From Aquitalea aquatica (GTDB lineage: Bacteria; Pseudomonadota; Gammaproteobacteria; Burkholderiales; Chromobacteriaceae), in the NCBI RefSeq assembly GCF_013911085.1, contig NZ_JACERN010000024.1:98744-162743 (forward strand): 64,000 nucleotides of DNA. The letters run 5' to 3'. Every line of letters begins with the position of its first letter. The stretch's first letter is position 1. Of this stretch, positions 1 to 64,000 are shown in pieces. The translations under genes and the position numbers were made by a program. Under the pieces are notes generated by a model. That model did not search any database, had not been told where the DNA came from, and was given only the letters and a program-made list of their open reading frames with translations.

Positions 1-475
1 CCAGCAATATGCCGGTGAGCAGGCCGCTCATGATGGTGCCCACCACGCGGCCGCGTTCGGCCTCGGCGGCCAGGCTGGCACCCAGCGGCAGCAGGATTTG
101 CGCCACCACCGAGCACACGCCGGCCAGCGCCGTGCCAAGCAGCAGCTGGCTGATGCTGTCTGCCGTGGCGCTGATCAGCAGGCCGGCCGTGGCCAGCAGC
201 ATCATGCTGATGATCAGCCGTCGCCGTTCCAGCATATCGCCCAGTGGCACGATCAATAGCAAGCCCAGGGCGTAGCCAAGCTGGGCGGTGGTGACGATGC
301 CACCGGCGCTGGCGGCGCTAATGCCCAGCGCGCGGCTGATTTCCGGCAGCAAGGGCTGGGCGTAATAATTACCGGCCACGGCCAGGCCGGTGGCTACCGT
401 CATCAGCCACATCAATAGTGGGCTGAGCCCGCCATGTTCATGGCCGGGGTGGGGGAGGGTGTGGGTGGTGTGCAT
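1..475 (-). CDS. MFS transporter, N-terminal part (gene runs off the window)
   Basis: Reading the minus strand from an ATG at 475 gives 158 codons with no stop before the window edge, so only the N-terminal part is visible. After a short hydrophilic, His-rich leader come several hydrophobic helices. Between helices 2 and 3 is the MFS motif A-like stretch GDMLERRR, which marks a major facilitator superfamily carrier of the inner membrane. The style resembles drug/metabolite exporters, but the substrate cannot be told. It is divergent from the LysR gene at 678, a common arrangement in which the regulator controls the transporter. The 202-bp divergent region carries a repeat element at 514-585. 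Confidence 0.8.
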   Translation of the reverse strand, partial: MHTTHTLPHPGHEHGGLSPLLMWLMTVATGLAVAGNYYAQPLLPEISRALGISAASAGGIVTTAQLGYALGLLLIVPLGDMLERRRLIISMMLLATAGLLISATADSISQLLLGTALAGVCSVVAQILLPLGASLAAEAERGRVVGTIMSGLLTGILL

Positions 476-513
476 GTGTGTGCTTTCGGTGTGGCTGCGC
501 AGGGGGTGGTAGA

Positions 514-585
514 GCCGCTAACAAAAACCCTGCTGCTGCGTTGAGCCTTCTTGCCCCAGGGACGCTACGCTATTTTGTTAGCCGC
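514..585. repeat. Dispersed intergenic repeat, copy A (short form with inverted ends)
   Basis: The segment begins GCCGCTAACAAAA and ends TTTTGTTAGCCGC, so the ends are near-perfect inverted repeats. Its left 40 bases closely match the left part of the longer copy at 22296-22400. The right end (CAGGGA..GCTATTTTGTT) also matches, but about 35 internal bases are missing. It sits in the intergenic region between the divergent MFS and LysR genes. It looks like a MITE or REP-like non-coding element. Confidence 0.6.
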
Positions 586-677
586 TTTTAATGCATGCCC
601 GCGCAGTATTCACTGGCCTGAATAATGACACCAATGTATTGTTTTCATGTTTTTGATCGTGAAACGAGATTGATGTT

Positions 678-1559
678 ATGAATCTGCGCCAGATCGACTA
701 TGTGCTGGCGGTGGCTGAAGAAGAGAACTTCACCCGTGCCGCCGAGCGGTGCCACACCGTGCAGTCTGCGCTCAGCCACCAGATATCGCGGCTGGAGCAG
801 GAGTTTGGCACCCGCTTGTTCGAGCGCACTTCACGCCAGGTGACGCTGACCCCGGCAGGCCATACCTTCGTCAACCATGCGCGCCAGGTGCGCGATGCCG
901 CACGCCGGCTGGAGGATGAAATGGCGGCGGCCACCGGCGAAATTCGCGGTTGCCTGCGCATAGGCTGCATCTCCACGCTCAGCCGGCTGGATCTGCCCGG
1001 CCTGCTGGCGGAATACCACCGCCGTCATCCGCAAGTGGATGTACAGCTGGCCTTGCGCATGAGCGATGTGCTGATGGAAGAACTGCGGCAGCAGCAGACC
1101 GATATCGCCTTCATCGGCGTGTGGCCGGGCGAGCCGGTGCTGGGGCTGGATGCGCGTCTGCTGTGGGAAGAGCCGCTGCTGGCCTTGCTGCATCCACAGC
1201 ATCCGCTGGCCGGCTGTCAGGAATTGACCTTGCCACAGCTGGCGCAGCAGACCCTGGTGGACTGGCCGGCAGGCACCGGCCCGCGTCTGCAGACCGATAT
1301 GGCGTTTGCCGCCCAGGGCATCAAGCGGCGGGTGACCTTTGAGGTGAATCATGCCGAAACACTGGTTAGCCTGGTGCGTAGTGGCTGTGCCGTCGGCATG
1401 GTGCCGGCACTGGGTGCCGACCAGCATGCCGACCTGCTGGCGCTGCCGGTGGTGGATGGCCCGCGCCGGCGTGTCTATCTGGCCTGTCACGATAGCCCCA
1501 CCCCGGCGGCGGCGGCCTTGCTGGCGCTGGTGGAGGGCTATCTGCAGGCTGCGTCATGA
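678..1559 (+). CDS. LysR-family transcriptional regulator
   Basis: 293 aa. The N-terminal winged HTH (about residues 2-60) has the usual pattern of a scanning helix (FTRAAERCHTVQSALSHQIS) followed by LEQEFGTRLFERTSRQVTLT. A periplasmic-binding-like effector domain runs from about residue 90 to the end. Length is typical of LTTRs. It is divergently transcribed from the truncated MFS gene at 1-475, so the most likely target is that transporter; this is inferred from position. No effector can be deduced. The gene starts at ATG 678; the preceding sequence is AT-richer than the coding region, as expected for the shared promoter. Confidence 0.92.
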   Translation: MNLRQIDYVLAVAEEENFTRAAERCHTVQSALSHQISRLEQEFGTRLFERTSRQVTLTPAGHTFVNHARQVRDAARRLEDEMAAATGEIRGCLRIGCISTLSRLDLPGLLAEYHRRHPQVDVQLALRMSDVLMEELRQQQTDIAFIGVWPGEPVLGLDARLLWEEPLLALLHPQHPLAGCQELTLPQLAQQTLVDWPAGTGPRLQTDMAFAAQGIKRRVTFEVNHAETLVSLVRSGCAVGMVPALGADQHADLLALPVVDGPRRRVYLACHDSPTPAAAALLALVEGYLQAAS

Positions 1560-1677
1560 GACTGGCCGGACCTGCAGCTGAGTTACACCAGCCTGTCTGG
1601 CGGAGGAGGGGCCAGGCTGGCGGTGCTGGCAGGCTTCTTGCGTCTGTGGTGGGTGTCATCGCCAACAGGATTACCCC

Positions 1678-4600
1678 GTGTCCGCAGAGCCGCCATCTCC
1701 CCCACAGCAAGTCATCCAGCTGCGCCGCGATTACAACAGCTGGGTAGCGCGCGAATCGCTGGAAGACTATGCGCTGCGCTTTACCCCGCGCCGCTTTCGC
1801 CAGTGGTCGCTGTGGCGGGTGGCCAATACCGCGCTGGGCGGGGCGGCCTCGTTTCTGGTGCTGGAAGCGGTGGGTGCCACAATGCTGGTGCAGGCCGGGT
1901 TCTTTAACGCCTTGCTGGCCATCCTGCTGACCGGGCTGGTGATCCTGCTGGCCGGCCTGCCGATTTCGGTATATGCCGCCCGCTACGGCGTGGACATGGA
2001 TTTGCTGACCCGTGGGGCTGGTTTCGGCTATATCGGCTCCACCGTCACCTCGCTGATCTACGCCTCCTTCACCTTCATCTTTTTTGCGCTGGAAGCGGCC
2101 ATCATGGCCTATGCGCTGGAGCTGGGCTTTGGTATTCCGCCAGTGGCCGGCTACTTGTTGTGCGCCTTGCTGGTGCTGCCGCTGGTCACCCACGGTGTCA
2201 CCGCCATCAGCCGTTTGCAAAGCTGGACCCAGCCCTTGTGGCTGCTGCTGTTGCTGCTGCCCTATGGCTTTGTGCTGTGGCAGGAGCCGACCGCCGTGCA
2301 GGGCTTGTGGCATTACCCTGGTGCGCACGGTGCGGGTACGCACTTCGATCTGCGCAGTTTTGGTGCAGCGTTTGCGGTGGGCATTGCACTGATTACCCAG
2401 ATGGGCGAGCAGGCCGATTATCTGCGTTTCATGCCGCCGCGCACCGCCGACAATGCCCGCAGCTGGTGGCTGGCCTGCCTGCTGGGCGGGCCGGGCTGGG
2501 TGCTGCCGGGGGTGGCCAAGATGCTGGGCGGCGCACTGCTGGCCTGGCTGGCGCTACGCAATGCCGTGCCGCTGGCCAAGGCGGTGGACCCGAACCAGAT
2601 GTATCTGATCGGCTATTCCCATGTATTCAGCGATGGCCGGCTGGCCATTGCCGCCACCACGCTGTTTGTCATCGTGTCGCAGCTGAAGATCAACGTCACC
2701 AATGCCTATGCCGGCAGCCTGGCCTGGTCCAATTTCTTTTCCCGGCTCACCCACAGCCATCCGGGCCGGGTGGTGTGGGTGGTGTTCAATACGCTGATTG
2801 CCCTGCTGCTGATGGAGCTGGAGGTGTTTCAGGCATTGGGACAGGTGCTGGCCTTGTACAGCAATATCGCCATTTCCTGGATCATGGCGGTGGTGGCGGA
2901 TTTGCTGATCAACAAGCCGCTGGGGCTGAGTCCGCCGGGCATCGAGTTCCGCCGTGGCTATCTGTACGACATCAATCCGGTGGGCCTGGGCGCGATGGCG
3001 CTGGCGTCGCTGCTGGCGGTGGCCGCCCATCTGGGCGCGCTGGGCGAGACGGCACAGGCGCTGTCGCCACTGGTGGCCATGTGTACGGCCTTGCTGTTGT
3101 CGCCCTTGTTCGCCTGGCTCAGTGGCGGGCGCTATTATCTGGCGCGCCGCCCCTCCGGCATGCAGCAGGCGCGCTATCGCTGCGTGCTGTGCCAGCGCGA
3201 ATACGAGGCGGAAGACATCGTCGGCTGCCCGGCCTATCAAGGCCATATCTGCTCGCTGTGCTGCACACTGGATGTGCGCTGTGGCGACCTGTGCAAGCCG
3301 CAAGCCACGCTGGCGGCGCAATGGCAGGGTCTGTTGCAGCGCCTGCTGCCGCGTGGCCTGCAACCGTATCTGAAACGCGGGCTGGGGCATTACCTGTTGC
3401 TGATGACCGGCATCACCGCTTTCTTGCTATTGCTGCTGGGCCTGTTGTATTTCATCGCCCGGCAGGAGGGTGCAGTGGCCGGCCTGTCCGGCCTGCTGTT
3501 CCGCCTATTTGCCGTGCTGCTGTTGGCCAGCAGCGTGCTGGCCTGGTGGATGGTGCTGACCCGCAATAGCCGGCAGGTGGCGCAGGAAGAATCGCGCCGC
3601 CAGACGCGCCTGCTGCAACAGGAAATCGATTCACACCGCCAGACCGACCTGCTGCTGCAACAGGCGCGTGAAGCGGCCGAACAGGCCAATCAGGCCAAGA
3701 GCCGCTATGTCACTACCATCAGTCACGAGCTGCGTACTCCGCTCAACAGCATGCTGGGTTATGCGCAGATTCTGCATGCCGATGCCAGCCTGCCACCGGC
3801 AGCACGCCAGGCGGTGGAGGTGGTGTACAAGAGTGGCGACCACTTGCTGTCGGTGATCGAAGGCACCATGGACATTGCCCGCATCGAAAGCGGCAAGCTG
3901 ACACTGGACATGCGGCCGCTGGACTTTACCGCCTTCATCAAGCAACTGGTGGCCATGTTCAGCCTTCAGGCACAGCAAAAAGGGCTGGATTTCCGCTTCG
4001 AACCGCAAGGCGAGCTGCCGGCGGTGGTGCGCGCCGATGAAAAACGGCTGCGGCAGATCCTGATCAACCTGCTGGGCAATGCGGTCAAGTTCACCCTGCG
4101 CGGCGAGGTTAGCCTGGGGCTGCGCTATCAGCGCGAAATGGCCACCTTTACCATCCGCGACAGCGGGCCGGGGATGGCCGCCGAAGACCAGGCGCGGCTG
4201 TTCGAACCCTTCGAGCGCGGCCGCCAGTCGCAGCAGGGCGGCAGCGGGCTGGGGCTGACCATCAGCAAGATGCTGACCGACCTGATGGGCGGCGAAATCC
4301 GCCTGGACAGCACGCCGGGGCAGGGCGCGCTGTTTACCGTGCGCCTGTTCCTGCCCGCGCTCATCGGCCAGCAAGCCGAACAGGCCGTGCCACGGCTGCA
4401 GCGCACCGGCTATGCCGGGCCGCGCCGTCGCCTGTTGCTGGTGGACAACGAAGCGGTGGACCGCGCCATGCTGGGCCGCATGCTGCAGCCGCTGGGGTTT
4501 GAACTGGCCGAGGCCAGTAGCGGCGAAGCCTGCCTGGCGCAACTAGCCAGCTTTCGCCCGCATGCAATCTTCATGGACCTGGCCATGCCGGGCATGGACG

Positions 4601-5067
4601 GCTGGCAAACCTTGCGGGCCATCCGTCAGGCCCAGGCAGGCATGGCCGATGCGGCCGCGCTGGCCATCATCTCGGCCAATGCCTTTGAAAAGGGCCAGGA
4701 CAACGACGTGGGTATTCTGCCGGCAGATTTCTTCGTCAAACCCATCCGTATCGACGACATCCTCGACTGGCTGGGAAAACGTTTGCAGCTGGCATGGCAC
4801 ACCGACAGCCAGCCGGCCGCCGTCGTGGCACTGCAGCCGCTACACGCCAGCGCAGCGGCATTGAGCCTGCCGCCAGCCGATTTGCTGCAACCCTTGCTGG
4901 AGGCGCTGCAACTGGGCTACCCCAAGGGGGTGAAGGCGGCCTTGCAAACCCTGGCTGGCCAGACCAGCCAGCATGGCGAATTCCTGCGCCGGGCCGAGGC
5001 GCTGGCGGCAAATTTTCAATTTGATGCGCTGCGCAGCCTGGCGCAGCCGGAAGAGGACCAAGCCTGA
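1678..5067 (+). CDS. Hybrid sensor histidine kinase with an N-terminal NCS1-type permease domain
   Basis: 1129 aa, GTG start. Residues about 20-495 form a polytopic membrane domain resembling cytosine/allantoin (NCS1) permeases. A cysteine cluster follows (C502, C505, C517, C525, C528, C529, C535, C539), then two more transmembrane helices (about 560-625). The kinase core comes next: the HisKA phospho-acceptor is H683 in SHELRTPLN, the ATPase N-box asparagine is about N801, and the glycine boxes are DSGPGM and GSGLGL. A receiver domain carries D967 (FMDLAMPGMDGW) and K1021, followed by a helical C-terminus. Permease-kinase fusions of the CbrA (SSS family) kind are established; here the sensor is NCS1-like. 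It overlaps its response regulator by one base (TGATG) and lies about 6 kb upstream of the urea locus. The ligand (urea, a purine, allantoin or hydantoin) is inference. Confidence 0.88.
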   Translation: MSAEPPSPPQQVIQLRRDYNSWVARESLEDYALRFTPRRFRQWSLWRVANTALGGAASFLVLEAVGATMLVQAGFFNALLAILLTGLVILLAGLPISVYAARYGVDMDLLTRGAGFGYIGSTVTSLIYASFTFIFFALEAAIMAYALELGFGIPPVAGYLLCALLVLPLVTHGVTAISRLQSWTQPLWLLLLLLPYGFVLWQEPTAVQGLWHYPGAHGAGTHFDLRSFGAAFAVGIALITQMGEQADYLRFMPPRTADNARSWWLACLLGGPGWVLPGVAKMLGGALLAWLALRNAVPLAKAVDPNQMYLIGYSHVFSDGRLAIAATTLFVIVSQLKINVTNAYAGSLAWSNFFSRLTHSHPGRVVWVVFNTLIALLLMELEVFQALGQVLALYSNIAISWIMAVVADLLINKPLGLSPPGIEFRRGYLYDINPVGLGAMALASLLAVAAHLGALGETAQALSPLVAMCTALLLSPLFAWLSGGRYYLARRPSGMQQARYRCVLCQREYEAEDIVGCPAYQGHICSLCCTLDVRCGDLCKPQATLAAQWQGLLQRLLPRGLQPYLKRGLGHYLLLMTGITAFLLLLLGLLYFIARQEGAVAGLSGLLFRLFAVLLLASSVLAWWMVLTRNSRQVAQEESRRQTRLLQQEIDSHRQTDLLLQQAREAAEQANQAKSRYVTTISHELRTPLNSMLGYAQILHADASLPPAARQAVEVVYKSGDHLLSVIEGTMDIARIESGKLTLDMRPLDFTAFIKQLVAMFSLQAQQKGLDFRFEPQGELPAVVRADEKRLRQILINLLGNAVKFTLRGEVSLGLRYQREMATFTIRDSGPGMAAEDQARLFEPFERGRQSQQGGSGLGLTISKMLTDLMGGEIRLDSTPGQGALFTVRLFLPALIGQQAEQAVPRLQRTGYAGPRRRLLLVDNEAVDRAMLGRMLQPLGFELAEASSGEACLAQLASFRPHAIFMDLAMPGMDGWQTLRAIRQAQAGMADAAALAIISANAFEKGQDNDVGILPADFFVKPIRIDDILDWLGKRLQLAWHTDSQPAAVVALQPLHASAAALSLPPADLLQPLLEALQLGYPKGVKAALQTLAGQTSQHGEFLRRAEALAANFQFDALRSLAQPEEDQA

Positions 5068-5987
5068 TGGACAAGGCCGCACAACGCAGCGCACTGGTGC
5101 TGATCGTGGATGATGTGCCGGACAATCTGCAGCTGCTGCACGATGCACTGGATGCCGCCGGCCATACCGTGCTGGTGGCCACTCATGGCGAGGCCGCCCT
5201 GCAGCGCGCCCGGCTCAGCCTGCCGGACGTGATCCTGCTGGACGCGGTGATGCCGGGCATGGATGGTTTCGAGGTGGCGCGGCGGCTGAAGGCGGATTTT
5301 GTCACCCGGCCCATTCCCATCGTATTCATGACCGGCCTGACCGAGAGCGAACACGTGGTGGCGGCCTTTGCCGCCGGCGGGGCCGACTATGTCACCAAAC
5401 CGCTGCGGCCGCCGGAAGTGCTGGCGCGCATTGCCGCGCATACCGCCAGTGCCCGCCAGATGCAGCAGGCCCGCAGCGCGCTGGATGCCTTTGGCCAGGC
5501 CACGCTGGCGCTGGACCCGCACAGCGGCCGCCTGCTATGGCAGACCGCGCTGGCCAGCCAGCTGCTGCAGCGCTATTTCGCGGTGGTGGGCGAACAGGCA
5601 CCTGATGCCTTGCTGCGCTGGGCCTTCAACGCCCAGCAGGCCAGACAGGCCGGGCAGGAGCTACCGGGGCAGTGGCCGGGCGAAGCTGGCCAGCGGCTGC
5701 TGGCCAGCTTTCATCTGGTGCCTGGCGAAGCGGAGTGGCTCGTGGTGCTGCGCGAAGATGGCGTGCAGTCCAGCGTGGCGGCGCTGGTGGCGGCTTTCCG
5801 CCTGACCCAGCGTGAGGCCGAGGTGCTGCACTGGCTGAGCCTGGGCAAGACCAATCGCGATATTGCCGAGATCCTTGGCATGAGCCCGCGCACCGTCAAC
5901 AAGCATCTGGAGCATGTATTCGCCAAGCTGGGCGTGGAAACCCGTACCTCGGCGGCCGCCCTGGCGCTGGGGCGCGGCCATGCCTAG
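5067..5987 (+). CDS. Response regulator with receiver and LuxR-type HTH
   Basis: 306 aa. The N-terminal receiver domain (about residues 8-125) has acidic residues in IVDDVPDN, phospho-acceptor D59 in LLDAVMPGMDGF and K111 in TKPL. A linker domain of about 100 residues with no obvious motif follows. The C-terminal LuxR/GerE HTH (about 246-300) contains LTQREAEVLHWLSLGKTNRD and the recognition helix MSPRTVNKHLEHVFAKLGV. The ATG overlaps the kinase stop codon, so the two are translationally coupled and must be a cognate pair. It is a DNA-binding output protein; the target is not visible, but the urea import and urease genes downstream on the same strand are the best candidates. Confidence 0.93.
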   Translation: MDKAAQRSALVLIVDDVPDNLQLLHDALDAAGHTVLVATHGEAALQRARLSLPDVILLDAVMPGMDGFEVARRLKADFVTRPIPIVFMTGLTESEHVVAAFAAGGADYVTKPLRPPEVLARIAAHTASARQMQQARSALDAFGQATLALDPHSGRLLWQTALASQLLQRYFAVVGEQAPDALLRWAFNAQQARQAGQELPGQWPGEAGQRLLASFHLVPGEAEWLVVLREDGVQSSVAALVAAFRLTQREAEVLHWLSLGKTNRDIAEILGMSPRTVNKHLEHVFAKLGVETRTSAAALALGRGHA

Positions 5988-6014
5988 ACCCGATAACAAC
6001 ACCCCGCGCCAGCC

Positions 6015-6063
6015 TTGTGCCGCCTTGCCGTACGCCATGTACTGTCTGCGGCGGCGGGCCTTG
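6015..6063. repeat. Dispersed intergenic repeat, copy C (core segment)
   Basis: These 49 bases align without gaps to 22322-22370 with 43 identities by eye (shared core CTTGCCGTAC, TGTACTGTCTGCG, GGCCTTG). A GTTAGC-like end follows near 6097-6103. It lies just after the response regulator gene, in the convergent gap before the decarboxylase-like gene. Confidence 0.55.
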
Positions 6064-6097
6064 GCCGGGGTGCTCTACGCGGTTTGCTCAGCGCTTG

Positions 6098-6496
6098 TTA
6101 GCCCGAAGCTGTTGCTTCAGGCCCGTCGTGTTCGGCAAATACCTCTTTTGCCGCAAACATGCCGTTGAGCGCGGCCGGAAAACCGGCATACACCGCCATC
6201 TGCAGGATGGTTTCGTGGATTTCCTGCTGGCTCAGGCCCACATTCAGCCCGGCGGCAATATGTACCTTGAGCTGCGGTGTGGCATTACCCAGTGTGGTGA
6301 GGGCGGCAATGGTGGCCAGTTCGCGCTGTTGCAGGCTGAGGCCGGGGCGGCAATACACATCGCCAAAACCGAATTCGATGATGTAGCGGCCCAGATCCGG
6401 GCTGATGTCCTGCAGGCTGGCGATGACGCGCTCGCCGGCCGCAGCGTCAACCTGACGCAGGCGGTTCCAGCCCTGTTGGTAGCGTGGGGTGTGCAT
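6098..6496 (-). CDS. Carboxymuconolactone decarboxylase family protein
   Basis: 132 aa from ATG 6496, chosen because AGGAG lies 6 bases upstream; longer versions lack this site. The sequence has the CMD-family pattern: an N-terminal helical part (ISPDLGRYIIEFGFGDVY), then RELATIAALTTLGN..QLKVHIAAGLN, and C-terminal EIHETILQMAVYAGFPAALN. It lacks the CxxC motif of AhpD-type peroxidase members, so it resembles PcaC-like decarboxylases in layout. Its 5' end overlaps the 3' end of the upstream merR-type gene by 50 bases in another frame, so the two are one transcript. The substrate is unknown; MerR/CMD pairs are often aldehyde- or electrophile-responsive, which is inference here. Confidence 0.85.
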   Translation of the reverse strand: MHTPRYQQGWNRLRQVDAAAGERVIASLQDISPDLGRYIIEFGFGDVYCRPGLSLQQRELATIAALTTLGNATPQLKVHIAAGLNVGLSQQEIHETILQMAVYAGFPAALNGMFAAKEVFAEHDGPEATASG

Positions 6497-6905
6497 GAGT
6501 GACTCCTGTCGCGGTGCGGTGGCTGGCGGCCTGCAGTTCTGCCGCCATGCCGGCATAGATGGCGACTTTGTCGCGCATCAGTGCCAGATTTTCCTGCAGG
6601 GTGGCCAGCCGGGTTTCCAATGTCAGCACATGCTGTTGCAGCATCTGCTGACGTGCAACCACACTGTCCAGCGCATTGCCGCTGCGCCGCAGTGCGGCGT
6701 AGTGCAGCATGTCGCGTATCGGCATGCCGGTAGCGCGCAGGCGTAGCAGGAAGTCTATCCAGCGTTGTTCCTGTTCGCCGTAGCAGCGGTGGCCGCTGGC
6801 GCTGCGCGCCACCGGATCAATCAGCCCGATATCCTCGTAATAGCGCAGGGTATGGGTGGAAAGTCCGCTGTGGCGGGCCATTTGCCGGATGCTGAGTGTG
6901 GTCAT
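6447..6905 (-). CDS. MerR-family transcriptional regulator
   Basis: 152 aa from ATG 6905. The N-terminal MerR HTH is clear (LSIRQMARHSGLSTHTLRYY, then EDIGLIDPVARSASGHRCY). A dimerisation coiled coil spans about residues 80-125 (RQQMLQQHVLTLETRLATLQ). The C-terminal tail is short and has no metal-binding cysteine pair, so it looks like an organic-effector member such as the NmlR/AdhR class rather than CueR or MerR. The coding region overlaps the downstream carboxymuconolactone decarboxylase gene by 50 bases. The promoter has the long-spacer MerR layout with a palindrome (6921-6937), suggesting direct auto-control of the pair. Confidence 0.9.
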   Translation of the reverse strand: MTTLSIRQMARHSGLSTHTLRYYEDIGLIDPVARSASGHRCYGEQEQRWIDFLLRLRATGMPIRDMLHYAALRRSGNALDSVVARQQMLQQHVLTLETRLATLQENLALMRDKVAIYAGMAAELQAASHRTATGVTHAHPTLPTGLEPPASG

Positions 6906-6911
6906 GGAAGC

Positions 6912-6943
6912 CAGTCTGCAAGTTAGAGTGCACTCGAAGTCAA
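6912..6943 (-). promoter_or_regulatory. MerR-type promoter and operator ahead of the MerR/CMD pair
   Basis: On the minus strand a TTGACT -35 element (6943-6938) is followed after 19 bases by CAGACT, a weak -10. Between them lies a near-perfect inverted repeat, ACTTCGAGTG/CACTCTAACT, centred on the 10-base palindrome GAGTGCACTC (6926-6935). A 19-bp spacer with a central dyad is the hallmark of MerR-activated promoters. The gene start is at 6905, so the transcript leader would be very short. Confidence 0.6.
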
Positions 6944-7062
6944 GCGCCATCATACCCGGCCGCGCGCCGAGCCGGGTCGCGGTGGCGGGGCTGCCGTGGT
7001 AGATTGCGGCGGTCCGGCCGTGTCGCCTGTTGCGCAGGCCGGCCCCAGTCAGGAGCCTTGCC

Positions 7063-8421
7063 TTGTTCTCTCCCCGTAGCCTGTTTGCCCGCCTTGCCGC
7101 CCGGCTGAACGCCCTGTTTGGTCGTGGCCTGGTACTGTCGATGCTGATGATCGTGCTGGCTGGTGTAGCCATCATGTTGCTGGCGCTGCTGCTGACCAAT
7201 GCGGCGGCACCCACCAGCCTCACCATCATTAGTGGCCCGCCGGGTAGCGTGTTCCAGAAAACCGCCCTGCGTTACCAGAAGATATTGGCGCGCGAGGGAG
7301 TGACGGTGAAAATACTGCCTTCCGGTGGCTCGCTGGATAATCTGCACAAGCTGAGCAACCCCCGGCTGGATGTGGATGTCGGCTTCGTGCTGGGCGGTGA
7401 GGCCGGCAGTGCCGATACCAGCCGGCTGATGTCGCTGGGCAGTATTTCCTATCAGCCGCTGATGGTGTTCTACCGTGGCACGCCCAAGACCTTGCTGTCC
7501 GATTTCAAAGGCATGCGGCTGGCTATCGGCGAAGAGGGCAGCGGTACCCACAACCTGGCGCTGGCGCTGCTCAAGCTCAATGGCATCACGCCGGGAGCCG
7601 ATACCACGCTGCTGAATGCGCTGCCGGGCGATGCGGTCAAGTCGCTGCTGGAGCAGCAGGTGGATGCACTGTTCGTGATGGGTGATTCCAGCTCTACCGA
7701 CCTGCTGCGCCAGTTGCTGCACACACCGGACATTCATCTGTTCAGCTTCATCCAGGCAGATGGCTATGCACGGCGGGTCAGCTATCTGAACAAGCTGGAG
7801 CTGCCACGTGGTGCGCTGGACTTGGGCAAGGATATTCCGCCGGAAACCACCAATCTGATCGGCCCCACGGTAGAGCTGGTAGCGCGCGAGGGCTTACACC
7901 CGGCCTTGTCCGATCTGCTGCTGGAGGCCGCGCGTGAAGTTCATGGCAAGCCCGGCCTGTTCAAGAAGGCTGGCGAGTTTCCGGTGCTGGCCGAGCATGA
8001 AATCCGTATCAGCGAGGATGCACAGCGCTATTACGCCTCCGGCAAAAGCTTTTTCTACCGCACCTTCCCCTTCTGGCTGGCCGGGCTGGTGGCACGGGCG
8101 CTGGCGGTGATGCTGCCACTGGTGCTGTTGCTGATACCGGCACTCAAGGTGGCCCCGGCCATTTATCGCTGGCGTATCCAGTCCGGCATCAACCGCTGGT
8201 ATCGGGTGTTGTTCGATATCGAGCGCGAGGCGGTGGCCCAGCGCACGGTGCCGGGCAAGCAGGAGGAATTGCTGCACCGGCTGCAGCATGTCGATGCCAC
8301 GGTGAGCAAGATCGTGGTGCCGGCAGCCTTTGGCGATTTGCTGTATGAATTGCGTGGCCATATCGACTTTGTGCGCAGCCGGCTGCAGGCCGACGCCGAC
8401 GCACAGGGCCACAAGGACTGA
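7063..8421 (+). CDS. TAXI-family TRAP-type solute-binding protein with membrane anchors
   Basis: 452 aa from a TTG at 7063, chosen because AGGAG (7051-7055) sits 7 bases upstream; another in-frame TTG at 7030 would add 11 residues. An N-terminal transmembrane helix (about 22-45) precedes the TAXI domain: TIISGPPGSVFQKTALRYQ near 53 and GEEGSGTHNLALALLKLNG about 155-175. A second hydrophobic helix (about 335-360) and a charged cytoplasmic tail follow. TAXI proteins bind small carboxylates for TRAP transporters, but no TRAP permease gene lies next to it, so its transporter is elsewhere or it acts otherwise. It converges with the FUSC gene, one base apart at the stops. Confidence 0.85.
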   Translation: MFSPRSLFARLAARLNALFGRGLVLSMLMIVLAGVAIMLLALLLTNAAAPTSLTIISGPPGSVFQKTALRYQKILAREGVTVKILPSGGSLDNLHKLSNPRLDVDVGFVLGGEAGSADTSRLMSLGSISYQPLMVFYRGTPKTLLSDFKGMRLAIGEEGSGTHNLALALLKLNGITPGADTTLLNALPGDAVKSLLEQQVDALFVMGDSSSTDLLRQLLHTPDIHLFSFIQADGYARRVSYLNKLELPRGALDLGKDIPPETTNLIGPTVELVAREGLHPALSDLLLEAAREVHGKPGLFKKAGEFPVLAEHEIRISEDAQRYYASGKSFFYRTFPFWLAGLVARALAVMLPLVLLLIPALKVAPAIYRWRIQSGINRWYRVLFDIEREAVAQRTVPGKQEELLHRLQHVDATVSKIVVPAAFGDLLYELRGHIDFVRSRLQADADAQGHKD

Positions 8422-8422
8422 C

Positions 8423-9517
8423 TCAAAAAGTGTCCTTCACCGGCAGAACACGCCGCACCAGCTGGCTGATGCCCTGGCGCAAGGGGGGCCGGTGCAGGCT
8501 CAGGCCGCCGAGCAAGCCGACCAGCCCACCCGCCAGGGTGTCGTAGAAGCGCGCCTCGATCAGGCCGGTGGGCGAGCCTTGGCCCAGGTGCGCCGCTTCG
8601 GCCAGCAAAATGGCCATGGGCGTGATGAACACCGCCGCCATGCCGTAGTGGCGCACCACCAGGGTTTCCACCACGCCGCTGAGCAGCATTACCAGCAGCG
8701 TGACCGACCACCCATTCAAGGGCAGGCTCAGTAGCGCCCAGGTCAGCAGCAGCCCCAGCGCCGTACCCAGCAGCCGCTGCAACTGGCGGTTCCACACCGC
8801 CCGCAAGCTGGCCCCCTGCAGCACGGCCAGGCAGCTCACCGGCACCCAGTAGGGACGTTCCAGTTGCAACAGTTCGGCCAGCAGCAGCGACAGGCCGACG
8901 GTCAGTCCGATGATCAGCGCATCCACCACCACGAAGTCGAAATCGGCCGCCGGCAAGGGCTGTATCGGCCGGGGTGTGCGCTGGCTCAGTACATGCAGGC
9001 TATAGCCGAAGGCCAGTACACAGGCCAGCAGGCTGCCCATGGCCAGCAGGCCCACCCGCAGTGGTATTTGCAGTACGGGGACCGGGGTATAGGCGGCCAG
9101 CGCGGCCACCATCACGAAGAAATAGCTGCCGGGTGGTGGCAGGCGGTAAAAGCGGCAGATCATGGTCACCAGAATGGTGATGACGGTCAGTACCGGGGCG
9201 GCAGCCAGCGGCAGCAGCTGGCTTAACAGGCCCAGGGTGAAACTGGCGATCAGGCCAAAGCTGCAGGCCATGATGGTGACCATGCGGTGGTGCATGGGCG
9301 TGGCCGGCAGGTAGAGAAAGGCCATGCCACCCAGGGACGACAGCAGGCCAAAGCCAAGCTGGCCGGTCCAGGCGGCAATCAGCAGTGGCAGACCGGTGGC
9401 CAGCGCGGCAGTCAGCGGCATCTGCCATGGCCGGTCACTGGCCTGGAAACTGCGTAATTGCTGCCATTCCCGCGCAATCAGGGCGCGTATCCCTTGGGGC
9501 CATCTGGCTGGCTGCAT
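8423..9517 (-). CDS. FUSC-family inner membrane protein (aromatic acid exporter type)
   Basis: 364 aa. Two halves of about five to six hydrophobic helices each flank a soluble linker near residues 180-200, the FUSC/YccS/AaeB-like pattern. The first half includes LLIAAWTGQLGFGLLSSLGG; the second has the typical ERPYWVPVSCLAVLQGASL and RQLQRLLGTALGLLLTWALL. At 364 aa it is shorter than AaeB (about 650 aa) and lacks a large cytoplasmic domain. Family members export aromatic carboxylic acids or related toxic compounds, but no specific substrate can be claimed. No membrane-fusion partner gene is adjacent. Confidence 0.85.
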   Translation of the reverse strand: MQPARWPQGIRALIAREWQQLRSFQASDRPWQMPLTAALATGLPLLIAAWTGQLGFGLLSSLGGMAFLYLPATPMHHRMVTIMACSFGLIASFTLGLLSQLLPLAAAPVLTVITILVTMICRFYRLPPPGSYFFVMVAALAAYTPVPVLQIPLRVGLLAMGSLLACVLAFGYSLHVLSQRTPRPIQPLPAADFDFVVVDALIIGLTVGLSLLLAELLQLERPYWVPVSCLAVLQGASLRAVWNRQLQRLLGTALGLLLTWALLSLPLNGWSVTLLVMLLSGVVETLVVRHYGMAAVFITPMAILLAEAAHLGQGSPTGLIEARFYDTLAGGLVGLLGGLSLHRPPLRQGISQLVRRVLPVKDTF

Positions 9518-9581
9518 GCTTGGCTTCCGTCAGTTTGTTGAAACGTGCAGCCTGCGAAAAAGCCGGTGTGCTGGCAAGGGC

Positions 9582-10781
9582 TCAGTGTAGGGCGACGGCC
9601 TGTGTCGCCGCGCGCTGCCGCCAGCCGCTGACAACAAACAGCAGGGCCATGCCCCACAGCACCGCCACCATCCAGCTACCGCCGGCATGCTGCATCACCA
9701 GCCCGGTAGCTGCCGGCCCCAGGCTGCTGGACAGATTCCAGCTCAGCGAAATCAGCCCGGAAATACGCAACAGTGCCGCCCCGCTGAACAGCTCGCCGCT
9801 GGCCACCATGGATAAGGTATAGATGGCACCGGCACAGCCGCCCAGCACAAACAGATACACCTCCCACAGCCCCGGCAGCTGCATCAGCCACGGCAGCAAG
9901 GGCAGCAACAGGCATACCAGCACCCCGCACAGCAGCTGCACCCGGCGGCGGCCAAAGTGATCGGCCAGCCAGCCGATGGCGAATTGCAGCGCGGCATCGC
10001 CAGCCAGCAGGATGGAGGCCGAAGCCAGGGCGCGGCTCTGGCTCATGCCGGCATCCATCGCCACCAGCGGCAGAAAGCTGAGCATGACGGTATCGAATGA
10101 GGCAAAGAAGGCGGTGCCCAGCAGGATGGCCGGCGCGCTGCGGATGATGCCCAGCCAGGAGGTGGCGCTCTGTTTGCCCGGCGTGCCGGGCGCAGGCGGC
10201 GCTGGGTGGGCTGCCTGCTGGCTGGCCGGCTGTTCGGGCCGCGCCAGCATGATGCCCGGCACCCCCAGCAAGAACAGCCCGCCGCACAGCAGGAAGGACT
10301 GCTCCGGCCAGCGTGCCAGCAGGTCGGTCAGCAGCGGCCCCAATACCTGACAGGCGGTGAAACAGGTGGAATAAATGGCCACGATGCGGCCACGCGCATG
10401 GTCGCCGGCCAGGGTGTTGATCCAGCTTTCCCCCAGCACGAACAGCGGGGCCATGGCCGCACCAAACAGAAAGCGCGCCAGCATCCAGCCGGGAATCGAC
10501 TGCAGGTATTGCAGCGGCATCACCGACAGTGTCGCCAGCAGCAGGCAGCCCAGCATCACATTGCGCCGTCCCAGCCGCAGCGCCAGCGCCGGCGCGGCCA
10601 CCGTGGCCAGCACCCCGCCCAGCGCACCGGCGGCCACGGTCCAGCCGATCACCTCCGGGCTGAAACCGCGAGCGGTCAGGGTAAGGGCGGTTAGCGGCAT
10701 GGTGCTGCCCAGACCCAGGCCCAGCAGGGCCACGCTGAAAATGACGGCGGTGAAATCACGCCAGGCGCTGCGTGGCAGCAT
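9582..10781 (-). CDS. MFS transporter
   Basis: 399 aa from ATG 10781, chosen because GGAG lies about 8 bases upstream; an ATG nine codons earlier lacks this site. Twelve hydrophobic helices with a central cytoplasmic loop rich in Pro/Ala/Gln (about residues 185-215) split the protein into two six-helix halves. Motif A-like LRLGRRNVM occurs after helix 2 and WLADHFGRRRVQ in the second half. The layout resembles the YcaD/YfcJ class of inner membrane carriers, but the substrate is unknown. Its 5' end faces urtA across about 180 bp, so a shared control region is possible. Confidence 0.88.
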   Translation of the reverse strand: MLPRSAWRDFTAVIFSVALLGLGLGSTMPLTALTLTARGFSPEVIGWTVAAGALGGVLATVAAPALALRLGRRNVMLGCLLLATLSVMPLQYLQSIPGWMLARFLFGAAMAPLFVLGESWINTLAGDHARGRIVAIYSTCFTACQVLGPLLTDLLARWPEQSFLLCGGLFLLGVPGIMLARPEQPASQQAAHPAPPAPGTPGKQSATSWLGIIRSAPAILLGTAFFASFDTVMLSFLPLVAMDAGMSQSRALASASILLAGDAALQFAIGWLADHFGRRRVQLLCGVLVCLLLPLLPWLMQLPGLWEVYLFVLGGCAGAIYTLSMVASGELFSGAALLRISGLISLSWNLSSSLGPAATGLVMQHAGGSWMVAVLWGMALLFVVSGWRQRAATQAVALH

Positions 10782-10958
10782 AAACAGACTCCATCGACGG
10801 GGAGCCACAGCCTAGCACAAGGACATCGCCGTGCGGCAAGCACGCACCAGCGCCGACCTGCGCATGCATCTACGTCATGTAACGTATTTTGCTGGCCCGG
10901 CGTGGATCGTACTCTGATGACGCAGCGCAACATCCATACCAATCATCAGGGGAATCTC

Positions 10959-12227
10959 ATGGCATCTACTCGTCGCATGTTTCTGAAGTCCGCTCCGCTG
11001 GTCCTGGCCGCCGCCGGCCTCGTGTCCATGCCGGCCTTTGCCGCCGACACCATCAAGGTAGGGGTGTTGCACTCCCTGTCCGGCACCATGGCCATTTCGG
11101 AAACCTCGCTCAAGGATATGGCGCTGTTTGCCATCGACCAGATCAACGCTAAGGGCGGTGTGCTGGGCAAGAAGCTGGAACCGGTGGTGGTGGACCCGGC
11201 CTCCAACTGGCCGCTGTTTGCCGAAAAAGCCCGTCAGCTCTTGAGCAAGGACAAAGTTGCCGTGACCTTTGGCTGTTGGACTTCGGTCTCGCGCAAATCG
11301 GTGCTGCCGGTGTACGAGGAGCTGAACGGCCTGCTGTTCTACCCGGTGCAGTACGAGGGTGAGGAAATGTCGCCCAATGTGTTCTACACCGGGGCTGCGC
11401 CCAACCAGCAGGCCATTCCGGCGGTGGAATACCTGATGAGCAAGGAAGGCGGCAGTGCCAAGCGCTTCTTCCTGCTGGGGACCGACTATGTCTACCCGCG
11501 CACCACCAACAAGATCCTGCGAGCCTTCCTGCACAGCAAGGGGGTGAAGGACGAGGACATCCAGGAGATGTACACCCCCTTTGGTCATAGTGATTACCAG
11601 ACCATCGTCGGCAACATCAAGAAGTTTGCCGCCGGTGGCAAGACGGCCGTCATCTCCACCATCAATGGCGACTCCAACGTGCCCTTCTACAAGGAACTGG
11701 GCAATCAGGGCCTGAAGGCGACCGACGTGCCGGTGGTGGCTTTCTCGGTGGGTGAGGAAGAACTCAAGGGCATCGATGCCAAGCCGCTGGTCGGCCATCT
11801 GGCGGCCTGGAACTACTTCATGAGCGTGAAGAACCCGGTCAACAGCAAGTGGATTGCCGACTACCGCGCCTGGGCCAAGAAAAAGGGCCTGGCCAATGCC
11901 GACAAGCTGGTGACCAACGACCCGATGGAAGCTACTTATGTGGGCATCAATATGTGGGCCGAGGCGGTGAAAAAAGCCGGCACCACCGATGTGGCCGCCG
12001 TCACCAAGGCCATGGCCGGCATCAAGTTTGCCGCCCCGTCCGGCTTCACCCTGGAAATGGACCCGAAAAACCATCACCTGCACAAGCCGGTGATGATTGG
12101 TGAAATCCAGTCCAACGGTCAGTTCTCGGTGGTATGGAAAACCAAGACCCCGATCCGCGCCCAGCCGTGGAGCCCCTTTATCCCGGGGAATGACAAGAAG
12201 CCCGATACCCCGGTCAAGAGCAAGTAA
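10959..12227 (+). CDS. urtA: Urea ABC transporter substrate-binding protein UrtA
   Basis: 422 aa from ATG 10959, with AGGGGAA about 7 bases upstream. The N-terminus carries a Tat-like signal (TRRMFLKS followed by a hydrophobic stretch and AFA-AD), so export in folded form is likely. The mature part is a Leu/Ile/Val-type periplasmic binding fold with UrtA hallmarks: IKVGVLHSLSGTMAISE, FGCWTSVSRKSVLPV and YPVQYEGEEMSPNVFYTGA. It captures urea in the periplasm for UrtBC. It is the first gene of a run urtABCDE-ureDABCEF-GNAT-ureG on the same strand, with a 92-bp gap before urtB that may allow extra UrtA to be made. Confidence 0.96.
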   Translation: MASTRRMFLKSAPLVLAAAGLVSMPAFAADTIKVGVLHSLSGTMAISETSLKDMALFAIDQINAKGGVLGKKLEPVVVDPASNWPLFAEKARQLLSKDKVAVTFGCWTSVSRKSVLPVYEELNGLLFYPVQYEGEEMSPNVFYTGAAPNQQAIPAVEYLMSKEGGSAKRFFLLGTDYVYPRTTNKILRAFLHSKGVKDEDIQEMYTPFGHSDYQTIVGNIKKFAAGGKTAVISTINGDSNVPFYKELGNQGLKATDVPVVAFSVGEEELKGIDAKPLVGHLAAWNYFMSVKNPVNSKWIADYRAWAKKKGLANADKLVTNDPMEATYVGINMWAEAVKKAGTTDVAAVTKAMAGIKFAAPSGFTLEMDPKNHHLHKPVMIGEIQSNGQFSVVWKTKTPIRAQPWSPFIPGNDKKPDTPVKSK

Positions 12228-12319
12228 GCGCAGTACGGGACGACTCGCGCCATTGACCGCTGCCGCCCTGCCCGCAACAGGCAGGGCGGCCTGGCGGTCC
12301 ATTCAGTAAGGAAAGCACC

Positions 12320-13900
12320 ATGCAATTGTTCAAACCCTTGCTCCTGCTGCTGTTGCTGTACAGCGGCCTGGTGGCGGCCAGCCCGCTGGCCGAGCTGGCC
12401 CATGCCGACCCGGCCGACCGCGCCGGGCTGATCACCCAGTGGACGGTACAGGCCGACGGCCCGCGCCGTCAGGCTGTTGCCGCACTGGAAGAGGGCAGAT
12501 TGTTCAGCAGCACTGATGGCAACCATGTGTTGTTGCAAGGGGTCGACGGCAAGCTCAGCGATGTGGACAACGGCCAGCCGGTGGCTGGCGATGCCGCCAG
12601 TCTGGATACACTGCCGGTCAACAACAGCGTGCGCAGCGCGCTGGAGGCGTTTCATGCCGCCAGCGATCTGGCCGACCCCGAGCGCAGCAAGCGCCTGAGT
12701 GCCATCCAGGCCTTGCAAGACAGTGCCAACCCCGGCCTGCTGCCCTTGCTGCTGAGCCGGCAGCAACAGGAACAGGACAGCCAGGTGAAGCAGGCCTTGC
12801 TGGTGGCCAGCTCCCGTCTGCAACTGGCCAGCCCGGATGCCGCGCAGCGCCTGCAAGCCATCCACACCCTGGCCGACAGTGCCGACCCGGCCACGCAGAC
12901 GCTGCTGGCGCCGCTGGCCGACAGTGCCAGCGAGTCTGACGCCCGCGTGCGGGCGGCGGCCACTCAGGCCGTGGCGGACATCAAAGCCAGCCAATGGCGT
13001 TACAACATGCTGGGCTATGCCTTTAGCGGCATCAGCCTGGGCTCGGTGCTGCTGCTGGCTGCGCTGGGGCTGGCCATCACCTATGGCCTGTTGGGCGTCA
13101 TCAATATGGCACACGGTGAAATGCTGATGATTGGCGCCTACGCCAGCTATGTGGTGCAGAACCTGTTCCGCAGCTGGTGGCCGGGCGCATTCGATGCCTA
13201 TCTGCTGGCTGCGCTGCCGGTGGCCTTTGCCGTCACCTTTGTCATCGGCATGGCGCTGGAGCGGCTGATCATCCGCCATCTGTATGGCCGCCCGCTGGAA
13301 ACCCTGCTGGCTACCTGGGGCATCAGCCTGATGCTGATCCAGGCAGTACGCATGTTGTTTGGTGCGCAAAACGTGGAAGTGGCCAACCCGTCCTGGTTGT
13401 CCGGTGGCTGGGTCATCACCCCGGCACTGACCTTGCCGTACAACCGGCTGGCCATCATTGCCTTTGTCGCGGGCGTACTGCTGCTGACCTGGCTGGCGCT
13501 CAACAAGACCCGGCTGGGCCTGTTTGTGCGCGCGGTCACGCAAAACCGCCGCATGGCCGATAGCGTGGGCGTGCCCACCGGCAAGGTGGACATGCTGGCC
13601 TTCGGCCTGGGCTCCGGCATTGCCGGGCTGGGCGGGGTGGCACTAAGCCAGATCGGCAACGTCGGCCCCGAACTGGGCCAGGGCTATATCGTGGACAGTT
13701 TCATGGTGGTGGTGCTGGGCGGGGTGGGCCAGCTGGCCGGTACCGTGACCGGGGCCATGGGCCTGGGCATCGTCAACAAGATTCTGGAGCCGTCGCTGGG
13801 GGCGGTGCTGGGCAAGATCCTCATTCTCGGCTTCATCATCCTGTTCATCCAGAAGCGTCCGCAAGGCCTGTTTGCCCTCAAGGGCCGGGTGCTGGACTAG
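12320..13900 (+). CDS. urtB: Urea ABC transporter permease UrtB
   Basis: 526 aa. A signal peptide and a roughly 215-residue extracytoplasmic, helix-rich extension with HEAT-like stretches (LPLLLSRQQQEQDSQVKQAL, AAQRLQAIHTLADSADPAT) precede the LivH-type permease domain, which starts about residue 218 (GISLGSVLLLAALGLAITYG). GVINMAHGEMLMIGAYASY and the ABC-coupling region near ARAVTQNRR-like FVRAVTQNRRMADSVGV are typical. The long N-terminal extension is usual for proteobacterial UrtB. It pairs with UrtC to form the urea channel. The start is ATG 12320 with AAGGAAAG upstream, and the stop is 10 bases before urtC. Confidence 0.96.
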   Translation: MQLFKPLLLLLLLYSGLVAASPLAELAHADPADRAGLITQWTVQADGPRRQAVAALEEGRLFSSTDGNHVLLQGVDGKLSDVDNGQPVAGDAASLDTLPVNNSVRSALEAFHAASDLADPERSKRLSAIQALQDSANPGLLPLLLSRQQQEQDSQVKQALLVASSRLQLASPDAAQRLQAIHTLADSADPATQTLLAPLADSASESDARVRAAATQAVADIKASQWRYNMLGYAFSGISLGSVLLLAALGLAITYGLLGVINMAHGEMLMIGAYASYVVQNLFRSWWPGAFDAYLLAALPVAFAVTFVIGMALERLIIRHLYGRPLETLLATWGISLMLIQAVRMLFGAQNVEVANPSWLSGGWVITPALTLPYNRLAIIAFVAGVLLLTWLALNKTRLGLFVRAVTQNRRMADSVGVPTGKVDMLAFGLGSGIAGLGGVALSQIGNVGPELGQGYIVDSFMVVVLGGVGQLAGTVTGAMGLGIVNKILEPSLGAVLGKILILGFIILFIQKRPQGLFALKGRVLD

Positions 13901-13910
13901 GAGCACTATC

Positions 13911-15011
13911 ATGCAATCCGCACTTTCCCTGCGGCTGGCCCACCGTATCGGGCCACTGCCGCTGAAACTGGCAGGTGCTGCGGCACTGGCCGTGTTGCTG
14001 GCCATGCCCGCCCTGCATTTATGGACCGACCCGGCCAGCAGCCTGCATGTGTCGGCCTATACCCTGACGCTGGTGGGCAAGATCCTCTGCTACGCCATCG
14101 TGGCGCTGGCCATGGACCTGGTCTGGGGCTACACCGGCCTGCTCAGCCTGGGCCACGGCCTGTTCTTTGCCTTGGGCGGCTACGGCATGGGCATGTATCT
14201 GATGCGCGCCATCGGCCATGACGGCAATTACCAGAGCGACCTGCCCGACTTCATGGTGTTTCTCGACTGGAAAACCCTGCCCTGGTTCTGGCAGGGCAGC
14301 GAGCACCTGGCCTGGGCGCTGTGTCTGGCGGTGGGCGTTCCCGGCCTGCTGGCACTGGTGTTCGGCTGGCTGGCTTTCCGTTCGCGTATCAAGGGTGTGT
14401 ACTTTTCCATCATGACCCAGGCGCTCACCTATGCCGCCATGTTGCTGTTCTTCCGCAATGAAACCGGCTTTGGCGGTAACAACGGCTTTACCGACTTCAA
14501 GCGCATCCTCGGCTATGGCATTGCCGAGCCAGCCACCCGCGCCACGCTGTTCCTGCTGACCGTGCTGCTGCTGGTGGCAGCGCTGGCTGCCGGTTTCTGG
14601 CTGGTCAACAGCAAGTTCGGCCGCATCCTCACTGCCATTCGCGATGCCGAGTCGCGGCTGATGTTCTGTGGTTACAACCCGCTGTATTACAAGCTGTTCA
14701 TCTGGGTGGCCTCGGCCATGCTGTGCGGCCTGGCCGGCGCACTCTACGTGCCGCAGGTGGGCATTATCAATCCGGGGGAAATGTCACCGGCCAACTCCAT
14801 TGAAATCGCCATCTGGGTGGCGGTGGGCGGGCGTGGCAGCCTGATTGGCCCGGTATTGGGCGCGGGTTTCATCAATGCAGCCAAGAGCTGGTTCACCGTG
14901 GCCTTTCCCGAGTACTGGCTGTTTTTCCTGGGGGCGCTGTTCATTGCCACCACGCTGTTTTTGCCGCGCGGCCTGCTGGGCCTGCTGCGCCGTCACAAGG
15001 AGAATGCATGA
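13911..15011 (+). CDS. urtC: Urea ABC transporter permease UrtC
   Basis: 366 aa from ATG 13911, preceded by AGGAG. A LivM-type permease with about eight to ten helices; key stretches are DLVWGYTGLLSLGHGLFFAL, FGGNNGFTDFKRILGY and the coupling segment AIRDAESRLMFCGYNP. FGGNNGFTDF is characteristic of UrtC rather than of branched-chain amino acid permeases. It forms the second half of the inner membrane urea channel with UrtB. Its stop overlaps the urtD start (ATGATG), indicating translational coupling. Confidence 0.96.
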   Translation: MQSALSLRLAHRIGPLPLKLAGAAALAVLLAMPALHLWTDPASSLHVSAYTLTLVGKILCYAIVALAMDLVWGYTGLLSLGHGLFFALGGYGMGMYLMRAIGHDGNYQSDLPDFMVFLDWKTLPWFWQGSEHLAWALCLAVGVPGLLALVFGWLAFRSRIKGVYFSIMTQALTYAAMLLFFRNETGFGGNNGFTDFKRILGYGIAEPATRATLFLLTVLLLVAALAAGFWLVNSKFGRILTAIRDAESRLMFCGYNPLYYKLFIWVASAMLCGLAGALYVPQVGIINPGEMSPANSIEIAIWVAVGGRGSLIGPVLGAGFINAAKSWFTVAFPEYWLFFLGALFIATTLFLPRGLLGLLRRHKENA

Positions 15012-15844
15012 TGTCCGCCACTACTTCGCAATCGGTACAGCGCGAAAGCTGGGACGGCGATACCGCTGCCAGCGGCCGGCTGTTGCAACCGGGGCTGGAT
15101 GTCACCCATGGGCAGATCCTGTATCTGGACGACATCAGCGTCAGCTTTGATGGTTTTCGCGCGCTCAACCGCCTGTCGCTGTCGATAGCCGTGGGCGAAC
15201 TGCGCTGCATCATCGGCCCCAATGGCGCGGGCAAGACCACCATGATGGACGTGATTACCGGCAAAACCCGTGCCGATAGCGGCTCGGCCTTTTTCGGCCA
15301 GACCATCAATCTGGCCCAGCATTCCGAGGCGGAAATCGCCCAGCTGGGCATAGGCCGCAAATTCCAGAAGCCCACCGTGTTCGAGGCGATGACGGTGCAG
15401 GAAAACCTGGAACTGGCGCTGGCCGGACCGCGTTCGGTGTGGGCCAGCCTGCGCGCCCGCCTGACCGGTCAGCAGCGCGACCGTATCGACGAATTGCTGA
15501 CGCTGATCCGCCTGGGCGAGCAGCGGCAGCGGCTGGCCGGGCTGCTGTCGCATGGCCAGAAACAGTGGCTGGAAATCGGCATGCTGCTGGCGCAGGAGCC
15601 GCAACTGCTGCTGCTGGACGAGCCGGTGGCCGGCATGACCGATGCCGAAACCGAAAAGACCGCCGAGCTGCTGCTCACCCTCAAGGGCCGGCATTCGCTG
15701 ATGGTGGTGGAACACGATATGGATTTCATCGCCAGCATTGCCGGCAAGGTGACGGTGCTGGCCGAGGGCGCGGTACTGGCCGAGGGCAGCCTGCAGCAAG
15801 TGCAGGCGGATGAACGGGTGATCGAAGTCTATCTGGGGCGCTGA
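15008..15844 (+). CDS. urtD: Urea ABC transporter ATP-binding protein UrtD
   Basis: 278 aa. An ABC ATPase of the LivG type: Walker A GPNGAGKTT, Q-loop region RKFQKPTVFEAMTVQENLEL, signature LSHGQKQWLEIGMLLAQ, Walker B LLLLDEPVAGM and switch histidine VVEHDM. About 35 residues precede the ATPase fold, longer than usual for LivG but normal for UrtD. The start could be ATG 15008 or the adjacent ATG 15011; AGGAG lies at 14998-15002. It energises UrtBC together with UrtE on the cytoplasmic face. Confidence 0.96.
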   Translation: MMSATTSQSVQRESWDGDTAASGRLLQPGLDVTHGQILYLDDISVSFDGFRALNRLSLSIAVGELRCIIGPNGAGKTTMMDVITGKTRADSGSAFFGQTINLAQHSEAEIAQLGIGRKFQKPTVFEAMTVQENLELALAGPRSVWASLRARLTGQQRDRIDELLTLIRLGEQRQRLAGLLSHGQKQWLEIGMLLAQEPQLLLLDEPVAGMTDAETEKTAELLLTLKGRHSLMVVEHDMDFIASIAGKVTVLAEGAVLAEGSLQQVQADERVIEVYLGR

Positions 15845-15845
15845 C

Positions 15846-16544
15846 ATGCTGGACATACAAGAAGTGGAACAATACTACGGCGGCAGCCACATTCTGCGCC
15901 GTGTCAGCCTGCAGGCCGAAATCGGCCAGGTTACCTGCCTGCTCGGCCGCAATGGCGTGGGCAAATCCACCTTGCTGCGCTGTCTGATGGGGCAGCTGCC
16001 AGTCAAAAGCGGCAGCATCCGCTGGCAGGGTGAGGACATCAGCCGCTGCGCGCCGCACCAGCGCGTGGCGCGTGGTATTGCCTATGTGCCACAGGGCAGG
16101 GAAATCTTTGGCCGGCTGACGGTGGAAGAAAACCTGCGCATGGGGCTGGCGCGATTTGGCGGCAAGGCCGGGCGCGAGATTCCGGCCTCGGTGTACGAGA
16201 TGTTCCCGGTGCTGTACGACATGCGCCAGCGCCGTGGCGGCGATTTGTCCGGCGGCCAGCAGCAGCAACTGGCCATCGGCCGGGCGCTGGTCAGCCAGCC
16301 CTCGCTCTTGGTGCTGGACGAGCCGACCGAGGGCATCCAGCCCTCCATCATCAAGCAGATCGGCGAAGTCATCCGCAGCCTGGCGGCGCAGCGCGACATG
16401 GCCATCCTGCTGGTGGAGCAGTACTACGACTTTGCCGAAGCGCTGGCCGACCGCTACCTGGTGATGTCGCGCGGCGAGGTGATCTGCAGCGGGCAGGGCA
16501 GCCAGATGGCCAGCGATGGCGTGCGCGAACTATTGGCCATCTGA
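15846..16544 (+). CDS. urtE: Urea ABC transporter ATP-binding protein UrtE
   Basis: 232 aa. An ABC ATPase of the LivF type: Walker A GRNGVGKST, Q-loop region YVPQGREIFGRLTVEENLRM, signature LSGGQQQQLAIGRALV, Walker B LLVLDEPTEGIQPS. The IQPSIIKQIGEVIR continuation and the VEQYYDFAEALAD form of the switch region are UrtE hallmarks. Begins one base after the urtD stop. Last transporter gene before ureD, with a 60-bp gap that shows no terminator, so read-through into the urease genes is likely. Confidence 0.96.
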   Translation: MLDIQEVEQYYGGSHILRRVSLQAEIGQVTCLLGRNGVGKSTLLRCLMGQLPVKSGSIRWQGEDISRCAPHQRVARGIAYVPQGREIFGRLTVEENLRMGLARFGGKAGREIPASVYEMFPVLYDMRQRRGGDLSGGQQQQLAIGRALVSQPSLLVLDEPTEGIQPSIIKQIGEVIRSLAAQRDMAILLVEQYYDFAEALADRYLVMSRGEVICSGQGSQMASDGVRELLAI

Positions 16545-16604
16545 TGACGGCCCCGGCATGGTAATTGCTGATTCAAGTGCATTCGCCTTGCTGGTTGACT
16601 GCTG

Positions 16605-17465
16605 ATGAACATGAACGAGCTGCCCTCTGCCAGCCCCTTGCCGAGCGAACTGCTGGCCGGCTGGCCGGCTGCACTGGAATTGGGCTATGCCGTGGTGCAA
16701 GGGCGCACCGTGCCGGTGCATCGCCGCCATCAGGGGCCACTGCGGGTGCAGAAACACTTTATCGATGGCCACGGCCAGTGCCAGCACATTGTGGTGCATC
16801 CGCCCGGCGGCATGGCCGGGGGCGACCGGCTGACGCTGGACATTCATCTGGCCGAGGGCAGTGCAGTGTTGTTGACCAGCCCCGGTGCGGCCAAATGGTA
16901 CGACGGCTTCGGCCGTGCATCCTCCCAGCAGCTGCGGGTGGAGCAGCTGCCGGGCAGCCTGCTGGAATGGCTGCCACAGGAAACCATTCTGTATGCCGGC
17001 AGCGTGGTGGCGCTGGACAATCACTTTCGGCTGCAGGGCGATGCCCGCCTGCTGGCCGGCGAGGTGATGTGCCTGGGCCGGCCGGCCAGTGCCGAGCGCT
17101 TTGATCGCGGCTGCTGGCAGCAAAGCGGCGAAGTGTGGCGCAACGAACAGCTACTGTGGTGCGAACACAGCCATGTGCCGGGTGACAGCCCCTTGCTGGC
17201 CTCGCCGGTGGGCATGGGCGGCCACAGCGTGCTGGCCACCTTGCTGTGGGCCGGGCCGGACTTGCCGCCCGAGCTGCATCAGGCTTGTCTTGATCTGCCC
17301 TGTGCCGGGCGTGCTGCGGCCAGCCAGTTGCCTGGCGTGTGGCTGGCCCGTTTCATCGGCGACAGTGCCGAGGCAGGCCATCACTGGCTGCGTGCCTGTC
17401 GCGACCTGATCTATCCCTTCAGCCACGGACGTGCGGCCAGCCAGCCGCGCATCTGGGCAAGCTGA
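16605..17465 (+). CDS. ureD: Urease accessory protein UreD
   Basis: 286 aa. The UreD/UreH scaffold that, with UreF and UreG, delivers nickel to the urease active site. Family hallmarks seen: [28 protein letters not shown], the [10 protein letters not shown] segment (commonly T(S/T)xxAxKxY), [14 protein letters not shown] and the C-terminal [12 protein letters not shown]. Length is normal. The ribosome-binding site before ATG 16605 is weak and a second ATG follows two codons later, so the exact start is uncertain by two residues. Confidence 0.95.
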
Positions 17466-17479
17466 CACGAAAGCATTCC

Positions 17480-17782
17480 ATGGAACTGACCCCCCGCGAA
17501 AAAGACAAGCTGCTGATCTTCACCGCCGGACTGGTAGCCGAACGCCGGCTGGCGCGTGGCCTGCAACTGAATTACCCCGAGGCCGTGGCCTATATCAGCG
17601 CCGCCATTCTGGAAGGCGCGCGTGATGGCCGCAGTGTGGCCGAATTGATGCACTACGGCACCACGCTGCTCAGCCGTGCGCAGGTGATGGAGGGCGTGCC
17701 GGAGATGATTCCGGACATCCAGGTGGAAGCCACTTTCCCGGACGGCACCAAGCTGGTCACCGTGCACCAGCCGATAGTCTGA
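17480..17782 (+). CDS. ureA: Urease gamma subunit UreA
   Basis: 100 aa, starting [20 protein letters not shown], which is the canonical UreA N-terminus. [20 protein letters not shown] and [20 protein letters not shown] are hallmark stretches. The gamma subunit is structural: it packs with beta and alpha in the (alpha-beta-gamma)3 enzyme. Separate gamma and beta genes indicate the ordinary bacterial three-subunit urease. It starts 14 bases after ureD. Confidence 0.97.
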
Positions 17783-17811
17783 ATTCGCCGCTTACCTGAC
17801 AGGAGCAACAC

Positions 17812-18117
17812 ATGATTCCAGGAGAAATCCGCGTGCAGGACGGCGAGATCGATCTGAATGCCGGCCGCGCCACCATCAGTCTGGTAGTGGCCAATCGTGG
17901 TGACCGGCCGATACAGGTGGGTTCGCATTATCACTTTGCCGAAACCAATGACGCACTGCTGTTTGACCGTGCCGCTGCGCGTGGCTTCCGGCTGAATATT
18001 GCCGCCGGCACCGCCGTGCGTTTCGAGCCGGGCCAGACGCGCACGGTAGAGCTGGTGGCGCTGGCGGGGGCGCGCCGGGTGTTCGGCTTTCAGGGCCGGG
18101 TGATGGGGGACTTATGA
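17812..18117 (+). CDS. ureB: Urease beta subunit UreB
   Basis: 101 aa starting [19 protein letters not shown], with the family core [40 protein letters not shown] and C-terminal [13 protein letters not shown]. It is a small beta-sandwich subunit that stabilises the active-site flap of the alpha subunit. AGGAG precedes the ATG. Its stop overlaps the ureC start (TTATGA), so the two are translationally coupled. Confidence 0.97.
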
Positions 18118-19814
18118 AAATCAGCAGACAAGCCTATGCCGAAATGTTCGGCCCCACCACGGGCGATGCGGTGCGCCTGGCCGATACCGGCTTGTGGGCG
18201 CAGGTGGAGCGCGACTACACCGTTTACGGTGAGGAAGTGAAATTCGGCGGTGGCAAGGTAATCCGCGACGGCATGGGCCAGGGCCAGGCGTTGGCGGCCG
18301 AGGTGGCCGATACCGTGATCACCAATGCGCTGATCATCGACCACTGGGGCGTGGTCAAGGCGGATATCGGTCTGAAAGCCGGCCGTATCGCTGCCATCGG
18401 CAAGGCTGGCAACCCGGACATCCAGCCCGGCGTGGACATCGTCATCGGCGCGGCAACGGAAATCATCGCCGGTGAAGGCATGATCGTCACCGCCGGCGGC
18501 ATCGATACCCATATCCATTTCATCTGCCCGCAGCAAATCGAAGAAGCGCTGGCCTCCGGCATCACCAGCATGATAGGTGGTGGCACCGGCCCGGCCACCG
18601 GCACCAATGCCACCACCTGCACGCCAGGGCCGTGGCATATGGCCAATATGCTCAAGGCGGCGGAAGGCTTTGCCATGAACCTGGGCTTTACCGGCAAGGG
18701 CAATGCCAGCCTGCCGGAAGCACTGCGCGAACAGGTACGTGCCGGGGCCATCGGCCTGAAGCTGCATGAAGACTGGGGCAGCACCCCGGCCGCCATCGAC
18801 AACTGCCTGAGCGTGGCCGACGAGATGGACGTGCAGGTGGCCATTCACACCGACACCCTGAATGAATCCGGTTTTGTCGAGGCCACGCTGGCGGCGTTCA
18901 AGGGCCGCACCATCCACACCTATCACACCGAGGGGGCCGGTGGCGGCCACGCGCCGGACATCATCAAGGCCTGCGGCTTTGCCAATGTGTTGCCCAGCTC
19001 CACCAATCCCACGCGGCCGTTTACCGTCAACACCATCGACGAGCATCTGGACATGCTGATGGTGTGCCACCACCTGGACCCGGCCATTGCCGAGGATGTG
19101 GCTTTTGCCGAAAGCCGCATCCGCCGCGAAACCATTGCCGCCGAGGACATCCTGCATGATCTGGGTGCGTTTGCCATGATGTCTTCCGACAGCCAGGCCA
19201 TGGGTCGGGTGGGGGAAACCATCCTGCGTTGCTGGCAGACGGCGGACAAGATGAAGCAGCAGCGCGGCCCGCTGGCAGGCGATGGCGAGGGCTGCGACAA
19301 CGCCCGCATCAAGCGCTATATCGCCAAGTACACCATCAACCCGGCCATCACCCATGGCATCAGCCACGAGGTGGGCAGTATCGAGGTGGGCAAGCTGGCC
19401 GACCTGGTGCTGTGGAAGCCGATGTTCTTTGGCGTCAAACCTTCGCTCATCCTCAAGGGCGGCATCATCGCCATGGCGGCCATGGGCGATGCCAATGCCA
19501 GCATTCCCACCCCGCAGCCGGTGCATAGCCGGCCGATGTTCGGCAGCTTTGGCAAGGCCATTGCCGATGGCAGCGTCACCTTTGTCTCCCAGGCTGCGCT
19601 GGATGCCGGCATCGGCCAGGCGCTGGGGCTGAGCAAGCGGCTGGTGGCTGTGCAAAACTGCCGCAGCGTGCAAAAGACCGACCTGATCCACAACGACTAT
19701 CTGCCGCAGATCGAGGTGGACCCGCAAAACTATCAGGTGAAGGCCGATGGCCAGCTGCTGTGGTGCGAACCGGCCACCAGCCTGCCCATGGCGCAGCGCT
19801 ATTTCCTGTTCTGA
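18114..19814 (+). CDS. ureC: Urease alpha subunit UreC (catalytic)
   Basis: 566 aa, a full-length amidohydrolase that splits urea to ammonia and carbamate at a di-nickel centre. Visible active-site elements are the metal ligands in [14 protein letters not shown], the lysine to be carbamylated K216 in GLKLHEDWG with H218, the flap MVCHHLD (C318, H319), and the aspartate ligand in [12 protein letters not shown]. No key residue is missing. Numbering runs one short of the Klebsiella enzyme (K217, C319, H320). It overlaps ureB by four bases. A 68-bp gap then leads to ureE. Confidence 0.98.
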
Positions 19815-19882
19815 GCGTGGAGCAATCAGGACGTGGCAAGTAGTGTTTCTTTGGATGGAAAAGAAGAAAGAGAGGCAGGAAA

Positions 19883-20380
19883 ATGCTGATCATCAATCAA
19901 CGGTTGGAACAGGCCGCCGGCTGGGATGCCGAGCTGCGGCTGACCTTCGAGCTGCGCAGCAAAACCCGCTTGCGTACCCGCGCCAGTAATGGCGAAGAAG
20001 TTGGCCTGTTTCTGTCGGCAGGCGCGCCACTGGCCGATGGTCAGCTGCTGCTGGCCGAAGACGGGCGGGTGCTGCGGGTGCTGGCGGCCGACGAGCCGCT
20101 CATGCATGTGCGCTGTGCCAATGCCCAGGAGCTGTGCCGTGCTGCCTACCATCTGGGCAATCGCCATGTGCATCTGCAGGTGGGCGATGGCTGGCTGCGG
20201 CTGCTGGACGACAGCGTGCTGGAACAGATGCTGCAACAGCTGGGTGCCGAAGTGAGCCGCCTGCAGGCACCATTCCACCCGGAAAGTGGTGCCTACGGTG
20301 GCGGCCATCATCATTCGCACGGCAAGGATGCGGCCTTCCAGTACGCGCCGAAGCTGCATCTGTTTGGCCAGCCGGCATGA
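19883..20380 (+). CDS. ureE: Urease nickel metallochaperone UreE
   Basis: 165 aa. An N-terminal peptide-binding domain (MLIINQRLEQ, KTRLRTRASNGEEVGLFLS) is followed by the metal-binding domain (CRAAYHLGNRHVHLQVGDGW, where the H of NRHVHL is the conserved interface metal ligand). A short C-terminal tail has GGGHHHSHG, an abbreviated version of the His-rich nickel-storage tail of Klebsiella UreE. It hands nickel to UreG. Preceded by AGGCAGGAAA. Its stop overlaps the ureF start (CATGA). Confidence 0.95.
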   Translation: MLIINQRLEQAAGWDAELRLTFELRSKTRLRTRASNGEEVGLFLSAGAPLADGQLLLAEDGRVLRVLAADEPLMHVRCANAQELCRAAYHLGNRHVHLQVGDGWLRLLDDSVLEQMLQQLGAEVSRLQAPFHPESGAYGGGHHHSHGKDAAFQYAPKLHLFGQPA

Positions 20381-21060
20381 CGGCACTGCTGCCCCTGTTG
20401 CAACTGCTGCGGCTGGCTAGCCCCGGCCTGCCGATTGGCGGCTTCAGCTATTCGCAAGGGCTGGAAAGTGCGCTGGAGCTGGGCTTGGTGCACGATGCCG
20501 CCAGCGCCCGCCGCTGGCTGGGGGATGTCTTGCAAGGCCCGGTGTGCGAGTTTGATGCCACCGTGTTGGTGCAGTCGCTACGGGCGCTGGCTGCCGCTGA
20601 TGCAGTGGAACTGGCCCGGCTCAACCAGCGCTATCTGGCCAGCCGCGACAGCCGCGAACAGCGACAGGAAACCGTGCAGATGGGCTATTCCCTGCGCCAG
20701 CTGCTGGCCAGCCTGCCGGAAAACCAGGCCATGTGCTGGCCTGCGGGCTTGGCGGGCGAGGAAATCTGCCTGCCCACGGCCTGGGCCGTGGCGGCGCAGA
20801 TGCTGGGTATTGCCGAGCGCGAAGCGGTCACCGCTCTCTTGTGGAGCTGGCTGGAAAACCAGGTCATGGTGCTGCTCAAGGCCATGCCCATGGGACAGAC
20901 TGCCGGCCAGCAACTGCTGTCTGCGCTGTTGCCGGCGCTGGCCACTGCGGTAGAGCGCGCCATCAGCCTGCCCGCAGCACAACACAGCAATTTTGCCCCC
21001 GGCCTGATGTGGGCGGCGATGAAACACGAAACCCAATACAGCAGGTTGTTCCGATCATGA
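20377..21060 (+). CDS. ureF: Urease accessory protein UreF
   Basis: 227 aa from ATG 20377, overlapping the ureE stop. Family hallmarks: LLQLLRLASPGLPIGGFSYS near the start, QGLESALELG, YLASRDSREQRQETVQMGYS and the C-terminal SNFAPGLMWAAMKHETQYSR LFRS-type end. UreF bridges UreD and UreG in the maturation complex and gates GTPase activity. Normal length. An 84-bp gap to the following acetyltransferase gene has no terminator-like hairpin. Confidence 0.95.
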   Translation: MTALLPLLQLLRLASPGLPIGGFSYSQGLESALELGLVHDAASARRWLGDVLQGPVCEFDATVLVQSLRALAAADAVELARLNQRYLASRDSREQRQETVQMGYSLRQLLASLPENQAMCWPAGLAGEEICLPTAWAVAAQMLGIAEREAVTALLWSWLENQVMVLLKAMPMGQTAGQQLLSALLPALATAVERAISLPAAQHSNFAPGLMWAAMKHETQYSRLFRS

Positions 21061-21144
21061 GCCAGTGCACGGCCTGCTTTCCTGTTACGCGGTTGTGGCA
21101 AGGTCTTGGCCCTGTGTTTCCGCATTCTGAAAAAGCCTGACACC

Positions 21145-21651
21145 ATGCAAATCATCATCGATGACCTGACCGACCCGCGCGTGCATGCGCTGCTGCAAGA
21201 GCATCTGGCCGGCATGTATGCCAACTCGCCAGCGGAAAGCGTACACGCGCTCGACCTGTCCGGCCTGAAGGCCGCAGCGCTCACCTTCTGGACCGCGTGG
21301 GAGGGCGAGGAGGTGCTGGGTTGCGGCGCGCTCAAACAGCTGGACCCCACGCATGGCGAAATCAAATCCATGCGCACCGCTGCTGCCCATCTGCGCAAGG
21401 GCGTGGCGCAGTGCATTCTGGCGCAGATCCTGCACACGGCGCAGCAGCGTGGCTATCAGCGGCTCAGCCTGGAAACCGGCAGCACTACGGCATTCCTGCC
21501 CGCCCTGGCGCTGTATGAAAGCTTTGGCTTTAGCCGCTGTGGGCCGTTTGCCCATTACCGTGAAGATCCCTTCAGCATCTTCATGAGCCTGCAAATCCAG
21601 GCTCCCTTATCCGCCACCGTATCACCACAACAAAAAGGACATCCGGCATGA
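21145..21651 (+). CDS. GNAT-family N-acetyltransferase within the urease operon
   Basis: 168 aa from ATG 21145. A compact GNAT fold: [20 protein letters not shown], a beta-strand [20 protein letters not shown], then [19 protein letters not shown] (the acetyl-CoA pyrophosphate loop, in a divergent form) and the C-terminal [19 protein letters not shown]. It resembles the YsnE/YjdJ-type small acetyltransferases. It lies between ureF and ureG, on the same strand, and its stop overlaps the ureG start (GCATGA), so it is translated as part of the urease operon. The acceptor substrate is unknown. No strong ribosome-binding site precedes the start. Confidence 0.87.
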
Positions 21652-22259
21652 AACAGAGCGCACTTCGCGTGGGCATTGGCGGGCCGGTCGGCTCGGGCAA
21701 GACCCATCTCACCTGGGCGTTGTGCAGCGCCCTGCGCGACATCTACAACGTGGCCGTGGTCACCAACGACATCTACACCCAGGAAGACGCGCAGTTCCTG
21801 GTGAAGAATGAAGCCCTGTCACCAGACCGCATCATCGGTGTGGAAACCGGCGGCTGTCCGCATACTGCCATCCGCGAGGATGCGTCCATCAATCTGGAGG
21901 CCGTGGCACGGCTGAATGCGCGCCATCCGGGGCTGGACGTGATCTTCATCGAAAGCGGCGGCGACAATCTGGCGGCCACCTTCAGCCCGGAGCTGTCCGA
22001 TTTCACCATCTACGTGATCGATGTGTCCGCCGGCGACAAGATCCCGCGCAAGGGCGGACCGGGTATTTGCAAGTCGGACCTGTTGGTGATCAACAAGATC
22101 GACCTGGCACCGCTGGTGGGTGCCTCGCTGGACGTGATGGAGCGTGATGCGCGCAAGATGCGCGGCGAGCGGCCGTTTGTGTTCAGTAATCTGAAAAGCG
22201 GGCAGGGGCTGGCCGACATCATCGCCATCATCGAAGAGAAGGGCATGCTTAAGCTGTAA
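21648..22259 (+). CDS. ureG: Urease accessory GTPase UreG
   Basis: 203 aa. A SIMIBI-class GTPase that powers nickel insertion into urease. P-loop GPVGSGKT (residues 12-19), switch region [13 protein letters not shown], the metal-binding [17 protein letters not shown] (the invariant Cys-Pro-His), [15 protein letters not shown] and the guanine-specificity motif NKIDLAP are all intact. The ATG overlaps the stop of the acetyltransferase gene. It is the last gene of the run and is followed by a repeat copy and a strong bidirectional terminator. Confidence 0.97.
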
Positions 22260-22295
22260 GCCAGCCGGGCAGGGCGACGTGTTGGCGAGTTAAGC

Positions 22296-22400
22296 GCCGC
22301 TGACAAAAACCTGCGGCTGCGTTGCGCCTCCTTGCCGTACACCTTGTACTGTCTGCGTCGGCGCGCCTTGCATCAGGGAAACAGCGCTATTTTGTTTGCA
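22296..22400. repeat. Dispersed intergenic repeat, copy B (long form)
   Basis: About 105 bases starting GCCGCTGACAAAAACC and ending GCTATTTTGTTTGC; the ends form an imperfect inverted repeat. The left part and the right end match copy A (514-585); the middle (22322-22370) matches copy C (6015-6063) at 43 of 49 positions. It lies between ureG and the terminator at 22406. Confidence 0.6.
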
Positions 22401-22405
22401 GTCCT

Positions 22406-22446
22406 AAACGTAACAAGGCCGGGCAAAGCCCGGCCTTGTTACGTTT
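22406..22446. terminator. Strong bidirectional terminator after the urea/urease run
   Basis: A perfect inverted repeat with 19-base arms (left arm AAACGTAACAAGGCCGGGC) and a 3-base loop AAA. Short A and T runs at the outer ends allow termination in both directions. It separates ureG (plus) from the convergent His-rich protein gene (minus, stop at 22456). Confidence 0.9.
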
Positions 22447-22455
22447 ACTGGGAAC

Positions 22456-22851
22456 TCACTTGGTAGCGTGTGGCCCGTCTTCCGGCGGTGCCAGCGGGCG
22501 CAGCGGCTTGGCCAATAGCATGCCATCGTAGGGTTGGCAGATGGCGGGAATACTGTCGCCATGCAGATACACGGTGGTTTTGGCTCCCACTTTTTTGCCA
22601 AGGCAAGCTTTTACCGCGGCCAGCGGTGGTTCGTGCGGCGGCGGGGGCGGTTGGTGGCCGTGCTCATCCGCGGCATGCGGACCATGTTGGGCGCAGTGCG
22701 GGTGTTCGGCGGCCGAGGCATCACGGTGTTCGGCCGGGCAGTGATGAGGAGAGGGCGCATCGAACGGTGCGGATGTCTCGGCGGCTTGGCTGGTGCTGCT
22801 CAGCAGCAGGGCGAGGCTGGCGCTGGCAAACAAAAACAGGGAGGGGCGCAT
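22456..22851 (-). CDS. Histidine-rich exported protein, possibly metal-binding
   Basis: 131 aa. A signal peptide (about residues 1-23, ending SQAAE) is followed by a His-rich, low-complexity segment (about 24-75) with 12 or so histidines (PHHCPAEHRDASAAEHPHC, AQHGPHAADEHGHQ) and a Pro run. The C-terminal part has ACLGKKVGA..V..HGDSIPAICQ, matching a small Cys/Gly pattern (C-GK--G----GD-I---C) seen in many short exported proteobacterial proteins. It probably binds metal in the periplasm. The location beside a nickel-enzyme operon suggests nickel, but copper or zinc are equally possible. A palindrome lies 18 bases upstream of the start. Confidence 0.75.
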   Translation of the reverse strand: MRPSLFLFASASLALLLSSTSQAAETSAPFDAPSPHHCPAEHRDASAAEHPHCAQHGPHAADEHGHQPPPPPHEPPLAAVKACLGKKVGAKTTVYLHGDSIPAICQPYDGMLLAKPLRPLAPPEDGPHATK

Positions 22852-22868
22852 GATGGACCTGCATTCAT

Positions 22869-22887
22869 GGTGAACAATGTGCTCACC
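22869..22887. promoter_or_regulatory. Candidate operator upstream of the His-rich protein gene
   Basis: An imperfect palindrome (minus strand GGTGAGCA-CAT-TGTTCACC, 15 of 16 arm positions symmetric) lies 18 bases before the ATG at 22851. The position fits a metal- or stress-responsive repressor or activator site. It does not match the NikR consensus (GTATGA-N16-TCATAC). Function is inferred only. Confidence 0.35.
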
Positions 22888-23003
22888 TTAGTCAGGCCGG
22901 CCTGGCGCTACAAGCCGGCCGCTGCCGGCTTTACACCGCTTTGAGTGAAGTGAAGCCAATTAGCCCCGTTTTACATGCTTTACATGCCATTCGCCGGGGC
23001 CGA

Positions 23004-23024
23004 CTGCCTGTCATGGGCAGGCAG
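23004..23024. repeat. 21-nt hairpin, copy 1 (identical copy at 31444)
   Basis: CTGCCTG-TCATGGG-CAGGCAG, a 7-bp stem and 7-base loop; outer bases extend the stem by A/T to 8 bp. No U-run follows on either strand, so it is not a classical terminator. The same 21 bases recur at 31444-31464, on the other side of the accessory island. Confidence 0.75.
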
Positions 23025-23042
23025 TTGGTATGAGGTGTTAGC

Positions 23043-23716
23043 GGCTTTGTTGCACACATCAGCTGCAGGTCGAACTACCCCAATCCCCAGACGGATTTAT
23101 CCCATGCGGACCGTTTGCGGCGTACCCAGTGCTGTGAAGCGATTTAGAATCGCTGCACAGATTTGAAGCTCCACACCTGCCGGTCAAAGTCCCGTGACTT
23201 AACTCGGTCTGCCAGCAATTTGAAACAGTACATCTTCGTTTCGACTAGACTGCGGCGATGGTAGCCGCTCCACTTTTTCCAGAGTGTGCGCCCTAGATAC
23301 TTCACTGAGCGTAGTGACTCATGGCGAGCCTGATTGCCCCGTGAATTCCCTTTCCAGAATTGGCCGTTTCGGCGCGGGGGAATGATGGCAGCTGCTCCGC
23401 ATTCCGCAATCGCTGTGTGACATAGACGTGTCTCGTGCGCCCCATCTGTGATCACGGTCACCAGTCCCTCCGTCGCCGGAATTTGCGATAGCAGCTCTGG
23501 CAGCATCGTGGCATCACCGGTGTGATTGTCGGTCACATCCATGGCACGGATTTCCAGAGTTTGCGCATCTATGCCCAGATGCAGCTTACGCCATTGGCTA
23601 CGGGTAGTCAGCACCATGCTTTTCACTTTCCACTCGCCTTCACCCATCATCTTGATGCCGGTGCTATCCGCTAGGAGATGCAGACAACTCTGCCTTTTCT
23701 GTACCGGTGTATAGAC
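23043..23716 (-). mobile_element. IS5-family insertion sequence remnant
   Basis: An outer end resembling IS5-family terminal repeats (GGCTTTGTTGCACAC at 23043) is followed inward by the 3' part of an IS5-type transposase on the minus strand. The element is cut off at 23716, where the IS256-family element begins, so the transposase N-terminus and the other terminal repeat are missing here. Confidence 0.75.
23097..23716 (-). pseudogene. IS5-family transposase, truncated and frameshifted
   Basis: The readable part begins in mid-protein (LLADSTGIKMMGEGEWKVK) and continues through WRKLHLGIDAQTLEIRAMDV, the catalytic-aspartate region VITDGAHETRLCH, and the C-terminal Y-(2)-R-(3)-E-(6)-K signature YHRRSLVETKMYCFK. 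About the first 100-130 residues of a normal IS5 transposase are absent. A frameshift at DRQV moves the correct C-terminus (ELQICAAILNRFTALG) into another frame ending at 23097. A segment after EGEWKVK also looks out of frame (SMVLTTRSQ instead of a KKHG-type sequence) before recovering. It cannot encode an active enzyme. Confidence 0.85.
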
Positions 23717-25037
23717 GGGCCTGTCCGAATTTTTGTGTAAACGGGGTTTGGGTTACGCCTGTGGAATGCGTTCCTCGAACTGAATGGTAAAGCGAGTCAG
23801 CGCTGCCTTCTAATCCCGAATCGGCATGGTCCACTTCTGGCTGATGTTCCTCAGCGCCAGATAGAACAGTTTCAGCAACGCCTCATCACTCGGGAACGAG
23901 CCCCGATTCTTGGTCAGTTTTCTCAAACCCATATTTACCGACTCGATGGCGTTGGTGGTGTAGATCACTTTCCTGATCTCCGGCGGGTAGTCGAAGAATG
24001 GTGTCAACCGAGCCCGGTAGCGCCGCCAGGACTGACCAATCGGCAAATACTCCTCATCCCACTTGGCCTCAAACTCACCTAGCCGCTGCTCAGCTTCATC
24101 GAGGGTCGCAGATTGGTAGATTCGCTTCAGGTCGGCGGCCACTTCAGCACGCCGCTTCCACGACACGTAGTTCAGGCTGTATCGCACCATGTGCACGATG
24201 CACAACTGCACCGCTGCTTTCGGGAAGACCGCCTCGATCGCTTCCGGGAAACCCTTCAGGCCATCGACGCAGGCGATAAAGATGTCCTGTACGCCCCGGT
24301 TACGCAACTCGGTCACGACCTGAAGCCAGAACTTGGCTCCCTCCGTCTGAGCCAGCTACATCCCCAGTACCTCCTTCTCTCCAGCCAGGGTAATGCCGAT
24401 GGCGAGGTAGACGGCCTTCACGCGCACAGCCCCCTCACGCACCTTCACGTGGATACAGTCGAGGTAGATGATTGGATAAACCGAATCGAGAGGGCGAGCC
24501 TGCCAGGCTTTGACCATCCTCGCTGACAGCATCTGTGATGGAGGAAATCAGGCTGGGGGGACGTCGCATCTCTTCCAGATGGGCCTGGATTTCCCGAACA
24601 GTCATGCCCCGGGCGTAAAGCGAGATGACTTTGTCGTCGAAGCCGGTCCAGCGGGTCTGGTGTTTGGGGATGAGTTGTGGCTCGAAGCTGCCCTGGCGGT
24701 CGCGTGGTACCTCGATAGGCAATTCGCCGAACTCGCCCTTGAGGGTCTTGCGGCTCTTGCTGTTCCGGGTGTTGCCGGCGGGATTGAGCACTGGTTCGTG
24801 TTTGCTATGACCAAGGTGTGCGGCCATCTCGGCATCCAGGGCTTTCTCGACCAGCAGCTTGGTCAACTCCTTGAGTAGGCCGTTCTCGCCGATGAGGTCT
24901 TCGGGCTTCTGGTAATTAGCCAGCAAGCTGTCCAGTAGTGTCTCAGGTACGTCGTGTTTCTTCGAGCTCATTGTGTCTCCAGACTAGGTGGCAGTTTCCT
25001 GCCAAATATCCGTTTACACAAAATTCAGTACACGCCC
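23717..25037 (-). mobile_element. IS256-family insertion sequence (complete ends, inactive)
   Basis: Imperfect terminal inverted repeats of 28 bases are visible: left 23717-23744 (GGGCCTGTCCGAATTTTTGT then GTAAACGG) and right 25010-25037 (its near reverse complement). The element is 1321 bp, a normal size for the family. The 8 bases outside each end (GTATAGAC and GCCAATGT) do not match, so no target duplication is seen. It interrupts the IS5-family remnant on the left and borders AT-rich DNA on the right. Confidence 0.85.
23753..24971 (-). pseudogene. IS256-family transposase, decayed (frameshift and two stop codons)
   Basis: Starting at ATG 24971 the protein is typical IS256: MSSKKHDVPETLLDSLLANY, EKALDAEMAAHLGH, NTRNSKSRKTLKGEFGELPI, GMTVREIQAHLEE. 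A frameshift near 24515-24525 breaks the frame after SSITDAVS. The continuation ([20 protein letters not shown], with the first catalytic Asp) is in another frame. A TAG at 24356-24358 replaces an expected Trp (GMW-LAQTEG), and another TAG at 23810-23812 replaces the Trp of PIRDWKAAL near the C-terminus. The second Asp (ACVDGLKGF) and the Glu (TTNAIESVN) are still readable. Confidence 0.9.
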
Positions 25038-25138
25038 GCCAATGTATGTGCATGTCATGAGAATTTTTAAACTCGGCATATCCATTTGTGGGATGGTGTC
25101 TTGTGGCGAATACTTATCGAACGCTATTTTAAATCAGT

Positions 25139-25681
25139 TTACTGACAGCCAATGGTTGCCGAGTAGACAACTCTTCTAAACTCTTTGATTGATCTTTTTT
25201 TGTAGGCATCGACTACTTTATTTTCCTCTTCAAATGAGACAGATCCTGCATTAATTTCTATATCTGATGTTTTTCCTATTATTCTTGCAATATAGCAAAG
25301 TCCAGTCCCCGATGTGCCATTTTTGTAAGTTATGCCGCATGCGTCTGTTGTCTCATAGATGGAAAAGCCATTTTCCATGGCTAGTGAGGCAGGCCCAGAG
25401 GTTCCTGCTACACCGCCTAAATACCAGACCCCTTTCTCTCCAAGCCCTTCCTGGACGTCTGATTCTGATATGGGCCTTATGGCTGGATTGTTAGGGTCGG
25501 TATTGCTAATTATAAGGCGCTGTGTAGTAAGGCTGTTTTTTCTTATTAACTGGTTGTTCTTTTTAGCCCATTTTTTATCCGTATATGTGAATTGCACATT
25601 GCCAATGCATATTGCCCCCTTGGCGAAGGAAAGTCCAGGGAGAAGAATTAATAATGTAATAAATTTATTTACTTGTTGCAT
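25139..25681 (-). CDS. Exported protein of unknown function, candidate T6SS immunity protein
   Basis: 180 aa. A signal peptide (hydrophobic residues about 6-20, LSFAKG cleavage region) is followed by a soluble domain with four cysteines (AICIGN, ACGITY, LCYIAR, IGCQ), suggesting disulfide-bonded periplasmic folding. I do not recognise the family. The DNA is markedly AT-richer than the core genome. The start codon overlaps the end of a decayed ORF by 17 bases, the same overlapping arrangement seen for the effector and immunity pair just upstream. This suggests an orphan immunity gene whose effector has decayed. Confidence 0.65.
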   Translation of the reverse strand: MQQVNKFITLLILLPGLSFAKGAICIGNVQFTYTDKKWAKKNNQLIRKNSLTTQRLIISNTDPNNPAIRPISESDVQEGLGEKGVWYLGGVAGTSGPASLAMENGFSIYETTDACGITYKNGTSGTGLCYIARIIGKTSDIEINAGSVSFEEENKVVDAYKKRSIKEFRRVVYSATIGCQ

Positions 25682-25985
25682 TCAGAAGCTCCCTTGAGAT
25701 TCGAGTGGTTTGCTTAATTCTATCGTCAAGGTCCATGCTGCCGCCATTTAGGGAAAAGAGACGGAGGTAATAGTCTGCGCTGATATGTCATTTTCTTTTA
25801 TTATTTTATTTATTGATTTATATCCTGCTTGAGATGTCCGTGGTTGTGCGCGTAAATCATGAGTTGCTCTATATTGGAAAGACGTCATTCCTGATGCCAG
25901 TCGCATCTTTAGTATTTCATAACGACCCTGCAGGCTTTATGCTTGGACTGCTGAGGTCCTTTTATAAGATCTATTGGAGTAATGG
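25665..25985 (-). pseudogene. Decayed ORF, possible remnant of a second effector C-terminus
   Basis: No intact ORF covers this stretch, but readable pieces occur in shifted frames on the minus strand: RYEILKMRLASGMTSFQYRA continuing to AGYKSINKIIKENDISA, then in the next frame DYYLRLFSLNGGSMDLDDRI ending ..RISRELLNATSK and a stop at 25665. The frame change falls at about 25790 and at least one other lies near 25915. The final codons overlap the start of the 25681 gene. I cannot name the family. Confidence 0.5.
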
Positions 25986-26564
25986 CTACTTACTTTGCTC
26001 GAATATTTTAATTTTATATTCTTTTAAAAATCTCGAAATAAATGAAAATCTTTCTTTGGCGAGTTTCTGCCAGCACATGCTATCTGGCCTGCACTTTGAG
26101 GCGCGACCTAAGTAGGAATTGTAAACAAACTTCTTATTTTCATTTTGACCCGTTATAGTTAGACACTGTCCCCCCATGGAAACCTCTCCCCCTGCATTAC
26201 TTATTTGGCACAGATTGAATGCCGTGTAAATATTATTCCCATCCAATTTTGTGGTATTTACTTCAGAGTAAAGTGAGCTGTTAAAGTAATCAGCTCTGCC
26301 GATTAGAGTCCAGTCATCTTTTGCACACTTTTCAGCAGATACGCAGATTTGCATGGAATCTGTTTCATAACCATCACGGCTTCTTGCTAAAAATAAGTCA
26401 ATATAAATCGCCCCGTCATCTTTGCTAAATTTTATATTGCGATACAAATTACTACTTGTTTTGCTTACTTGCTGCTTGTTTTTTAATGTAATGGACTCTG
26501 CCAGTGATGTGGAGTTGACATAAAAAAGGGCAAGGAAAATTACAAATAATGATTTTTTATTCAT
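25986..26564 (-). CDS. Periplasmic protein, probable immunity to the adjacent T6SS muramidase-type effector
   Basis: 192 aa. An N-terminal signal peptide (about residues 1-22, ending SLAES) is followed by a soluble domain with six cysteines (ICVSAEKC, NLCQIS, GQCLTI, KCRPDSMC), fitting a disulfide-stabilised periplasmic protein. The family is not recognised. The ATG shares a base with the effector stop (TAATG on the minus strand), so the two are translationally coupled. A peptidoglycan hydrolase delivered to the periplasm requires a periplasmic antidote, so the immunity role is a strong inference from context. AT-rich DNA. Confidence 0.75.
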   Translation of the reverse strand: MNKKSLFVIFLALFYVNSTSLAESITLKNKQQVSKTSSNLYRNIKFSKDDGAIYIDLFLARSRDGYETDSMQICVSAEKCAKDDWTLIGRADYFNSSLYSEVNTTKLDGNNIYTAFNLCQISNAGGEVSMGGQCLTITGQNENKKFVYNSYLGRASKCRPDSMCWQKLAKERFSFISRFLKEYKIKIFEQSK

Positions 26565-28654
26565 TAAACTAAGTCCGTTAGTATTTTTGCAATTCTGATG
26601 GTATGGTATTGTCTATTCTCCAATCCATTAGTTCCACCATTAATTTCTACACAAACCGTCCTTGCAATCGAACTAAGATCACCTTGGAATTCGTCAATAA
26701 TTTTATTAATTGTACTGCTCTTCCTTGGCTCACCTCTTCTTGGTCCTGACTCCCAATACCATGCCCCTGCATCTATTGTTGCATAATTGTCATTGATTAA
26801 GAAGTCAGGGTTGTTGATTTCGGGTTTTCTAGCATTTTTTTTAGACCACCACGCAGGGTCAAATGAATTCCTTGTTATCTTTCCTCGATAAACCCAATAA
26901 CCAGCATAGTTGGATTTTCCTGTAAGCTGCTTAATTCCCCTGCCCCTGTATTTATAACCATCGCCAGGAAGATCATTGCCAAGTTTGCCACCATACAGAT
27001 CGTTGCATGATTTTTCAGATCGTGACTCACTCATCCATGTAAGCGTACGGGATTCTTCCGCTGCTTGCGCAAAAAAATTAGTCATTCGCAAGCCAGTTTT
27101 ATTAATTAGATGCTTTCTGATTGCGATGCAAATCTGTTTCCTATACTTTTCTCGAATGGAGTCGTTCAATCCATTTTTAGCAGTCTGAATTTTTCCTTTA
27201 TCCATCTTCTGGATGTCATCAGGATAGATTCTTTTTAATTCACTCTTATCTATCCAGTTGCATTGTCTGAAGTGCTCAATAAACACCATGGGGTGAAAAT
27301 GCCAGTGAGCACTAGGAATCTCCAACCCAGCCTCTTCCCAAAACGATAAAGATTCAATATGCCCCTTGAATTCAGCATATTTCTTCTCATCCATTGGATC
27401 GTCCAATACGTCACTTTTACTTTTTAGCCAAGCATATTGCGTATCGATTTGGGATTTTTGCCACTCGGTTGGAAATTTACAAATCGCTCGCGAAAGTCGT
27501 GACTGAACTTTGATATCGCTCAGTGCGGCTGCTAGTACGTCTTTATCCAACTTCTTCCCGCTATTTCCAGTAAGCCATTTCTCAAGTGTTGGGGAGTTAC
27601 ATTGGCTATCCGGTGTAGGATCATCGTCAACCAACGTACACCCTAGCCAATGAGGAAAATCAGCATCGCTGAATTTCTTGATGCCTACTGCATTCAGATT
27701 TACCCAGCCTTGGCCGCCTGGGTAATTGACTTTGTGCCAATGCGGGACTGAGCCAGCAGGGATAGGGGTTTCATTTTCGGTATTAATGACCCGACCAAAT
27801 CGAAGCAGTTCGTAAGCAGCGCTCGGGGCAATATGAAAAGCATCTCCCAGAGTGGTCGCTTTGCTGTAAAGACTGTACTCATACTTGTCGTCGCTATCTG
27901 CTAGTGCTGAGCCGACCTCAACGAATACACCCTCTTGTTGAGTATCTTCTTGCCGAGTTGTTAGCAGGCATTTACCGCGTTCAAAACGCATCGTCACAAA
28001 CAGAGGAACCGTGGAGGTATGAACGGCTGTGCCACTTCCTGCGGGAGCTTGCGCTGATGCAATAGAAGCAAAAAATGGTGTGCCTGGCGGTAGATGGAAA
28101 TGCATATCACCATAGACGATCTTGTCCCGCCCATCCTTGCTGATATCGAGCTTGCCTGAGCTTCTACCGACGATTTTTTTCAGATTGGCATCGTCACAGA
28201 TTATTTCCAGATGCATCGCATTGTTACCGTTGCAGCTACCTACGCTGCCCAAGCTATCCTTGCGATTGACTGGCTGCTTCTTTTTGACAAAAACCTGTTT
28301 GAGATGCATATAAATCGAGTAGTACTCGATCTGCCCATCCGGACCTTCACCAATTTCAGTGCTGTGCTTGATGACTACACAGCCGTTGTCAGTTGTTCCC
28401 TGATAGGCCAAAGGTTTTTTGTCTGCATTAGGAGATGGGTCGCGCTTATATATCACCATACCGTCGGCGATTGCACGCACCGGCTCCCCCTGTGCTCCGG
28501 TATCGGTATACTCGATATGCTGTCCACCGTGCCAAGCCATACGACTGGCAATTGGAAAACTTCCACGAGTGGTAAAGGGCATCAAAGCAGCTAGCCACTG
28601 TTCATCACTGGCATTACCCTGAGGTGTTTTGAGAATAGGTGGACTGATAATCAT
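26564..28654 (-). CDS. T6SS-associated peptidoglycan hydrolase effector (M23-like plus GH19-type lysozyme domain)
   Basis: 696 aa. N-terminal part (about 40-200) resembles an LytM/M23 fold (GEPVRAIADGMVIYKRD, GCVVIKHS, YYSIYMHLKQVFVKKKQPVN), but the usual HxH zinc motif reads AMHLEI, so one ligand is missing. Middle region (about 210-480) is unassigned. C-terminal GH19-type domain (about 505-696): NFFAQAAEESRTLTWMSE with the likely catalytic Glu near residue 530, GDGYKYRGRGIKQLTGKSNY, then W and N-rich stretches and a C-terminal INGGTNGLENR. No signal peptide, as expected for a T6SS cargo. Starts 12 bases after the vgrG stop and overlaps its immunity candidate. Probably cleaves glycan strands of rival cells after VgrG-mediated delivery. 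Confidence 0.85.
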   Translation of the reverse strand: MIISPPILKTPQGNASDEQWLAALMPFTTRGSFPIASRMAWHGGQHIEYTDTGAQGEPVRAIADGMVIYKRDPSPNADKKPLAYQGTTDNGCVVIKHSTEIGEGPDGQIEYYSIYMHLKQVFVKKKQPVNRKDSLGSVGSCNGNNAMHLEIICDDANLKKIVGRSSGKLDISKDGRDKIVYGDMHFHLPPGTPFFASIASAQAPAGSGTAVHTSTVPLFVTMRFERGKCLLTTRQEDTQQEGVFVEVGSALADSDDKYEYSLYSKATTLGDAFHIAPSAAYELLRFGRVINTENETPIPAGSVPHWHKVNYPGGQGWVNLNAVGIKKFSDADFPHWLGCTLVDDDPTPDSQCNSPTLEKWLTGNSGKKLDKDVLAAALSDIKVQSRLSRAICKFPTEWQKSQIDTQYAWLKSKSDVLDDPMDEKKYAEFKGHIESLSFWEEAGLEIPSAHWHFHPMVFIEHFRQCNWIDKSELKRIYPDDIQKMDKGKIQTAKNGLNDSIREKYRKQICIAIRKHLINKTGLRMTNFFAQAAEESRTLTWMSESRSEKSCNDLYGGKLGNDLPGDGYKYRGRGIKQLTGKSNYAGYWVYRGKITRNSFDPAWWSKKNARKPEINNPDFLINDNYATIDAGAWYWESGPRRGEPRKSSTINKIIDEFQGDLSSIARTVCVEINGGTNGLENRQYHTIRIAKILTDLV

Positions 28655-28666
28655 GTTATTACCCGC

Positions 28667-31294
28667 TTATTCTGAGAAAGGATGGGTATTGGGTGGGGTG
28701 TATTTGTCTTTTGGCAGGTTGGGTAGTGGGACATTCATGCTATCCGGCCCGCTCAAGTCATGGCTTGCCCCTTTTACCGTTACCGTACCCGGGCAATGCA
28801 CCTCGATATTGCCGCCAGCAATGCGGATATAGCCGCCACCTGCCGTCAGTAATATTTCCTGCTTGGCATTGACCACAATCTTCTCCTTGCAGGAGGTGAT
28901 GGTCACATCTTTGTCTGCGGTGATCTCCATCGCATCGCTCTGCGCTTGCACCTGCACCTTGCCCTTCGCCGCAATCAGTTTCAGCGCGATCTGGTCTTTT
29001 ACTCCCGCCACAAACAGGCTGATGTGCTGGCCGACGTTGTGCAGCCAGCGGCGGCCTGTGGTGTGGTTAGCGTCGCGCTGGGCGATGAGGTTGAGGTTGC
29101 TGCCGGCAGAGAGGGTCTGGCTTTGTTCGGTGAGGCTGGCGATACCGGCCGGGGCGGACAGGATGAGTAGCGGCTGCTGGCCGGCCTGGTCTTTGGCTGT
29201 CTTGCCGTCCTTGTCGGTATTGCTGCCGGCTTCCCAGGCTTTCACGGCGGCGGCGTGGTGTTGCAGGTGGTCGCTGTCTTTCTTGCCGTCTTTGCTGTTG
29301 TCCGGCTTGATGCCATCCGGCCCGGTTTCCATGGTGTCGGCCAGTTGTCCGCTGGCCACTTCCGCCAGGCTCTGGCTGAGGCTGAGGGCAGCATCGAGCT
29401 GGCTTTGCGCATGCTCGCGTGCCAGTTGTTTGCCACCAGCGCCGTTTTGCGCTTCGGTACTGATCAGCAGGCCGTGGCCGGCGCGGATGGCGCCGTGCTG
29501 GTCGGTGCGCAGTTCGAACCCGTCGCCGCGTGCTTGAGCTTTGCCATTGCTGCGCGGGTGGGTGAGGTAGCCCTGGTTGAGCTGGGTCTTGCCGGGTTCG
29601 CTACTGAGCTTGGCCCGTACTTCGCCGGGGGTGTCGTCGAACAGCAGTTCGTTGTATTGGCCGCCCTGGTGCTCTTTGGATTTGATACCGGACAGGGTCT
29701 TGTTGGCCGGTAGTGCGCCCGCGCCGCTGAAAGCCGGAGTGGCGTGGCTGCCGTTATAGAGCACACCGACGATGACCGGGCGGTCGATATCGCCTTCGAT
29801 GAAGTCGACCAGCACTTCCTGGCCGATGCGCGGGATGAACTGGTGGCCCCAGCCCGCGCCAGCGCTGGGCATGGCCACACGCAGCCAGCAGGAGGATTTA
29901 TCGTCCAGATTGGCACCGATGCTGGGGTGTTCGTCCGGCCGTTGCCAGTGGAACTGCACCTTGATGCGGCCCAGTTCGTCGGTGTGGACTTCCTCGCCGG
30001 CCGGGCCAACTACAGTGGCGGTCTGTACACCTTTAGATGTCGGCTTGGCCTGCGTGCTGTGGGCATAAGCCGGCGTCAGCGGAATACCACGACGCTGGGC
30101 GGTGATCTGGGTCTGGAAGGGGCTGCTGTTCTGGCTATCAGTTGTTGTGGAGTCAGCACCGTTTGCCAATAAATTACGCAGGCTGCTGGCCAGATCGCCC
30201 GGCAGATTGTTGTTGGCACGGAAGGTTTGGCCGGTGACGACAAATTCACGCTGTTCGCTGCTGTCGCCTTCGTGTGCCGGGTGTTCATCCAGCCGGAACC
30301 ATTGGCCAGCGAGCAGGCTGCGCACACTGCCGCTACCAGAGAACTGCTTGGCCTGCACATCGTGCGCCTGCTGACGCAGCTGGGCGTACTGGCTCAGCTG
30401 CTCGGCATCGCTGGCGTAGTACAGCGACTGCGGGTCGTAATCCTGCAGGGTGGATTGCAAAGCATCGCCACTGCGGCCTTGCTGGATGCGGGTCTGGTCG
30501 CCGGTGTGCTGGGTGGACACCGGCTGGTAATCAAAGCTGGCCAGCGCCACAGTACCGGACACTACCTGCCGCGCGGCCGACCAATCGGTGAGGCCGTCCT
30601 CTTCCTCGGTGGCATCGCTACGGTGAAAGCGCACCCGTTCGCTGGCGGCCGGCGGCAGGCTGAAGGCATCGTCGAACACCACCAGCTTGACCTGCGGATG
30701 TTCGCCATCGATATGTTCAAATCTCCATGCATAACCCTCTTCGTGCAGCAGGTGCACGATGAAATCGAAATCGCTCTCGCGATACTGCAGACAGTAACTG
30801 CGCGGGCTGGCCGTGGCGGTGTGGAATTCCAGCGTCTGCACCTGGGCGAACACCGGATTATTGGCCTGATGCTCGGCCAGGATCTGCTTGACGATGTCGG
30901 GGACGGACAGGTCCTGAAACACCCGCGAAGTGCGGCGCAGCCGCAGCAGGGCAAACGGCGGCTCGATGGTCAGGCCGTACTTGGCAAAGCCGCCATCAGA
31001 ACCCAACAGCTCGGCGCGCGACACCACGCCACAGCGCACTACCTCGTTGCCATCGGCATCCAGCACGCCAAGGCGGGCGGCGACGCCCAGCAGCGATTTG
31101 AGTTCGATATTGCCATCCGGCGACAGACAGCTCAGCTGATAGCGATAGGCTTCCGACACGCCCTCGCTGCCGTCCAGGGTGTGGGGCAGCAGCTGCTCGG
31201 TGGCGATCTGCCCGCCATCCAGCTGCAGGGTAAGCAGGCGCTGGTGCTGGGAAAAGGCGGCGGCGAAGCTGGCGAGCAGAGCGGAAAAGTCCAT
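28667..31294 (-). CDS. vgrG: Type VI secretion tip protein VgrG
   Basis: 875 aa. Gp27-like N-terminal base (about 20-390: LLPHTLDGSEGVSEAYRYQL, YCLQYRESDFDFIVHLLHEE, EGYAWRFEH), the gp5 OB-fold region (about 440-560: GEEVHTDELGRIKVQFHW, SCWLRVAMPSAGAGWGHQFI, PRIGQEVLVDFIEGDIDRPV), then a DUF2345-type beta-helix extension (about 650-830) ending in repeated V/I patterns (KDVTITSCKEKIVVNAKQEI). It forms the spike tip and carries the effector encoded directly downstream. No tssA-M genes, Hcp or PAAR protein are in the window, so it is an orphan vgrG module. Its GC content is like the core genome, unlike the cargo genes. Confidence 0.95.
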   Translation of the reverse strand: MDFSALLASFAAAFSQHQRLLTLQLDGGQIATEQLLPHTLDGSEGVSEAYRYQLSCLSPDGNIELKSLLGVAARLGVLDADGNEVVRCGVVSRAELLGSDGGFAKYGLTIEPPFALLRLRRTSRVFQDLSVPDIVKQILAEHQANNPVFAQVQTLEFHTATASPRSYCLQYRESDFDFIVHLLHEEGYAWRFEHIDGEHPQVKLVVFDDAFSLPPAASERVRFHRSDATEEEDGLTDWSAARQVVSGTVALASFDYQPVSTQHTGDQTRIQQGRSGDALQSTLQDYDPQSLYYASDAEQLSQYAQLRQQAHDVQAKQFSGSGSVRSLLAGQWFRLDEHPAHEGDSSEQREFVVTGQTFRANNNLPGDLASSLRNLLANGADSTTTDSQNSSPFQTQITAQRRGIPLTPAYAHSTQAKPTSKGVQTATVVGPAGEEVHTDELGRIKVQFHWQRPDEHPSIGANLDDKSSCWLRVAMPSAGAGWGHQFIPRIGQEVLVDFIEGDIDRPVIVGVLYNGSHATPAFSGAGALPANKTLSGIKSKEHQGGQYNELLFDDTPGEVRAKLSSEPGKTQLNQGYLTHPRSNGKAQARGDGFELRTDQHGAIRAGHGLLISTEAQNGAGGKQLAREHAQSQLDAALSLSQSLAEVASGQLADTMETGPDGIKPDNSKDGKKDSDHLQHHAAAVKAWEAGSNTDKDGKTAKDQAGQQPLLILSAPAGIASLTEQSQTLSAGSNLNLIAQRDANHTTGRRWLHNVGQHISLFVAGVKDQIALKLIAAKGKVQVQAQSDAMEITADKDVTITSCKEKIVVNAKQEILLTAGGGYIRIAGGNIEVHCPGTVTVKGASHDLSGPDSMNVPLPNLPKDKYTPPNTHPFSE

Positions 31295-31443
31295 GGCGCT
31301 TCATCACGTGGCTGGGCGTGATGCCGATAAACTATTGAAAGCTAAAGAGACTATGCTTTTAACATGGTTTGGGCAAGGCAAGGTGGCGTGAATGCCTCGT
31401 TCTACTGGGCTTTTGAATTGCTTGTGATGTTCGCAGCGGAGTG

Positions 31444-31464
31444 CTGCCTGTCATGGGCAGGCAG
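31444..31464. repeat. 21-nt hairpin, copy 2
   Basis: Identical in all 21 bases to 23004-23024. Here it lies between vgrG and pagP, just after the island. The 7-bp stem has a 7-base loop, without a U-run on either strand. Confidence 0.75.
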
Positions 31465-31485
31465 CCAGTGCGGAGTATTGCTTGC

Positions 31486-32040
31486 TCAGAAGTTGTAATG
31501 CGCGAAGGTAAACAGCACATTGCCATTGCCCTTGCCGCCGGGGATGTAGGTACTGTTGATGGTGAACTTGCCATAGCTGATGCCAACCAGAGGCAGTACG
31601 CCGGGGAAGGGGAAGGAGTGCAGGGTATCGGTGCGCGAGGTGATGAAGGCGGTATAGCCGATTTCGGCACGCCATTCTCCGGCACGGGCAAAGGGGTGGG
31701 TATAGGCGTAGCCGACGATGGGCTCTACTTTTTTGTGTGAGTCCAGAAAGGCCATGGCATACAGCGCATGCCAGTTGTCCTTGTCGTCGCGCAGGCTGCG
31801 ACCCAAACCAAAGCCCCAGGGGTTTTCGTTGAACTCGGCAATTTTCTCCTGGGTATAGGCCCAGCGCATGTGGTAGGTGTTCAGCGGCAGGTAGGCATCC
31901 AGCGTGCCGTTATCCCAGATATGCTGTACTTCGTTGCGGGCGCTGTCCCACAGCGAGTCGGCGTGCGCCTGGGTGGGCAGGCTACAGGACAGCACGCTGC
32001 CAAGGGCAAGTGCGGTGGTCAGGCGGATGTGTGAAAGCAT
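31486..32040 (-). CDS. pagP: Lipid A palmitoyltransferase PagP
   Basis: 184 aa. Signal peptide (about 1-27, THADS-type cleavage), then an amphipathic helix and an eight-stranded outer membrane barrel. The hallmark YLPLNTYHMRWAYTQEKIAE contains the catalytic His; FNENPWGFGLGRS and AMAFLDSHKKVEPIVGYAYT carry the Asp and Ser of the active site (DSH). The C-terminus ends LFTFAHYNF with a terminal Phe, typical of outer membrane barrels. It transfers palmitate from phospholipid to lipid A, giving resistance to cationic peptides. No PhoP box was identified. The gene stands alone. Confidence 0.93.
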   Translation of the reverse strand: MLSHIRLTTALALGSVLSCSLPTQAHADSLWDSARNEVQHIWDNGTLDAYLPLNTYHMRWAYTQEKIAEFNENPWGFGLGRSLRDDKDNWHALYAMAFLDSHKKVEPIVGYAYTHPFARAGEWRAEIGYTAFITSRTDTLHSFPFPGVLPLVGISYGKFTINSTYIPGGKGNGNVLFTFAHYNF

Positions 32041-32154
32041 GTGATTCGGCTAGCAGCAAGCCGCACTGGGCGACATTGCGATTTCAGGAGTTGGGAGGGT
32101 GTGGATGTTACCTGTCCGATAGTACAGGTCAAGTCAGGACGGCAGACTCGTTGA

Positions 32155-32517
32155 TCACATGAGAAGTTCCCGTGCGGCCCGGTCAGCTGCGCGCATATCG
32201 CCAGTTAGCCGCTGCAGGCCGGCGGCGGCGCTGGGTGAATGGGCATGCAAGCGCTGGGCTGCGGCTTCCAGCAGGTTCAGCGCCTTCTGCCATTGGCCAA
32301 ACTCCAGATACAGGCAAGCGCGTTCGTAAAGATTCATGCTGTCTTCGTTGCGGGATGACAGCATGTTTGCCGGATTGCCTTGCCATGCGTCCAGCCGCTG
32401 GCGGCACTGGGCCTGCAGTACGGGCAGAAACTGTGCACACAGGCGGCTTTCGCTGGCGCGGTCCAGTTCGGCTGGAGCCTGACGACGGGATAGCAGGCGG
32501 ACAATCAACTGGCGCAT
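32155..32517 (-). CDS. Small conserved-looking protein of unknown function
   Basis: 120 aa from ATG 32517, chosen because AAGGAG lies 10 bases upstream; a longer frame exists but lacks a site. The protein is helix-rich, basic at the N-terminus (MRQLIVRLLSRRQA) and ends in a TPR-like pair of helices (NLYERACLYLEFGQWQKALN, LLEAAAQRLHAHSP). No signal peptide or membrane segment. Family not recognised. It stands between pagP and the LysR gene, all on the minus strand, with gaps of 114 and 183 bp. Confidence 0.6.
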   Translation of the reverse strand: MRQLIVRLLSRRQAPAELDRASESRLCAQFLPVLQAQCRQRLDAWQGNPANMLSSRNEDSMNLYERACLYLEFGQWQKALNLLEAAAQRLHAHSPSAAAGLQRLTGDMRAADRAARELLM

Positions 32518-32700
32518 GAAACAGGAACTCCTTGCCGGTACTGCCACCGGGTATCCGGCAGCTCTGGGCGGCAGAATACTCCGGCGGGCTGTCAACTTGC
32601 GGCAAGAAACATCAATTCCTGTAATGGCCTGCGGCAGCGCACGTTGCGTGGCTGGGCAAGCCTGGCGGGCCGGTGCCGTCGTGGAGAGGGGTGACCGGCC

Positions 32701-33630
32701 CTAGTCCTGCATGGCCGGGCTGAGTGCACTGCGCACCGTGCTTTCATCCAGTGCGGCCGAGCACAACTCGATAAAGCGGTAGGCATAGCTGCGCAGGTAG
32801 TGGCCACGGCGGATGGCGATGCGGGTGGTCTGCTGGCCGAACAGCGGTTCGCCGGCCACCACTTTGACTGCCTGGTCGCGCAGCGGGTCCACCGCCATCG
32901 AAGCGACGATGCCCACCGCCAGCTCCAGCTCGACATAGGTCTTGATCACGTCGGCATCCAGTGCCGACATCACGATGTCCGGTACCAGCCCGGCGCGGGC
33001 AAAGGCACGGTCGATCTGGGCGCGGCCGGTAAAGCCCTGGTGGTAGGTGACGATGGGGTATTCGGCCAGCGTGTCCAGCGACAGCGTCTGCTGGTGCAAG
33101 GGGTGGTGGGGTGGGGCAATCACGCTGTGATACCAGCCGTAGTAGGGAAAGGACACCAGTTCCGGCACTTCGGCCACGGCCTCGGTGGCGATGCCGATGT
33201 CGGCGTCACCCGATTGCAGCAGGCGTACCAGCTCTTCCGGGCTGGCCTGATGCAGCACCAGGTGCACCTTGGGGAAGGCCTTCTTGAAGGCGGTGACCAC
33301 TTGCGGCAGCGCATAGCGTGCCTGGGTATGGGTGGTGGCGATGGTGAGCTGGCCTTCGTCGCGCTGGCTGAATTGTTCTGCCAAGCGCTTGATGTTGCCG
33401 GCGTCCAGCAGCATGCGTTCGACGATGATGAGCAATTCCTTGCCCGGATCGGTCAGGCCGAGAAAACGTTTGCCCTTGCGCACGAACAGCTCCACGCCCA
33501 GTTCGTCTTCCAGGTCCTTGATGTGTTTGCTGACCCCGGATTGCGAGGTGTACAGCGCATTGGCCACTTCGGTCAGGTTGAAATTCTGCCGCACGGTTTC
33601 ACGGATGATGCGCAGTTGCTGGAAGTTCAT
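32701..33630 (-). CDS. CysB-like LysR-family transcriptional regulator
   Basis: 309 aa from ATG 33630 with AAGGAGG upstream. Starts MNFQQLRIIRETVRQNFNLT and has the CysB/Cbl HTH (EVANALYTSQSGVSKHIKDL). The effector domain includes TTHTQARYALPQVVTAFKKA, a hallmark of CysB, Cbl and relatives that sense O-acetylserine or sulfate and control sulfur uptake. It is somewhat shorter than E. coli CysB (324 aa). No sulfur-assimilation genes are adjacent, so its regulon is elsewhere. The AT-rich upstream region has a dyad (33731-33755), a possible autoregulatory site. Confidence 0.92.
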   Translation of the reverse strand: MNFQQLRIIRETVRQNFNLTEVANALYTSQSGVSKHIKDLEDELGVELFVRKGKRFLGLTDPGKELLIIVERMLLDAGNIKRLAEQFSQRDEGQLTIATTHTQARYALPQVVTAFKKAFPKVHLVLHQASPEELVRLLQSGDADIGIATEAVAEVPELVSFPYYGWYHSVIAPPHHPLHQQTLSLDTLAEYPIVTYHQGFTGRAQIDRAFARAGLVPDIVMSALDADVIKTYVELELAVGIVASMAVDPLRDQAVKVVAGEPLFGQQTTRIAIRRGHYLRSYAYRFIELCSAALDESTVRSALSPAMQD

Positions 33631-33730
33631 GCCACGGCCTCCTTGCGAGACAGCGACAGAGTGGTGTGCGGCGGCGTGCTCGCTGAACGGAGGAAGAAAC
33701 TGGCCATGATGCTATCCTGATTTATATAAC

Positions 33731-33755
33731 TTAAAACAGGATATTTCTGTTTTTA
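33731..33755. promoter_or_regulatory. AT-rich dyad upstream of the CysB-like gene
   Basis: Arms TTAAAACAG (33731-33739) and CTGTTTTTAA surround the centre GATATTT; the inner seven bases of each arm are perfectly complementary. It lies about 100 bp upstream of the LysR gene start in a strongly AT-rich stretch. LysR regulators commonly bind such dyads at their own promoter. Assignment is tentative. Confidence 0.35.
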
Positions 33756-33819
33756 ATATAACAAAAATAATGTTTTCTTGTTTGCATATGCCATCTTGAT
33801 CTCAGCGGGGCCGGCGCGA

Positions 33820-34587
33820 TCACACCAACCAGACTTCTCCGGTCAGTGCCGCCAGTTCCAGGCAGGCCGGCATGCCGGCTGCCTTGCGGTTGCTGATCAG
33901 CAAGTCGATATCGCTGGCCGCGCAGGTGCTGATGCGGCTGCTGATGCCCAGCTTGCTGAAGTCGGCCAGCATGTATACCTGATCGGCCTGGGCGCACATG
34001 GCGCGGGCTACTTCTGCTTCGCGCGGGTCGTAATTGCTGGCCCCCATGGCCGCACTGATGCCGACTGGCGACAGCAGAGCGATGTCGGCGTGGTAGCGAC
34101 CGATTTCCGCTACTGTGCTGCCCCCCACCGTGGCCGGGGCGCGTTCGCCTAGTTCACCGCCCAGCATGATGACCTGATGGCCGCCACCCAGAGCTGGCTG
34201 GCGCAGGGCCAGTGCCACGTCGAAGGCATTGGTGATGATGGTCAGGCCGCTGAGTGTGGACAGTTCGCGTGCGAGCAGGGCGGTGGTGGTACCGGCGTCG
34301 ATGAACAGTGTCTGCCCCTGGCGCAGCCGGCTGCAGGCGGCGCGGGCAATGGCCTGCTTGTCCGGCACTTGCTGCTGGGCGCGCTCGGCAATCGGCGCTT
34401 CCTCGCCGCCGCGGGCAATCACGCCGCCGTGGGTGCGGCGCAGCTCGCCCATGGCTTCCAGTGCCGCCACATCACGCCGCACCGTTTCCCGCGATACCTG
34501 CAATGCACTGACCAGTTGCTCGGTGCTCAGGCGTTGTTGCGCGGACAGCAAGGCGCGTATGCGCTGGTAACGCTCCTGTTGCCACAT
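33820..34587 (-). CDS. DeoR-family transcriptional regulator
   Basis: 255 aa from ATG 34587, chosen because AGGAG lies 6 bases upstream. N-terminal DeoR HTH: RYQRIRALLSAQQRLSTEQL, VSALQVSRETVRRDVAALEA. The effector domain is the DeoRC sugar-phosphate sensor: LFIDAGTTTALLARELS, ITNAFDVALAL, VIMLGGELGERAPATVGGST and the C-terminal MLADFSKLGISS. Such proteins repress carbohydrate or phosphorylated-metabolite genes. It is divergent from the phosphatase gene at 34805, its likeliest target. Two direct repeats TTTTGTG spaced 10 bp apart (34697-34713) lie between them. Confidence 0.92.
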   Translation of the reverse strand: MWQQERYQRIRALLSAQQRLSTEQLVSALQVSRETVRRDVAALEAMGELRRTHGGVIARGGEEAPIAERAQQQVPDKQAIARAACSRLRQGQTLFIDAGTTTALLARELSTLSGLTIITNAFDVALALRQPALGGGHQVIMLGGELGERAPATVGGSTVAEIGRYHADIALLSPVGISAAMGASNYDPREAEVARAMCAQADQVYMLADFSKLGISSRISTCAASDIDLLISNRKAAGMPACLELAALTGEVWLV

Positions 34588-34696
34588 GGGCTTCTCCTGC
34601 GGGCAGACGGTGGAAGAAAGGCAGTGCACATTGCGAGAGAGTGCGGGGCACTGTCAAGTCGTTTGCCGTGCTGGCAGGCGGCGTCGCATTTGGGCA

Positions 34697-34713
34697 TTTT
34701 GTGTACTTTTGTG
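34697..34713. promoter_or_regulatory. Direct repeats, candidate DeoR-type operator
   Basis: TTTTGTG-TAC-TTTTGTG: two identical heptamers with a 10-bp period, one helical turn. They lie in the shared control region between the DeoR regulator and the phosphatase gene. DeoR-family operators are often short repeats of this type, but the link is inferred. Confidence 0.35.
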
Positions 34714-34754
34714 GCAAAGTTGTAATATTGGGTGTTTATTATGCTGGTCATGCT

Positions 34755-34777
34755 GACGGGCAGACTGCCTGCCCGTC
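34755..34777 (+). promoter_or_regulatory. Leader hairpin before the phosphatase gene
   Basis: A perfect 9-bp stem, GACGGGCAG/CTGCCCGTC, with a 5-base loop (ACTGC). It ends 27 bases before the ATG at 34805. No U-run follows, so it is more likely an mRNA-stability or translation-control element than a terminator. Confidence 0.4.
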
Positions 34778-34804
34778 TACCTCTATACCACCCCGGGAGA
34801 GACC

Positions 34805-36082
34805 ATGCAGCGTCGCCAGTTCATCCACGCCCTTGCCGCCGTATCCGCCAGCAGCCCCCTGTTGCTGGCTTCTGCCACCGCCCGTGCCGCCAGCGGCAAA
34901 GTCACCGTGCCGCTGGATGCTGCGCGCTGGTCGCCGCGCAATGCACAACGGCTGCAATTGCTGCTGAGTCAGCATGGCAGCGCCAGCGCAGCTTACCGTG
35001 CCGATCGCAAGCCGTATGCGGTGTTCGATTGGGACAACACCTGCATCATGAACGATTGCGAAGAAGCGCTGCTGATGTACCAGATCAACCATCTGCAATA
35101 CAAGCTGACGCCGGATGAGTTCGCCCGGGTGTTGTGGCGCGATGTGCCGGATGAAACTTTCATGGCCGATTACAAAACGGTAGATGGCAAGCCGGTGCGT
35201 ATGGCGGATATTGCGGCGGATGTCGAGTCCGATTACCGCTGGCTGCATGCCAATTACCAAGGGCTGGCCGGTAGTCGCAGCCTGGAGGAGATCCAGGCCA
35301 GCGACCAGTTCAAGGATTTTCGTGCCAAGCTTTACTTCATGTATGACGCCATCTGTGACAGCTTCCCGCTGGAAATCGGCTACAAGTGGATCATCTACTT
35401 CTACAAAAACATGAGCCCGGTGGAATTACAGGCCATGGCCTTGGCTTCCAACAAGGCGGCACTGGGCGATGGCCTGCGCAAGGTGCGCTACGAAAGCCCG
35501 CGCAGCCTGCCGGGCAAGGCCGGCGTGGTGGCGGATACCCATTTTCACGGCATTCGCGTGCACGAGGAAATCCGTGGCCTGATGCATACCTTGCGTGCCA
35601 ACGGGATTGATGTGTATGTCAGCACCGCGTCTATTGACGATGTGGTACGGGTGTTTGCCGGGCATGAAGATTTTGGCTACGGGGTGCCGGCGGAAAACGT
35701 CATCGGCCTGCGGCTGGACATGGCCGATGGCAAATATACCGACCGCTATCTGCCGGGCTGGCATTTCAACTGGGGCCCGGGCAAGACCGTGGGCATTCGC
35801 CAGCAGCTGCAGGCGAAAAAGGGCTATGGCCCCATCCTGGTGGCAGGCGACAGTGATGGCGATGCCTGGATGTTGCGCGATTTTGCCGATACCTCGGTGG
35901 GACTAATTGTGAACCGCATGAAGAAAGGCGAGATTGGTGCCGATAGCAAACTGGCGGCCGAGCAGCTGGGACAGGCTCAGGCTCGTTTCATTCTGCAGGG
36001 ACGGGACGAAGGCACCGGCCTGATGCTGCCGGATGAAAAGTCGCTGAAATACGGCAAGAGCGAGCGCAAGCTGCTGGCCTGA
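34805..36082 (+). CDS. Exported HAD-superfamily phosphatase (phosphorylcholine phosphatase-like)
   Basis: 425 aa. N-terminus MQRRQFIHALAAVSASSPLL looks like a Tat signal with cleavage near ARAAS. HAD motif I is FDWDNTCIMND (nucleophile Asp and DxDxT form), motif II VYVSTASIDDVVRVF, motif III/IV region ILVAGDSDGDAWMLRDF. A large cap lies between motif I and motif II, as in PchP-type periplasmic phosphorylcholine phosphatases of Pseudomonas. It likely dephosphorylates a small phosphoester in the periplasm; choline phosphate is a guess by family. It is divergent from the DeoR regulator, and its leader has a hairpin. Confidence 0.82.
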   Translation: MQRRQFIHALAAVSASSPLLLASATARAASGKVTVPLDAARWSPRNAQRLQLLLSQHGSASAAYRADRKPYAVFDWDNTCIMNDCEEALLMYQINHLQYKLTPDEFARVLWRDVPDETFMADYKTVDGKPVRMADIAADVESDYRWLHANYQGLAGSRSLEEIQASDQFKDFRAKLYFMYDAICDSFPLEIGYKWIIYFYKNMSPVELQAMALASNKAALGDGLRKVRYESPRSLPGKAGVVADTHFHGIRVHEEIRGLMHTLRANGIDVYVSTASIDDVVRVFAGHEDFGYGVPAENVIGLRLDMADGKYTDRYLPGWHFNWGPGKTVGIRQQLQAKKGYGPILVAGDSDGDAWMLRDFADTSVGLIVNRMKKGEIGADSKLAAEQLGQAQARFILQGRDEGTGLMLPDEKSLKYGKSERKLLA

Positions 36083-36104
36083 GCCGCCGCTGCCTGCTGC
36101 CCAT

Positions 36105-37142
36105 TCAGCGGCGAAGCCAGATGGCGCGGTAAGCTTGCTGATAGGGCAGGGCTGCGTCGATATCCTGATTACCCAGCTGTTGCAGCAAGTCGCGGGTGAC
36201 CAGGATGGGCTTGCTGACATAAGCACTGGGCTTGGCTCCGGCAAAGGCCCGGTTCATTTCATCGGCCAGTTGCCAGCCCTGTGCACCCAGCGGTTCGGCC
36301 ACGGTGGCCAGTTGCTGTGACAAGCCGGCGCGGATGCGGTGAATGGCTTTGCTGGAGCCATCGCCGGCCGACACATTGCGGATGTCTGCCCGCCCAGCAT
36401 GCAGCAAGGGGTAGTTCATCTCATCAAAATAAACATCGTTGATGGCCAGGGTGTGGGTCCAGCGTCGTCCGTGACGCTGGTTCAGCTCCTTCACCACGGC
36501 ATCCATGCGCTGGTCGGCATGATTGAGTGGCAGGTTTTGTACCTCCAGCATCTGGCAGCCGCTACAGTGCTGGATCAGCTGTTGCATGAAGCGGGTTTTG
36601 GCATTGGCAATGTCAAAACGCGCGTCATTGAAAATCACCACCCCCGCCTTGCCGTGGCTGTCCTGGATCACATGCTCGGCAGCGCGGCGCGCCACGGCCA
36701 GCGGGTCGCTGCTGACATTGAAAAACAGCCCCGGCACTACGCCGGGTTGGGCGGCGGCATGCCAGCCTACCAGTACGATGCGTGCACGCTGTGCTGAGGC
36801 GATTTCGGCTGCCAGATCGCTGGCCTGAAAACCACCCAGAATGATGCCATCGCTGTGCGAGGCCATGGCTTCGGCAAAACCCTTGCGCAGCAAAGCGCTG
36901 CTGCCCTGCGCATCCACCACCTTTATTTGCCAGCCCAGCAAGCCGGCCGCACTGGCAAAACCGCGATAACTGCCGGCGATGCCACCATTGCGCAAATCCT
37001 GTGCGATGAAAGTCACCTTGTGCACGCCACCCTGGCGGCCAGGGCCGTCACGCGGGCCATCCCAGCTTAGTGCCTGAGGCGGCGCTGCTTGCGCCAGTCC
37101 CAGTGCAAACAGCAATAGTAAGCCCGGTATTTTCATCGCCAT
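36105..37142 (-). CDS. Periplasmic sugar-binding-like protein (type 1 PBP fold)
   Basis: 345 aa. Signal peptide (MAMKIPGLLLLFALGLAQAA), mature N-terminus APPQALSWDG. The body has type 1 periplasmic-binding features: KVTFIAQDLRNGGIAGSYRG, SDGIILGGFQASDLAAEIAS, ARIVLVGWHAA, and NDVYFDEMNYPLLHAGRADI. It resembles ABC sugar/autoinducer-binding proteins, but no permease or ATPase gene is adjacent. It may serve a distant transporter or act as a sensor. Convergent with the phosphatase gene, 22 bp apart. GGAAAG precedes ATG 37142; an ATG two codons later is also possible. Confidence 0.75.
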   Translation of the reverse strand: MAMKIPGLLLLFALGLAQAAPPQALSWDGPRDGPGRQGGVHKVTFIAQDLRNGGIAGSYRGFASAAGLLGWQIKVVDAQGSSALLRKGFAEAMASHSDGIILGGFQASDLAAEIASAQRARIVLVGWHAAAQPGVVPGLFFNVSSDPLAVARRAAEHVIQDSHGKAGVVIFNDARFDIANAKTRFMQQLIQHCSGCQMLEVQNLPLNHADQRMDAVVKELNQRHGRRWTHTLAINDVYFDEMNYPLLHAGRADIRNVSAGDGSSKAIHRIRAGLSQQLATVAEPLGAQGWQLADEMNRAFAGAKPSAYVSKPILVTRDLLQQLGNQDIDAALPYQQAYRAIWLRR

Positions 37143-37310
37143 GGCAACTTTCCGGCTGCAGGGCCAGTGTGTCGGTCGGAATCGGGAAGCAGGGCAGCCG
37201 TGGCTACCCGATCAGTTGATGCTGATCTGCTGTCATTTTATACAGTAATCCAGCATTGAAAGCCTTTATGTTGATTGCATTTGCGTCAGCGCAGGAAGCT
37301 GCAATGCAAA

Positions 37311-37331
37311 ACCGCCCGGCAAGCGGGCGGT
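37311..37331 (-). terminator. Intrinsic terminator of the thiolase gene
   Basis: Minus-strand hairpin ACCGCCCG-CTTGC-CGGGCGGT followed by TTTTGC. It lies 25 bases after the thiolase stop codon. Confidence 0.8.
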
Positions 37332-37355
37332 GTGCAGGCGGCGAAAGGGGAGGAT

Positions 37356-38537
37356 TTACAGTCGTTCGAAAATGACTGCAATACCCTGGCCACCGCCGAT
37401 GCACATGGTGGCGAGGGCATAGCGGCCCTTGATGCGCTGCAGCTCGTACAGGGCCTTGGTGGCGATCACGCCGCCGCTGGCACCCACCGGATGGCCCAGT
37501 GCGATGGCTCCGCCATTGGGGTTGGTCTTGTCGGCGTGCAGGCCCAGCGCCTTGCTCACTGCCAGCGACTGTGCGGCAAAGGCTTCGTTCGATTCGATCA
37601 CGTCGATCTGGTCCAGGCTCAGCCCGGCACGCTGCAGTGCTGCCTGGGTGGCCGGAATCGGGCCTTCACCCATGATGTGGTTGGGTACGCCACACACGGC
37701 ATAGGACACGATGCGGGCCAGCGGCTGGTGGCCGGCGGCTGCGGCGGCATCTGCGGCAGCCAGTACCAGGAAGGCGGCACCGTCATTGATGCCTGAGGCA
37801 TTGCCGGCGGTGACCGAGCCGTCTTTCTTGAAGGCCGGTTTCATCTTGGCCAGTGCGTCCAGCGTGGTGGCGCGCGGATGTTCATCGGTATCGAATACCA
37901 CTTCGCCTTTGCGGGTCTGGGTGACGATGGGGACGATCTGAGACGCGAAACGGCCATCCGCGATGGCGGCAGCGGCACGCTGCTGCGAGGTCAGCGCGAA
38001 GGCATCCTGTTCTTCGCGGGTCAGCTGCCATTTGTCGACCAGGTTTTCTGCGGTGATGCCCATGTGGCCGACGCCGAAGGGGTCGGTCAGTGCGGCGGTC
38101 ATCATGTCGATTGCCGTGGCATTGCCCATGCGCGCACCGCTGCGCAGTTGCGGCAGCAGATAACCGGCGCGCGACATGACTTCGACCCCGCCGCCAATGG
38201 CGTAATCACAGTCGCCCAGCATGATGGCCTGGGCGCTGGACACCACGGCTTGCAGGCCAGAACCACACAGGCGGTTTACCGCCATGGCAACCGATTCCAT
38301 CGGCAGGCCGGCTGCAATCGAGGCCAGGCGGGCTACGTAGGCGTAACGCGCTTCGGTGGGAATGCAGTTGCCCACGGTAACGTGGTGGATGCGCTCGGCC
38401 GCCACGCCGGAGCGGGCAATGGCTTCCTTCATGACCAGACCACCCAGTTCGGCCGGCTCCAGGTGGCTGAGCGCACCGCCAAAGGTACCAATGGCAGAGC
38501 GCACCGCACTCAGTACCACGATTTCGCGTTGTTTCAT
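37356..38537 (-). CDS. Acetyl-CoA acetyltransferase / beta-ketothiolase (BktB-like)
   Basis: 393 aa from ATG 38537 with GGGAG 9 bases upstream. A complete thiolase: nucleophile C91 in VNRLCGSGLQAV, H349 in ALGHPVGASGG, and C379 in MCIGGGQG. Sequence style (REIVVLSAVRSAIGTFGGAL, ending GQGIAVIFERL) closely recalls Cupriavidus BktB. It condenses or cleaves acyl-CoA and acetyl-CoA, serving either polyhydroxyalkanoate precursor supply or fatty acid/ketone degradation. No phaB or phaC gene is adjacent. An AraC regulator gene sits just upstream on the same strand. Confidence 0.93.
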   Translation of the reverse strand: MKQREIVVLSAVRSAIGTFGGALSHLEPAELGGLVMKEAIARSGVAAERIHHVTVGNCIPTEARYAYVARLASIAAGLPMESVAMAVNRLCGSGLQAVVSSAQAIMLGDCDYAIGGGVEVMSRAGYLLPQLRSGARMGNATAIDMMTAALTDPFGVGHMGITAENLVDKWQLTREEQDAFALTSQQRAAAAIADGRFASQIVPIVTQTRKGEVVFDTDEHPRATTLDALAKMKPAFKKDGSVTAGNASGINDGAAFLVLAAADAAAAAGHQPLARIVSYAVCGVPNHIMGEGPIPATQAALQRAGLSLDQIDVIESNEAFAAQSLAVSKALGLHADKTNPNGGAIALGHPVGASGGVIATKALYELQRIKGRYALATMCIGGGQGIAVIFERL

Positions 38538-38626
38538 CTTCTGTTTCTCCCGTTTTGTGCTGCTTGTGCAGTGCATCAAATGTGCCTGCCAACGATACCA
38601 GCGTCCCCCGGGCTTTGCCAGCCGTC

Positions 38627-39529
38627 CTAGCTACCCGCAGCCGTGGCCAGGCGCTGGATTGCCTCGCGTGGCGGCAGCCCGAACAGGCGCTTGAATTCGC
38701 GGCTGAACTGCGATGGGCTGGCATAACCCACGGCATAAGCCGCCTGGCTGATGTTGTGACCATCTTGCAGCAATAAATGGCGTGCCTGATGCAGGCGGGT
38801 GTTTTTCAGGTACTGGATGGGCGCATAGCCAGTGACGGCCTTGAAGCTTTCATGAAAAGCACTGCTGCTCATGCCGGCCAGTTCGGCCAGCAGGGCCACG
38901 CTGAGCGGCAAGGCGTAATGGCGGTGAATGTGCTCGATGCTGCGTTGGATCTGGCGCAGCCGTCCATGACGGGCAAACAGCGCCCGTAGGGTTTGTCCGG
39001 CATCTGCCAGCAGGATGCGGTAGAGGATTTCCCGCACGATGTCCGGCCCCAGAACCCGGCTTTCCTGCTCCTGCTGCAGGCTGTGCAGCAAACGCAGCGC
39101 CGCCTCCTGTAGTTCTGCAGTCATGGCGCAAAGCAGCATACCTTGTGGCTTGCCGCTGGTTCTGGGCTGGGGTGGGTCGTCCATCAGCCGCAGTAGCTGA
39201 TCTAGCAGGCTGGGATCGATGCGTATCACCAGTGCCAGCAGGTGCTCGCCTTGCCGCAGGCTGGTATCGCATTCGAACTGCATGGGGGTGGCCACCACCA
39301 GGCAATGCGCGGGGTCGACACTGAGCACCTGTTCGCCCAGATAGCCACGCTGGCAGCCCTGGCCCACGATGACCACGCTGGCCTCATGCAATACCGGGGT
39401 AGGGGGGCTGTCGCTGTCCTGGCGTAGCAGGCTGACACCGTCCAGCCGGCTGGGGTGCCAGCCTGGCTGCGCTGCCAGTTGCAAAATACGGCTGGCCAGA
39501 TCGATTGCCTTGTTCGCAGTCATCATCAT
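38627..39529 (-). CDS. AraC-family transcriptional regulator
   Basis: 300 aa. The N-terminal AraC_N cupin-like domain (LLRQDSDSPPTPVLHEASVV, VIVGQGCQRGYLGEQVLSVD) is the type found in YqhC-like regulators. The C-terminal double HTH (about 200-295) has HYALPLSVALLAELAGMSSS, FHESFKAVTGYAPIQYLKNT and the second HTH ISQAAYAVGYASPSQFSREF. Three ATGs lie in a row; the third (39523) has the better spacing to GGGGA. It precedes the thiolase gene on the same strand by about 90 bp. YqhC-type regulators respond to aldehydes; that is only a family hint. Confidence 0.92.
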   Translation of the reverse strand: MMMTANKAIDLASRILQLAAQPGWHPSRLDGVSLLRQDSDSPPTPVLHEASVVIVGQGCQRGYLGEQVLSVDPAHCLVVATPMQFECDTSLRQGEHLLALVIRIDPSLLDQLLRLMDDPPQPRTSGKPQGMLLCAMTAELQEAALRLLHSLQQEQESRVLGPDIVREILYRILLADAGQTLRALFARHGRLRQIQRSIEHIHRHYALPLSVALLAELAGMSSSAFHESFKAVTGYAPIQYLKNTRLHQARHLLLQDGHNISQAAYAVGYASPSQFSREFKRLFGLPPREAIQRLATAAGS

Positions 39530-39832
39530 TCCCCTTCTCTCACGGCCAGCACGATAGCGGCGCTGTACGGCACCTTATGGCTACCCGGCTCGCTCGTCCG
39601 CGACATGGCTTTGCGTGCGGTGCCTGCCGGGAACTGCCGTCGCCGGTAGTGGCTGCTGTTCAGTGGCAAAACGCGTAGGAATAGGCAAGGGTGGCGGAGT
39701 TTGTGTACTTGTTCTGCTCTGCCCGATCTTCTACATTGCCTGCATTGGGTATTTTATTTACTACAGTTTAAATCGATTGCGAAGTCAATACCGGTGTGCA
39801 GGGCAGCTGGCAAGCCGATAAAGGGTCCGGGC
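39530..39832. other. Intergenic region between divergent AraC and DJ-1/PfpI genes
   Basis: About 300 bp without a gene. The left two thirds are GC-rich with no ORF or repeat that I can support. The right third is AT-rich and contains the promoter candidate at 39745-39773. No terminator-like hairpin is visible. Confidence 0.6.
39745..39773 (+). promoter_or_regulatory. Promoter candidate for the DJ-1/PfpI gene
   Basis: TTGGGT (39745-39750), 17-base AT-rich spacer, then TTAAAT (39768-39773). It lies about 60 bp before ATG 39833 with nothing else in between. Confidence 0.35.
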
Positions 39833-40525
39833 ATGAAAAAAATACTGATGGTGGTGACCAGCTTTGAAAAATATCCGCAAACAGCCAGGGCCTGTGGGCT
39901 ATGGCTGGGGGAAGCCGTCCATTTTGTCAGTCGGGTAGAAGCGGCGCGCTATGAAGTGGACATTGTCAGTCCGCGTGGTGGTTATACGCCGATTGATCCG
40001 CTCAGCCTGGCCCTGGCCGACGAGCTGGATTGGGAGTGGTATCAGAACAAGAGCTTCATGAACCGGCTGGGCAGCACGCTGAAACCCGCTGCGGTGAATC
40101 CGCAAGACTATGCCGCCATCTATTACGCCGGCGGTCACGGTGCGGTGTGGGATTTTCCGGACAATACCGCGCTGCAAGCCATTGGCCGGCAGATCTACCA
40201 GCAAGGTGGGGTGGTCAGCGCGGTGTGTCACGGTGTGGCTGGCTTGCTGAATATCCGTCTGGACGATGGCAGCCTGCTGGTCGAAGGCAAGCAGATGAGC
40301 TGTTTTTCCAATACCGAGGAGCGGCTTTCCGGGTTGGCGGGGCAGCTACCCTTTCTGCCAGAAAGTGAACTGGTCAAGCGTGGTGCCAGCTACCACAAGG
40401 CGGTGGAACCATGGGAGCCATGTGCGTTGGTCGACCAGCGTGTTCTCAGCGGGCAGAACCCGGCTTCAACCGCGAGGCTGGCCGAACTATTACTGGAGGC
40501 ATTGCGCACGCATTCCTGGCCGTGA
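39833..40525 (+). CDS. DJ-1/PfpI-family protein (type 1 glutamine amidotransferase-like)
   Basis: 230 aa. Alpha/beta flavodoxin-like fold typical of Hsp31/YajL/PfpI: ILMVVTSFEKYPQ, conserved Glu in GLWLGEAVHF (E27), DYAAIYYAGGHGAVWDFPDN, and the nucleophile elbow SAVCHGVAGLLN with C132 and H133. Length and the DWEWYQNKSF insertion place it near the Hsp31-like or glyoxalase III branch. It probably detoxifies methylglyoxal or repairs glycated molecules in the cytosol; this is a family inference. It is followed by a small monooxygenase-like gene on the same strand. Confidence 0.9.
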   Translation: MKKILMVVTSFEKYPQTARACGLWLGEAVHFVSRVEAARYEVDIVSPRGGYTPIDPLSLALADELDWEWYQNKSFMNRLGSTLKPAAVNPQDYAAIYYAGGHGAVWDFPDNTALQAIGRQIYQQGGVVSAVCHGVAGLLNIRLDDGSLLVEGKQMSCFSNTEERLSGLAGQLPFLPESELVKRGASYHKAVEPWEPCALVDQRVLSGQNPASTARLAELLLEALRTHSWP

Positions 40526-40599
40526 TGCCCGACCGGTGCTGTGTCGGCGTAAGATAGGTCTGTTCCGGCCCGTGGCCGCAGTCAGCACAAGGAATCGTC

Positions 40600-40890
40600 A
40601 TGAGTGTATTCATCTTTGCCACCCTGCAATGCCAACCAGAAACCACTGCCGCAGTGTGCGCGGCCATGCGTGACATGCAGCAAGCCAGTCGGCAGGAGCC
40701 CGGCTGCCTGCAATACCAGGTATTGCAGGCGACTGATCAGCCCCATGTGCTGCATGTGTTCGAGGCCTATCAGGATATGGCGGCAGTCGAGGCACACCGG
40801 GCGGCGGCACACTATCTGGCTTATCGCGAGTGGGTGGCGGACAAGCTGGCCGCGCCGGTTGAGATAAAGCTGTTGCAGCCGCTGGACTGA
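40600..40890 (+). CDS. Antibiotic biosynthesis monooxygenase (ABM) domain protein, putative quinol monooxygenase
   Basis: 96 aa, a single ABM (dimeric alpha-beta barrel) domain like YgiN: IFATLQCQPETTAAVCAAM, QQASRQEPGCLQYQVLQATD, VLHVFEAYQDMAAVEAHRAA and the terminal AAHYLAYREWVADKL. Family members oxidise quinols or act in redox stress. AAGGA precedes the ATG. It lies 74 bp after the DJ-1-like gene on the same strand and ends at a strong terminator, so the two probably share a transcript. Confidence 0.88.
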   Translation: MSVFIFATLQCQPETTAAVCAAMRDMQQASRQEPGCLQYQVLQATDQPHVLHVFEAYQDMAAVEAHRAAAHYLAYREWVADKLAAPVEIKLLQPLD

Positions 40891-40907
40891 CCAATGGCTC
40901 AGCTGTG

Positions 40908-40934
40908 ACAAGGCCCGCTTACCGCGGGCCTTGT
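40908..40934. terminator. Bidirectional terminator
   Basis: Perfect 11-bp arms ACAAGGCCCGC/GCGGGCCTTGT with a 5-base loop (TTACC). It lies between the convergent ABM gene (plus) and the MFS sugar-acid transporter (minus). Confidence 0.85.
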
Positions 40935-40956
40935 CATTGGTGTTGCGCTTGCTTCA

Positions 40957-42264
40957 TCAGCGACGAGCGGGCGCTACTGGCGGTTCTGCAATGGCTTCGA
41001 TCCGTCCCAGCAGGAAGACAAAGGCCAGCATGCCAATAATCAGCATCACCCCGGCCACCAGGAAAGCATTGGTAAAGGAGTGGGTGCTGCCCACGATATA
41101 GCCGGTGACGATGGGGGCTACCGCGCCCATCATGTTGTTGGCGAAGTTCATGATGCCGCCCACCGTGCCGGTGCCGCCATGCGGTGCAATCAGCGAGGGC
41201 AGCGACCATCCCACCGGTGCAGCAGCCGCCAGCCCGCTGAGCGCGATGGTGATCCAGATGATGGCGATGACCGGGTCGCTGGTGGTGGTCGCACCGAAAA
41301 CTGCCAGTCCCAGCAGCATGCCGCTCAGCAGCACGCCTTTGCGCACAAGCGTTTCATCGTGACCACGGGCAATCAGGTGGTCGATCAGCCAGCCGCCTAC
41401 CAGCAGGTCGGACAGGGTGGCGAATATCCACGGGATGGCGGCATAGCTGGCTGATTTCAGAATACTCATATGCATGGTCTGCACCAGATAGCCGGGCAGC
41501 CAGGTCAGAAACAGGTAGAACACATAGCCATACGCAGCGAAACCGATGGACAGCCCCCACACCTTGCGCTGCCGCAACAGGTAAGCCAGCATGGCCAGCG
41601 ATCCGCTCTGGCCCACGCCCTCGGGCGTGGCTCCGCCGTCCACGATATGGCGGTATTCCTCTGCCGACAGCTTGCTGTCCTGGCTTGGATCACGATAGAT
41701 CAGGGTGAAGGCGACGAAGTAGGCCACGCTGAGCAGGGCCGTGAGGCCAAAGCCCCAGCGCCAGCCCAGATGGACCACGGTGAGCGCCACCAGCGGCACG
41801 CCGATTACATTGGAAAACTTGGCGGCAGCATCAAAAATCGCCGTTGCCATGGCCCGTTCGCGACGCGGGAACCAATAGCCGGTGGCCTTGGCGCTGACCG
41901 GAAAGCCTGGTGCTTCCGCCACACCCAGCAGGGCGCGTGCCAGGAAAATACCGCCAAAGCCGCCGGCACAGGCGGTCAGCGTAGAGGCCACTCCCCACAG
42001 CAATGCTCCCCAGCGTCCCACCCGGGTAACACCGAAGCGATCCAGAATCATGCCTGTTGGAATCTGCAGTAGCGCATAAGTCCAGAAAAAGGCACTGAAC
42101 AACAGGCCCAGATCGCTGTTGGACAGATGAAATTCCTGTTGCAGCTGCGGGGCGGCCACCGACAGGCTGATGCGGTCGAAATAATTGACCAGTACGCCAA
42201 TGCCCAGCAGGCCACCAATGCGCCAGCGCCGTTGCGGCATGGTCGTGGAGTGGAGTGTTGTCAC
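40957..42264 (-). CDS. MFS transporter, anion:cation symporter (ACS) family, likely sugar-acid uptake
   Basis: 435 aa from a GTG at 42264, with AGGAG 7 bases upstream. Twelve helices; ACS-type features include NYFDRISLSVAAPQLQQEFH, the LDRFGVTRVGRWGALLWGV region and FLARALLGVAEAPGFPVSAK followed by WFPRRERAMATAIFDAAAK. ACS carriers import glucarate, galactonate, hexuronates and related sugar acids. It is 28 bp downstream of gluconokinase on the same strand, so gluconate or a close relative is the probable substrate. Confidence 0.9.
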   Translation of the reverse strand: MTTLHSTTMPQRRWRIGGLLGIGVLVNYFDRISLSVAAPQLQQEFHLSNSDLGLLFSAFFWTYALLQIPTGMILDRFGVTRVGRWGALLWGVASTLTACAGGFGGIFLARALLGVAEAPGFPVSAKATGYWFPRRERAMATAIFDAAAKFSNVIGVPLVALTVVHLGWRWGFGLTALLSVAYFVAFTLIYRDPSQDSKLSAEEYRHIVDGGATPEGVGQSGSLAMLAYLLRQRKVWGLSIGFAAYGYVFYLFLTWLPGYLVQTMHMSILKSASYAAIPWIFATLSDLLVGGWLIDHLIARGHDETLVRKGVLLSGMLLGLAVFGATTTSDPVIAIIWITIALSGLAAAAPVGWSLPSLIAPHGGTGTVGGIMNFANNMMGAVAPIVTGYIVGSTHSFTNAFLVAGVMLIIGMLAFVFLLGRIEAIAEPPVAPARR

Positions 42265-42292
42265 CTGAATTCTCCTTGTTAAGGATGTGTTG

Positions 42293-42802
42293 TTATTTGT
42301 CTTGAACCAGCTGTGGCAGCAGCTGCTGCAACAGGCTGTCTACTGGCTGGCTGACATCGCAGCGGATGCAGCTTTCATCGGCAGCCGGCTCTTCCAGATC
42401 GTGGAACTGGCTGTCCAGCAGAGTGCCGGGCATGAAATGGGCGCTGCGTGCAGCCATGCGCTCGGCAATCAGCGCTTTGCTGCCGGCAAGATGAACGAAC
42501 AGCAAATTCGCATCGCCACGGCGCAAGGTGTCGCGGTAGCGACGCTTGAGTGCCGAGCAGGCCAACACCATGGGTTGGCCCTGGGCCACACCTGTGGCCA
42601 ACCGTTGTGCCAGCAGCTCCAGCCAGCTCGCACGGTCGGCATCGGTCAGCGGAATGCCGGCTGCCATGCGTGCAATATTCTCAGCCGGGTGATAGCTGTC
42701 GCCTTCGATGTAGCTGGCGTTGAGTGCATTGGCCAGGGCCAGGCCCAGGCTGCTTTTGCCGCAGCCTGCTACCCCCATGACCACAATATTGGGAATATTC
42801 AT
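42293..42802 (-). CDS. gntK: Gluconokinase GntK
   Basis: 169 aa from ATG 42802, which fits the usual GntK length; a frame extension to 42877 runs through both operators and is unlikely to be used. P-loop GVAGCGKS (residues 10-17), then GDSYHPAENIARMAAGIPLT, CSALKRRYRDTLRRG, and the C-terminal ADESCIRCDVSQPVDSLL. It phosphorylates gluconate to 6-phosphogluconate for the Entner-Doudoroff or pentose phosphate pathway. No ribosome-binding site precedes the ATG because the palindromic operator directly abuts it, suggesting a leaderless or unusual start. Confidence 0.92.
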   Translation of the reverse strand: MNIPNIVVMGVAGCGKSSLGLALANALNASYIEGDSYHPAENIARMAAGIPLTDADRASWLELLAQRLATGVAQGQPMVLACSALKRRYRDTLRRGDANLLFVHLAGSKALIAERMAARSAHFMPGTLLDSQFHDLEEPAADESCIRCDVSQPVDSLLQQLLPQLVQDK

Positions 42803-42816
42803 GTTAGCGCTAACAT
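42801..42816. promoter_or_regulatory. LacI/GntR-type operator 1 (perfect palindrome)
   Basis: ATGTTAGCGCTAACAT, a perfect 16-bp palindrome with the central CG typical of LacI-family sites. It overlaps the gntK start codon by two bases. The neighbouring LacI-family gene at 43088-44113 is the obvious regulator. Confidence 0.8.
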
Positions 42817-42855
42817 ATTGCAGTGAAAGAAAGCCGCCGAAGCGGTGAGTGCGGG

Positions 42856-42871
42856 ATGTTAGCGCTAACAA
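42856..42871. promoter_or_regulatory. LacI/GntR-type operator 2
   Basis: ATGTTAGCGCTAACAA, 15 of 16 bases identical to operator 1. The centres are 55 bp apart, close to five helical turns, which would allow looping by a repressor tetramer or paired dimers across the gntK promoter. Confidence 0.75.
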
Positions 42872-43087
42872 ATTCATGGCAGCAACGTCTTTTCATGCTG
42901 CATGGCAGCAGAGCATGCTGGTTCAGTCTGCAGATGGTGGGGCGCTTAGCCTACGGCGGGTGGTTTGTACGGTTTTTTGTAGATGAAAGCACATTGGAAT
43001 CAATGGCTTGACTTGTAGGTGCGGCTAGCCTGGGTTGGCTGGTGGACGGGAAAAGGACTGTGGCGCAGGCCACCACAGCCGCTGTGC

Positions 43088-44113
43088 TCAGGTACTGCCG
43101 CGCTGTTGCAGCTGGAAGCCCAGATCAAGGCAATGGCTGGCGCTGGCGTCCTGCTGCCCCTGTAGCTGTTGCAGCAGCAGGCGGGCTGCGGCTGCGCCAA
43201 TGGCAAAGCGCGGGGTGGCGATGGTGCTCAGTGCCGGTGTGGTCCAGGCCGCAGCCTGCAAATCGTTGAAACCGGCAATGGCCAGTTGCGTGGGAACAGC
43301 AATGCCGCGCTGCTGGCAGCGGGCAATGGCGCCGATGGCCAGGTCGTCATTACAGCAGAATACGGCGTCGCAGTCGGGGTGGGCGGCCAGCAGCTGATCG
43401 AGCAGGTCCGCCCCCAGCTGCATGCTGGACGGGGCCGGGTTCAGCCACTCCAGCGCCGGGTCATGACAGCCGGCAGCGGACAGTGCCTGGCGGTAGCCTT
43501 GCAGCCGTTTCAGCACTCGTTCGTCCAGCTGGGCGGCCAGATAGGCGATGCGCCGTCGGCCACGCTCCAGCAGATGGCGGGTCATGGCTGCGCCGGCCGC
43601 TTCCTGTGACAGCCCGACGCAGGGCCTGCCGTCATCACTCAGATCCATCATGTATACCGCCGGCAGCTGTCGCTCCTGCAGGATGCGGCTGAATGCCTCG
43701 GCCTGCTGCAGCCCGGTCACCAGCAAACCGTCCGGGCTGTGTTGCAGGTAGGCCCGTAACAGCGCCAGTTCCTCGCTATCGCTGTAATGGGTATTGCCGA
43801 TCAACATCTGGTAACCGGCCGGCTGCAGCACCGATTCGATGCCGGCCAAGGCGTCGATGAACACGGTGTTGCTCAGTGAGGGGATCAGCACCAGTACGGT
43901 GTGCGAGCGGGCTGATGCCAGCTGGCGTGCCGAGCGATTGGGTACATAGCCGAGTTGTTCGACTACCTGCAGGATTTTTTCACGCAGGGCCGGTGTGACC
44001 CGCTCTGGCGAGTGCAAGGCGCGGGACACGGTAATGGCGCTGACACCGGCCGCCTGGCCGACATCATGCATGGTGACGCCGGTGCCGGAACGAAGGCGCG
44101 GTTTTCTCGACAT
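43088..44113 (-). CDS. gntR: LacI-family repressor, GntR-like (gluconate operon regulator)
   Basis: 341 aa. The LacI HTH is intact (VTMHDVGQAAGVSAITVSRA, LHSPERVTPALREKILQVVE), with the hinge LGYVPNRSARQLAS. The sugar-binding core contains VLVLIPSLSNTVFIDALAGI and VFCCNDDLAIGAIARCQQRG. It resembles GntR, the gluconate-responsive repressor. It lies upstream of gntK on the same strand with two near-identical operators in the 285-bp gap, and probably represses gntK and the ACS transporter. The symbol is by similarity and context. Confidence 0.87.
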   Translation of the reverse strand: MSRKPRLRSGTGVTMHDVGQAAGVSAITVSRALHSPERVTPALREKILQVVEQLGYVPNRSARQLASARSHTVLVLIPSLSNTVFIDALAGIESVLQPAGYQMLIGNTHYSDSEELALLRAYLQHSPDGLLVTGLQQAEAFSRILQERQLPAVYMMDLSDDGRPCVGLSQEAAGAAMTRHLLERGRRRIAYLAAQLDERVLKRLQGYRQALSAAGCHDPALEWLNPAPSSMQLGADLLDQLLAAHPDCDAVFCCNDDLAIGAIARCQQRGIAVPTQLAIAGFNDLQAAAWTTPALSTIATPRFAIGAAAARLLLQQLQGQQDASASHCLDLGFQLQQRGST

Positions 44114-44272
44114 GCTCTACCTGCTGTGAAAGCCGGGCGACGCTGCCCGGTGGCGGAATTGTAACGCAGTCAGGCCCGCTCACGCTGTTTGCCGCTTGCT
44201 CTGCCCTGTTTGAAAATGCGGCGGCGGCGGTTATAGTGCCCCTCCCCAAAGTACAGGAGTCGACCAAGCGCG

Positions 44273-45154
44273 ATGACCCGCGGTGGTGGCACGGTAGAAA
44301 TGCAAAAACTGTTTTATGGCTTGTTGTTGCTGGCATTGTGCGGCTGCGACAAAGACGGTGGCGTCAAGCTGCCGCGTGAAGTGAAAACGCTGGCCCAACT
44401 GGGCGAAACCGTAATGCGGCAGCTGCAAGCGGCCAGTGGCCAGGGGCCAGGGCCGGTGGGCGGGCAAAGCGACAAGGTGGTGCTGTCTGCACTGGTGCGG
44501 GGTGACAAGGCGGTGGGCCACCGCGATTTCAATGGGGCCAAGCGGGTACTGCCCAAGATATTTGCCGGCATGCAGGAGGATTTTTATTGCGGCTGTGCTT
44601 ACGAGGGCAAGGCGGTGGACTGGCTATCCTGCGGTTATGTGCCGCGCAAGAACGCGGAACGCGCCCGACGCATCGAGTGGGAGCATGTGGTGCCGGCCTG
44701 GGTGCTGGGCCATCAGCGCCAGTGCTGGCAGCAGGGCGGACGCAAGAATTGTTCGAGCAATGACGACGTTTACCGGCTGGCTGAAGGTGACCTGAACAAT
44801 CTGGTGCCGGCGGTGGGCGAGGTGAATGCCGATCGCAGCAATCTGTCTTACGGTGCCTGGGCCAAGCAGCCAACGCGCATTTACGGCCAGTGTGGCACGG
44901 TCGTCGATTTTGCTGGCAAGCGGGTTCAGCCGCGTGAAGAGGTGCGCGGCCGTGCAGCCCGCATCACCTTGTACATGCATCAGCGTTACGGGCTGAACAT
45001 GAGCCGGCAGGACCGGCAGCTAATGTGTGCCTGGGCAAGACAATACCCGGTGGACAGCTGGGAGGCGCAGCGCAATGCCCGCATTGTCGGTTTGCAGGGG
45101 GAGGGTAACTTCCTGGTCAGTCAGCCGGCGCGGCTGGCGGATGTCTGCGGTTAA
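44273..45154 (+). CDS. Endonuclease I-family lipoprotein nuclease
   Basis: 293 aa from ATG 44273; ATG 44300 is an alternative (spacing to the ribosome-binding sites is poor for both). LLLALCGC is a lipobox-like motif, so a lipid anchor or signal peptide is likely. The catalytic domain has FYCGCAYEGKAVDWLSCGY, RIEWEHVVPAWVLG (His-metal core) and EGDLNNLVPAVGEVNADRSN, the EndA/Vvn hallmark. It includes multiple cysteines for disulfides. It degrades DNA and RNA in the periplasm or outside the cell, possibly for nutrient use. Stands alone, divergent from the LacI gene. Confidence 0.9.
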   Translation: MTRGGGTVEMQKLFYGLLLLALCGCDKDGGVKLPREVKTLAQLGETVMRQLQAASGQGPGPVGGQSDKVVLSALVRGDKAVGHRDFNGAKRVLPKIFAGMQEDFYCGCAYEGKAVDWLSCGYVPRKNAERARRIEWEHVVPAWVLGHQRQCWQQGGRKNCSSNDDVYRLAEGDLNNLVPAVGEVNADRSNLSYGAWAKQPTRIYGQCGTVVDFAGKRVQPREEVRGRAARITLYMHQRYGLNMSRQDRQLMCAWARQYPVDSWEAQRNARIVGLQGEGNFLVSQPARLADVCG

Positions 45155-45239
45155 GACCGGCTGACACAAGCCCCGCTCCGGCGATGCGCCTCCTTGCCGT
45201 ACTGCTGATACTGTTGTCAGTGGTGCCAGGAGCTGCTGT

Positions 45240-45623
45240 TCAGGCAGCGGGGGTGTTCTTGCGCCGGCTGCGAGCCGGTTTGGCTACGCTCTCGGCCGCA
45301 GGCTGTTCTGCCGCGGCCGGGGAGGACGGGCTGTCAGTGCTGGCCAGGGGTGAGGTGCTGTCTTCCGCCACGCGCAGATCGGGGGCGATTTCGGTGAGCA
45401 GTTGTTCCAGCAACTTGCTACGGGCCGCGATGTGATGATCGAAGCGCCAGTCTTTCAACAGATCCAGAGCCACTTCGAAATAGCGCATATCGATCTGGTA
45501 TAGCGCCCCCAAGTCAAAGGGCCGTCCCATTTCCAGTGCGGCGGCCAGGTCCTTCAATACCTGGACTTGCTCATGATCCTTATTTTCTTCGATAAAACGG
45601 CGGATTTTCTTGGCGGCGTTCAT
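45240..45623 (-). CDS. Small protein of unknown function
   Basis: 127 aa. The N-terminal 75 residues are helix-rich and charged (KKIRRFIEENKDHEQVQVL, LGALYQIDMRYFEVALDLLK). The C-terminal 50 residues are a low-complexity Ala/Pro/Ser tail ending basic (ARSRRKNTPAA). No membrane segment. Family not recognised, but codon usage matches neighbours and a start with nearby GGAATGCC-type sequence makes a real gene likely. It converges with the endonuclease gene. Confidence 0.6.
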   Translation of the reverse strand: MNAAKKIRRFIEENKDHEQVQVLKDLAAALEMGRPFDLGALYQIDMRYFEVALDLLKDWRFDHHIAARSKLLEQLLTEIAPDLRVAEDSTSPLASTDSPSSPAAAEQPAAESVAKPARSRRKNTPAA

Positions 45624-45851
45624 GATGGCATTCCTCGGTGTCGCAGCGCTGACTTAATCATGTCAAGTAACAACAGCTGAACTTAAGTATTGTAAAAACC
45701 GGGTACAGTCTGCCACAGGCTTTGTTTGAAAATGATGACCAATTTATGACAGTGAGTGAAGCTGTCATCTGCGCTCAGGGTTAATACTGCCACCTGGCAG
45801 TCCGCAAGCGCCCTGAACAGGCGGGCGGCTTGCTGGCTTTTTGCTATGCGG

Positions 45852-46844
45852 CTAAGCGCCGTGATTGGCGTCGAAGCGCACATTCAGCACACCTTCCTGC
45901 ACATCCAGGCAGTACTGTGGCCAGCGCATGTCTGGCCACAGTAGTTCTGCCATCAGGGTTTGCGGATGGTAGGCCGCCGTATACAGCGTGCCATAGCCAC
46001 GGCCATAGGCGGTCTGGAATAGCGGCGGCCGTAGCAGCGTGCGCAGTACGCTATCCGCTGTTTCTGCCTTGCGTACCCCCTGGTTCAGCATCCATTCCCG
46101 TTCTTCAGACAGTGTGGCACGAGCATGCGCCTGCCATTCCACGCCGTGCTGATGGTTGGCCACAGCCGGGCGGTAGACCACTTCGGTCGGCCGGTCTGGT
46201 GCCACGAAGACGGTTGCCCACTGGCAATGGCGATCCAGCAGGGTGATGTTGTAGGTCATGTGCACCGGTAGGCGTTGCAAGATGGCCACGGCTTCGCTGG
46301 TATTGCCAGCCGTTTCCAGCACATAGCGCATCACCAGCGGGATACCGAAGCCCTCGCCAACGGCGGTGCGGCCACCAAAGGATAGCGAAGCGGCCAGGCC
46401 GTCTTCGTTGATGCCGTCCAGCGCGCCCCACAGGCAGTCGCTCATGGCCAGCACCTGGCGGCCCAGCCAGCGGGTGGACAGCCAGCTCCCTTCCAGCAGT
46501 AGCGGAGCGTAGTCGTAATTGCGTGCCAGCAAGGGGCCTTCTACGCCGTAGGGGTCGATCCATACCGCTTGCGAGCAGCCGGAAATATACGATGGCGGAC
46601 ACCATTGCGACAGAAAACGCGCTTCCAGATCGCCGCCCCCGGCCAGTTCGCATAGTTGTAGATACAGCCCAGCCAGCTCAGGCATGTGCTGGCGCAGCGC
46701 ACGTCGCCCAGCCAGATAAGAGGGCCGGGCACGATAGCCATCGCGCAGAAACCATTGCTGATAGGCCGGCCACCGTAGCTGGAACAGCGCCTGCCAGCGT
46801 GCTCCCGGCGTGTCTTCCCGGATTGCTTCGAATGTACAGCGCAT
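45852..46844 (-). CDS. C45-family Ntn-hydrolase (acyl-CoA:6-APA acyltransferase-like)
   Basis: 330 aa from ATG 46844. The upstream GTG (46871) would add 9 residues. Peptidase C45 features: nucleophile Cys in YISGCSQAVW (about residue 90), preceded by a propeptide-like helical part; ARNYDYAPLLLEGSWLSTRW, GINEDGLAASLSFGGRT and VMRYVLETAGNTSEAVAIL. These enzymes mature by self-cleavage before the Cys and hydrolyse or transfer amide-linked acyl groups. It is the last gene in a minus-strand set with an ATP-grasp and a nitrilase-family enzyme, 65 bp after the former. The substrate is unknown. Confidence 0.85.
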   Translation of the reverse strand: MRCTFEAIREDTPGARWQALFQLRWPAYQQWFLRDGYRARPSYLAGRRALRQHMPELAGLYLQLCELAGGGDLEARFLSQWCPPSYISGCSQAVWIDPYGVEGPLLARNYDYAPLLLEGSWLSTRWLGRQVLAMSDCLWGALDGINEDGLAASLSFGGRTAVGEGFGIPLVMRYVLETAGNTSEAVAILQRLPVHMTYNITLLDRHCQWATVFVAPDRPTEVVYRPAVANHQHGVEWQAHARATLSEEREWMLNQGVRKAETADSVLRTLLRPPLFQTAYGRGYGTLYTAAYHPQTLMAELLWPDMRWPQYCLDVQEGVLNVRFDANHGA

Positions 46845-46909
46845 GTGACTCACTAGGTTGATGGCCGCCACCGTCTTGCCGGCGGCGACCTGGGGTGGCG
46901 CTGAGGAGA

Positions 46910-48364
46910 TTATAGAATCTTGAAGGCGCCGGGGGCGGGAACTTGCTCTTCGTGCACGGCCATGATCGGCTTGGCGGCATAGTATTTCTTGATGCCGGCT
47001 ATCCAGTTGCGTGCACGCTCGTTGAGGGCGAAATCATCGGTCATCGAACGGCCGCGCGTGATCAGGATACCCAGGTCGGCACCTTCGTAGCGGTAGTCGC
47101 CCGGCCCGCCGATGCGCAGGAAGAACGCCTCGTTTTCCGATTCGATATCCTGACGCTTGTAGTCGAAGCGGTGGTAGGACACCGAGCCATCGTCTGCCAT
47201 GCGGTAGATGCCGGTGGCCGGGGCGTGGGTGATGATGTCCACATTGTTGGCGGTGTGCTTGATCACCAGCTGGCTCCAGCTGTCGATGAAGGCCGGGTTG
47301 GCCCAGCGCGCGTTGAGTTCTTCCACGTCCAGTTCGAACTCGATGCCGGAGAATTCCAGCAGGTGGAACAGGAACAAGGGCACATCGGCATAGGCGAAGG
47401 CAGCGTGATTGGTCATCGGGCTGGCACCGCAGATGCGCGGGTTCAGTTCGCCCAGATAGACTTCATCGGTGTCCTTGTCGATGAGGAAATCCAGGTCGAA
47501 GTAGCCGCGATAGCCTTCGGCCATCAGCTGGTTGCCGAAGCGGTAAGCCATGTCACGTGCCTTGGCGCGGACTTCTTCGCTGAAGGCTCCGGGGAAGATC
47601 TCGTTGCCGCACCAGCCGCCGCGATAGGGGGTCAGTTCTGCTTCGCCGACAACTTCGGTCAGCAGTGGGCCGACCAGTGTGCCGCTGCGGGTGGCACAGG
47701 CTTCCAGGGTGGCGCCGCGGCAGTTGATGCGCTTCATGATCTTGACTTCCGGGTCCTGGATGATTTCCTCGGCATGCCGGTCGAAGTCTGTTTCGCTGGA
47801 AATGAAGAAGGTGGTATGGCCGGAGTCGCCGAAGGCGGTCTGTACTACCAGTTGTTCGCCCAGACCATGTGTTTCGGCAATCTCGCGCAGATGGGCATAG
47901 CTGTCCACCTTGCACAGGGCATTGGGGACCGAAGGCACGCCAGCCTTGTTGCCGATGCGCACGGTTTCCATCTTGTTGTCACAGCGTTCACGTAAGGCCG
48001 CGCTGGGGAACCACACCTCAATGCCCAGTTCTTCGCACAGCCGTTCGGTTTCGGCATCGAACATCAGGAATACTGCCACCGGGCGGCCGCCGGCGCGCTC
48101 GACATAATCCACCACATCCTTGTGTTGCAGCAGATAGTTGTTGATGTCTTCGATGGACTGGAACTCTTCATGCGGCAGTTGCGGCGGCACGAACACATTG
48201 GGGTGGCGGCCATCGAGGCAGTCGATGTAGTTGATGTATTTGAAGCGATTGACCCACTGGTCTATGCCCAACAGGTTGAAGTTGGTGGCACTGATGAAGT
48301 AGATCGGCCGTTCATTGCGGTGAAACAGCAGGCGTAGATCGGAAATATTGCTGACTTTTTGCAT
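46910..48364 (-). CDS. ATP-grasp enzyme (biotin carboxylase-like)
   Basis: 484 aa from ATG 48364, chosen because GGGAG is 8 bases upstream; an ATG at 48490 overlapping the previous stop would add 42 poorly conserved-looking residues. ATP-grasp features: FPSAALRERCDNKMETVRIG with the conserved Lys, QLVVQTAFGDSGHTTFFISS (phosphate-binding loop), and GYFDLDFLIDKDTDEVYLGE followed by LNPRICGASPM with the metal-binding E and N. No biotin-carrier partner is present, so it is more likely an amide or peptide ligase. It lies between the nitrilase-family and C45 genes, which form a set. Confidence 0.85.
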   Translation of the reverse strand: MQKVSNISDLRLLFHRNERPIYFISATNFNLLGIDQWVNRFKYINYIDCLDGRHPNVFVPPQLPHEEFQSIEDINNYLLQHKDVVDYVERAGGRPVAVFLMFDAETERLCEELGIEVWFPSAALRERCDNKMETVRIGNKAGVPSVPNALCKVDSYAHLREIAETHGLGEQLVVQTAFGDSGHTTFFISSETDFDRHAEEIIQDPEVKIMKRINCRGATLEACATRSGTLVGPLLTEVVGEAELTPYRGGWCGNEIFPGAFSEEVRAKARDMAYRFGNQLMAEGYRGYFDLDFLIDKDTDEVYLGELNPRICGASPMTNHAAFAYADVPLFLFHLLEFSGIEFELDVEELNARWANPAFIDSWSQLVIKHTANNVDIITHAPATGIYRMADDGSVSYHRFDYKRQDIESENEAFFLRIGGPGDYRYEGADLGILITRGRSMTDDFALNERARNWIAGIKKYYAAKPIMAVHEEQVPAPGAFKIL

Positions 48365-48486
48365 GGGGTGCTCTCCCTGAGCGGCTCGCGGTGGGGTCTG
48401 GGGTTTCTGTGGCTGCAAGGTGGCTTGCCGCCAGCTCTGCAGCCATTGCCGGCAATAGCGCAGCCAGCCTATTGCCAGGATGCTGG

Positions 48487-49428
48487 TCATGACTGGCTCT
48501 GGCTGGCGGCCAGTGCATCGCTGTCAGCCTTGATTTCAGCCATCGGGCCGCCGGGGCCGGACAATTCACCCTGATGGTGGTCTTCTGGTTTGGTCAGCGG
48601 GCCCAGCTGGTACAGATAACTGTCGAGGCCGCTGTCACGCTGATACACCGGGAAGTCGCAGCGCCGGTCGCGGAAGCTCTTCAGTGGCTGGCCCAGGCCA
48701 CGCAGGCCGCGTTCGCGTTCGTGCCGGACACGCTCAAAGTCGATTTCCACCGGAATGATTTCCGGGCCATTGCCCGCCTGGTGCAGCACGTAGCCCGCAG
48801 GGTCCACCACGATGGAGCGGCCGACGCCGCCATCACCCACCCCGTTGATGTCGAGGAAATACACCTGGTTGGTGACGGCGGAGGCCCGGGCAATGGCCAG
48901 TTCCACTTCGCGGTCTATGGTGTCGGTCATGGTCGGGTGCAGGATGACCTCCGCACCCATGGCTGCCAGCGTGCGGGTGGTTTCCGGGAACCACATGTCG
49001 TAGCAAATGGAGATGCCGATACGTCCGGCATCGGGCACGTCGAACACCACGAACTGGTCGCCGGCGGTAATGCCTTTTTCGTAGGGCAGGAAGGGGAACA
49101 GCTTGCTGAAGCGAGCGATGACCTCGCCTTGCGGATTGATCACCGGGCTGGTGTTGAAAACCTGGCCATCGCGCAGTTCGAACAAGGAACCGGGGATCAG
49201 CCAGATACCGTGCTGGGCGGCGATCTGGCACAGCCGCTGTTCGGCATCGCCCGGCATGGTTTCCGCTTTCAGCGGGCTGGGGCCGTAAGCGGCCAGCTCG
49301 GAAAACAGCACCATGTCGACCCAGGGAAAGCGGTGTTTGACATGGGCGACGTAATGCCCCATGCGCGTGATGTTTTCTTCGAAGGCAGAAACCGACATCT
49401 GGATGCCGGCAATGGCGAAGCGTTTCAA
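48487..49428 (-). CDS. Carbon-nitrogen hydrolase (nitrilase superfamily)
   Basis: 313 aa from a TTG at 49428, chosen because GGGAGAGACC precedes it; an ATG further up would add 22 residues with no family similarity. Catalytic triad E44 (LFSELAAYGP), K109 (ARFSKLFPF) and C142 (SICYDMWFPETTR) is intact. It acts on an amide or carbamoyl group of an unknown compound. Long C-terminal tail (about residues 240-313) with PVYQRDSGLDSYLYQLGPL. First gene of the minus-strand set with the ATP-grasp and C45 enzymes. Confidence 0.88.
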   Translation of the reverse strand: MKRFAIAGIQMSVSAFEENITRMGHYVAHVKHRFPWVDMVLFSELAAYGPSPLKAETMPGDAEQRLCQIAAQHGIWLIPGSLFELRDGQVFNTSPVINPQGEVIARFSKLFPFLPYEKGITAGDQFVVFDVPDAGRIGISICYDMWFPETTRTLAAMGAEVILHPTMTDTIDREVELAIARASAVTNQVYFLDINGVGDGGVGRSIVVDPAGYVLHQAGNGPEIIPVEIDFERVRHERERGLRGLGQPLKSFRDRRCDFPVYQRDSGLDSYLYQLGPLTKPEDHHQGELSGPGGPMAEIKADSDALAASQSQS

Positions 49429-49746
49429 GGTCTCTCCCGTATGGATGCACGCGCTGCTGAGTGGCCAGGCGTGAAGCACAAGCCAAGCGTGCAATGCAGC
49501 GCGAGGCGATGTTGGTGGGAGAGCAGTCTACAAATGTGGGAAGGCGGCCAGAAATAGCCGATTTCTGATTCAGTAGCCAGGAAATGGACTATCCATTTGA
49601 CTGGAAATTTCCAGGTTATGCCGGATGGGAGGGAGGGGCTGCCGCAAAATGCGTTTTGCGGCGTGTGGCCGGGAGGGGGCGGCGCTACGGGCCTGGGATG
49701 GGGGCTGGCTGCCGCGACCTGCTAGGCGGCAAATCCGCCAGCGGGA
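49429..49746. promoter_or_regulatory. Control region with three palindromes between kdpE and the nitrilase set
   Basis: 318 bp without a gene. It contains AAATGGA-CTA-TCCATTT (49582-49598), the perfect 14-bp palindrome CTGGAAATTTCCAG (49601-49614) and the hairpin GCCGCAAAA-TGCG-TTTTGCGGC (49641-49662). The first two are likely operator sites for the nitrilase set (start about 150 bp downstream on the minus strand). The third could end kdpE transcription, though no U-run follows on that strand. Confidence 0.5.
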
Positions 49747-50442
49747 TCAGCCTTCCAGCAGGCGGTAGCCGACGCCGGTTTCGGTAAGAATATGCTGCGG
49801 CATGGCCGGATTGTCTTCCAGCTTTTGCCGCAGATGGCCCATGTAGACGCGCAGGTACTGGTTATGCTCGGAGAAGGATGGCCCCCATACCGCCAGCAGC
49901 AGTTCGCGGTGGGTGATGACCTTGCCGGCATTGCGGATCAGCGTGGTGAGCAGACGGTATTCGATCGGGGTGAGGTGCACCGTGGCCTCGCCCTTGTGCA
50001 CGCTGCGCGCTACCAGATCGACCCTGATGTCACCAAAGGCAAAGGTCTGGGCCGGGGCGGCACTGCCATTGCCACGCCGGCGCAGCAGTACGCGGATGCG
50101 CGCCATGCATTCGGCCACGCCAAACGGCTTGGTCAGGTAGTCATCGGCACCGGCATCCAGTGCCTGCACTTTTTCCGCTTCCTGGGTGCGAGCGGACAGC
50201 ACCAGGATGGGCAGGTCGGTCCATTCGCGCAGCTGGCGAATGACCTCGATGCCGTTCATGTCTGGCAGGCCCAGGTCCAGTATCACCAAATCCGGTTTGC
50301 GGGTGGCCACTTCGATCAGGCCCTGCTTGCCGTTTTCTGCCTGGTGTACCACCCAGTTGTCGCCATCCAGCGCCGAGGCCAGAAAGCGGCGGATCGGTTT
50401 TTCGTCCTCGATGACGACCAGCTTGACTGGGTTGTCGCTCAT
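49747..50442 (-). CDS. kdpE: KDP operon response regulator KdpE
   Basis: 231 aa from ATG 50442, preceded by AGGAG. OmpR/PhoB type: receiver with phospho-acceptor D56 (DLVILDLGLPDMNG) and YLTKPFG; C-terminal winged helix with LTPIEYRLLTTLIRNAGKVI, THRELLLAVWGP and HNQYLRVYMGHLRQKLED. It activates kdpFABC under potassium limitation or osmotic stress. The start overlaps the kdpD stop (ATGA). A candidate binding site lies upstream of the small ORF and kdpF at 58085-58106. Confidence 0.96.
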   Translation of the reverse strand: MSDNPVKLVVIEDEKPIRRFLASALDGDNWVVHQAENGKQGLIEVATRKPDLVILDLGLPDMNGIEVIRQLREWTDLPILVLSARTQEAEKVQALDAGADDYLTKPFGVAECMARIRVLLRRRGNGSAAPAQTFAFGDIRVDLVARSVHKGEATVHLTPIEYRLLTTLIRNAGKVITHRELLLAVWGPSFSEHNQYLRVYMGHLRQKLEDNPAMPQHILTETGVGYRLLEG

Positions 50443-53135
50443 GGCTTGATCTCCTCTTCGCAGGGCAGGGCCGGCATGGCGCGTACCGGCAGGGTGAAGC
50501 TGAAGGCAGCACCATGTGGCCGGAGATTGGCCGCCCGGATGACGCCGCCGTGGGCTTCGACGATGCTGCGGCAGATGGCCAGCCCCAGTCCCACGCCCGG
50601 TGTGGTGGATTCGCTGTTGCCACGGCTGAACTTGTCGAACAGCTTTTGTTCCTGGCCTGCCGGCAGGCCAGGCCCGTCGTCCTGCACGCAAACACGCATT
50701 GTAGCGCCCTCGCAGCTGGCACTGAGCGTGATATGACTGCCGGGCGGGGTGTATTTGGCGGCATTTTCCAGCAAGTTCACCAATACCCGTTCGATCAGCA
50801 CGGCGTCGTACTCCAGCACGGGCAGTCCGGCGGGCAGTTCGATCTGCAGTTGGTGCTGCACCAGGCTGCGCTGGCAGGCGCGCACCGCGCTGCCTACCAC
50901 ATCGTCCAGCAGCTGCCATTCGCGGTTGAGCTGCACGCCGGACTGCAGCTTGGCCATGTCGAGCAGATTGGTGACCAGATGATTCATGCGCAGTGATTCT
51001 TCCTGGATAGACTGGGCAATATCAGCCTGCTTGGCGGCATTCACCTGGCCGGTGGCCAGGATGCTGGACAGCCCGACCAGGGTGGTGAGCGGGGTGCGCA
51101 AATCGTGCGAGATCACCGCCAGCACGCTGTTGCGCAGGCGCTCCGATTCCATGGCGACGATGGCGTCTTGCGCTACCTCGACATAATGCACGCGCTCCAG
51201 TGCCAGGGCGATCTGGGCGGCGCAGGTTTCCAGCAGGCGTTGCTGTTCGGGCAGGAAAACCTGATCAAGCTGCTCGGGCAATACGGCGAGTACGCCGCGA
51301 TTGCGCATGGGTGCTTTCAGCGGCAAATAGAGCATGGCATTGGCCGGCAGGGTCTGGGTGCCCAGGCCTGCTGGCTGTTGCTTGTCATACACCCACTGCG
51401 CCACGCCGGGATCGGCCTGGGCATGGCTGTCGTTTTCAGCGCGCAGTTCTTCATTACTGTTGGGGGTGAATAGCACGATGCTGGCATTGAATAGCGGCTG
51501 CAGGCGGCTGACCGCGGTGTCGATGATCTGGTTGGCGGTGAGCGCACCGGCCAGCTCACGGCCCAGATCATACAGGGCGCGGGTGCGGCGCTCGCGATAG
51601 GTGGCAATGGTGGCCTCAAAGCGCAGGCGGGCGGTGAGCTGGCTAATGATGAGGGCCACGGCAAACATCACGGCAAAGGTCAGCAGGTATTGGGTATCTG
51701 ATACCGAAAACGACATGCGCGGCGGCACGAAAAAGAAATCGAAGGTGGCCACTGCCAGCAAGGACGCCAGCACCCCGGGGCCACGGCCAAAGCGCACGGC
51801 AACCAGTACCACCGCCAGCAGATACACCATCACCACATTGGAGAGCTCAAAAAACGGCGCCAGCAGGCTGGCCAAGCCCGTGGTCAGCAAGCAGGCCAGC
51901 AGCGCCGCCAGATAGCCGTGCCGCTGTTGCTGACGGCGGGCTTCGCCAAACAGCAGGCTGTTGAAGCCGTCACGTGTCTGCGGCTGTTGATCTTCCAGCT
52001 CGTGGGCCACCACGTAGACATCGACATCATTGGCCTGCAGCGACAGTTGCTCCAGCAGTGGCCGTCGCCACAGCCGCTGTAGCTTGCTGCCGGCGGATTT
52101 GCCCACCACCAGCTTGGACACATTGCGAGTACGGGCATAGGCCAGCAGGGTAGCGGCCAGGTCGCTGCCGCCGAGTACGGTGGTTTCCGCGCCCAGTTCC
52201 TGCGCCAGCTTCAGGCCTTTCATGATGCGGCTGCGCTTGGTTTCCGACAGGCCTTGCAGCTCGGGTGTTTCCACGAAGACGGCAATCCAGTCGGCATCCA
52301 GGCTGGCGGCCAGCCGTTTGCCGCTGCGTACCAGCTTTTCGGTGCCGGGGCCATGCCCCACGCAGATCAGCAAGCGTTCGCGGGCATGCCATACCGGCTT
52401 GATCGACTGGTCGGCGCGGTAGGCGCGCATTTGCGCGTCCACCCGGTCGGCGGTGCGGCGCAGGGCCAGCTCGCGCAGGGCCAGCAGATTGCCCTTGCGA
52501 AAGAAGTTTTTCACCGCGCGTTCGGCCTGATGGGAGATATATACCTTGCCGGCTGCCAGGCGGGCCAGCAGCTCGTCCGGCGGCAGGTCGACCAGCGACA
52601 CTTCTTCAGCCTGATCGAATACATGATCCGGCAGGGTTTCCCGTACCACGATGCCGGTGATCTGGCCCACTACATCATTCAGGCTTTCCAGATGCTGCAC
52701 ATTCAGCGTGGTATAGACATCGATGCCGGCGGCCAGCAGCTCTTCCACGTCCTGCCAGCGTTTGCTGTGACGCGAACCGGGCACATTGGAATGGGCGAAT
52801 TCGTCCATCAGGATCAACTGCGGATGGCGGGCCAGCGCAGCATCCAGATCAAACTCGGCCAGACTGCGGCCCTTGTACTCGATGCGGGTGGCTGGCAGCA
52901 CTTCCAGGTCTTGCAGCTGGGCCTCGGTTTCCTTGCGGCCATGGGTTTCCACCACGCCCACCAGTACCTTGCAGCCTTCCTGCTGGCGCACGCGGGCGGC
53001 ACTGAGCATGGCATAGGTCTTGCCCACGCCAGCGCAGGCACCAAAGAAAATTTTCAGCCGGCCGCGTTGTGCGGCCAGCTCTTCCTGCTTCAGTTCATCC
53101 AGCAGGGCATCGGGATCGGGGCGGGTATCCGTCAT
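50439..53135 (-). CDS. kdpD: Osmosensitive K+ channel histidine kinase KdpD
   Basis: 898 aa. Order: N-terminal KdpD domain with Walker A GACAGVGKTYAML and DEFAHSNVPGSRHSKRW, a USP-like domain (about 250-375), four transmembrane helices (about 405-500, YLAALLACLLTTGLASLLAP then DUF4118), a GAF domain (about 525-640), HisKA with VISHDLRTPLTTL and HATPase with NLLENAAKY, DDGPGLPAG, GVGLGLAIC. Normal length and all catalytic features present. It overlaps kdpE by four bases and follows kdpC by 114 bp with a stable hairpin between. Confidence 0.96.
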   Translation of the reverse strand: MTDTRPDPDALLDELKQEELAAQRGRLKIFFGACAGVGKTYAMLSAARVRQQEGCKVLVGVVETHGRKETEAQLQDLEVLPATRIEYKGRSLAEFDLDAALARHPQLILMDEFAHSNVPGSRHSKRWQDVEELLAAGIDVYTTLNVQHLESLNDVVGQITGIVVRETLPDHVFDQAEEVSLVDLPPDELLARLAAGKVYISHQAERAVKNFFRKGNLLALRELALRRTADRVDAQMRAYRADQSIKPVWHARERLLICVGHGPGTEKLVRSGKRLAASLDADWIAVFVETPELQGLSETKRSRIMKGLKLAQELGAETTVLGGSDLAATLLAYARTRNVSKLVVGKSAGSKLQRLWRRPLLEQLSLQANDVDVYVVAHELEDQQPQTRDGFNSLLFGEARRQQQRHGYLAALLACLLTTGLASLLAPFFELSNVVMVYLLAVVLVAVRFGRGPGVLASLLAVATFDFFFVPPRMSFSVSDTQYLLTFAVMFAVALIISQLTARLRFEATIATYRERRTRALYDLGRELAGALTANQIIDTAVSRLQPLFNASIVLFTPNSNEELRAENDSHAQADPGVAQWVYDKQQPAGLGTQTLPANAMLYLPLKAPMRNRGVLAVLPEQLDQVFLPEQQRLLETCAAQIALALERVHYVEVAQDAIVAMESERLRNSVLAVISHDLRTPLTTLVGLSSILATGQVNAAKQADIAQSIQEESLRMNHLVTNLLDMAKLQSGVQLNREWQLLDDVVGSAVRACQRSLVQHQLQIELPAGLPVLEYDAVLIERVLVNLLENAAKYTPPGSHITLSASCEGATMRVCVQDDGPGLPAGQEQKLFDKFSRGNSESTTPGVGLGLAICRSIVEAHGGVIRAANLRPHGAAFSFTLPVRAMPALPCEEEIKP

Positions 53136-53172
53136 GTTCAGTCCATCAGCGCGTATGGCGGTACAGCATAAT

Positions 53173-53194
53173 GCCCTGCCGGTAAGGGCAGGGC
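53173..53194 (-). promoter_or_regulatory. Hairpin between kdpC and kdpD
   Basis: Perfect 8-bp arms GCCCTGCC/GGCAGGGC with a 6-base loop, without a U-run. It may act as an RNA-stability or partial-termination element giving less kdpDE than kdpFABC message. Confidence 0.4.
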
Positions 53195-53249
53195 GTCAGG
53201 GGGGCGCATCCGGCCGGGGCCGGACGCGCAGATCAAACGGCTAGCGGGT

Positions 53250-53822
53250 TTACTTCACCGCATCCAGTGCCAGATTCAGCTCCAGCACATTGACCCGAGG
53301 TTCTCCCAGCAGGCCGAAGGTTTCGCCAATGATATGATCATCCACCAGTTGGTGCAGGCGTGCCAGCGGCATGCCGCGTGCCTGGGCGACACGCTCCAGC
53401 TGGTAATAGGCGGCAGCCAGCGATATTTCCGGGTCCAGCCCGCTGGCGGATGCGGTGACCAGATCAACCGGCACTGTGGCGGTTTGCGTGGGGTGAGCCT
53501 GGCGCAGGTGGTCGAGATTAGCCTTCACCGCATCCAGCTGGGCCTGGTTGGTGGGGCCGAGGTTGGAGCCGCCGGAGCTGCCGGCATTGTAGGCCATGGG
53601 GCTGGTGGCCGACGGCCGGCCCCAGAAATACTTGTCGCCGGAAAACTGCTGACCAATCAGGCGGGAGCCGATGATCTGGCCGTTTTTCTCGATCAGGCTG
53701 CCATTGGCCTGTTGCGGAAACAGCGCCTGGGCTAGCGCCGTGGTCAGCAGCGGATAGGCCAGGCCGGTCAGCAGGGACAACATGGCGAACAACAGCAGTG
53801 CCGGACGTAGGGTTTTAAGCAT
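53250..53822 (-). CDS. kdpC: Potassium-transporting ATPase subunit KdpC
   Basis: 190 aa. One N-terminal transmembrane helix (about 8-30, [20 protein letters not shown]) and a periplasmic domain with the family stretches [40 protein letters not shown] and [20 protein letters not shown]. KdpC stabilises the KdpA-KdpB complex and increases ATP affinity. It starts 28 bp after kdpB. Confidence 0.96.
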
Positions 53823-53850
53823 GTTGATTTCCTTCAGGTGAGGGCGCGGT

Positions 53851-55974
53851 TCAGACCAAGCCCACGCTGCCCAGCAGCATGTCGATCAGCTTGATGCCGG
53901 CAAAAGGCAGCAGCAGGCCGCCCAGGCCGTAGATCAGCAGGTTGCCGCGCAGCAGTTCGGCTGCGCTTCTGGCGTGGTATTTCACCCCCTTGAGGGCCAG
54001 CGGAATCAGCACCACGATGATCAGCGCATTGAACACCACCGCCGACATGATGGCCGAGGCCGGGCTGTTCAGGCCCATCACGTTCAGCGCATTCAGCTGC
54101 GGATAGGTGCTGGCAAAGGCCGCCGGGATGATGGCGAAGTACTTGGCCACGTCGTTGGCGATGGAGAAGGTGGTGAGCGAGCCGCGGGTCATCAGCATCT
54201 GTTTGCCGATTTCCACGATCTCGATCAGCTTGGTGGGGTTGGAATCCAGATCCACCATATTGCCGGCCTCTTTCGCCGCCTGGGTGCCGGTGTTCATCGC
54301 CACCGCCACATCGGCCTGGGCCAGCGCCGGTGCGTCGTTGGTGCCATCGCCGGTCATGGCCACCAGCTTGCCTTCGGCCTGATGGCTGCGGATCAGCTTG
54401 AGCTTGGCTTCCGGCGTGGCTTCGGCCAGGAAGTCGTCCACGCCGGCCTCTGCTGCAATGGCGGCGGCGGTTAGCGGGTTGTCGCCGGTGATCATGATGG
54501 TTTTGATGCCCATCTGGCGCAGCTCGGCAAAGCGCTCCTTGATGCCACCCTTGACAATGTCCTTGAGCTCGATCACTCCCAGCGCGCGGTTGCCTTCGGC
54601 CACCAAGAGCGGGGTGGAACCACGCCGCGCCACTTCATCGGCGCTCTTGCTCAGCGCATCGGGGAAGACCCCGCCTTGCTCGGCGATATGACGGCGAATG
54701 GCGTCGATGGCCCCCTTGCGGATTTGCCGGCCATCGTAGTCGATGCCGCTCATGCGGGTTTGCGCGGTAAACGGGATGAAGGTGGCTTCGTGGCTGGCAA
54801 GCTCGCGTTCGCGCAGGGCGAATTTCTGCTTGGCCAGTACCACGATGCTGCGCCCTTCCGGGGTTTCATCCGCCAGTGAAGCCAGCTGTGCGGTATCGGC
54901 CAGCTGTTGTTCGCTGATGCCCGGTGCCGGCACGAATTGCGAAGCCTGACGATTGCCCAGGGTGATGGTGCCGGTCTTGTCCAGCAGCAGCACGTCCACG
55001 TCGCCTGCCGCTTCCACGGCACGGCCGGAAGTGGCAATCACATTGGCCCCCATCATGCGGCTCATGCCCGCCACGCCAATGGCCGACAGCAGGCCGCCGA
55101 TGGTGGTGGGAATCAGGCAGACCAGCAGCGCCACCAGGGTGGTGATGCTGATGGGCGAGCCGGCCTTGGCCGCCTCCACGCTGAACAGCGAGTAGGGCAG
55201 CAGGGTGACGGTGACGATCAGGAAGACAATGGTCAGCGCCACCAGCAGGATGGTGAGGGCGATTTCATTGGGCGTTTTCTGGCGCTTGGCGCCTTCCACC
55301 ATGGCGATCATGCGGTCGAGGAAGGTTTCGCCGGGATTGGCGGTGATTTTCACCACGATCCAGTCCGACAGCACGCGGGTGCCGCCGGTGACCGAGGAGA
55401 AGTCGCCGCCGGATTCCCGGATTACCGGCGCGGATTCGCCGGTAATGGCCGATTCGTCCACCGAGGCCACGCCATCGATGACTTCACCATCTACCGGGAT
55501 GACATCGCCGGCTTCCACCAGCACGATGTCGCCCTTTTTCAGGCTGTGGCCATCGACAATGGTGACGCCAGCGTCGCGGCGCGGGCCGGACAGCTTTTTG
55601 GCCACCACGTTTTTCTTGGCCGAGCGCAGGCTGGCGGCCTGGGCCTTGCTGCGGCCTTCGGCCAGTGCTTCGGCAAAGTTGGCAAACAGCACGGTAAACC
55701 ACAGCCATAGGGCAATGGCCAGGATGAAGCCGGGCGCGGCCTCGCCCTTGCCGGCCAGCGCCTGCAGCCACAAGGCGCTGGTGAGGATGCTGCCTACATA
55801 GACGACAAACATCACCGGATTGCGCCACTGGGTACGTGGCGACAGCTTCTTGAAAGAGTCGATGATGGCCGGTTTGATCAGGGCCGGGTCAAACATGCCC
55901 TTGCCCGGTTTGCTGTGCTGGCTGGCTGTGTTGTTTGTTGCCGCCGACAGATTGGAATGATTGCGATCGTTCAT
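53851..55974 (-). CDS. kdpB: Potassium-transporting P-type ATPase subunit KdpB
   Basis: 707 aa. P-type ATPase with phosphorylation motif [14 protein letters not shown], actuator loop TGESAPV, nucleotide-binding domain and hinge [20 protein letters not shown]. The transmembrane region includes [17 protein letters not shown] with the CPx-like site seen in KdpB. It supplies energy for K+ transfer through KdpA. A leader of about 35 hydrophilic residues precedes the first helix, slightly longer than in E. coli (682 aa). Confidence 0.97.
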
Positions 55975-56013
55975 CTTGTTTTCCTTGATCCTGTTGCGTA
56001 TCCACGCCCAGGA

Positions 56014-57822
56014 TTAATGTCCGCTCACCATGTGCAGATGCTCCACCACCGGCCCCAGCGCCAGTGCCGGAACGTAGTTGAGCGCCCCTACCAGCAATAC
56101 CGTGCCGATCAGTAGCACCACGAACAGCGGGCCGTGAGTGGGCAGGGTGCCAGCGTTAACGGCCAGGCGTTTCTTGGCTGACAGCGAACCGGCAATGGCC
56201 AGAATGGGCACAATCATCAGAAAGCGGCCAAAGAACATGGCGATGCCGGTCATGATGTTGTAGAACGGCGTATTGGCAGACAGGCCGGCAAAGGCGCTGC
56301 CGTTATTGTTGGCAGCGGAGGTAAAGGCATAGAGGATTTCACTGAAGCCATGCGCGCCGGGGTTGGCAATGCCAGCCTTGCCGGCATCTACGCTCACCGC
56401 AATGGCGGTCAGCACCAGCACCAGGATCGGCGTCACCAGAATGGTGATGGCCGTCATCTTCATTTCATAGGTTTCAATCTTCTTGCCCAGATACTCCGGC
56501 GTGCGCCCCACCATCAGGCCGGCAATGAACACCGCCAGAATGGCGAATACCAGCATGCCGTACAGGCCGGAGCCCACACCGCCGAAGACCACTTCCCCCA
56601 GCTGCATCAGGAAGGTCGGTACCATGCCGCCAATAGGGGTGAGCGAGTCATGCATGGCGTTGACGGCACCGCAGGAAGCCGAGGTGGTGACCACGGTAAA
56701 CAGCGCAGTGTCGATGATGCCGAAGCGGCTTTCCTTGCCTTCCATATTGCCGCCGGACTGCAGGCTGCTGGCCTGCTGGTCCACGCCCATGGCGCTCAAT
56801 TGCGGCACACCGGCCTGCTCGGCGCTGGTTTCCACCACCACGGCGGTGGCAAACATCAGCAGCATCGCGGCCAGAATGGCCCAGCCCTGACGGCGATCAC
56901 CCACCATGCGGCCAAAGACAAAGCACAAGGCTGCCGGAATCAGGAAGATGGCCAGGTCTTGCAGGAAGTTGGACAGCGGTGTCGGGTTTTCAAAAGGATG
57001 GGCCGAGTTGGCGTTAAAGAAACCGCCACCATTGGTCCCCAGCATCTTGATCGCTTCTTGTGAGGCAACCGGGCCCATGGGCAGGGTTTGCTGCTGGGTT
57101 TGGCTATCCACCATGATGGGTTTGCCGTCCTTGTCCTTTAGCGGATTGCCTTGCGCATCCAGCTTGGCCTGTTGGAAGTGGGTGGCTTCCACGGTATGCG
57201 CTGTCTGGTAGGGCAGCAGGTTCTGGATGACGCCCTGTTGGGTCAGTGCCAGCGCGAATACCAGCGACAGCGGCAGCAGGATATATGCGGTAAAGCGGGT
57301 CACATCAACCCAGAAATTGCCTATCCGGGCCGAGCTGTGACGGGCAAAGCCGCGAATCAGCGCAATCACCACGGCTGCACCTGTTGCGGCGGACAGGAAG
57401 TTCTGTACCGTCAGCCCCAGCATCTGGGTTAGGTAGCTCATGGTGGTTTCGCCGCCATAGCCTTGCCAGTTGGTATTGGTGACAAAGGAAATGGCGGTGT
57501 TGAAGGACGAATCAGGCGTCACCGCCGCCATGGCTTGCGGGTTGAACGGCAGCGCGCCTTGCAGGCGCTGCAGCCCGTACACGGCCAGCACGCCCAGCAG
57601 ATTGAATACCAGCAGGGAAATGGCATAGGACTTCCAGCCCATTTCCTCGTCCTGGCGAATGCCCGCCAGGCGATAGAGCAGTTTTTCCAAGGGCGCGACA
57701 AAACGTAGCGGGCCGGGATTTTCACCCTGCATGATGCGGGTGATCCAGCTGGACAAGGGCCAGGCCAGCGCCAGCAAAACCAGCAGGAACAAACCGAGTT
57801 GGAGAATGGCAGGTGTGCTCAT
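56014..57822 (-). CDS. kdpA: Potassium-transporting ATPase subunit KdpA
   Basis: 602 aa, about ten transmembrane helices. Four selectivity-filter-like segments are visible, e.g. [49 protein letters not shown] and [20 protein letters not shown]. It forms the K+-selective pathway of KdpFABC and is homologous to Trk/Ktr channels. The start overlaps nearly the end of kdpF (TGACATG, one base between), so the two are coupled. Confidence 0.97.
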
Positions 57823-57823
57823 G

Positions 57824-57913
57824 TCAGAAATTCTCCGGTTTGAACAGGGCGTACAGCAGATAGGCCAGCAGCCCCAGGGCCAGCAGGGCGCTGATGACGT
57901 AGAACAGGTTCAT
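57824..57913 (-). CDS. kdpF: KdpF, small membrane subunit of the K+ ATPase
   Basis: 29 aa: a single transmembrane helix protein beginning [20 protein letters not shown] and ending YALFKPENF. The L-x-Y-L-x-x-A-L-x-x-P-E-x-F ending is the KdpF hallmark. It stabilises the complex. It lies directly before kdpA with one base between the stop and the kdpA start. Confidence 0.92.
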
Positions 57914-57915
57914 GG

Positions 57916-58005
57916 CTATTTGCCCTCCGCGTGTTGGCAGAGCTGCACGAACGTGAGCGTCAGCGCAGTGAATCCCAGAGTCAGGCCCAGATAGACCAAA
58001 TCCAT
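57916..58005 (-). CDS. Small 29-residue membrane protein ahead of kdpF
   Basis: Reads MDLVYLGLTLGFTALTLTFV followed by QLCQHAEGK. A single hydrophobic helix with a polar tail containing Cys. AAGGAA sits 9 bases upstream of ATG 58005, and the stop is 2 bases before the kdpF start. The pattern (xYLGLTLxFxALTxxFxxLC) matches small proteins I recall being encoded at the start of kdp operons in other proteobacteria, distinct from KdpF. Function unknown; it may be a regulatory or assembly peptide. Confidence 0.65.
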   Translation of the reverse strand: MDLVYLGLTLGFTALTLTFVQLCQHAEGK

Positions 58006-58084
58006 TTTGCATTTCCTTTACGAGGCGATATGTGCCAGTGAAAGGTACGCAATCGGACGTCAAAAACCTGATAAAAAGCCGAGA

Positions 58085-58106
58085 GGGGGGATAAAGAAAC
58101 TATAAA
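58085..58106 (-). promoter_or_regulatory. Candidate KdpE-binding site
   Basis: Minus strand: TTTATAGTTTCTTTATCCCC followed by CC. It aligns with the E. coli KdpE box TTTATACTTTTTTTACACCC at most positions: TTTATA, then TTT, TTTA and a C run. It lies 80-100 bp upstream of the first small ORF of the kdp operon. No clear -10 was assigned. Confidence 0.6.
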
Positions 58107-58233
58107 GACGCTGCCAAGGACGCCTGCGCAGGGGCAGTGGCCAGCAGAAATGGGGGATTTTTGACGACAGAAAAGGCAGCAAGCGCCAAGAAAGTGGCGC
58201 TTTGACAGAGTGAGGTGATACTGCGCGGCAGCG

Positions 58234-58425
58234 CTAGAACAGATCGTCTTCGCTGCGCTCCGCCATGAAGCGGGCGTCATCACGGTCATGGGCACGCTGG
58301 CGGACTTTTTGTTGCCGGCAGCGTTCGGTGTCGCTCAATTGCGGCTTTGCTACCGCGTACAGAAAACTTTCATGCTGATCGCGTGCCTGCTTGCGGCGGA
58401 CACTGAGAGGAATACGGGAAATCAT
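58234..58425 (-). CDS. Small charged protein of unknown function
   Basis: 63 aa: MISRIPLSVRRKQARDQHES followed by a hydrophilic, Arg/Asp/Glu-rich helical tail ending RSEDDLF. A strong ribosome-binding site GGAGG lies 8 bases before ATG 58425. No membrane segment or known motif. The location, just upstream of the kdp promoter region on the same strand, does not reveal a role. Confidence 0.55.
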   Translation of the reverse strand: MISRIPLSVRRKQARDQHESFLYAVAKPQLSDTERCRQQKVRQRAHDRDDARFMAERSEDDLF

Positions 58426-58722
58426 CCTTGCACCTCCAGATTGGGTACATCACATGCGGTCGGTTGTGCCAACCATTAAAACTTGACTGTATTTCAAACA
58501 TTTGTAAAGTCTGAAACGTCGCGCAATACGCAAAATGTTGTGTGTTTGCCGCGACAGTCTTCACTAGCTATGGTTATTTTTAGCAGATTTGTTGCTGGAT
58601 TGCCGGCCAGCATTGGCTATGGCACGTCATAGATTTATATCGAATATTGATTAAATCAAACAATCTAGTTGGTTATATATTGTGTGCAGTAGGATAGCGC
58701 CAGAACTTAGTTTGGAGCTGTC

Positions 58723-59493
58723 ATGGAGTTGGGATACGCAGTGGCTGGCCTGGTGGTGGGCTTTATCGTCGGGCTGACCGGGGTAGGGGGTGGTTCCCTG
58801 ATGACCCCAATCTTGCTGTGGTTCGGCATTTCGCCGGCCACCGCAGTCGGTACCGATCTGCTATACGCTGCCCTGACCAAGGCCGGTGGCGTGTTCGTCC
58901 ATCACAAGCAGAAACATGTCGACTGGAAGCTGACTGCCTGGCTGGCTGCCGGCAGTGTGCCGGCATCGCTGCTGACGCTGGGTATGTTGTCCTGGCTGCA
59001 TTTGTCCAGCCACGCGCTGGACTCTGTGTTCAAACTGGTGCTGGGTGTGGCGCTGCTGTTGACTGCCGCTTCCATTCTGCTCAAACCCCGCCTGATCAAG
59101 CTGATCAATCCGCAGGGCCATCCGCCGGCCGAATTTGTATTGAAACCGCTGCCTACCGTACTGATTGGCGTTGGCCTGGGGGTGCTGGTTACGCTTAGTT
59201 CCATCGGTGCCGGCGCGCTGGGTACGCTGGCCTTGTTCCTGCTTTATCCGGCCCTGCCCACCACCCGCCTGGTCGGTACGGAAATCGCCCATGCCGTCCC
59301 GCTGACCCTGGTTGCCGGCTTGGGCCATGCCAGCATGGGCAACCTCAACTACATGCTGCTGCTGAATCTGCTGATGGGCTCCTTGCCGGGCATCTGGCTG
59401 GGCAGCAAGCTGACCCGTCGCCTGACCGATGCCTGGCTACGGCCGGCGCTGGCGGTGATGTTGGCGGTAGTGGGAGCCAAGCTGGTGATGTAA
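58723..59493 (+). CDS. TauE/SafE-family sulfite/organosulfonate exporter-like permease
   Basis: 256 aa, about eight helices. Two-fold repeat hallmark GLTGVGGGSLMTPILLWFGI near the N-terminus with ATAVGTDLLYAALTKAGGVF, and LVTLSSIGAGALGTLALFLL in the second half, then TRLVGTEIAHAVPLTLVAG. Family members export sulfite, sulfoacetate or other small anions. Gene ends just before a strong terminator. No sulfur-metabolism genes are adjacent, so the substrate is not assigned. Confidence 0.9.
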   Translation: MELGYAVAGLVVGFIVGLTGVGGGSLMTPILLWFGISPATAVGTDLLYAALTKAGGVFVHHKQKHVDWKLTAWLAAGSVPASLLTLGMLSWLHLSSHALDSVFKLVLGVALLLTAASILLKPRLIKLINPQGHPPAEFVLKPLPTVLIGVGLGVLVTLSSIGAGALGTLALFLLYPALPTTRLVGTEIAHAVPLTLVAGLGHASMGNLNYMLLLNLLMGSLPGIWLGSKLTRRLTDAWLRPALAVMLAVVGAKLVM

Positions 59494-59512
59494 TGCCCTG
59501 TTTGCCGCAATG

Positions 59513-59540
59513 AAAAAGAGCCGCTGCTGCGGCTCTTTTT
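59513..59540. terminator. Bidirectional terminator
   Basis: Perfect 12-bp arms AAAAAGAGCCGC/GCGGCTCTTTTT with a TGCT loop. It gives a U-run on both strands and separates the TauE gene (plus) from the convergent GntR gene (minus). Confidence 0.92.
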
Positions 59541-59558
59541 CATTATCACCCGCCCGAC

Positions 59559-60278
59559 TCAGTCCGGGCTTGCTGGGCGTGGCTTGCGCCCACGTTTGCT
59601 GCTGGGGGGGCTCTGGTGGGCCAGATACCAGGCTTCCAGTGCTTCTTCGGCATGCATGATGTGCTGCTTGAGAAAGGCGGCGGCAGTGATGGCGTCTTTC
59701 TGGCGGCATAATTCCAGTAGGTGGTTGTGCTCCAGATGCGCGCGGTCGTTGAAGCCGGTCAGCAGAATCTGCATGCGGGTGTAGCGGTCGGTGCGGTTAT
59801 GTAATTGTTCGATCAGTGCCAGGGTTTGTGGTCGTCCTGCTGCCTGATACAGCGCCAGGTGAAAACTGGCATTCAACAGGCCCCAGGTGGCGACATCCTG
59901 ATTGTTCAGCGCAACCTCAAAGCGCGCCAGCAGCGCTTCGGCGACCGCGATGTCCGCAGCAGTCTGGCGCGGTATGGCTTCCAACAGCATGTCGCATTCC
60001 AGCAGCACCCGTACGCGTAGCAGTTCGACGATTTCCGGCAGGGATAATTGGCTGACCACGGCACCGCGCCGTTCGATGATCCGTACCAGTCCTTCGGCTT
60101 CCAGCTGGCGCAAGGCCTCGCGTACCGGTACCCGGCTGACGCCCAGTTCGCGTGACAGCGCTTCCTGACGCAACTGGGTGCCATCCGGCCATTCGCCGGA
60201 CAGAATACGCTGGCGTAGGGTATCGGTTGCCGTGGCAGTGAGGGTTTGTTGTGGGGATTCTGTTTTTCTGGCTGGCAT
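59559..60278 (-). CDS. GntR-family transcriptional regulator (FadR/FCD subfamily)
   Basis: 239 aa. GntR winged helix: DTLRQRILSGEWPDGTQLRQ, EALSRELGVSRVPVREALRQ, LEAEGLVRIIERRGAVVSQL. The FCD effector domain (about 90-215) has RVRVLLECDMLLEAIPRQTA with metal-binding Asp/His positions and NASFHLALYQAAGRPQTLAL. The C-terminus is basic (SSKRGRKPRPASPD). FCD regulators sense organic acids. No partner enzyme gene is adjacent other than the convergent TauE gene and, across a 355-bp gap, the divergent thioesterase. Confidence 0.92.
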   Translation of the reverse strand: MPARKTESPQQTLTATATDTLRQRILSGEWPDGTQLRQEALSRELGVSRVPVREALRQLEAEGLVRIIERRGAVVSQLSLPEIVELLRVRVLLECDMLLEAIPRQTAADIAVAEALLARFEVALNNQDVATWGLLNASFHLALYQAAGRPQTLALIEQLHNRTDRYTRMQILLTGFNDRAHLEHNHLLELCRQKDAITAAAFLKQHIMHAEEALEAWYLAHQSPPSSKRGRKPRPASPD

Positions 60279-60372
60279 GTTGTGGCTCCCGTCTGGCGCT
60301 ACAGTAGCACAAGCGGCAAGTTCACCACAAAAACGCCGTGGGTGGTCTTTGCCCTATCCGGCGGGGAGGCAG

Positions 60373-60405
60373 AAAAAATGAGCCCCGCCTTGGGGGACGG
60401 GGCTC
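60373..60405 (-). terminator. Orphan terminator in the GntR leader (minus strand)
   Basis: Minus strand: GAGCCCCG, 10-base loop, CGGGGCTC, then CA and TTTTTT (60378-60373). It is a classical intrinsic terminator about 100 bases upstream of the GntR ATG at 60278. No gene on the minus strand ends ahead of it within the 228 bases to the divergent thioesterase gene, so it would terminate a short RNA or act as an attenuator. Confidence 0.7.
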
Positions 60406-60578
60406 CAGCTTGCACCTTCGCTCAGGTGACTGGCAGCCAGGCAGTAGGGGGGGATCCACCCGCGCTGGCGGACAGTCATGCTGCCGCTGTATTCAAACAA
60501 TACCGGGGCAGCCGTGGCAGTATGTCGGGTTCTGATTGCCTGGTTTGACGTGATTGCATGGTTTTTTTGTGACGGACT

Positions 60579-60607
60579 TTGACGGCAGCGTTATGATGCA
60601 ATACAAC
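60579..60607 (+). promoter_or_regulatory. Promoter for the thioesterase gene with a small palindrome
   Basis: TTGACG (60579-60584), 17-base spacer, TACAAC (60602-60607). The perfect 10-bp palindrome ACGTTAACGT (60611-60620) follows at the expected start of transcription and could be an operator. AAGGAG and the TTG start come next. Confidence 0.5.
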
Positions 60608-60633
60608 ATGACGTTAACGTAAGGAGTGCTGTC

Positions 60634-61056
60634 TTGGAAAAGTCCTATCCCATCATCGACCGCCAGACCATCACCATGCGCTGGGGCGATATGGATGCGG
60701 TCGGTCATCTCAACAATACCTATTATTTCCGCTATCTGGAGCAGATTCGCCTGAATTGGCTGGAGGCGCTGGGGCATGGTATCGACCCGCAGAGCACCGG
60801 TCCGGTGCTGGCCAGTACCTCTTGCACCTTTCGCAAGCAACTGACTTATCCCGCAGTGGTGGAAATCACCATCGAGCTGGAAAAGCTGGGCCGCAGCAGC
60901 CTGCAGCTACGCCATCATTTCTATCGCCTGGGCGATCCGGACACCGTGTACGCCTATGCCGACGTGACGCTGGTGTGGGTGGATTATCAGGCGGGTGTGC
61001 CGGTGGCCATTCCGGATGACATCCGTCAGGCCATCGAGCGCGCCATCGCGGCTTGA
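60634..61056 (+). CDS. Acyl-CoA thioesterase (4HBT / hot-dog fold)
   Basis: 140 aa from a TTG at 60634, with AAGGAG 8 bases upstream. Single hot-dog domain: MRWGDMDAVGHLNNTYYFRY (catalytic Asp in the WGDMD motif), LEQIRLNWLEALG, and ASTSCTFRKQLTYPAVVEIT. It hydrolyses acyl- or hydroxybenzoyl-CoA thioesters in the cytosol; the exact substrate is not visible. It converges with mnmC, 22 bp apart. Confidence 0.9.
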   Translation: MEKSYPIIDRQTITMRWGDMDAVGHLNNTYYFRYLEQIRLNWLEALGHGIDPQSTGPVLASTSCTFRKQLTYPAVVEITIELEKLGRSSLQLRHHFYRLGDPDTVYAYADVTLVWVDYQAGVPVAIPDDIRQAIERAIAA

Positions 61057-61078
61057 GTATTGCTTGTGGCGGGGCTGA

Positions 61079-63055
61079 TCAGTCCTGCTTGCGGATCAGC
61101 TTGCGCAGCAGGAAACGGCTGGGATGCACCGCCTGCATCAGCGCCTGCGGTAGCGGTGCCGCTTCATTGTCCAGATAGGCCGCCAGGATTTCGCCAGAAA
61201 GCGGAGCGGTAATCATGCCGCGTGAGCCGTGGGCGGTATTGACATACAGGCCGCTGATCCAGGGTGAGGCAGTATCCAGCTTGAGCGTGGCATCGTTGGC
61301 CAGTTCGCGATAGCACTCGGCAAACTGGCGGCGATCGGTCACCGGGCCGATCAGCGGCAGGTAGTCCGGGCTGGTGCAGCGGTAGGCGGCGCGGCCGCCA
61401 ATGGCTTGCAGCTTGAGTTCTGCCGCACCCACCGCCTGATGCATGGCCGGAGCAAGCCCCGCCAGCATGTCCAGGTTTTCCTGGTGCTCCGCTTCATTGG
61501 GTAACAGGTTGTCTGCCTCGAACTTGAAGGTGGCACCCAGGCAGTGTTGCTGCTGCCGTACCGGCGAAATATAGCCTTCGCCACACAATACGGTTTGCAA
61601 CTGGCTGCTGGCGGCGGTAGCCGCTACCGTGCTGACCTGGCCGCGAATCGCCTTTAGTGGCAGGTGGCTGGTGCTGTCGAAGCGTGCCGTGTCGGCCGCC
61701 GCCGCCAGGATGACGGCACTACCCATGGCCAGTGGGCCTTCTTCATTGCTGGCCAGCCAGCATTGTTCTAGCGGGTTCCAGTCCAGCTCCAGTACCGTGC
61801 TGGAGGTCCGTAGCTGGATATTGGGATGGCTGCACAGTGCATGGACCAGGCTGGGTGGATTCAGCCAGCCGCCCTGCGGGAAAAACAGTCCGCCTGCCGG
61901 TAGTGGCAAACCAGCGATCGTGCTGGCCTCCTGCTGGCTGACCAGGCGTAGCAGGCCGTCGGGCAAGCCGGCGCCTGCCAGCTGTGCTTGACGCGTGGCT
62001 TCCTTGTCATCCTGTGCCAGTTGCAGCACGCCACAGGCGCGCCAGCTCTCGTCCCCTTGTTCCAGCAACTGGTGCAGCAAGCGCAGCGAGTAGGCATAGC
62101 CGGACAATACCAGCCGGGTCAGCGGGGTGAAGTGGGGGGAGAGCTTGGTATACAGCACGCCTTGTGGATTGCCCGAGGCGGCCTGCGCCAGCTGTGGCAG
62201 CCGTTCCACCAGTGTCACCTGCCAGCCGCGCTGGGCCAGGCTGTAGGCGGTGGAGGCACCGGCGATGCCGCCCCCCACCACGATGGCTGAACGTTCCTGC
62301 CCCGGCTGTGCTGCCGGGCGGGCATACCAGGGAGGCGTCCATGGCTGGGCCGGAGCGGTGACCAGCTGACCGCAGCTCATCTCACGCTTCTGGCCGTGGC
62401 CGGCTACCTTGCTTACGCGGAAACCTGCTTCTTTCAGACCGCGCCGGACAGCACCAGCACAGGTGAAGGTGGCGAAGGTGGCGTCTGCTGCCGACAAGCT
62501 GGCCATGGCCTGAAACAGCGCTGGCTGCCACATGTCCGGGTTTTTCGATGGGGCGAAGCCATCCAGAAACCAGGCATCAATGCGAGCGTCCAGCTGTGGC
62601 AGCACCTCGAGCACATCGCCTACCAGCAGGGTGAGGATGATGCGGCCACCCTCCAGCACAAAGCGGTGCCAGCCACTACTCAGCACATCGTATTGGCGTA
62701 GCAGCTGCTGCGCCTGGCTGGCCAGCTCCGGCCACAAGGCCAGCGCTTGGCCAAGATCCTGCGCGGTCAGCGGGTATTTTTCAGCACTGATGAAGTGCAG
62801 CCGGGCGGTGGCAGGGGCATGTTGCAGGAAGTATTGCCAGGCACAGAGAAAGTTGAGGCCAGTGCCGAAACCGGTTTCGCCTATGCTGAACTGGCCGTCG
62901 GGCGGCAGGGCGGCAAACCGCTCGGCCAGCTGATTGTGCTGGAGAAAAACATGGCGGGTTTCTTCCAGCCCGCTGCTGCGGGAGAAATAGACATCACCAA
63001 AGGCGACCGAGACGGGCTGGCCGTCCAGCCAATCGAGTTGTGCGTATGAGCTCAT
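61079..63055 (-). CDS. mnmC: Bifunctional tRNA U34 modification enzyme MnmC
   Basis: 658 aa. The N-terminal methyltransferase half (about 1-240) has the SAM-binding GETGFGTGLNFLCAW and DAWFLDGFAPSKNPDMW. The C-terminal FAD oxidoreductase half (about 258-640) starts with AIVVGGGIAGASTAYSLAQR and ends with LYVNTAHGSRGMITAPLSGE. It converts cmnm5(s2)U to nm5 and then to mnm5(s2)U at wobble uridine of several tRNAs. Full-length fusion like E. coli MnmC (668 aa). The next gene, mnmH, acts on the product of this pathway. Confidence 0.95.
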   Translation of the reverse strand: MSSYAQLDWLDGQPVSVAFGDVYFSRSSGLEETRHVFLQHNQLAERFAALPPDGQFSIGETGFGTGLNFLCAWQYFLQHAPATARLHFISAEKYPLTAQDLGQALALWPELASQAQQLLRQYDVLSSGWHRFVLEGGRIILTLLVGDVLEVLPQLDARIDAWFLDGFAPSKNPDMWQPALFQAMASLSAADATFATFTCAGAVRRGLKEAGFRVSKVAGHGQKREMSCGQLVTAPAQPWTPPWYARPAAQPGQERSAIVVGGGIAGASTAYSLAQRGWQVTLVERLPQLAQAASGNPQGVLYTKLSPHFTPLTRLVLSGYAYSLRLLHQLLEQGDESWRACGVLQLAQDDKEATRQAQLAGAGLPDGLLRLVSQQEASTIAGLPLPAGGLFFPQGGWLNPPSLVHALCSHPNIQLRTSSTVLELDWNPLEQCWLASNEEGPLAMGSAVILAAAADTARFDSTSHLPLKAIRGQVSTVAATAASSQLQTVLCGEGYISPVRQQQHCLGATFKFEADNLLPNEAEHQENLDMLAGLAPAMHQAVGAAELKLQAIGGRAAYRCTSPDYLPLIGPVTDRRQFAECYRELANDATLKLDTASPWISGLYVNTAHGSRGMITAPLSGEILAAYLDNEAAPLPQALMQAVHPSRFLLRKLIRKQD

Positions 63056-63176
63056 GCCAGCTGCGAGATGAATGCGATAAGGAAGGCTGTCATTCTACTC
63101 TGTCTGCGGCTGCACTAGCGCCGGATTGCATGGAAAAGATTGCAGCTGTTGCTGGTAAAACTTGTAAGGAGTGGTC

Positions 63177-64000
63177 TTATTCGCGAATCACGCTGGCTAC
63201 AGCATCCAAGAGGGCTGGGCTGAGGCCGGGCACCCTCAGCAACTGTGATTGTTGCAAATGAGTGTAGTGGCGGTTCATCGAACGGAAATACAAAGGGTCG
63301 TAATGCTGGATCAGCAGTTGTTCCACCAGGCTGGCAAACTGGCCCTGTTCAATCATGTCCTGCCATTGCTGTAGCTGCTCACGTGAGTGGACCGCCTTGA
63401 GAAAGCCTAGCTGGGTAACCAGTCTGTCTGGTTGCTGCAGATAGAAATCATAGTCTTCCAGCAAGAAGCGCACGCGTTCCGCCAGGGCAACCTCCATGCT
63501 CAGGCATTCGCTGGCGTGCATGCGCGAAAACAGGCTGTCCGGCAGGCTGAGTGTGCCGATTTTGCGGCTTTCGGATTCGATGAACACCGGGCGCGCCGGG
63601 TCCAGCTGCAATATGGCCAGGCGCAGCATGCTGTCGAACCACTTCTGCGAGGGTTGGGGTTGATCGGGCAGGCGCCCCAGCACCGAGCCACGATGCACGG
63701 CCAGGGCTTCCAGATCCAGCACCTGTTTGCCGTTGCGCTGCAGGGCATGCAGCAAGCGGCTCTTGCCCGAGCCGGTGGGGCCGCAGATGACCTTGAGCCG
63801 CAGCGTGGCCGGCAGGCTGGCCAGATCGGCCAGCACCTGATGGCGATAGCTTTTGTAGCCGCCTTCTAGCTGGTGGGTATTCCAGCCGATCTGGCTGAAA
63901 ATGATGGCCATCGAGGCCGAGCGTTGACCGCCGCGCCAGCAGTAAATCAGCGGCTTCCAGGCTTTCGGCTTGGCATGGAAATGCTGCTGTAAGTGACGGG
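63177..64000 (-). CDS. mnmH: tRNA 2-selenouridine synthase MnmH (5' end beyond window)
   Basis: The visible part is 274 codons, open at the window end. It starts inside the rhodanese-like domain: the catalytic YCWRGGQRSASMA is at about 63920-63960, followed by the C-terminal P-loop domain VICGPTGSGKSRLLHAL, VLDLEALAVHRGSVLG and FIESESRKIGTLSLP. These mark MnmH/SelU, which replaces the 2-thio sulfur of mnm5s2U34 by selenium through a geranylated intermediate. The first ~90 residues are not in the window. Lies 121 bp from mnmC on the same strand. Confidence 0.93.
   Translation of the reverse strand, partial: RHLQQHFHAKPKAWKPLIYCWRGGQRSASMAIIFSQIGWNTHQLEGGYKSYRHQVLADLASLPATLRLKVICGPTGSGKSRLLHALQRNGKQVLDLEALAVHRGSVLGRLPDQPQPSQKWFDSMLRLAILQLDPARPVFIESESRKIGTLSLPDSLFSRMHASECLSMEVALAERVRFLLEDYDFYLQQPDRLVTQLGFLKAVHSREQLQQWQDMIEQGQFASLVEQLLIQHYDPLYFRSMNRHYTHLQQSQLLRVPGLSPALLDAVASVIRE

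Follow-up and report, generated by a model that had tools for sequence, protein, structure and literature searches.

The locus analysed here raises the question of what a histidine kinase perceives when its N-terminal part folds like a membrane permease, and which genes respond to it. In the window, the whole 64-kb stretch of DNA that was analysed, such a kinase is encoded together with a response regulator upstream of genes for urea import and hydrolysis. Judged by sequence comparison, the pair probably senses urea or short-chain amides through a domain derived from a transporter, and its regulator would activate the urt-ure operon.

The kinase, its membrane domain and its partner regulator

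The ORF at 1678-5067 (+ strand, GTG start) encodes a hybrid histidine kinase of 1129 aa, in whose chain HisKA, HATPase_c and REC are all present and the SHELRTP motif and receiver aspartates were found. The ORF at 5067-5987 (+ strand, ATG start, 306 aa) shares base A5067, within TGATG, with the kinase ORF, and both ORFs are present, in agreement with the one-base overlap of kinase and REC-LuxR regulator noted in the original prediction. Genes were called by codon-usage scoring; longest-ORF calling produced shadow genes. The pair is composed as follows:

1678 to 5067, + strand: hybrid histidine kinase with N-terminal NCS1-fold domain; H683 phospho-acceptor and D967 receiver, by motif
1729 to 3147, + strand: NCS1-fold permease domain, about aa 18-490, from AlphaFold model, fold search and sequence stretches
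3181 to 3300, + strand: eight-cysteine segment (C502, 505, 517, 525, 528, 529, 535, 539)
3370 to 3561, + strand: two extra pre-kinase helices, modelled at aa 559-596 and 603-643, presumably in the membrane
3694 to 3894, + strand: HisKA (Pfam, aa 673-739, E 3.9e-16)
4036 to 4353, + strand: HATPase_c (Pfam, aa 787-892, E 2.3e-28)
4435 to 4767, + strand: C-terminal receiver (REC) of the kinase (Pfam, aa 920-1030, E 1.2e-13)
5067 to 5987, + strand: REC-LuxR response regulator, 306 aa, REC and GerE/LuxR; D59 receiver by motif; N278 in the DNA-binding helix

The NCS1-type fold on a hybrid kinase of this length had thus been recognised correctly, while the eight-cysteine segment and the extra helices had been overlooked. 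Among 96 relatives longer than 1000 aa, the share of positions conserved at 99% or more is 34% in the permease domain, 33% in HisKA and 25% in the HATPase domain, and this conservation of the permease domain at the level of the kinase core marks 1678-5067 as more than a chance ORF.

Membership of the domain in the NCS1 group (nucleobase cation symporter 1) is based on its fold and on one bridging relative, because Pfam gives no match, and an assignment by Pfam was dropped. The AlphaFold model (pLDDT 75.4, pTM 0.73) retrieves Mhp1 and CodB chains at Foldseek ranks 1-5 (E 1e-7 to 9e-6); VIA Z is 29.4 for CodB (7qoa) and 27.6 for Mhp1 (2x79) versus 24.8 and 23.9 for the best non-NCS1 structures, with another Mhp1 entry (2jln) reaching merely 23.6. 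The LeuT-type fold of this predicted model lies nearest to solved NCS1 structures. SSS structures were placed below NCS1 in the fold search and there is no SLC5 Pfam match, yet Pfam misses NCS1 too: PF02133 is absent from the Pfam matches of the window domain up to E 10, which comprise just three weak unrelated families (best E 0.027), and at E 0.01 the permease domain has no Pfam match of any kind in the 61 members of the family. When PF02133 was searched against the kinase's own genome, two other proteins matched and the kinase did not. The bridge is provided by a stand-alone relative (L135), 47% identical to the window domain, which passes PF02133 with 31.7 bits against a cut-off of 23.5, three remaining stand-alone relatives scoring below it. 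Alignment by hhalign to the NCS1 proteins of the same genome gave E 3.5e-5 and a probability of 72% for L002 and a probability of 2% for L001; the stretches DYxR[YF]xP and NAYxG are common to the domain and these proteins.

The eight-cysteine segment is partly stranded and sits where STAC would follow a transporter. All eight Cys are kept in 61 of 61 sequences; in the stand-alone permeases (n=4), one (L131) has all eight and three have C502, C505, C525 and C528 only. The segment may be cytoplasmic and could bind a metal, but metal binding is not claimed here, because the isolated segment (model pLDDT 68) gave no fold match at E<=0.001 and weak zinc-finger-like matches only.

Gene linkage and a predicted operator before urtA

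Of 339 Pseudomonadota genomes sampled, 41, about one in eight, carry the kinase family. Of its 43 loci in this phylum sample, 41 adjoin urt, urease or formamidase genes, the remaining two being cut by contig ends, and urt genes lie nearby in 39, one of them via weak ATPase matches only. Among the best 80 relatives, ure genes or urtA are found at 61 loci; of the 49 long-flanked loci in this set, 38 have them. In Sinorhizobium meliloti (L108), a kinase-regulator pair adjoins urtABCDE. Co-occurrence of the fusion with urt genes, on which the original prediction had staked its proposal, is strong in the window's family, where urtA is present in 19 of 19 kinase genomes (one a fragment) versus 1 of 42 others (Fisher 7e-15; the Fisher tests ignore shared ancestry). 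These 19 are drawn from 61 family genomes after eight of 27 matching genomes were excluded as weak (E above 1e-10); UreC, counted at E below 1e-30, is present in 27 of the 61 (28 at E 0.001). The class genomes (n=369) carry urtA in 14 of 18 family-bearing and 72 of 351 other genomes, and ureC in 16 of 18 and 69 of 351, the set of 18 including G339, which has just a stand-alone permease, and G098, which has a fragment. Exceptions occur: both copies in G197 and the copy at L139 adjoin no urea or amide gene, and no urtA was found in the kinase genome L042 or the partial genome L067. The kinase is patchy within the window's family (19/61 genomes), and many copies lie on plasmids.

Downstream of the pair, the following elements were called:

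10870 to 10887, + strand: predicted operator CTACGTCATGTAACGTAT, 22.0 bits; next best in the window 10.5
10910 to 10915, + strand: -10-like hexamer TACTCT, 22 bp after the operator
10960 to 12227, + strand: urtA, urea ABC transporter substrate-binding protein (TIGR03407); start and ribosome site read, moved from 10902
12320 to 16544, + strand: urtB, urtC, urtD and urtE; urtB TIGR03409, order and homology as L142, urtC start uncertain
16605 to 22259, + strand: ureD, ureA, ureB, ureC, ureE, ureF, an extra, unassigned ORF and ureG, from gene calls

UrtA exceeds the NCBIfam TIGR03407 equivalog cut-off (586.4 vs 492.75 bits), the largest gap from urtA to ureG is at most 92 bp, and the gene order of L142 matches the urt-ure set of the window, whose extra ORF was excluded from that comparison. 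As urtA starts at ATG 10960, the gap between regulator and urtA is about 5 kb, shorter than the 6 kb first given.

The predicted operator is an 18-bp palindrome 72 bp before urtA and 22 bp before the -10-like hexamer; no consensus sigma-70 promoter was found in this region. The matrix rests on 27 sites, all from bacteria outside the window's family, and the commonest dyad was seen in 25 of 57 cases, versus 14-15 of 57 in shuffled sets. Within the 4.46-Mb genome, the single match to TACGTCANNTRACGTA at one mismatch or fewer is the operator of the window. Scanning the window and the best 80 relatives yielded 35 sites (before urtA 20, the kinase 8, ureA 2, urtB 2 and none of these 3), and a site precedes urtA in 19 of 23 upstreams outside the matrix, those without one at 13 bits being L049, L053, L081 and L096. 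The 11 family kinase genomes read besides the window all carry the site before urtA, again in upstreams outside the matrix.

Where the kinase locus shows no urt or ure genes, 11 of 11 urtA copies elsewhere carry the site. This comparison took in 13 of the 19 best-80 loci without ure or urt in view (11 long-flanked, two cut), and "distant" means outside the flank that was read, possibly on the same replicon (at least 8.5 kb on both sides in ten, one flank being cut short by a contig end), and Zoogloea accounts for six of the 11 positive genomes. Kinase-negative genomes have a site before urtA in 0 of 40 cases at 15 bits and 1 of 40 at 13 bits, these 40 being taken from 72 genomes, with two ended early by contig ends. 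A genome-wide scan of 18 kinase-positive genomes found 17 sites, spread over 16 of them, and all but one of these sites adjoin the kinase or urtA; 16 kinase-negative genomes gave 0, and the reversed pattern, a chance control, gave 15 matches across the 34 genomes.

The site is not universal. In other kinase-positive genomes, eight urtA copies that lie far from the kinase or on a different contig show no site above 7.1 bits; two genomes with such a site-less distant urtA also hold a kinase-linked urtA. No site at 13 bits was found at 26 of the 37 best-80 loci with urease and no urtA in view, and direct control of their urease genes is therefore not supported. Near kinase or urtA, such a site is also absent at nine of the 43 phylum-sample loci, many of the other 34 having contributed to the matrix, and the class loci L132-L134, L136, L138, L139, L144, L145 and L148 are also without a site.

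The spacing to the presumed promoter is narrowly fixed. Of 72 urtA-side sites, which are distinct but include related species, 33 are followed by a TAnnnT element at exactly 22 bp and four at 23 bp; every other spacing from 16 to 29 bp is seen in at most one. On the kinase side, TAnnnT occurs at 22 bp in 13 of 50 sites. Regulator residue 278 is N in 30 of 34 loci with a TACGT half-site and in 2 of 18 with TACGC; this raw association is strong, but with only 3-6 independent pairs it is not significant, and the residue was set aside as a determinant of the half-site base.

The predicted operator before urtA-ureG ties the regulator to these genes and, together with the strong gene linkage, favours the proposed control of urtABCDE and urease by the pair. 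A possible control of the intervening transporters (7030-10808), which had also been suggested, was abandoned: the window holds no second site above 10.5 bits, and these genes are not recurrent neighbours.

Ligand class and competing readings

Relatives of the domain that lack a kinase lie in urease operons (L106, L135) and beside formamidase (L107, L131). The order is RR-kinase <-> permease-FmdA-FmdB-nitrilase at L131 and RR-kinase <-> urtABCDE-FmdA-FmdB-nitrilase in Burkholderia vietnamiensis. Long stretches of the domain are conserved in fused and stand-alone proteins alike. In a quick midpoint-rooted tree, the stand-alone proteins group together (SH-aLRT 98), and urease and formamidase labels require 7 changes. 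Residues distinguishing urea from amide sensing were sought, and urea and amide ligands are not told apart here because no single column gives a clean division between urease-linked and formamidase-linked domains; column 275, I in 78% of formamidase-linked domains and V in 4 of 5 urease lineages, is among the better ones, with 328. Sensing of urea, one of the compounds originally considered, is thus favoured by gene context and is widened by the formamidase-adjacent kinases to urea plus short-chain amides; the neighbourhoods opened, which were scanned for urea and amide genes, gave no pointer to purine, allantoin or hydantoin, the other candidates.

In the mechanism that we propose, the NCS1-fold domain, of the same subfamily as the permeases of urease and formamidase operons, would bind urea or a similar short-chain amide. 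The ligand-bound membrane domain would drive the attached kinase, which would phosphorylate the REC-LuxR regulator; the regulator would bind the palindrome at 10870-10887, just upstream of the -10-like element, and activate the urtA-ureG operon; the presence of urea would thereby lead to production of its importer and of urease. We infer the phosphotransfer and the binding of the regulator to operator DNA, and likewise the identity of the ligand and the direction of regulation. Comparison supports this mechanism through gene linkage, the palindrome, its uniqueness in the genome and the fixed promoter spacing, and through the palindrome that precedes distant urtA copies within a single set of related genomes.

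Several other readings have to be weighed. The fused domain could both transport urea or amide and signal, as is reported for CbrA with histidine, which would be a stronger form of the main explanation and not its opposite. The stand-alone members are transporter-like by context and the SLC5 domain of CbrA is reported to be capable of taking up histidine (PMC13022988), but in the phylum sample a Urt importer adjoins most of the fused copies, which would make uptake through the sensor superfluous; we regard this possibility as rather doubtful. It is unlikely that the regulatory link is right while the NCS1 domain is a degenerate anchor and no sensor of urea or amides, the input being nitrogen status, ammonium, membrane energy or a signal from the Urt transporter. 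Such a reading would fit the divergence of the domain from the Pfam NCS1 model, the cysteine segment as a separate possible input, and the urt genes near 39 of 43 phylum-sample loci, owing to which a separate importer is usually present. It is at odds with a permease domain conserved as much as the kinase core, with the long stretches kept in both protein forms, and with kinase-less relatives in urease and formamidase operons.

The regulator might also be a repressor freed by phosphorylation, blocking the presumed promoter from the nearby palindrome. We would be surprised if this were so, as the palindrome is centred about 43 bp before the presumed start (a position derived from the -10-like hexamer), a search of that region turned up no consensus sigma-70 promoter, and the site of the activator CrbR is described at -52 to -36 (PMC5715377). 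Mere co-location, the kinase riding a mobile island with urea genes and regulating something else, would suit its patchy family distribution and many plasmid copies; it is made highly improbable by the palindrome before urtA in all 11 genomes without urt or ure at the kinase locus and in none of the 40 kinase-negative ones at 15 bits. A urea or short-chain-amide sensor whose regulator activates the urt-ure operon remains the preferred reading.

Relation to known transporter-kinase fusions

We lean slightly towards a broader conclusion, that the Pseudomonadota hold widespread, undescribed receptors for urea and short-chain amides, in which an NCS1-fold domain serves either as a free-standing urea or amide permease or as the part of a kinase that binds the ligand, and which, with their own operator, control how urea and formamide are imported and hydrolysed, from chromosomes and plasmids alike. 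The fusions cited here use SLC5 or ammonium-transporter folds; the window kinase would extend them by a class built on the NCS1 fold, with its putative ligand, target operon and defined operator. If true, this would give a specific mechanism for urea-responsive urt and urease control and would implicate NCS1-type permeases as urea or amide importers, and the step from transporter binding to kinase switching could be tested with inexpensive ligands and a promoter that has a single site. An open-access literature search returned no description of this sensor system.

An ammonium sensor of an anammox bacterium is named Ks-Amt5. Like the window kinase, that sensor joins a permease for a nitrogen compound to a histidine kinase, but it has an ammonium transporter fold, an ammonium ligand and an anammox host (PMC5764959). 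CbrA (SLC5, histidine) also combines transporter and kinase in a single chain (PMC13022988), and differs in transporter family, in its STAC and PAS linker and in its partner. Formamidase-linked urt-like ABC transporters have been argued to carry amides, and their clusters are of the type that accompanies the kinase, with no sensor kinase named in the accessible portion of that work (PMC3098086). In RpuS/RpuR, a fused sensor governs a separate, dedicated importer, MctP, via a promoter motif (PMC9100948), as would the window pair, though with SLC5-STAC, a direct repeat and pyruvate. CrbS/CrbR is an SLC5-STAC hybrid kinase with a LuxR regulator that responds to acetate and whose activation needs the inverted repeat at -52 to -36 (PMC5715377). 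Both pairs have a transporter-fold hybrid kinase, a LuxR-type regulator and, as inferred for the window, the same operator geometry, whereas CrbS has SLC5 and STAC domains and the window kinase an NCS1 fold and an eight-cysteine segment, the operator sequence is another, and the associated genes concern urea and amides instead of acetate.

Sequence and fold of the kinase-regulator pair

The hybrid kinase and its regulator overlap by a single base, as the original prediction had it, and their reading frames are the following.

Hybrid kinase gene, 1678-5067: 1129 aa, with HisKA, HATPase_c and receiver domains
Regulator gene, 5067-5987: 306 aa, receiver plus LuxR-type DNA-binding domain

The N-terminal part of the kinase, about 490 residues, matches no NCS1 model in Pfam, its matches there being three unrelated weak families (best E 0.027), and this domain has no Pfam family at E 0.01 in any of 61 members of the kinase family. 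For an AlphaFold model of residues 1-644 (built from 61 sequences; pLDDT 75, pTM 0.73), the nearest solved folds are the NCS1 transporters CodB (Z 29.4) and Mhp1 (Z 27.6), which also hold ranks 1-5 in Foldseek; the top non-NCS1 structure reaches Z 24.8, and one Mhp1 entry just 23.6. Among four stand-alone permeases, which belong to the same subfamily and lack the kinase, one (47% identical to the window's domain) passes the PF02133 cut-off and three fail. Since CodB and Mhp1 lead the fold search and a stand-alone relative passes this cut-off, the NCS1-like fold first proposed from the sequence holds, and the domain is, as modelled, an NCS1-like branch mostly missed by the Pfam model.

The permease domain is followed by a segment with eight cysteines and then by another two helices. 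All eight cysteines are present in 61/61 kinase-family sequences; the stand-alone permeases have all eight in one case and four in the other three. Conservation is equally strong in the permease domain and the kinase core, and an Aquitalea palustris contig encodes a domain with 99.7% sequence identity to that of the window kinase.

Urea and amide genes around the kinase family

The genome collection holds at least 577 confirmed stretches matching the kinase family, which occurs in 41 of 339 genomes (45 matches) of an evenly drawn Pseudomonadota sample. Two of these matches are the window and G167, a genome in which ureABCEFG faces the kinase; at 41 of the 43 loci read, urt, urease or formamidase genes lie within about 10 kb, and the other two run into contig borders. 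Two main neighbourhoods recur, (a) urtABCDE and/or urease and (b) a divergent urtABCDE followed by the FmdA formamidase, FmdB and often a nitrilase, and three genomes (G656, G635, G569) carry one kinase of each type. Among the 80 best-matching loci, ure or urtA is near 61, and near 38 of the 49 where both flanks are long. No urt, urease or formamidase gene stands beside two G197 copies and the L139 copy in the class sample (369 genomes), nor any urea or amide gene in the stretches covered, several of them short, at loci L134, L140, L144 and L145. At L139 (genome G092), several kinase and receiver pieces lie in tandem around the family member. Of 528 records that match the permease domain, 342 are Klebsiella plasmids; the one opened, a K. 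pneumoniae IncFIB plasmid (L105), carries kinase, regulator, an urt-like importer and formamidase near heat-shock genes.

With presence set at a match below E 1e-50, the kinase occurs in 19 of the 61 genomes of the window's family. UrtA is found in all 19 (once as a partial copy at the end of a contig) and in 1 of the 42 remaining genomes (G031), and UreC (E below 1e-30) in 27/61, so that within this family the kinase tracks uptake more closely than urease. Across the class sample, UrtA is present in 14/18 family-bearing genomes versus 72/351 (Fisher 8e-7) and UreC in 16/18 versus 69/351 (Fisher 2e-9), both values ignoring shared ancestry.

The stand-alone permeases form a single group on the tree; two of their records carry the annotation 'allantoin permease'.

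L106, 7950-9557: precedes ureEFGJDABC
L107, 7914-9557: adjoins formamidase
L131, about 9812-11443: adjoins formamidase
L135, about 9095-10777: closes ureDABCEFG

At L131, permease-FmdA-FmdB-nitrilase faces regulator and kinase, and in Burkholderia vietnamiensis urtABCDE-FmdA-FmdB-nitrilase does so; the permease thus occupies the place of the five-gene importer. These proteins are likely urea or amide permeases, and it is mainly because of their gene context that we propose, with moderate confidence, urea or a short amide as the ligand class of the NCS1-fold domain. Amides have been argued to be the cargo of a formamidase-linked urt-like transporter (part of PMC3098086), and amide transport is likewise suggested for a Pseudomonas cluster (part of PMC13209695).

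A predicted operator before urtA

In the upstream regions of 57 non-redundant kinases, TACG-8-CGTA occurs in 25 and in none of four shuffled sets, in which the commonest dyad of any type reaches 14-15; the consensus is ATACGTCAnnTGACGTAT. The matrix comprises 27 sites, of which none comes from the window's family and just one, belonging to a second copy in Curvibacter, is part of the best-80 set. It was run against 3.18 Mb of loci, and 0.93 Mb of shuffled sequence gave no match at 14 bits or more.

Predicted operator, 10870-10887: single site in the window, 22.0 bits; next best 10.5
urtA start, ATG at 10960: preceded by GGGGA

With at most one mismatch, TACGTCANNTRACGTA occurs at a single place in the 4.46-Mb genome, namely 10870-10887 (reversed control pattern: one match). 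The whole-genome search found 17 sites over 16 of 18 kinase-positive genomes, 16 of them adjoining kinase or urtA and the last one, in G656, about 10 kb further off, and none in 16 kinase-negative genomes; the reversed pattern gave 15 matches across these 34.

Tests on urtA upstreams used sequence left out of the matrix. A site precedes urtA in 19/23 upstreams of the window and best-80 set (two from congeners) and in 11/11 further genomes of the window's family (five congeners). In thirteen genomes used for a further test, the kinase locus shows no urt or ure genes; UrtA lies elsewhere in 11, and each of these distant urtA genes has a site (15.9-22 bits; six genomes are Zoogloea), which two weaker UrtA-like paralogues lack. 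Kinase-negative controls have a site in 0/40 at 15 bits and 1/40 at 13. Other counts speak against the operator link: in further kinase-positive genomes, eight urtA copies that are remote from the kinase or placed on a different contig do not exceed 7.1 bits, 26 of 37 best-80 loci that show urease and no urtA lack a site, and at 9/43 phylum-sample loci no site lies close to kinase or urtA. G031 (locus L143) seems to have lost the kinase recently, because a 68-residue regulator fragment (10260-10463) and a palindrome of 23.4 bits (at 11125) still stand before its urtA.

Individual loci vary further. A perfect consensus palindrome precedes the kinase at a contig end (L140, 1059), the variant GTACGCCACCCGGCGTAC stands ahead of a distant urtA with merely 7.1 bits (L263, 654), and a second palindrome lies about 10 kb from the kinase, past urt-formamidase genes (G656:C1:4639971-4639986). 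The kinases of L218 and L220 are shorter and diverged (40-41% identical); formamidase is close by, and neither an adjacent full LuxR regulator nor a palindrome at 13 bits was found.

Exactly 22 bp downstream of the window palindrome lies TACTCT; among 72 distinct urtA-side sites, TAnnnT occurs 33 times at a spacing of 22 and four times at 23, and no other spacing between 16 and 29 has it more than once. If the transcript starts about 7 bp past the hexamer, the palindrome would be centred near -43, a usual position for activators contacting polymerase. The CrbR site spans -52 to -36 (part of PMC5715377). Since all genes from urtA to ureG are co-directional, with gaps never over 92 bp, a single palindrome could govern both uptake and hydrolysis. 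An extra ORF (21145-21651), which we take to resemble an acetyltransferase, separates ureF from ureG. Between regulator and urtA, 7030-8421 encodes a TAXI/NMT1-like solute-binding protein; a domain scan of the proteins around it revealed no TRAP membrane partner.

Proposed signalling and relation to known systems

We consider it likely, judging from sequence comparison, that the pair senses urea or a short amide and activates the urtA-ureG operon, a view held slightly less firmly because many urease-only best-80 loci have no local site. The NCS1-fold domain would bind the ligand, the resulting change would be relayed via the cysteine segment and the two helices to the kinase, and the regulator, once phosphorylated, would bind the palindrome and recruit polymerase. 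The steps before the operator are probable ones, drawn from knowledge of such families; the link from regulator through palindrome to urtA is supported by the comparisons, which argue strongly for this target in this genome. Residue 278 in the regulator's DNA-binding helix co-varies with a half-site base (N in 30/34 versus 2/18), a pattern in keeping with direct DNA reading and not significant at just 3-6 independent pairs.

Searches of an open-access library turned up no description of either an NCS1-kinase fusion or the palindrome operator. In a 2009 genome paper, a histidine kinase of 1131 aa and a receiver of 308 aa adjoin UrtA in Dechloromonas, listed and undiscussed in the accessible part of that text (PMC2907700); by size and place, this is probably the same pair. 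The nearest working analogues are CrbS/R, RpuS/R, CbrA and the ammonium sensor kinase, and the window pair belongs to this transporter-kinase type as a new variant.
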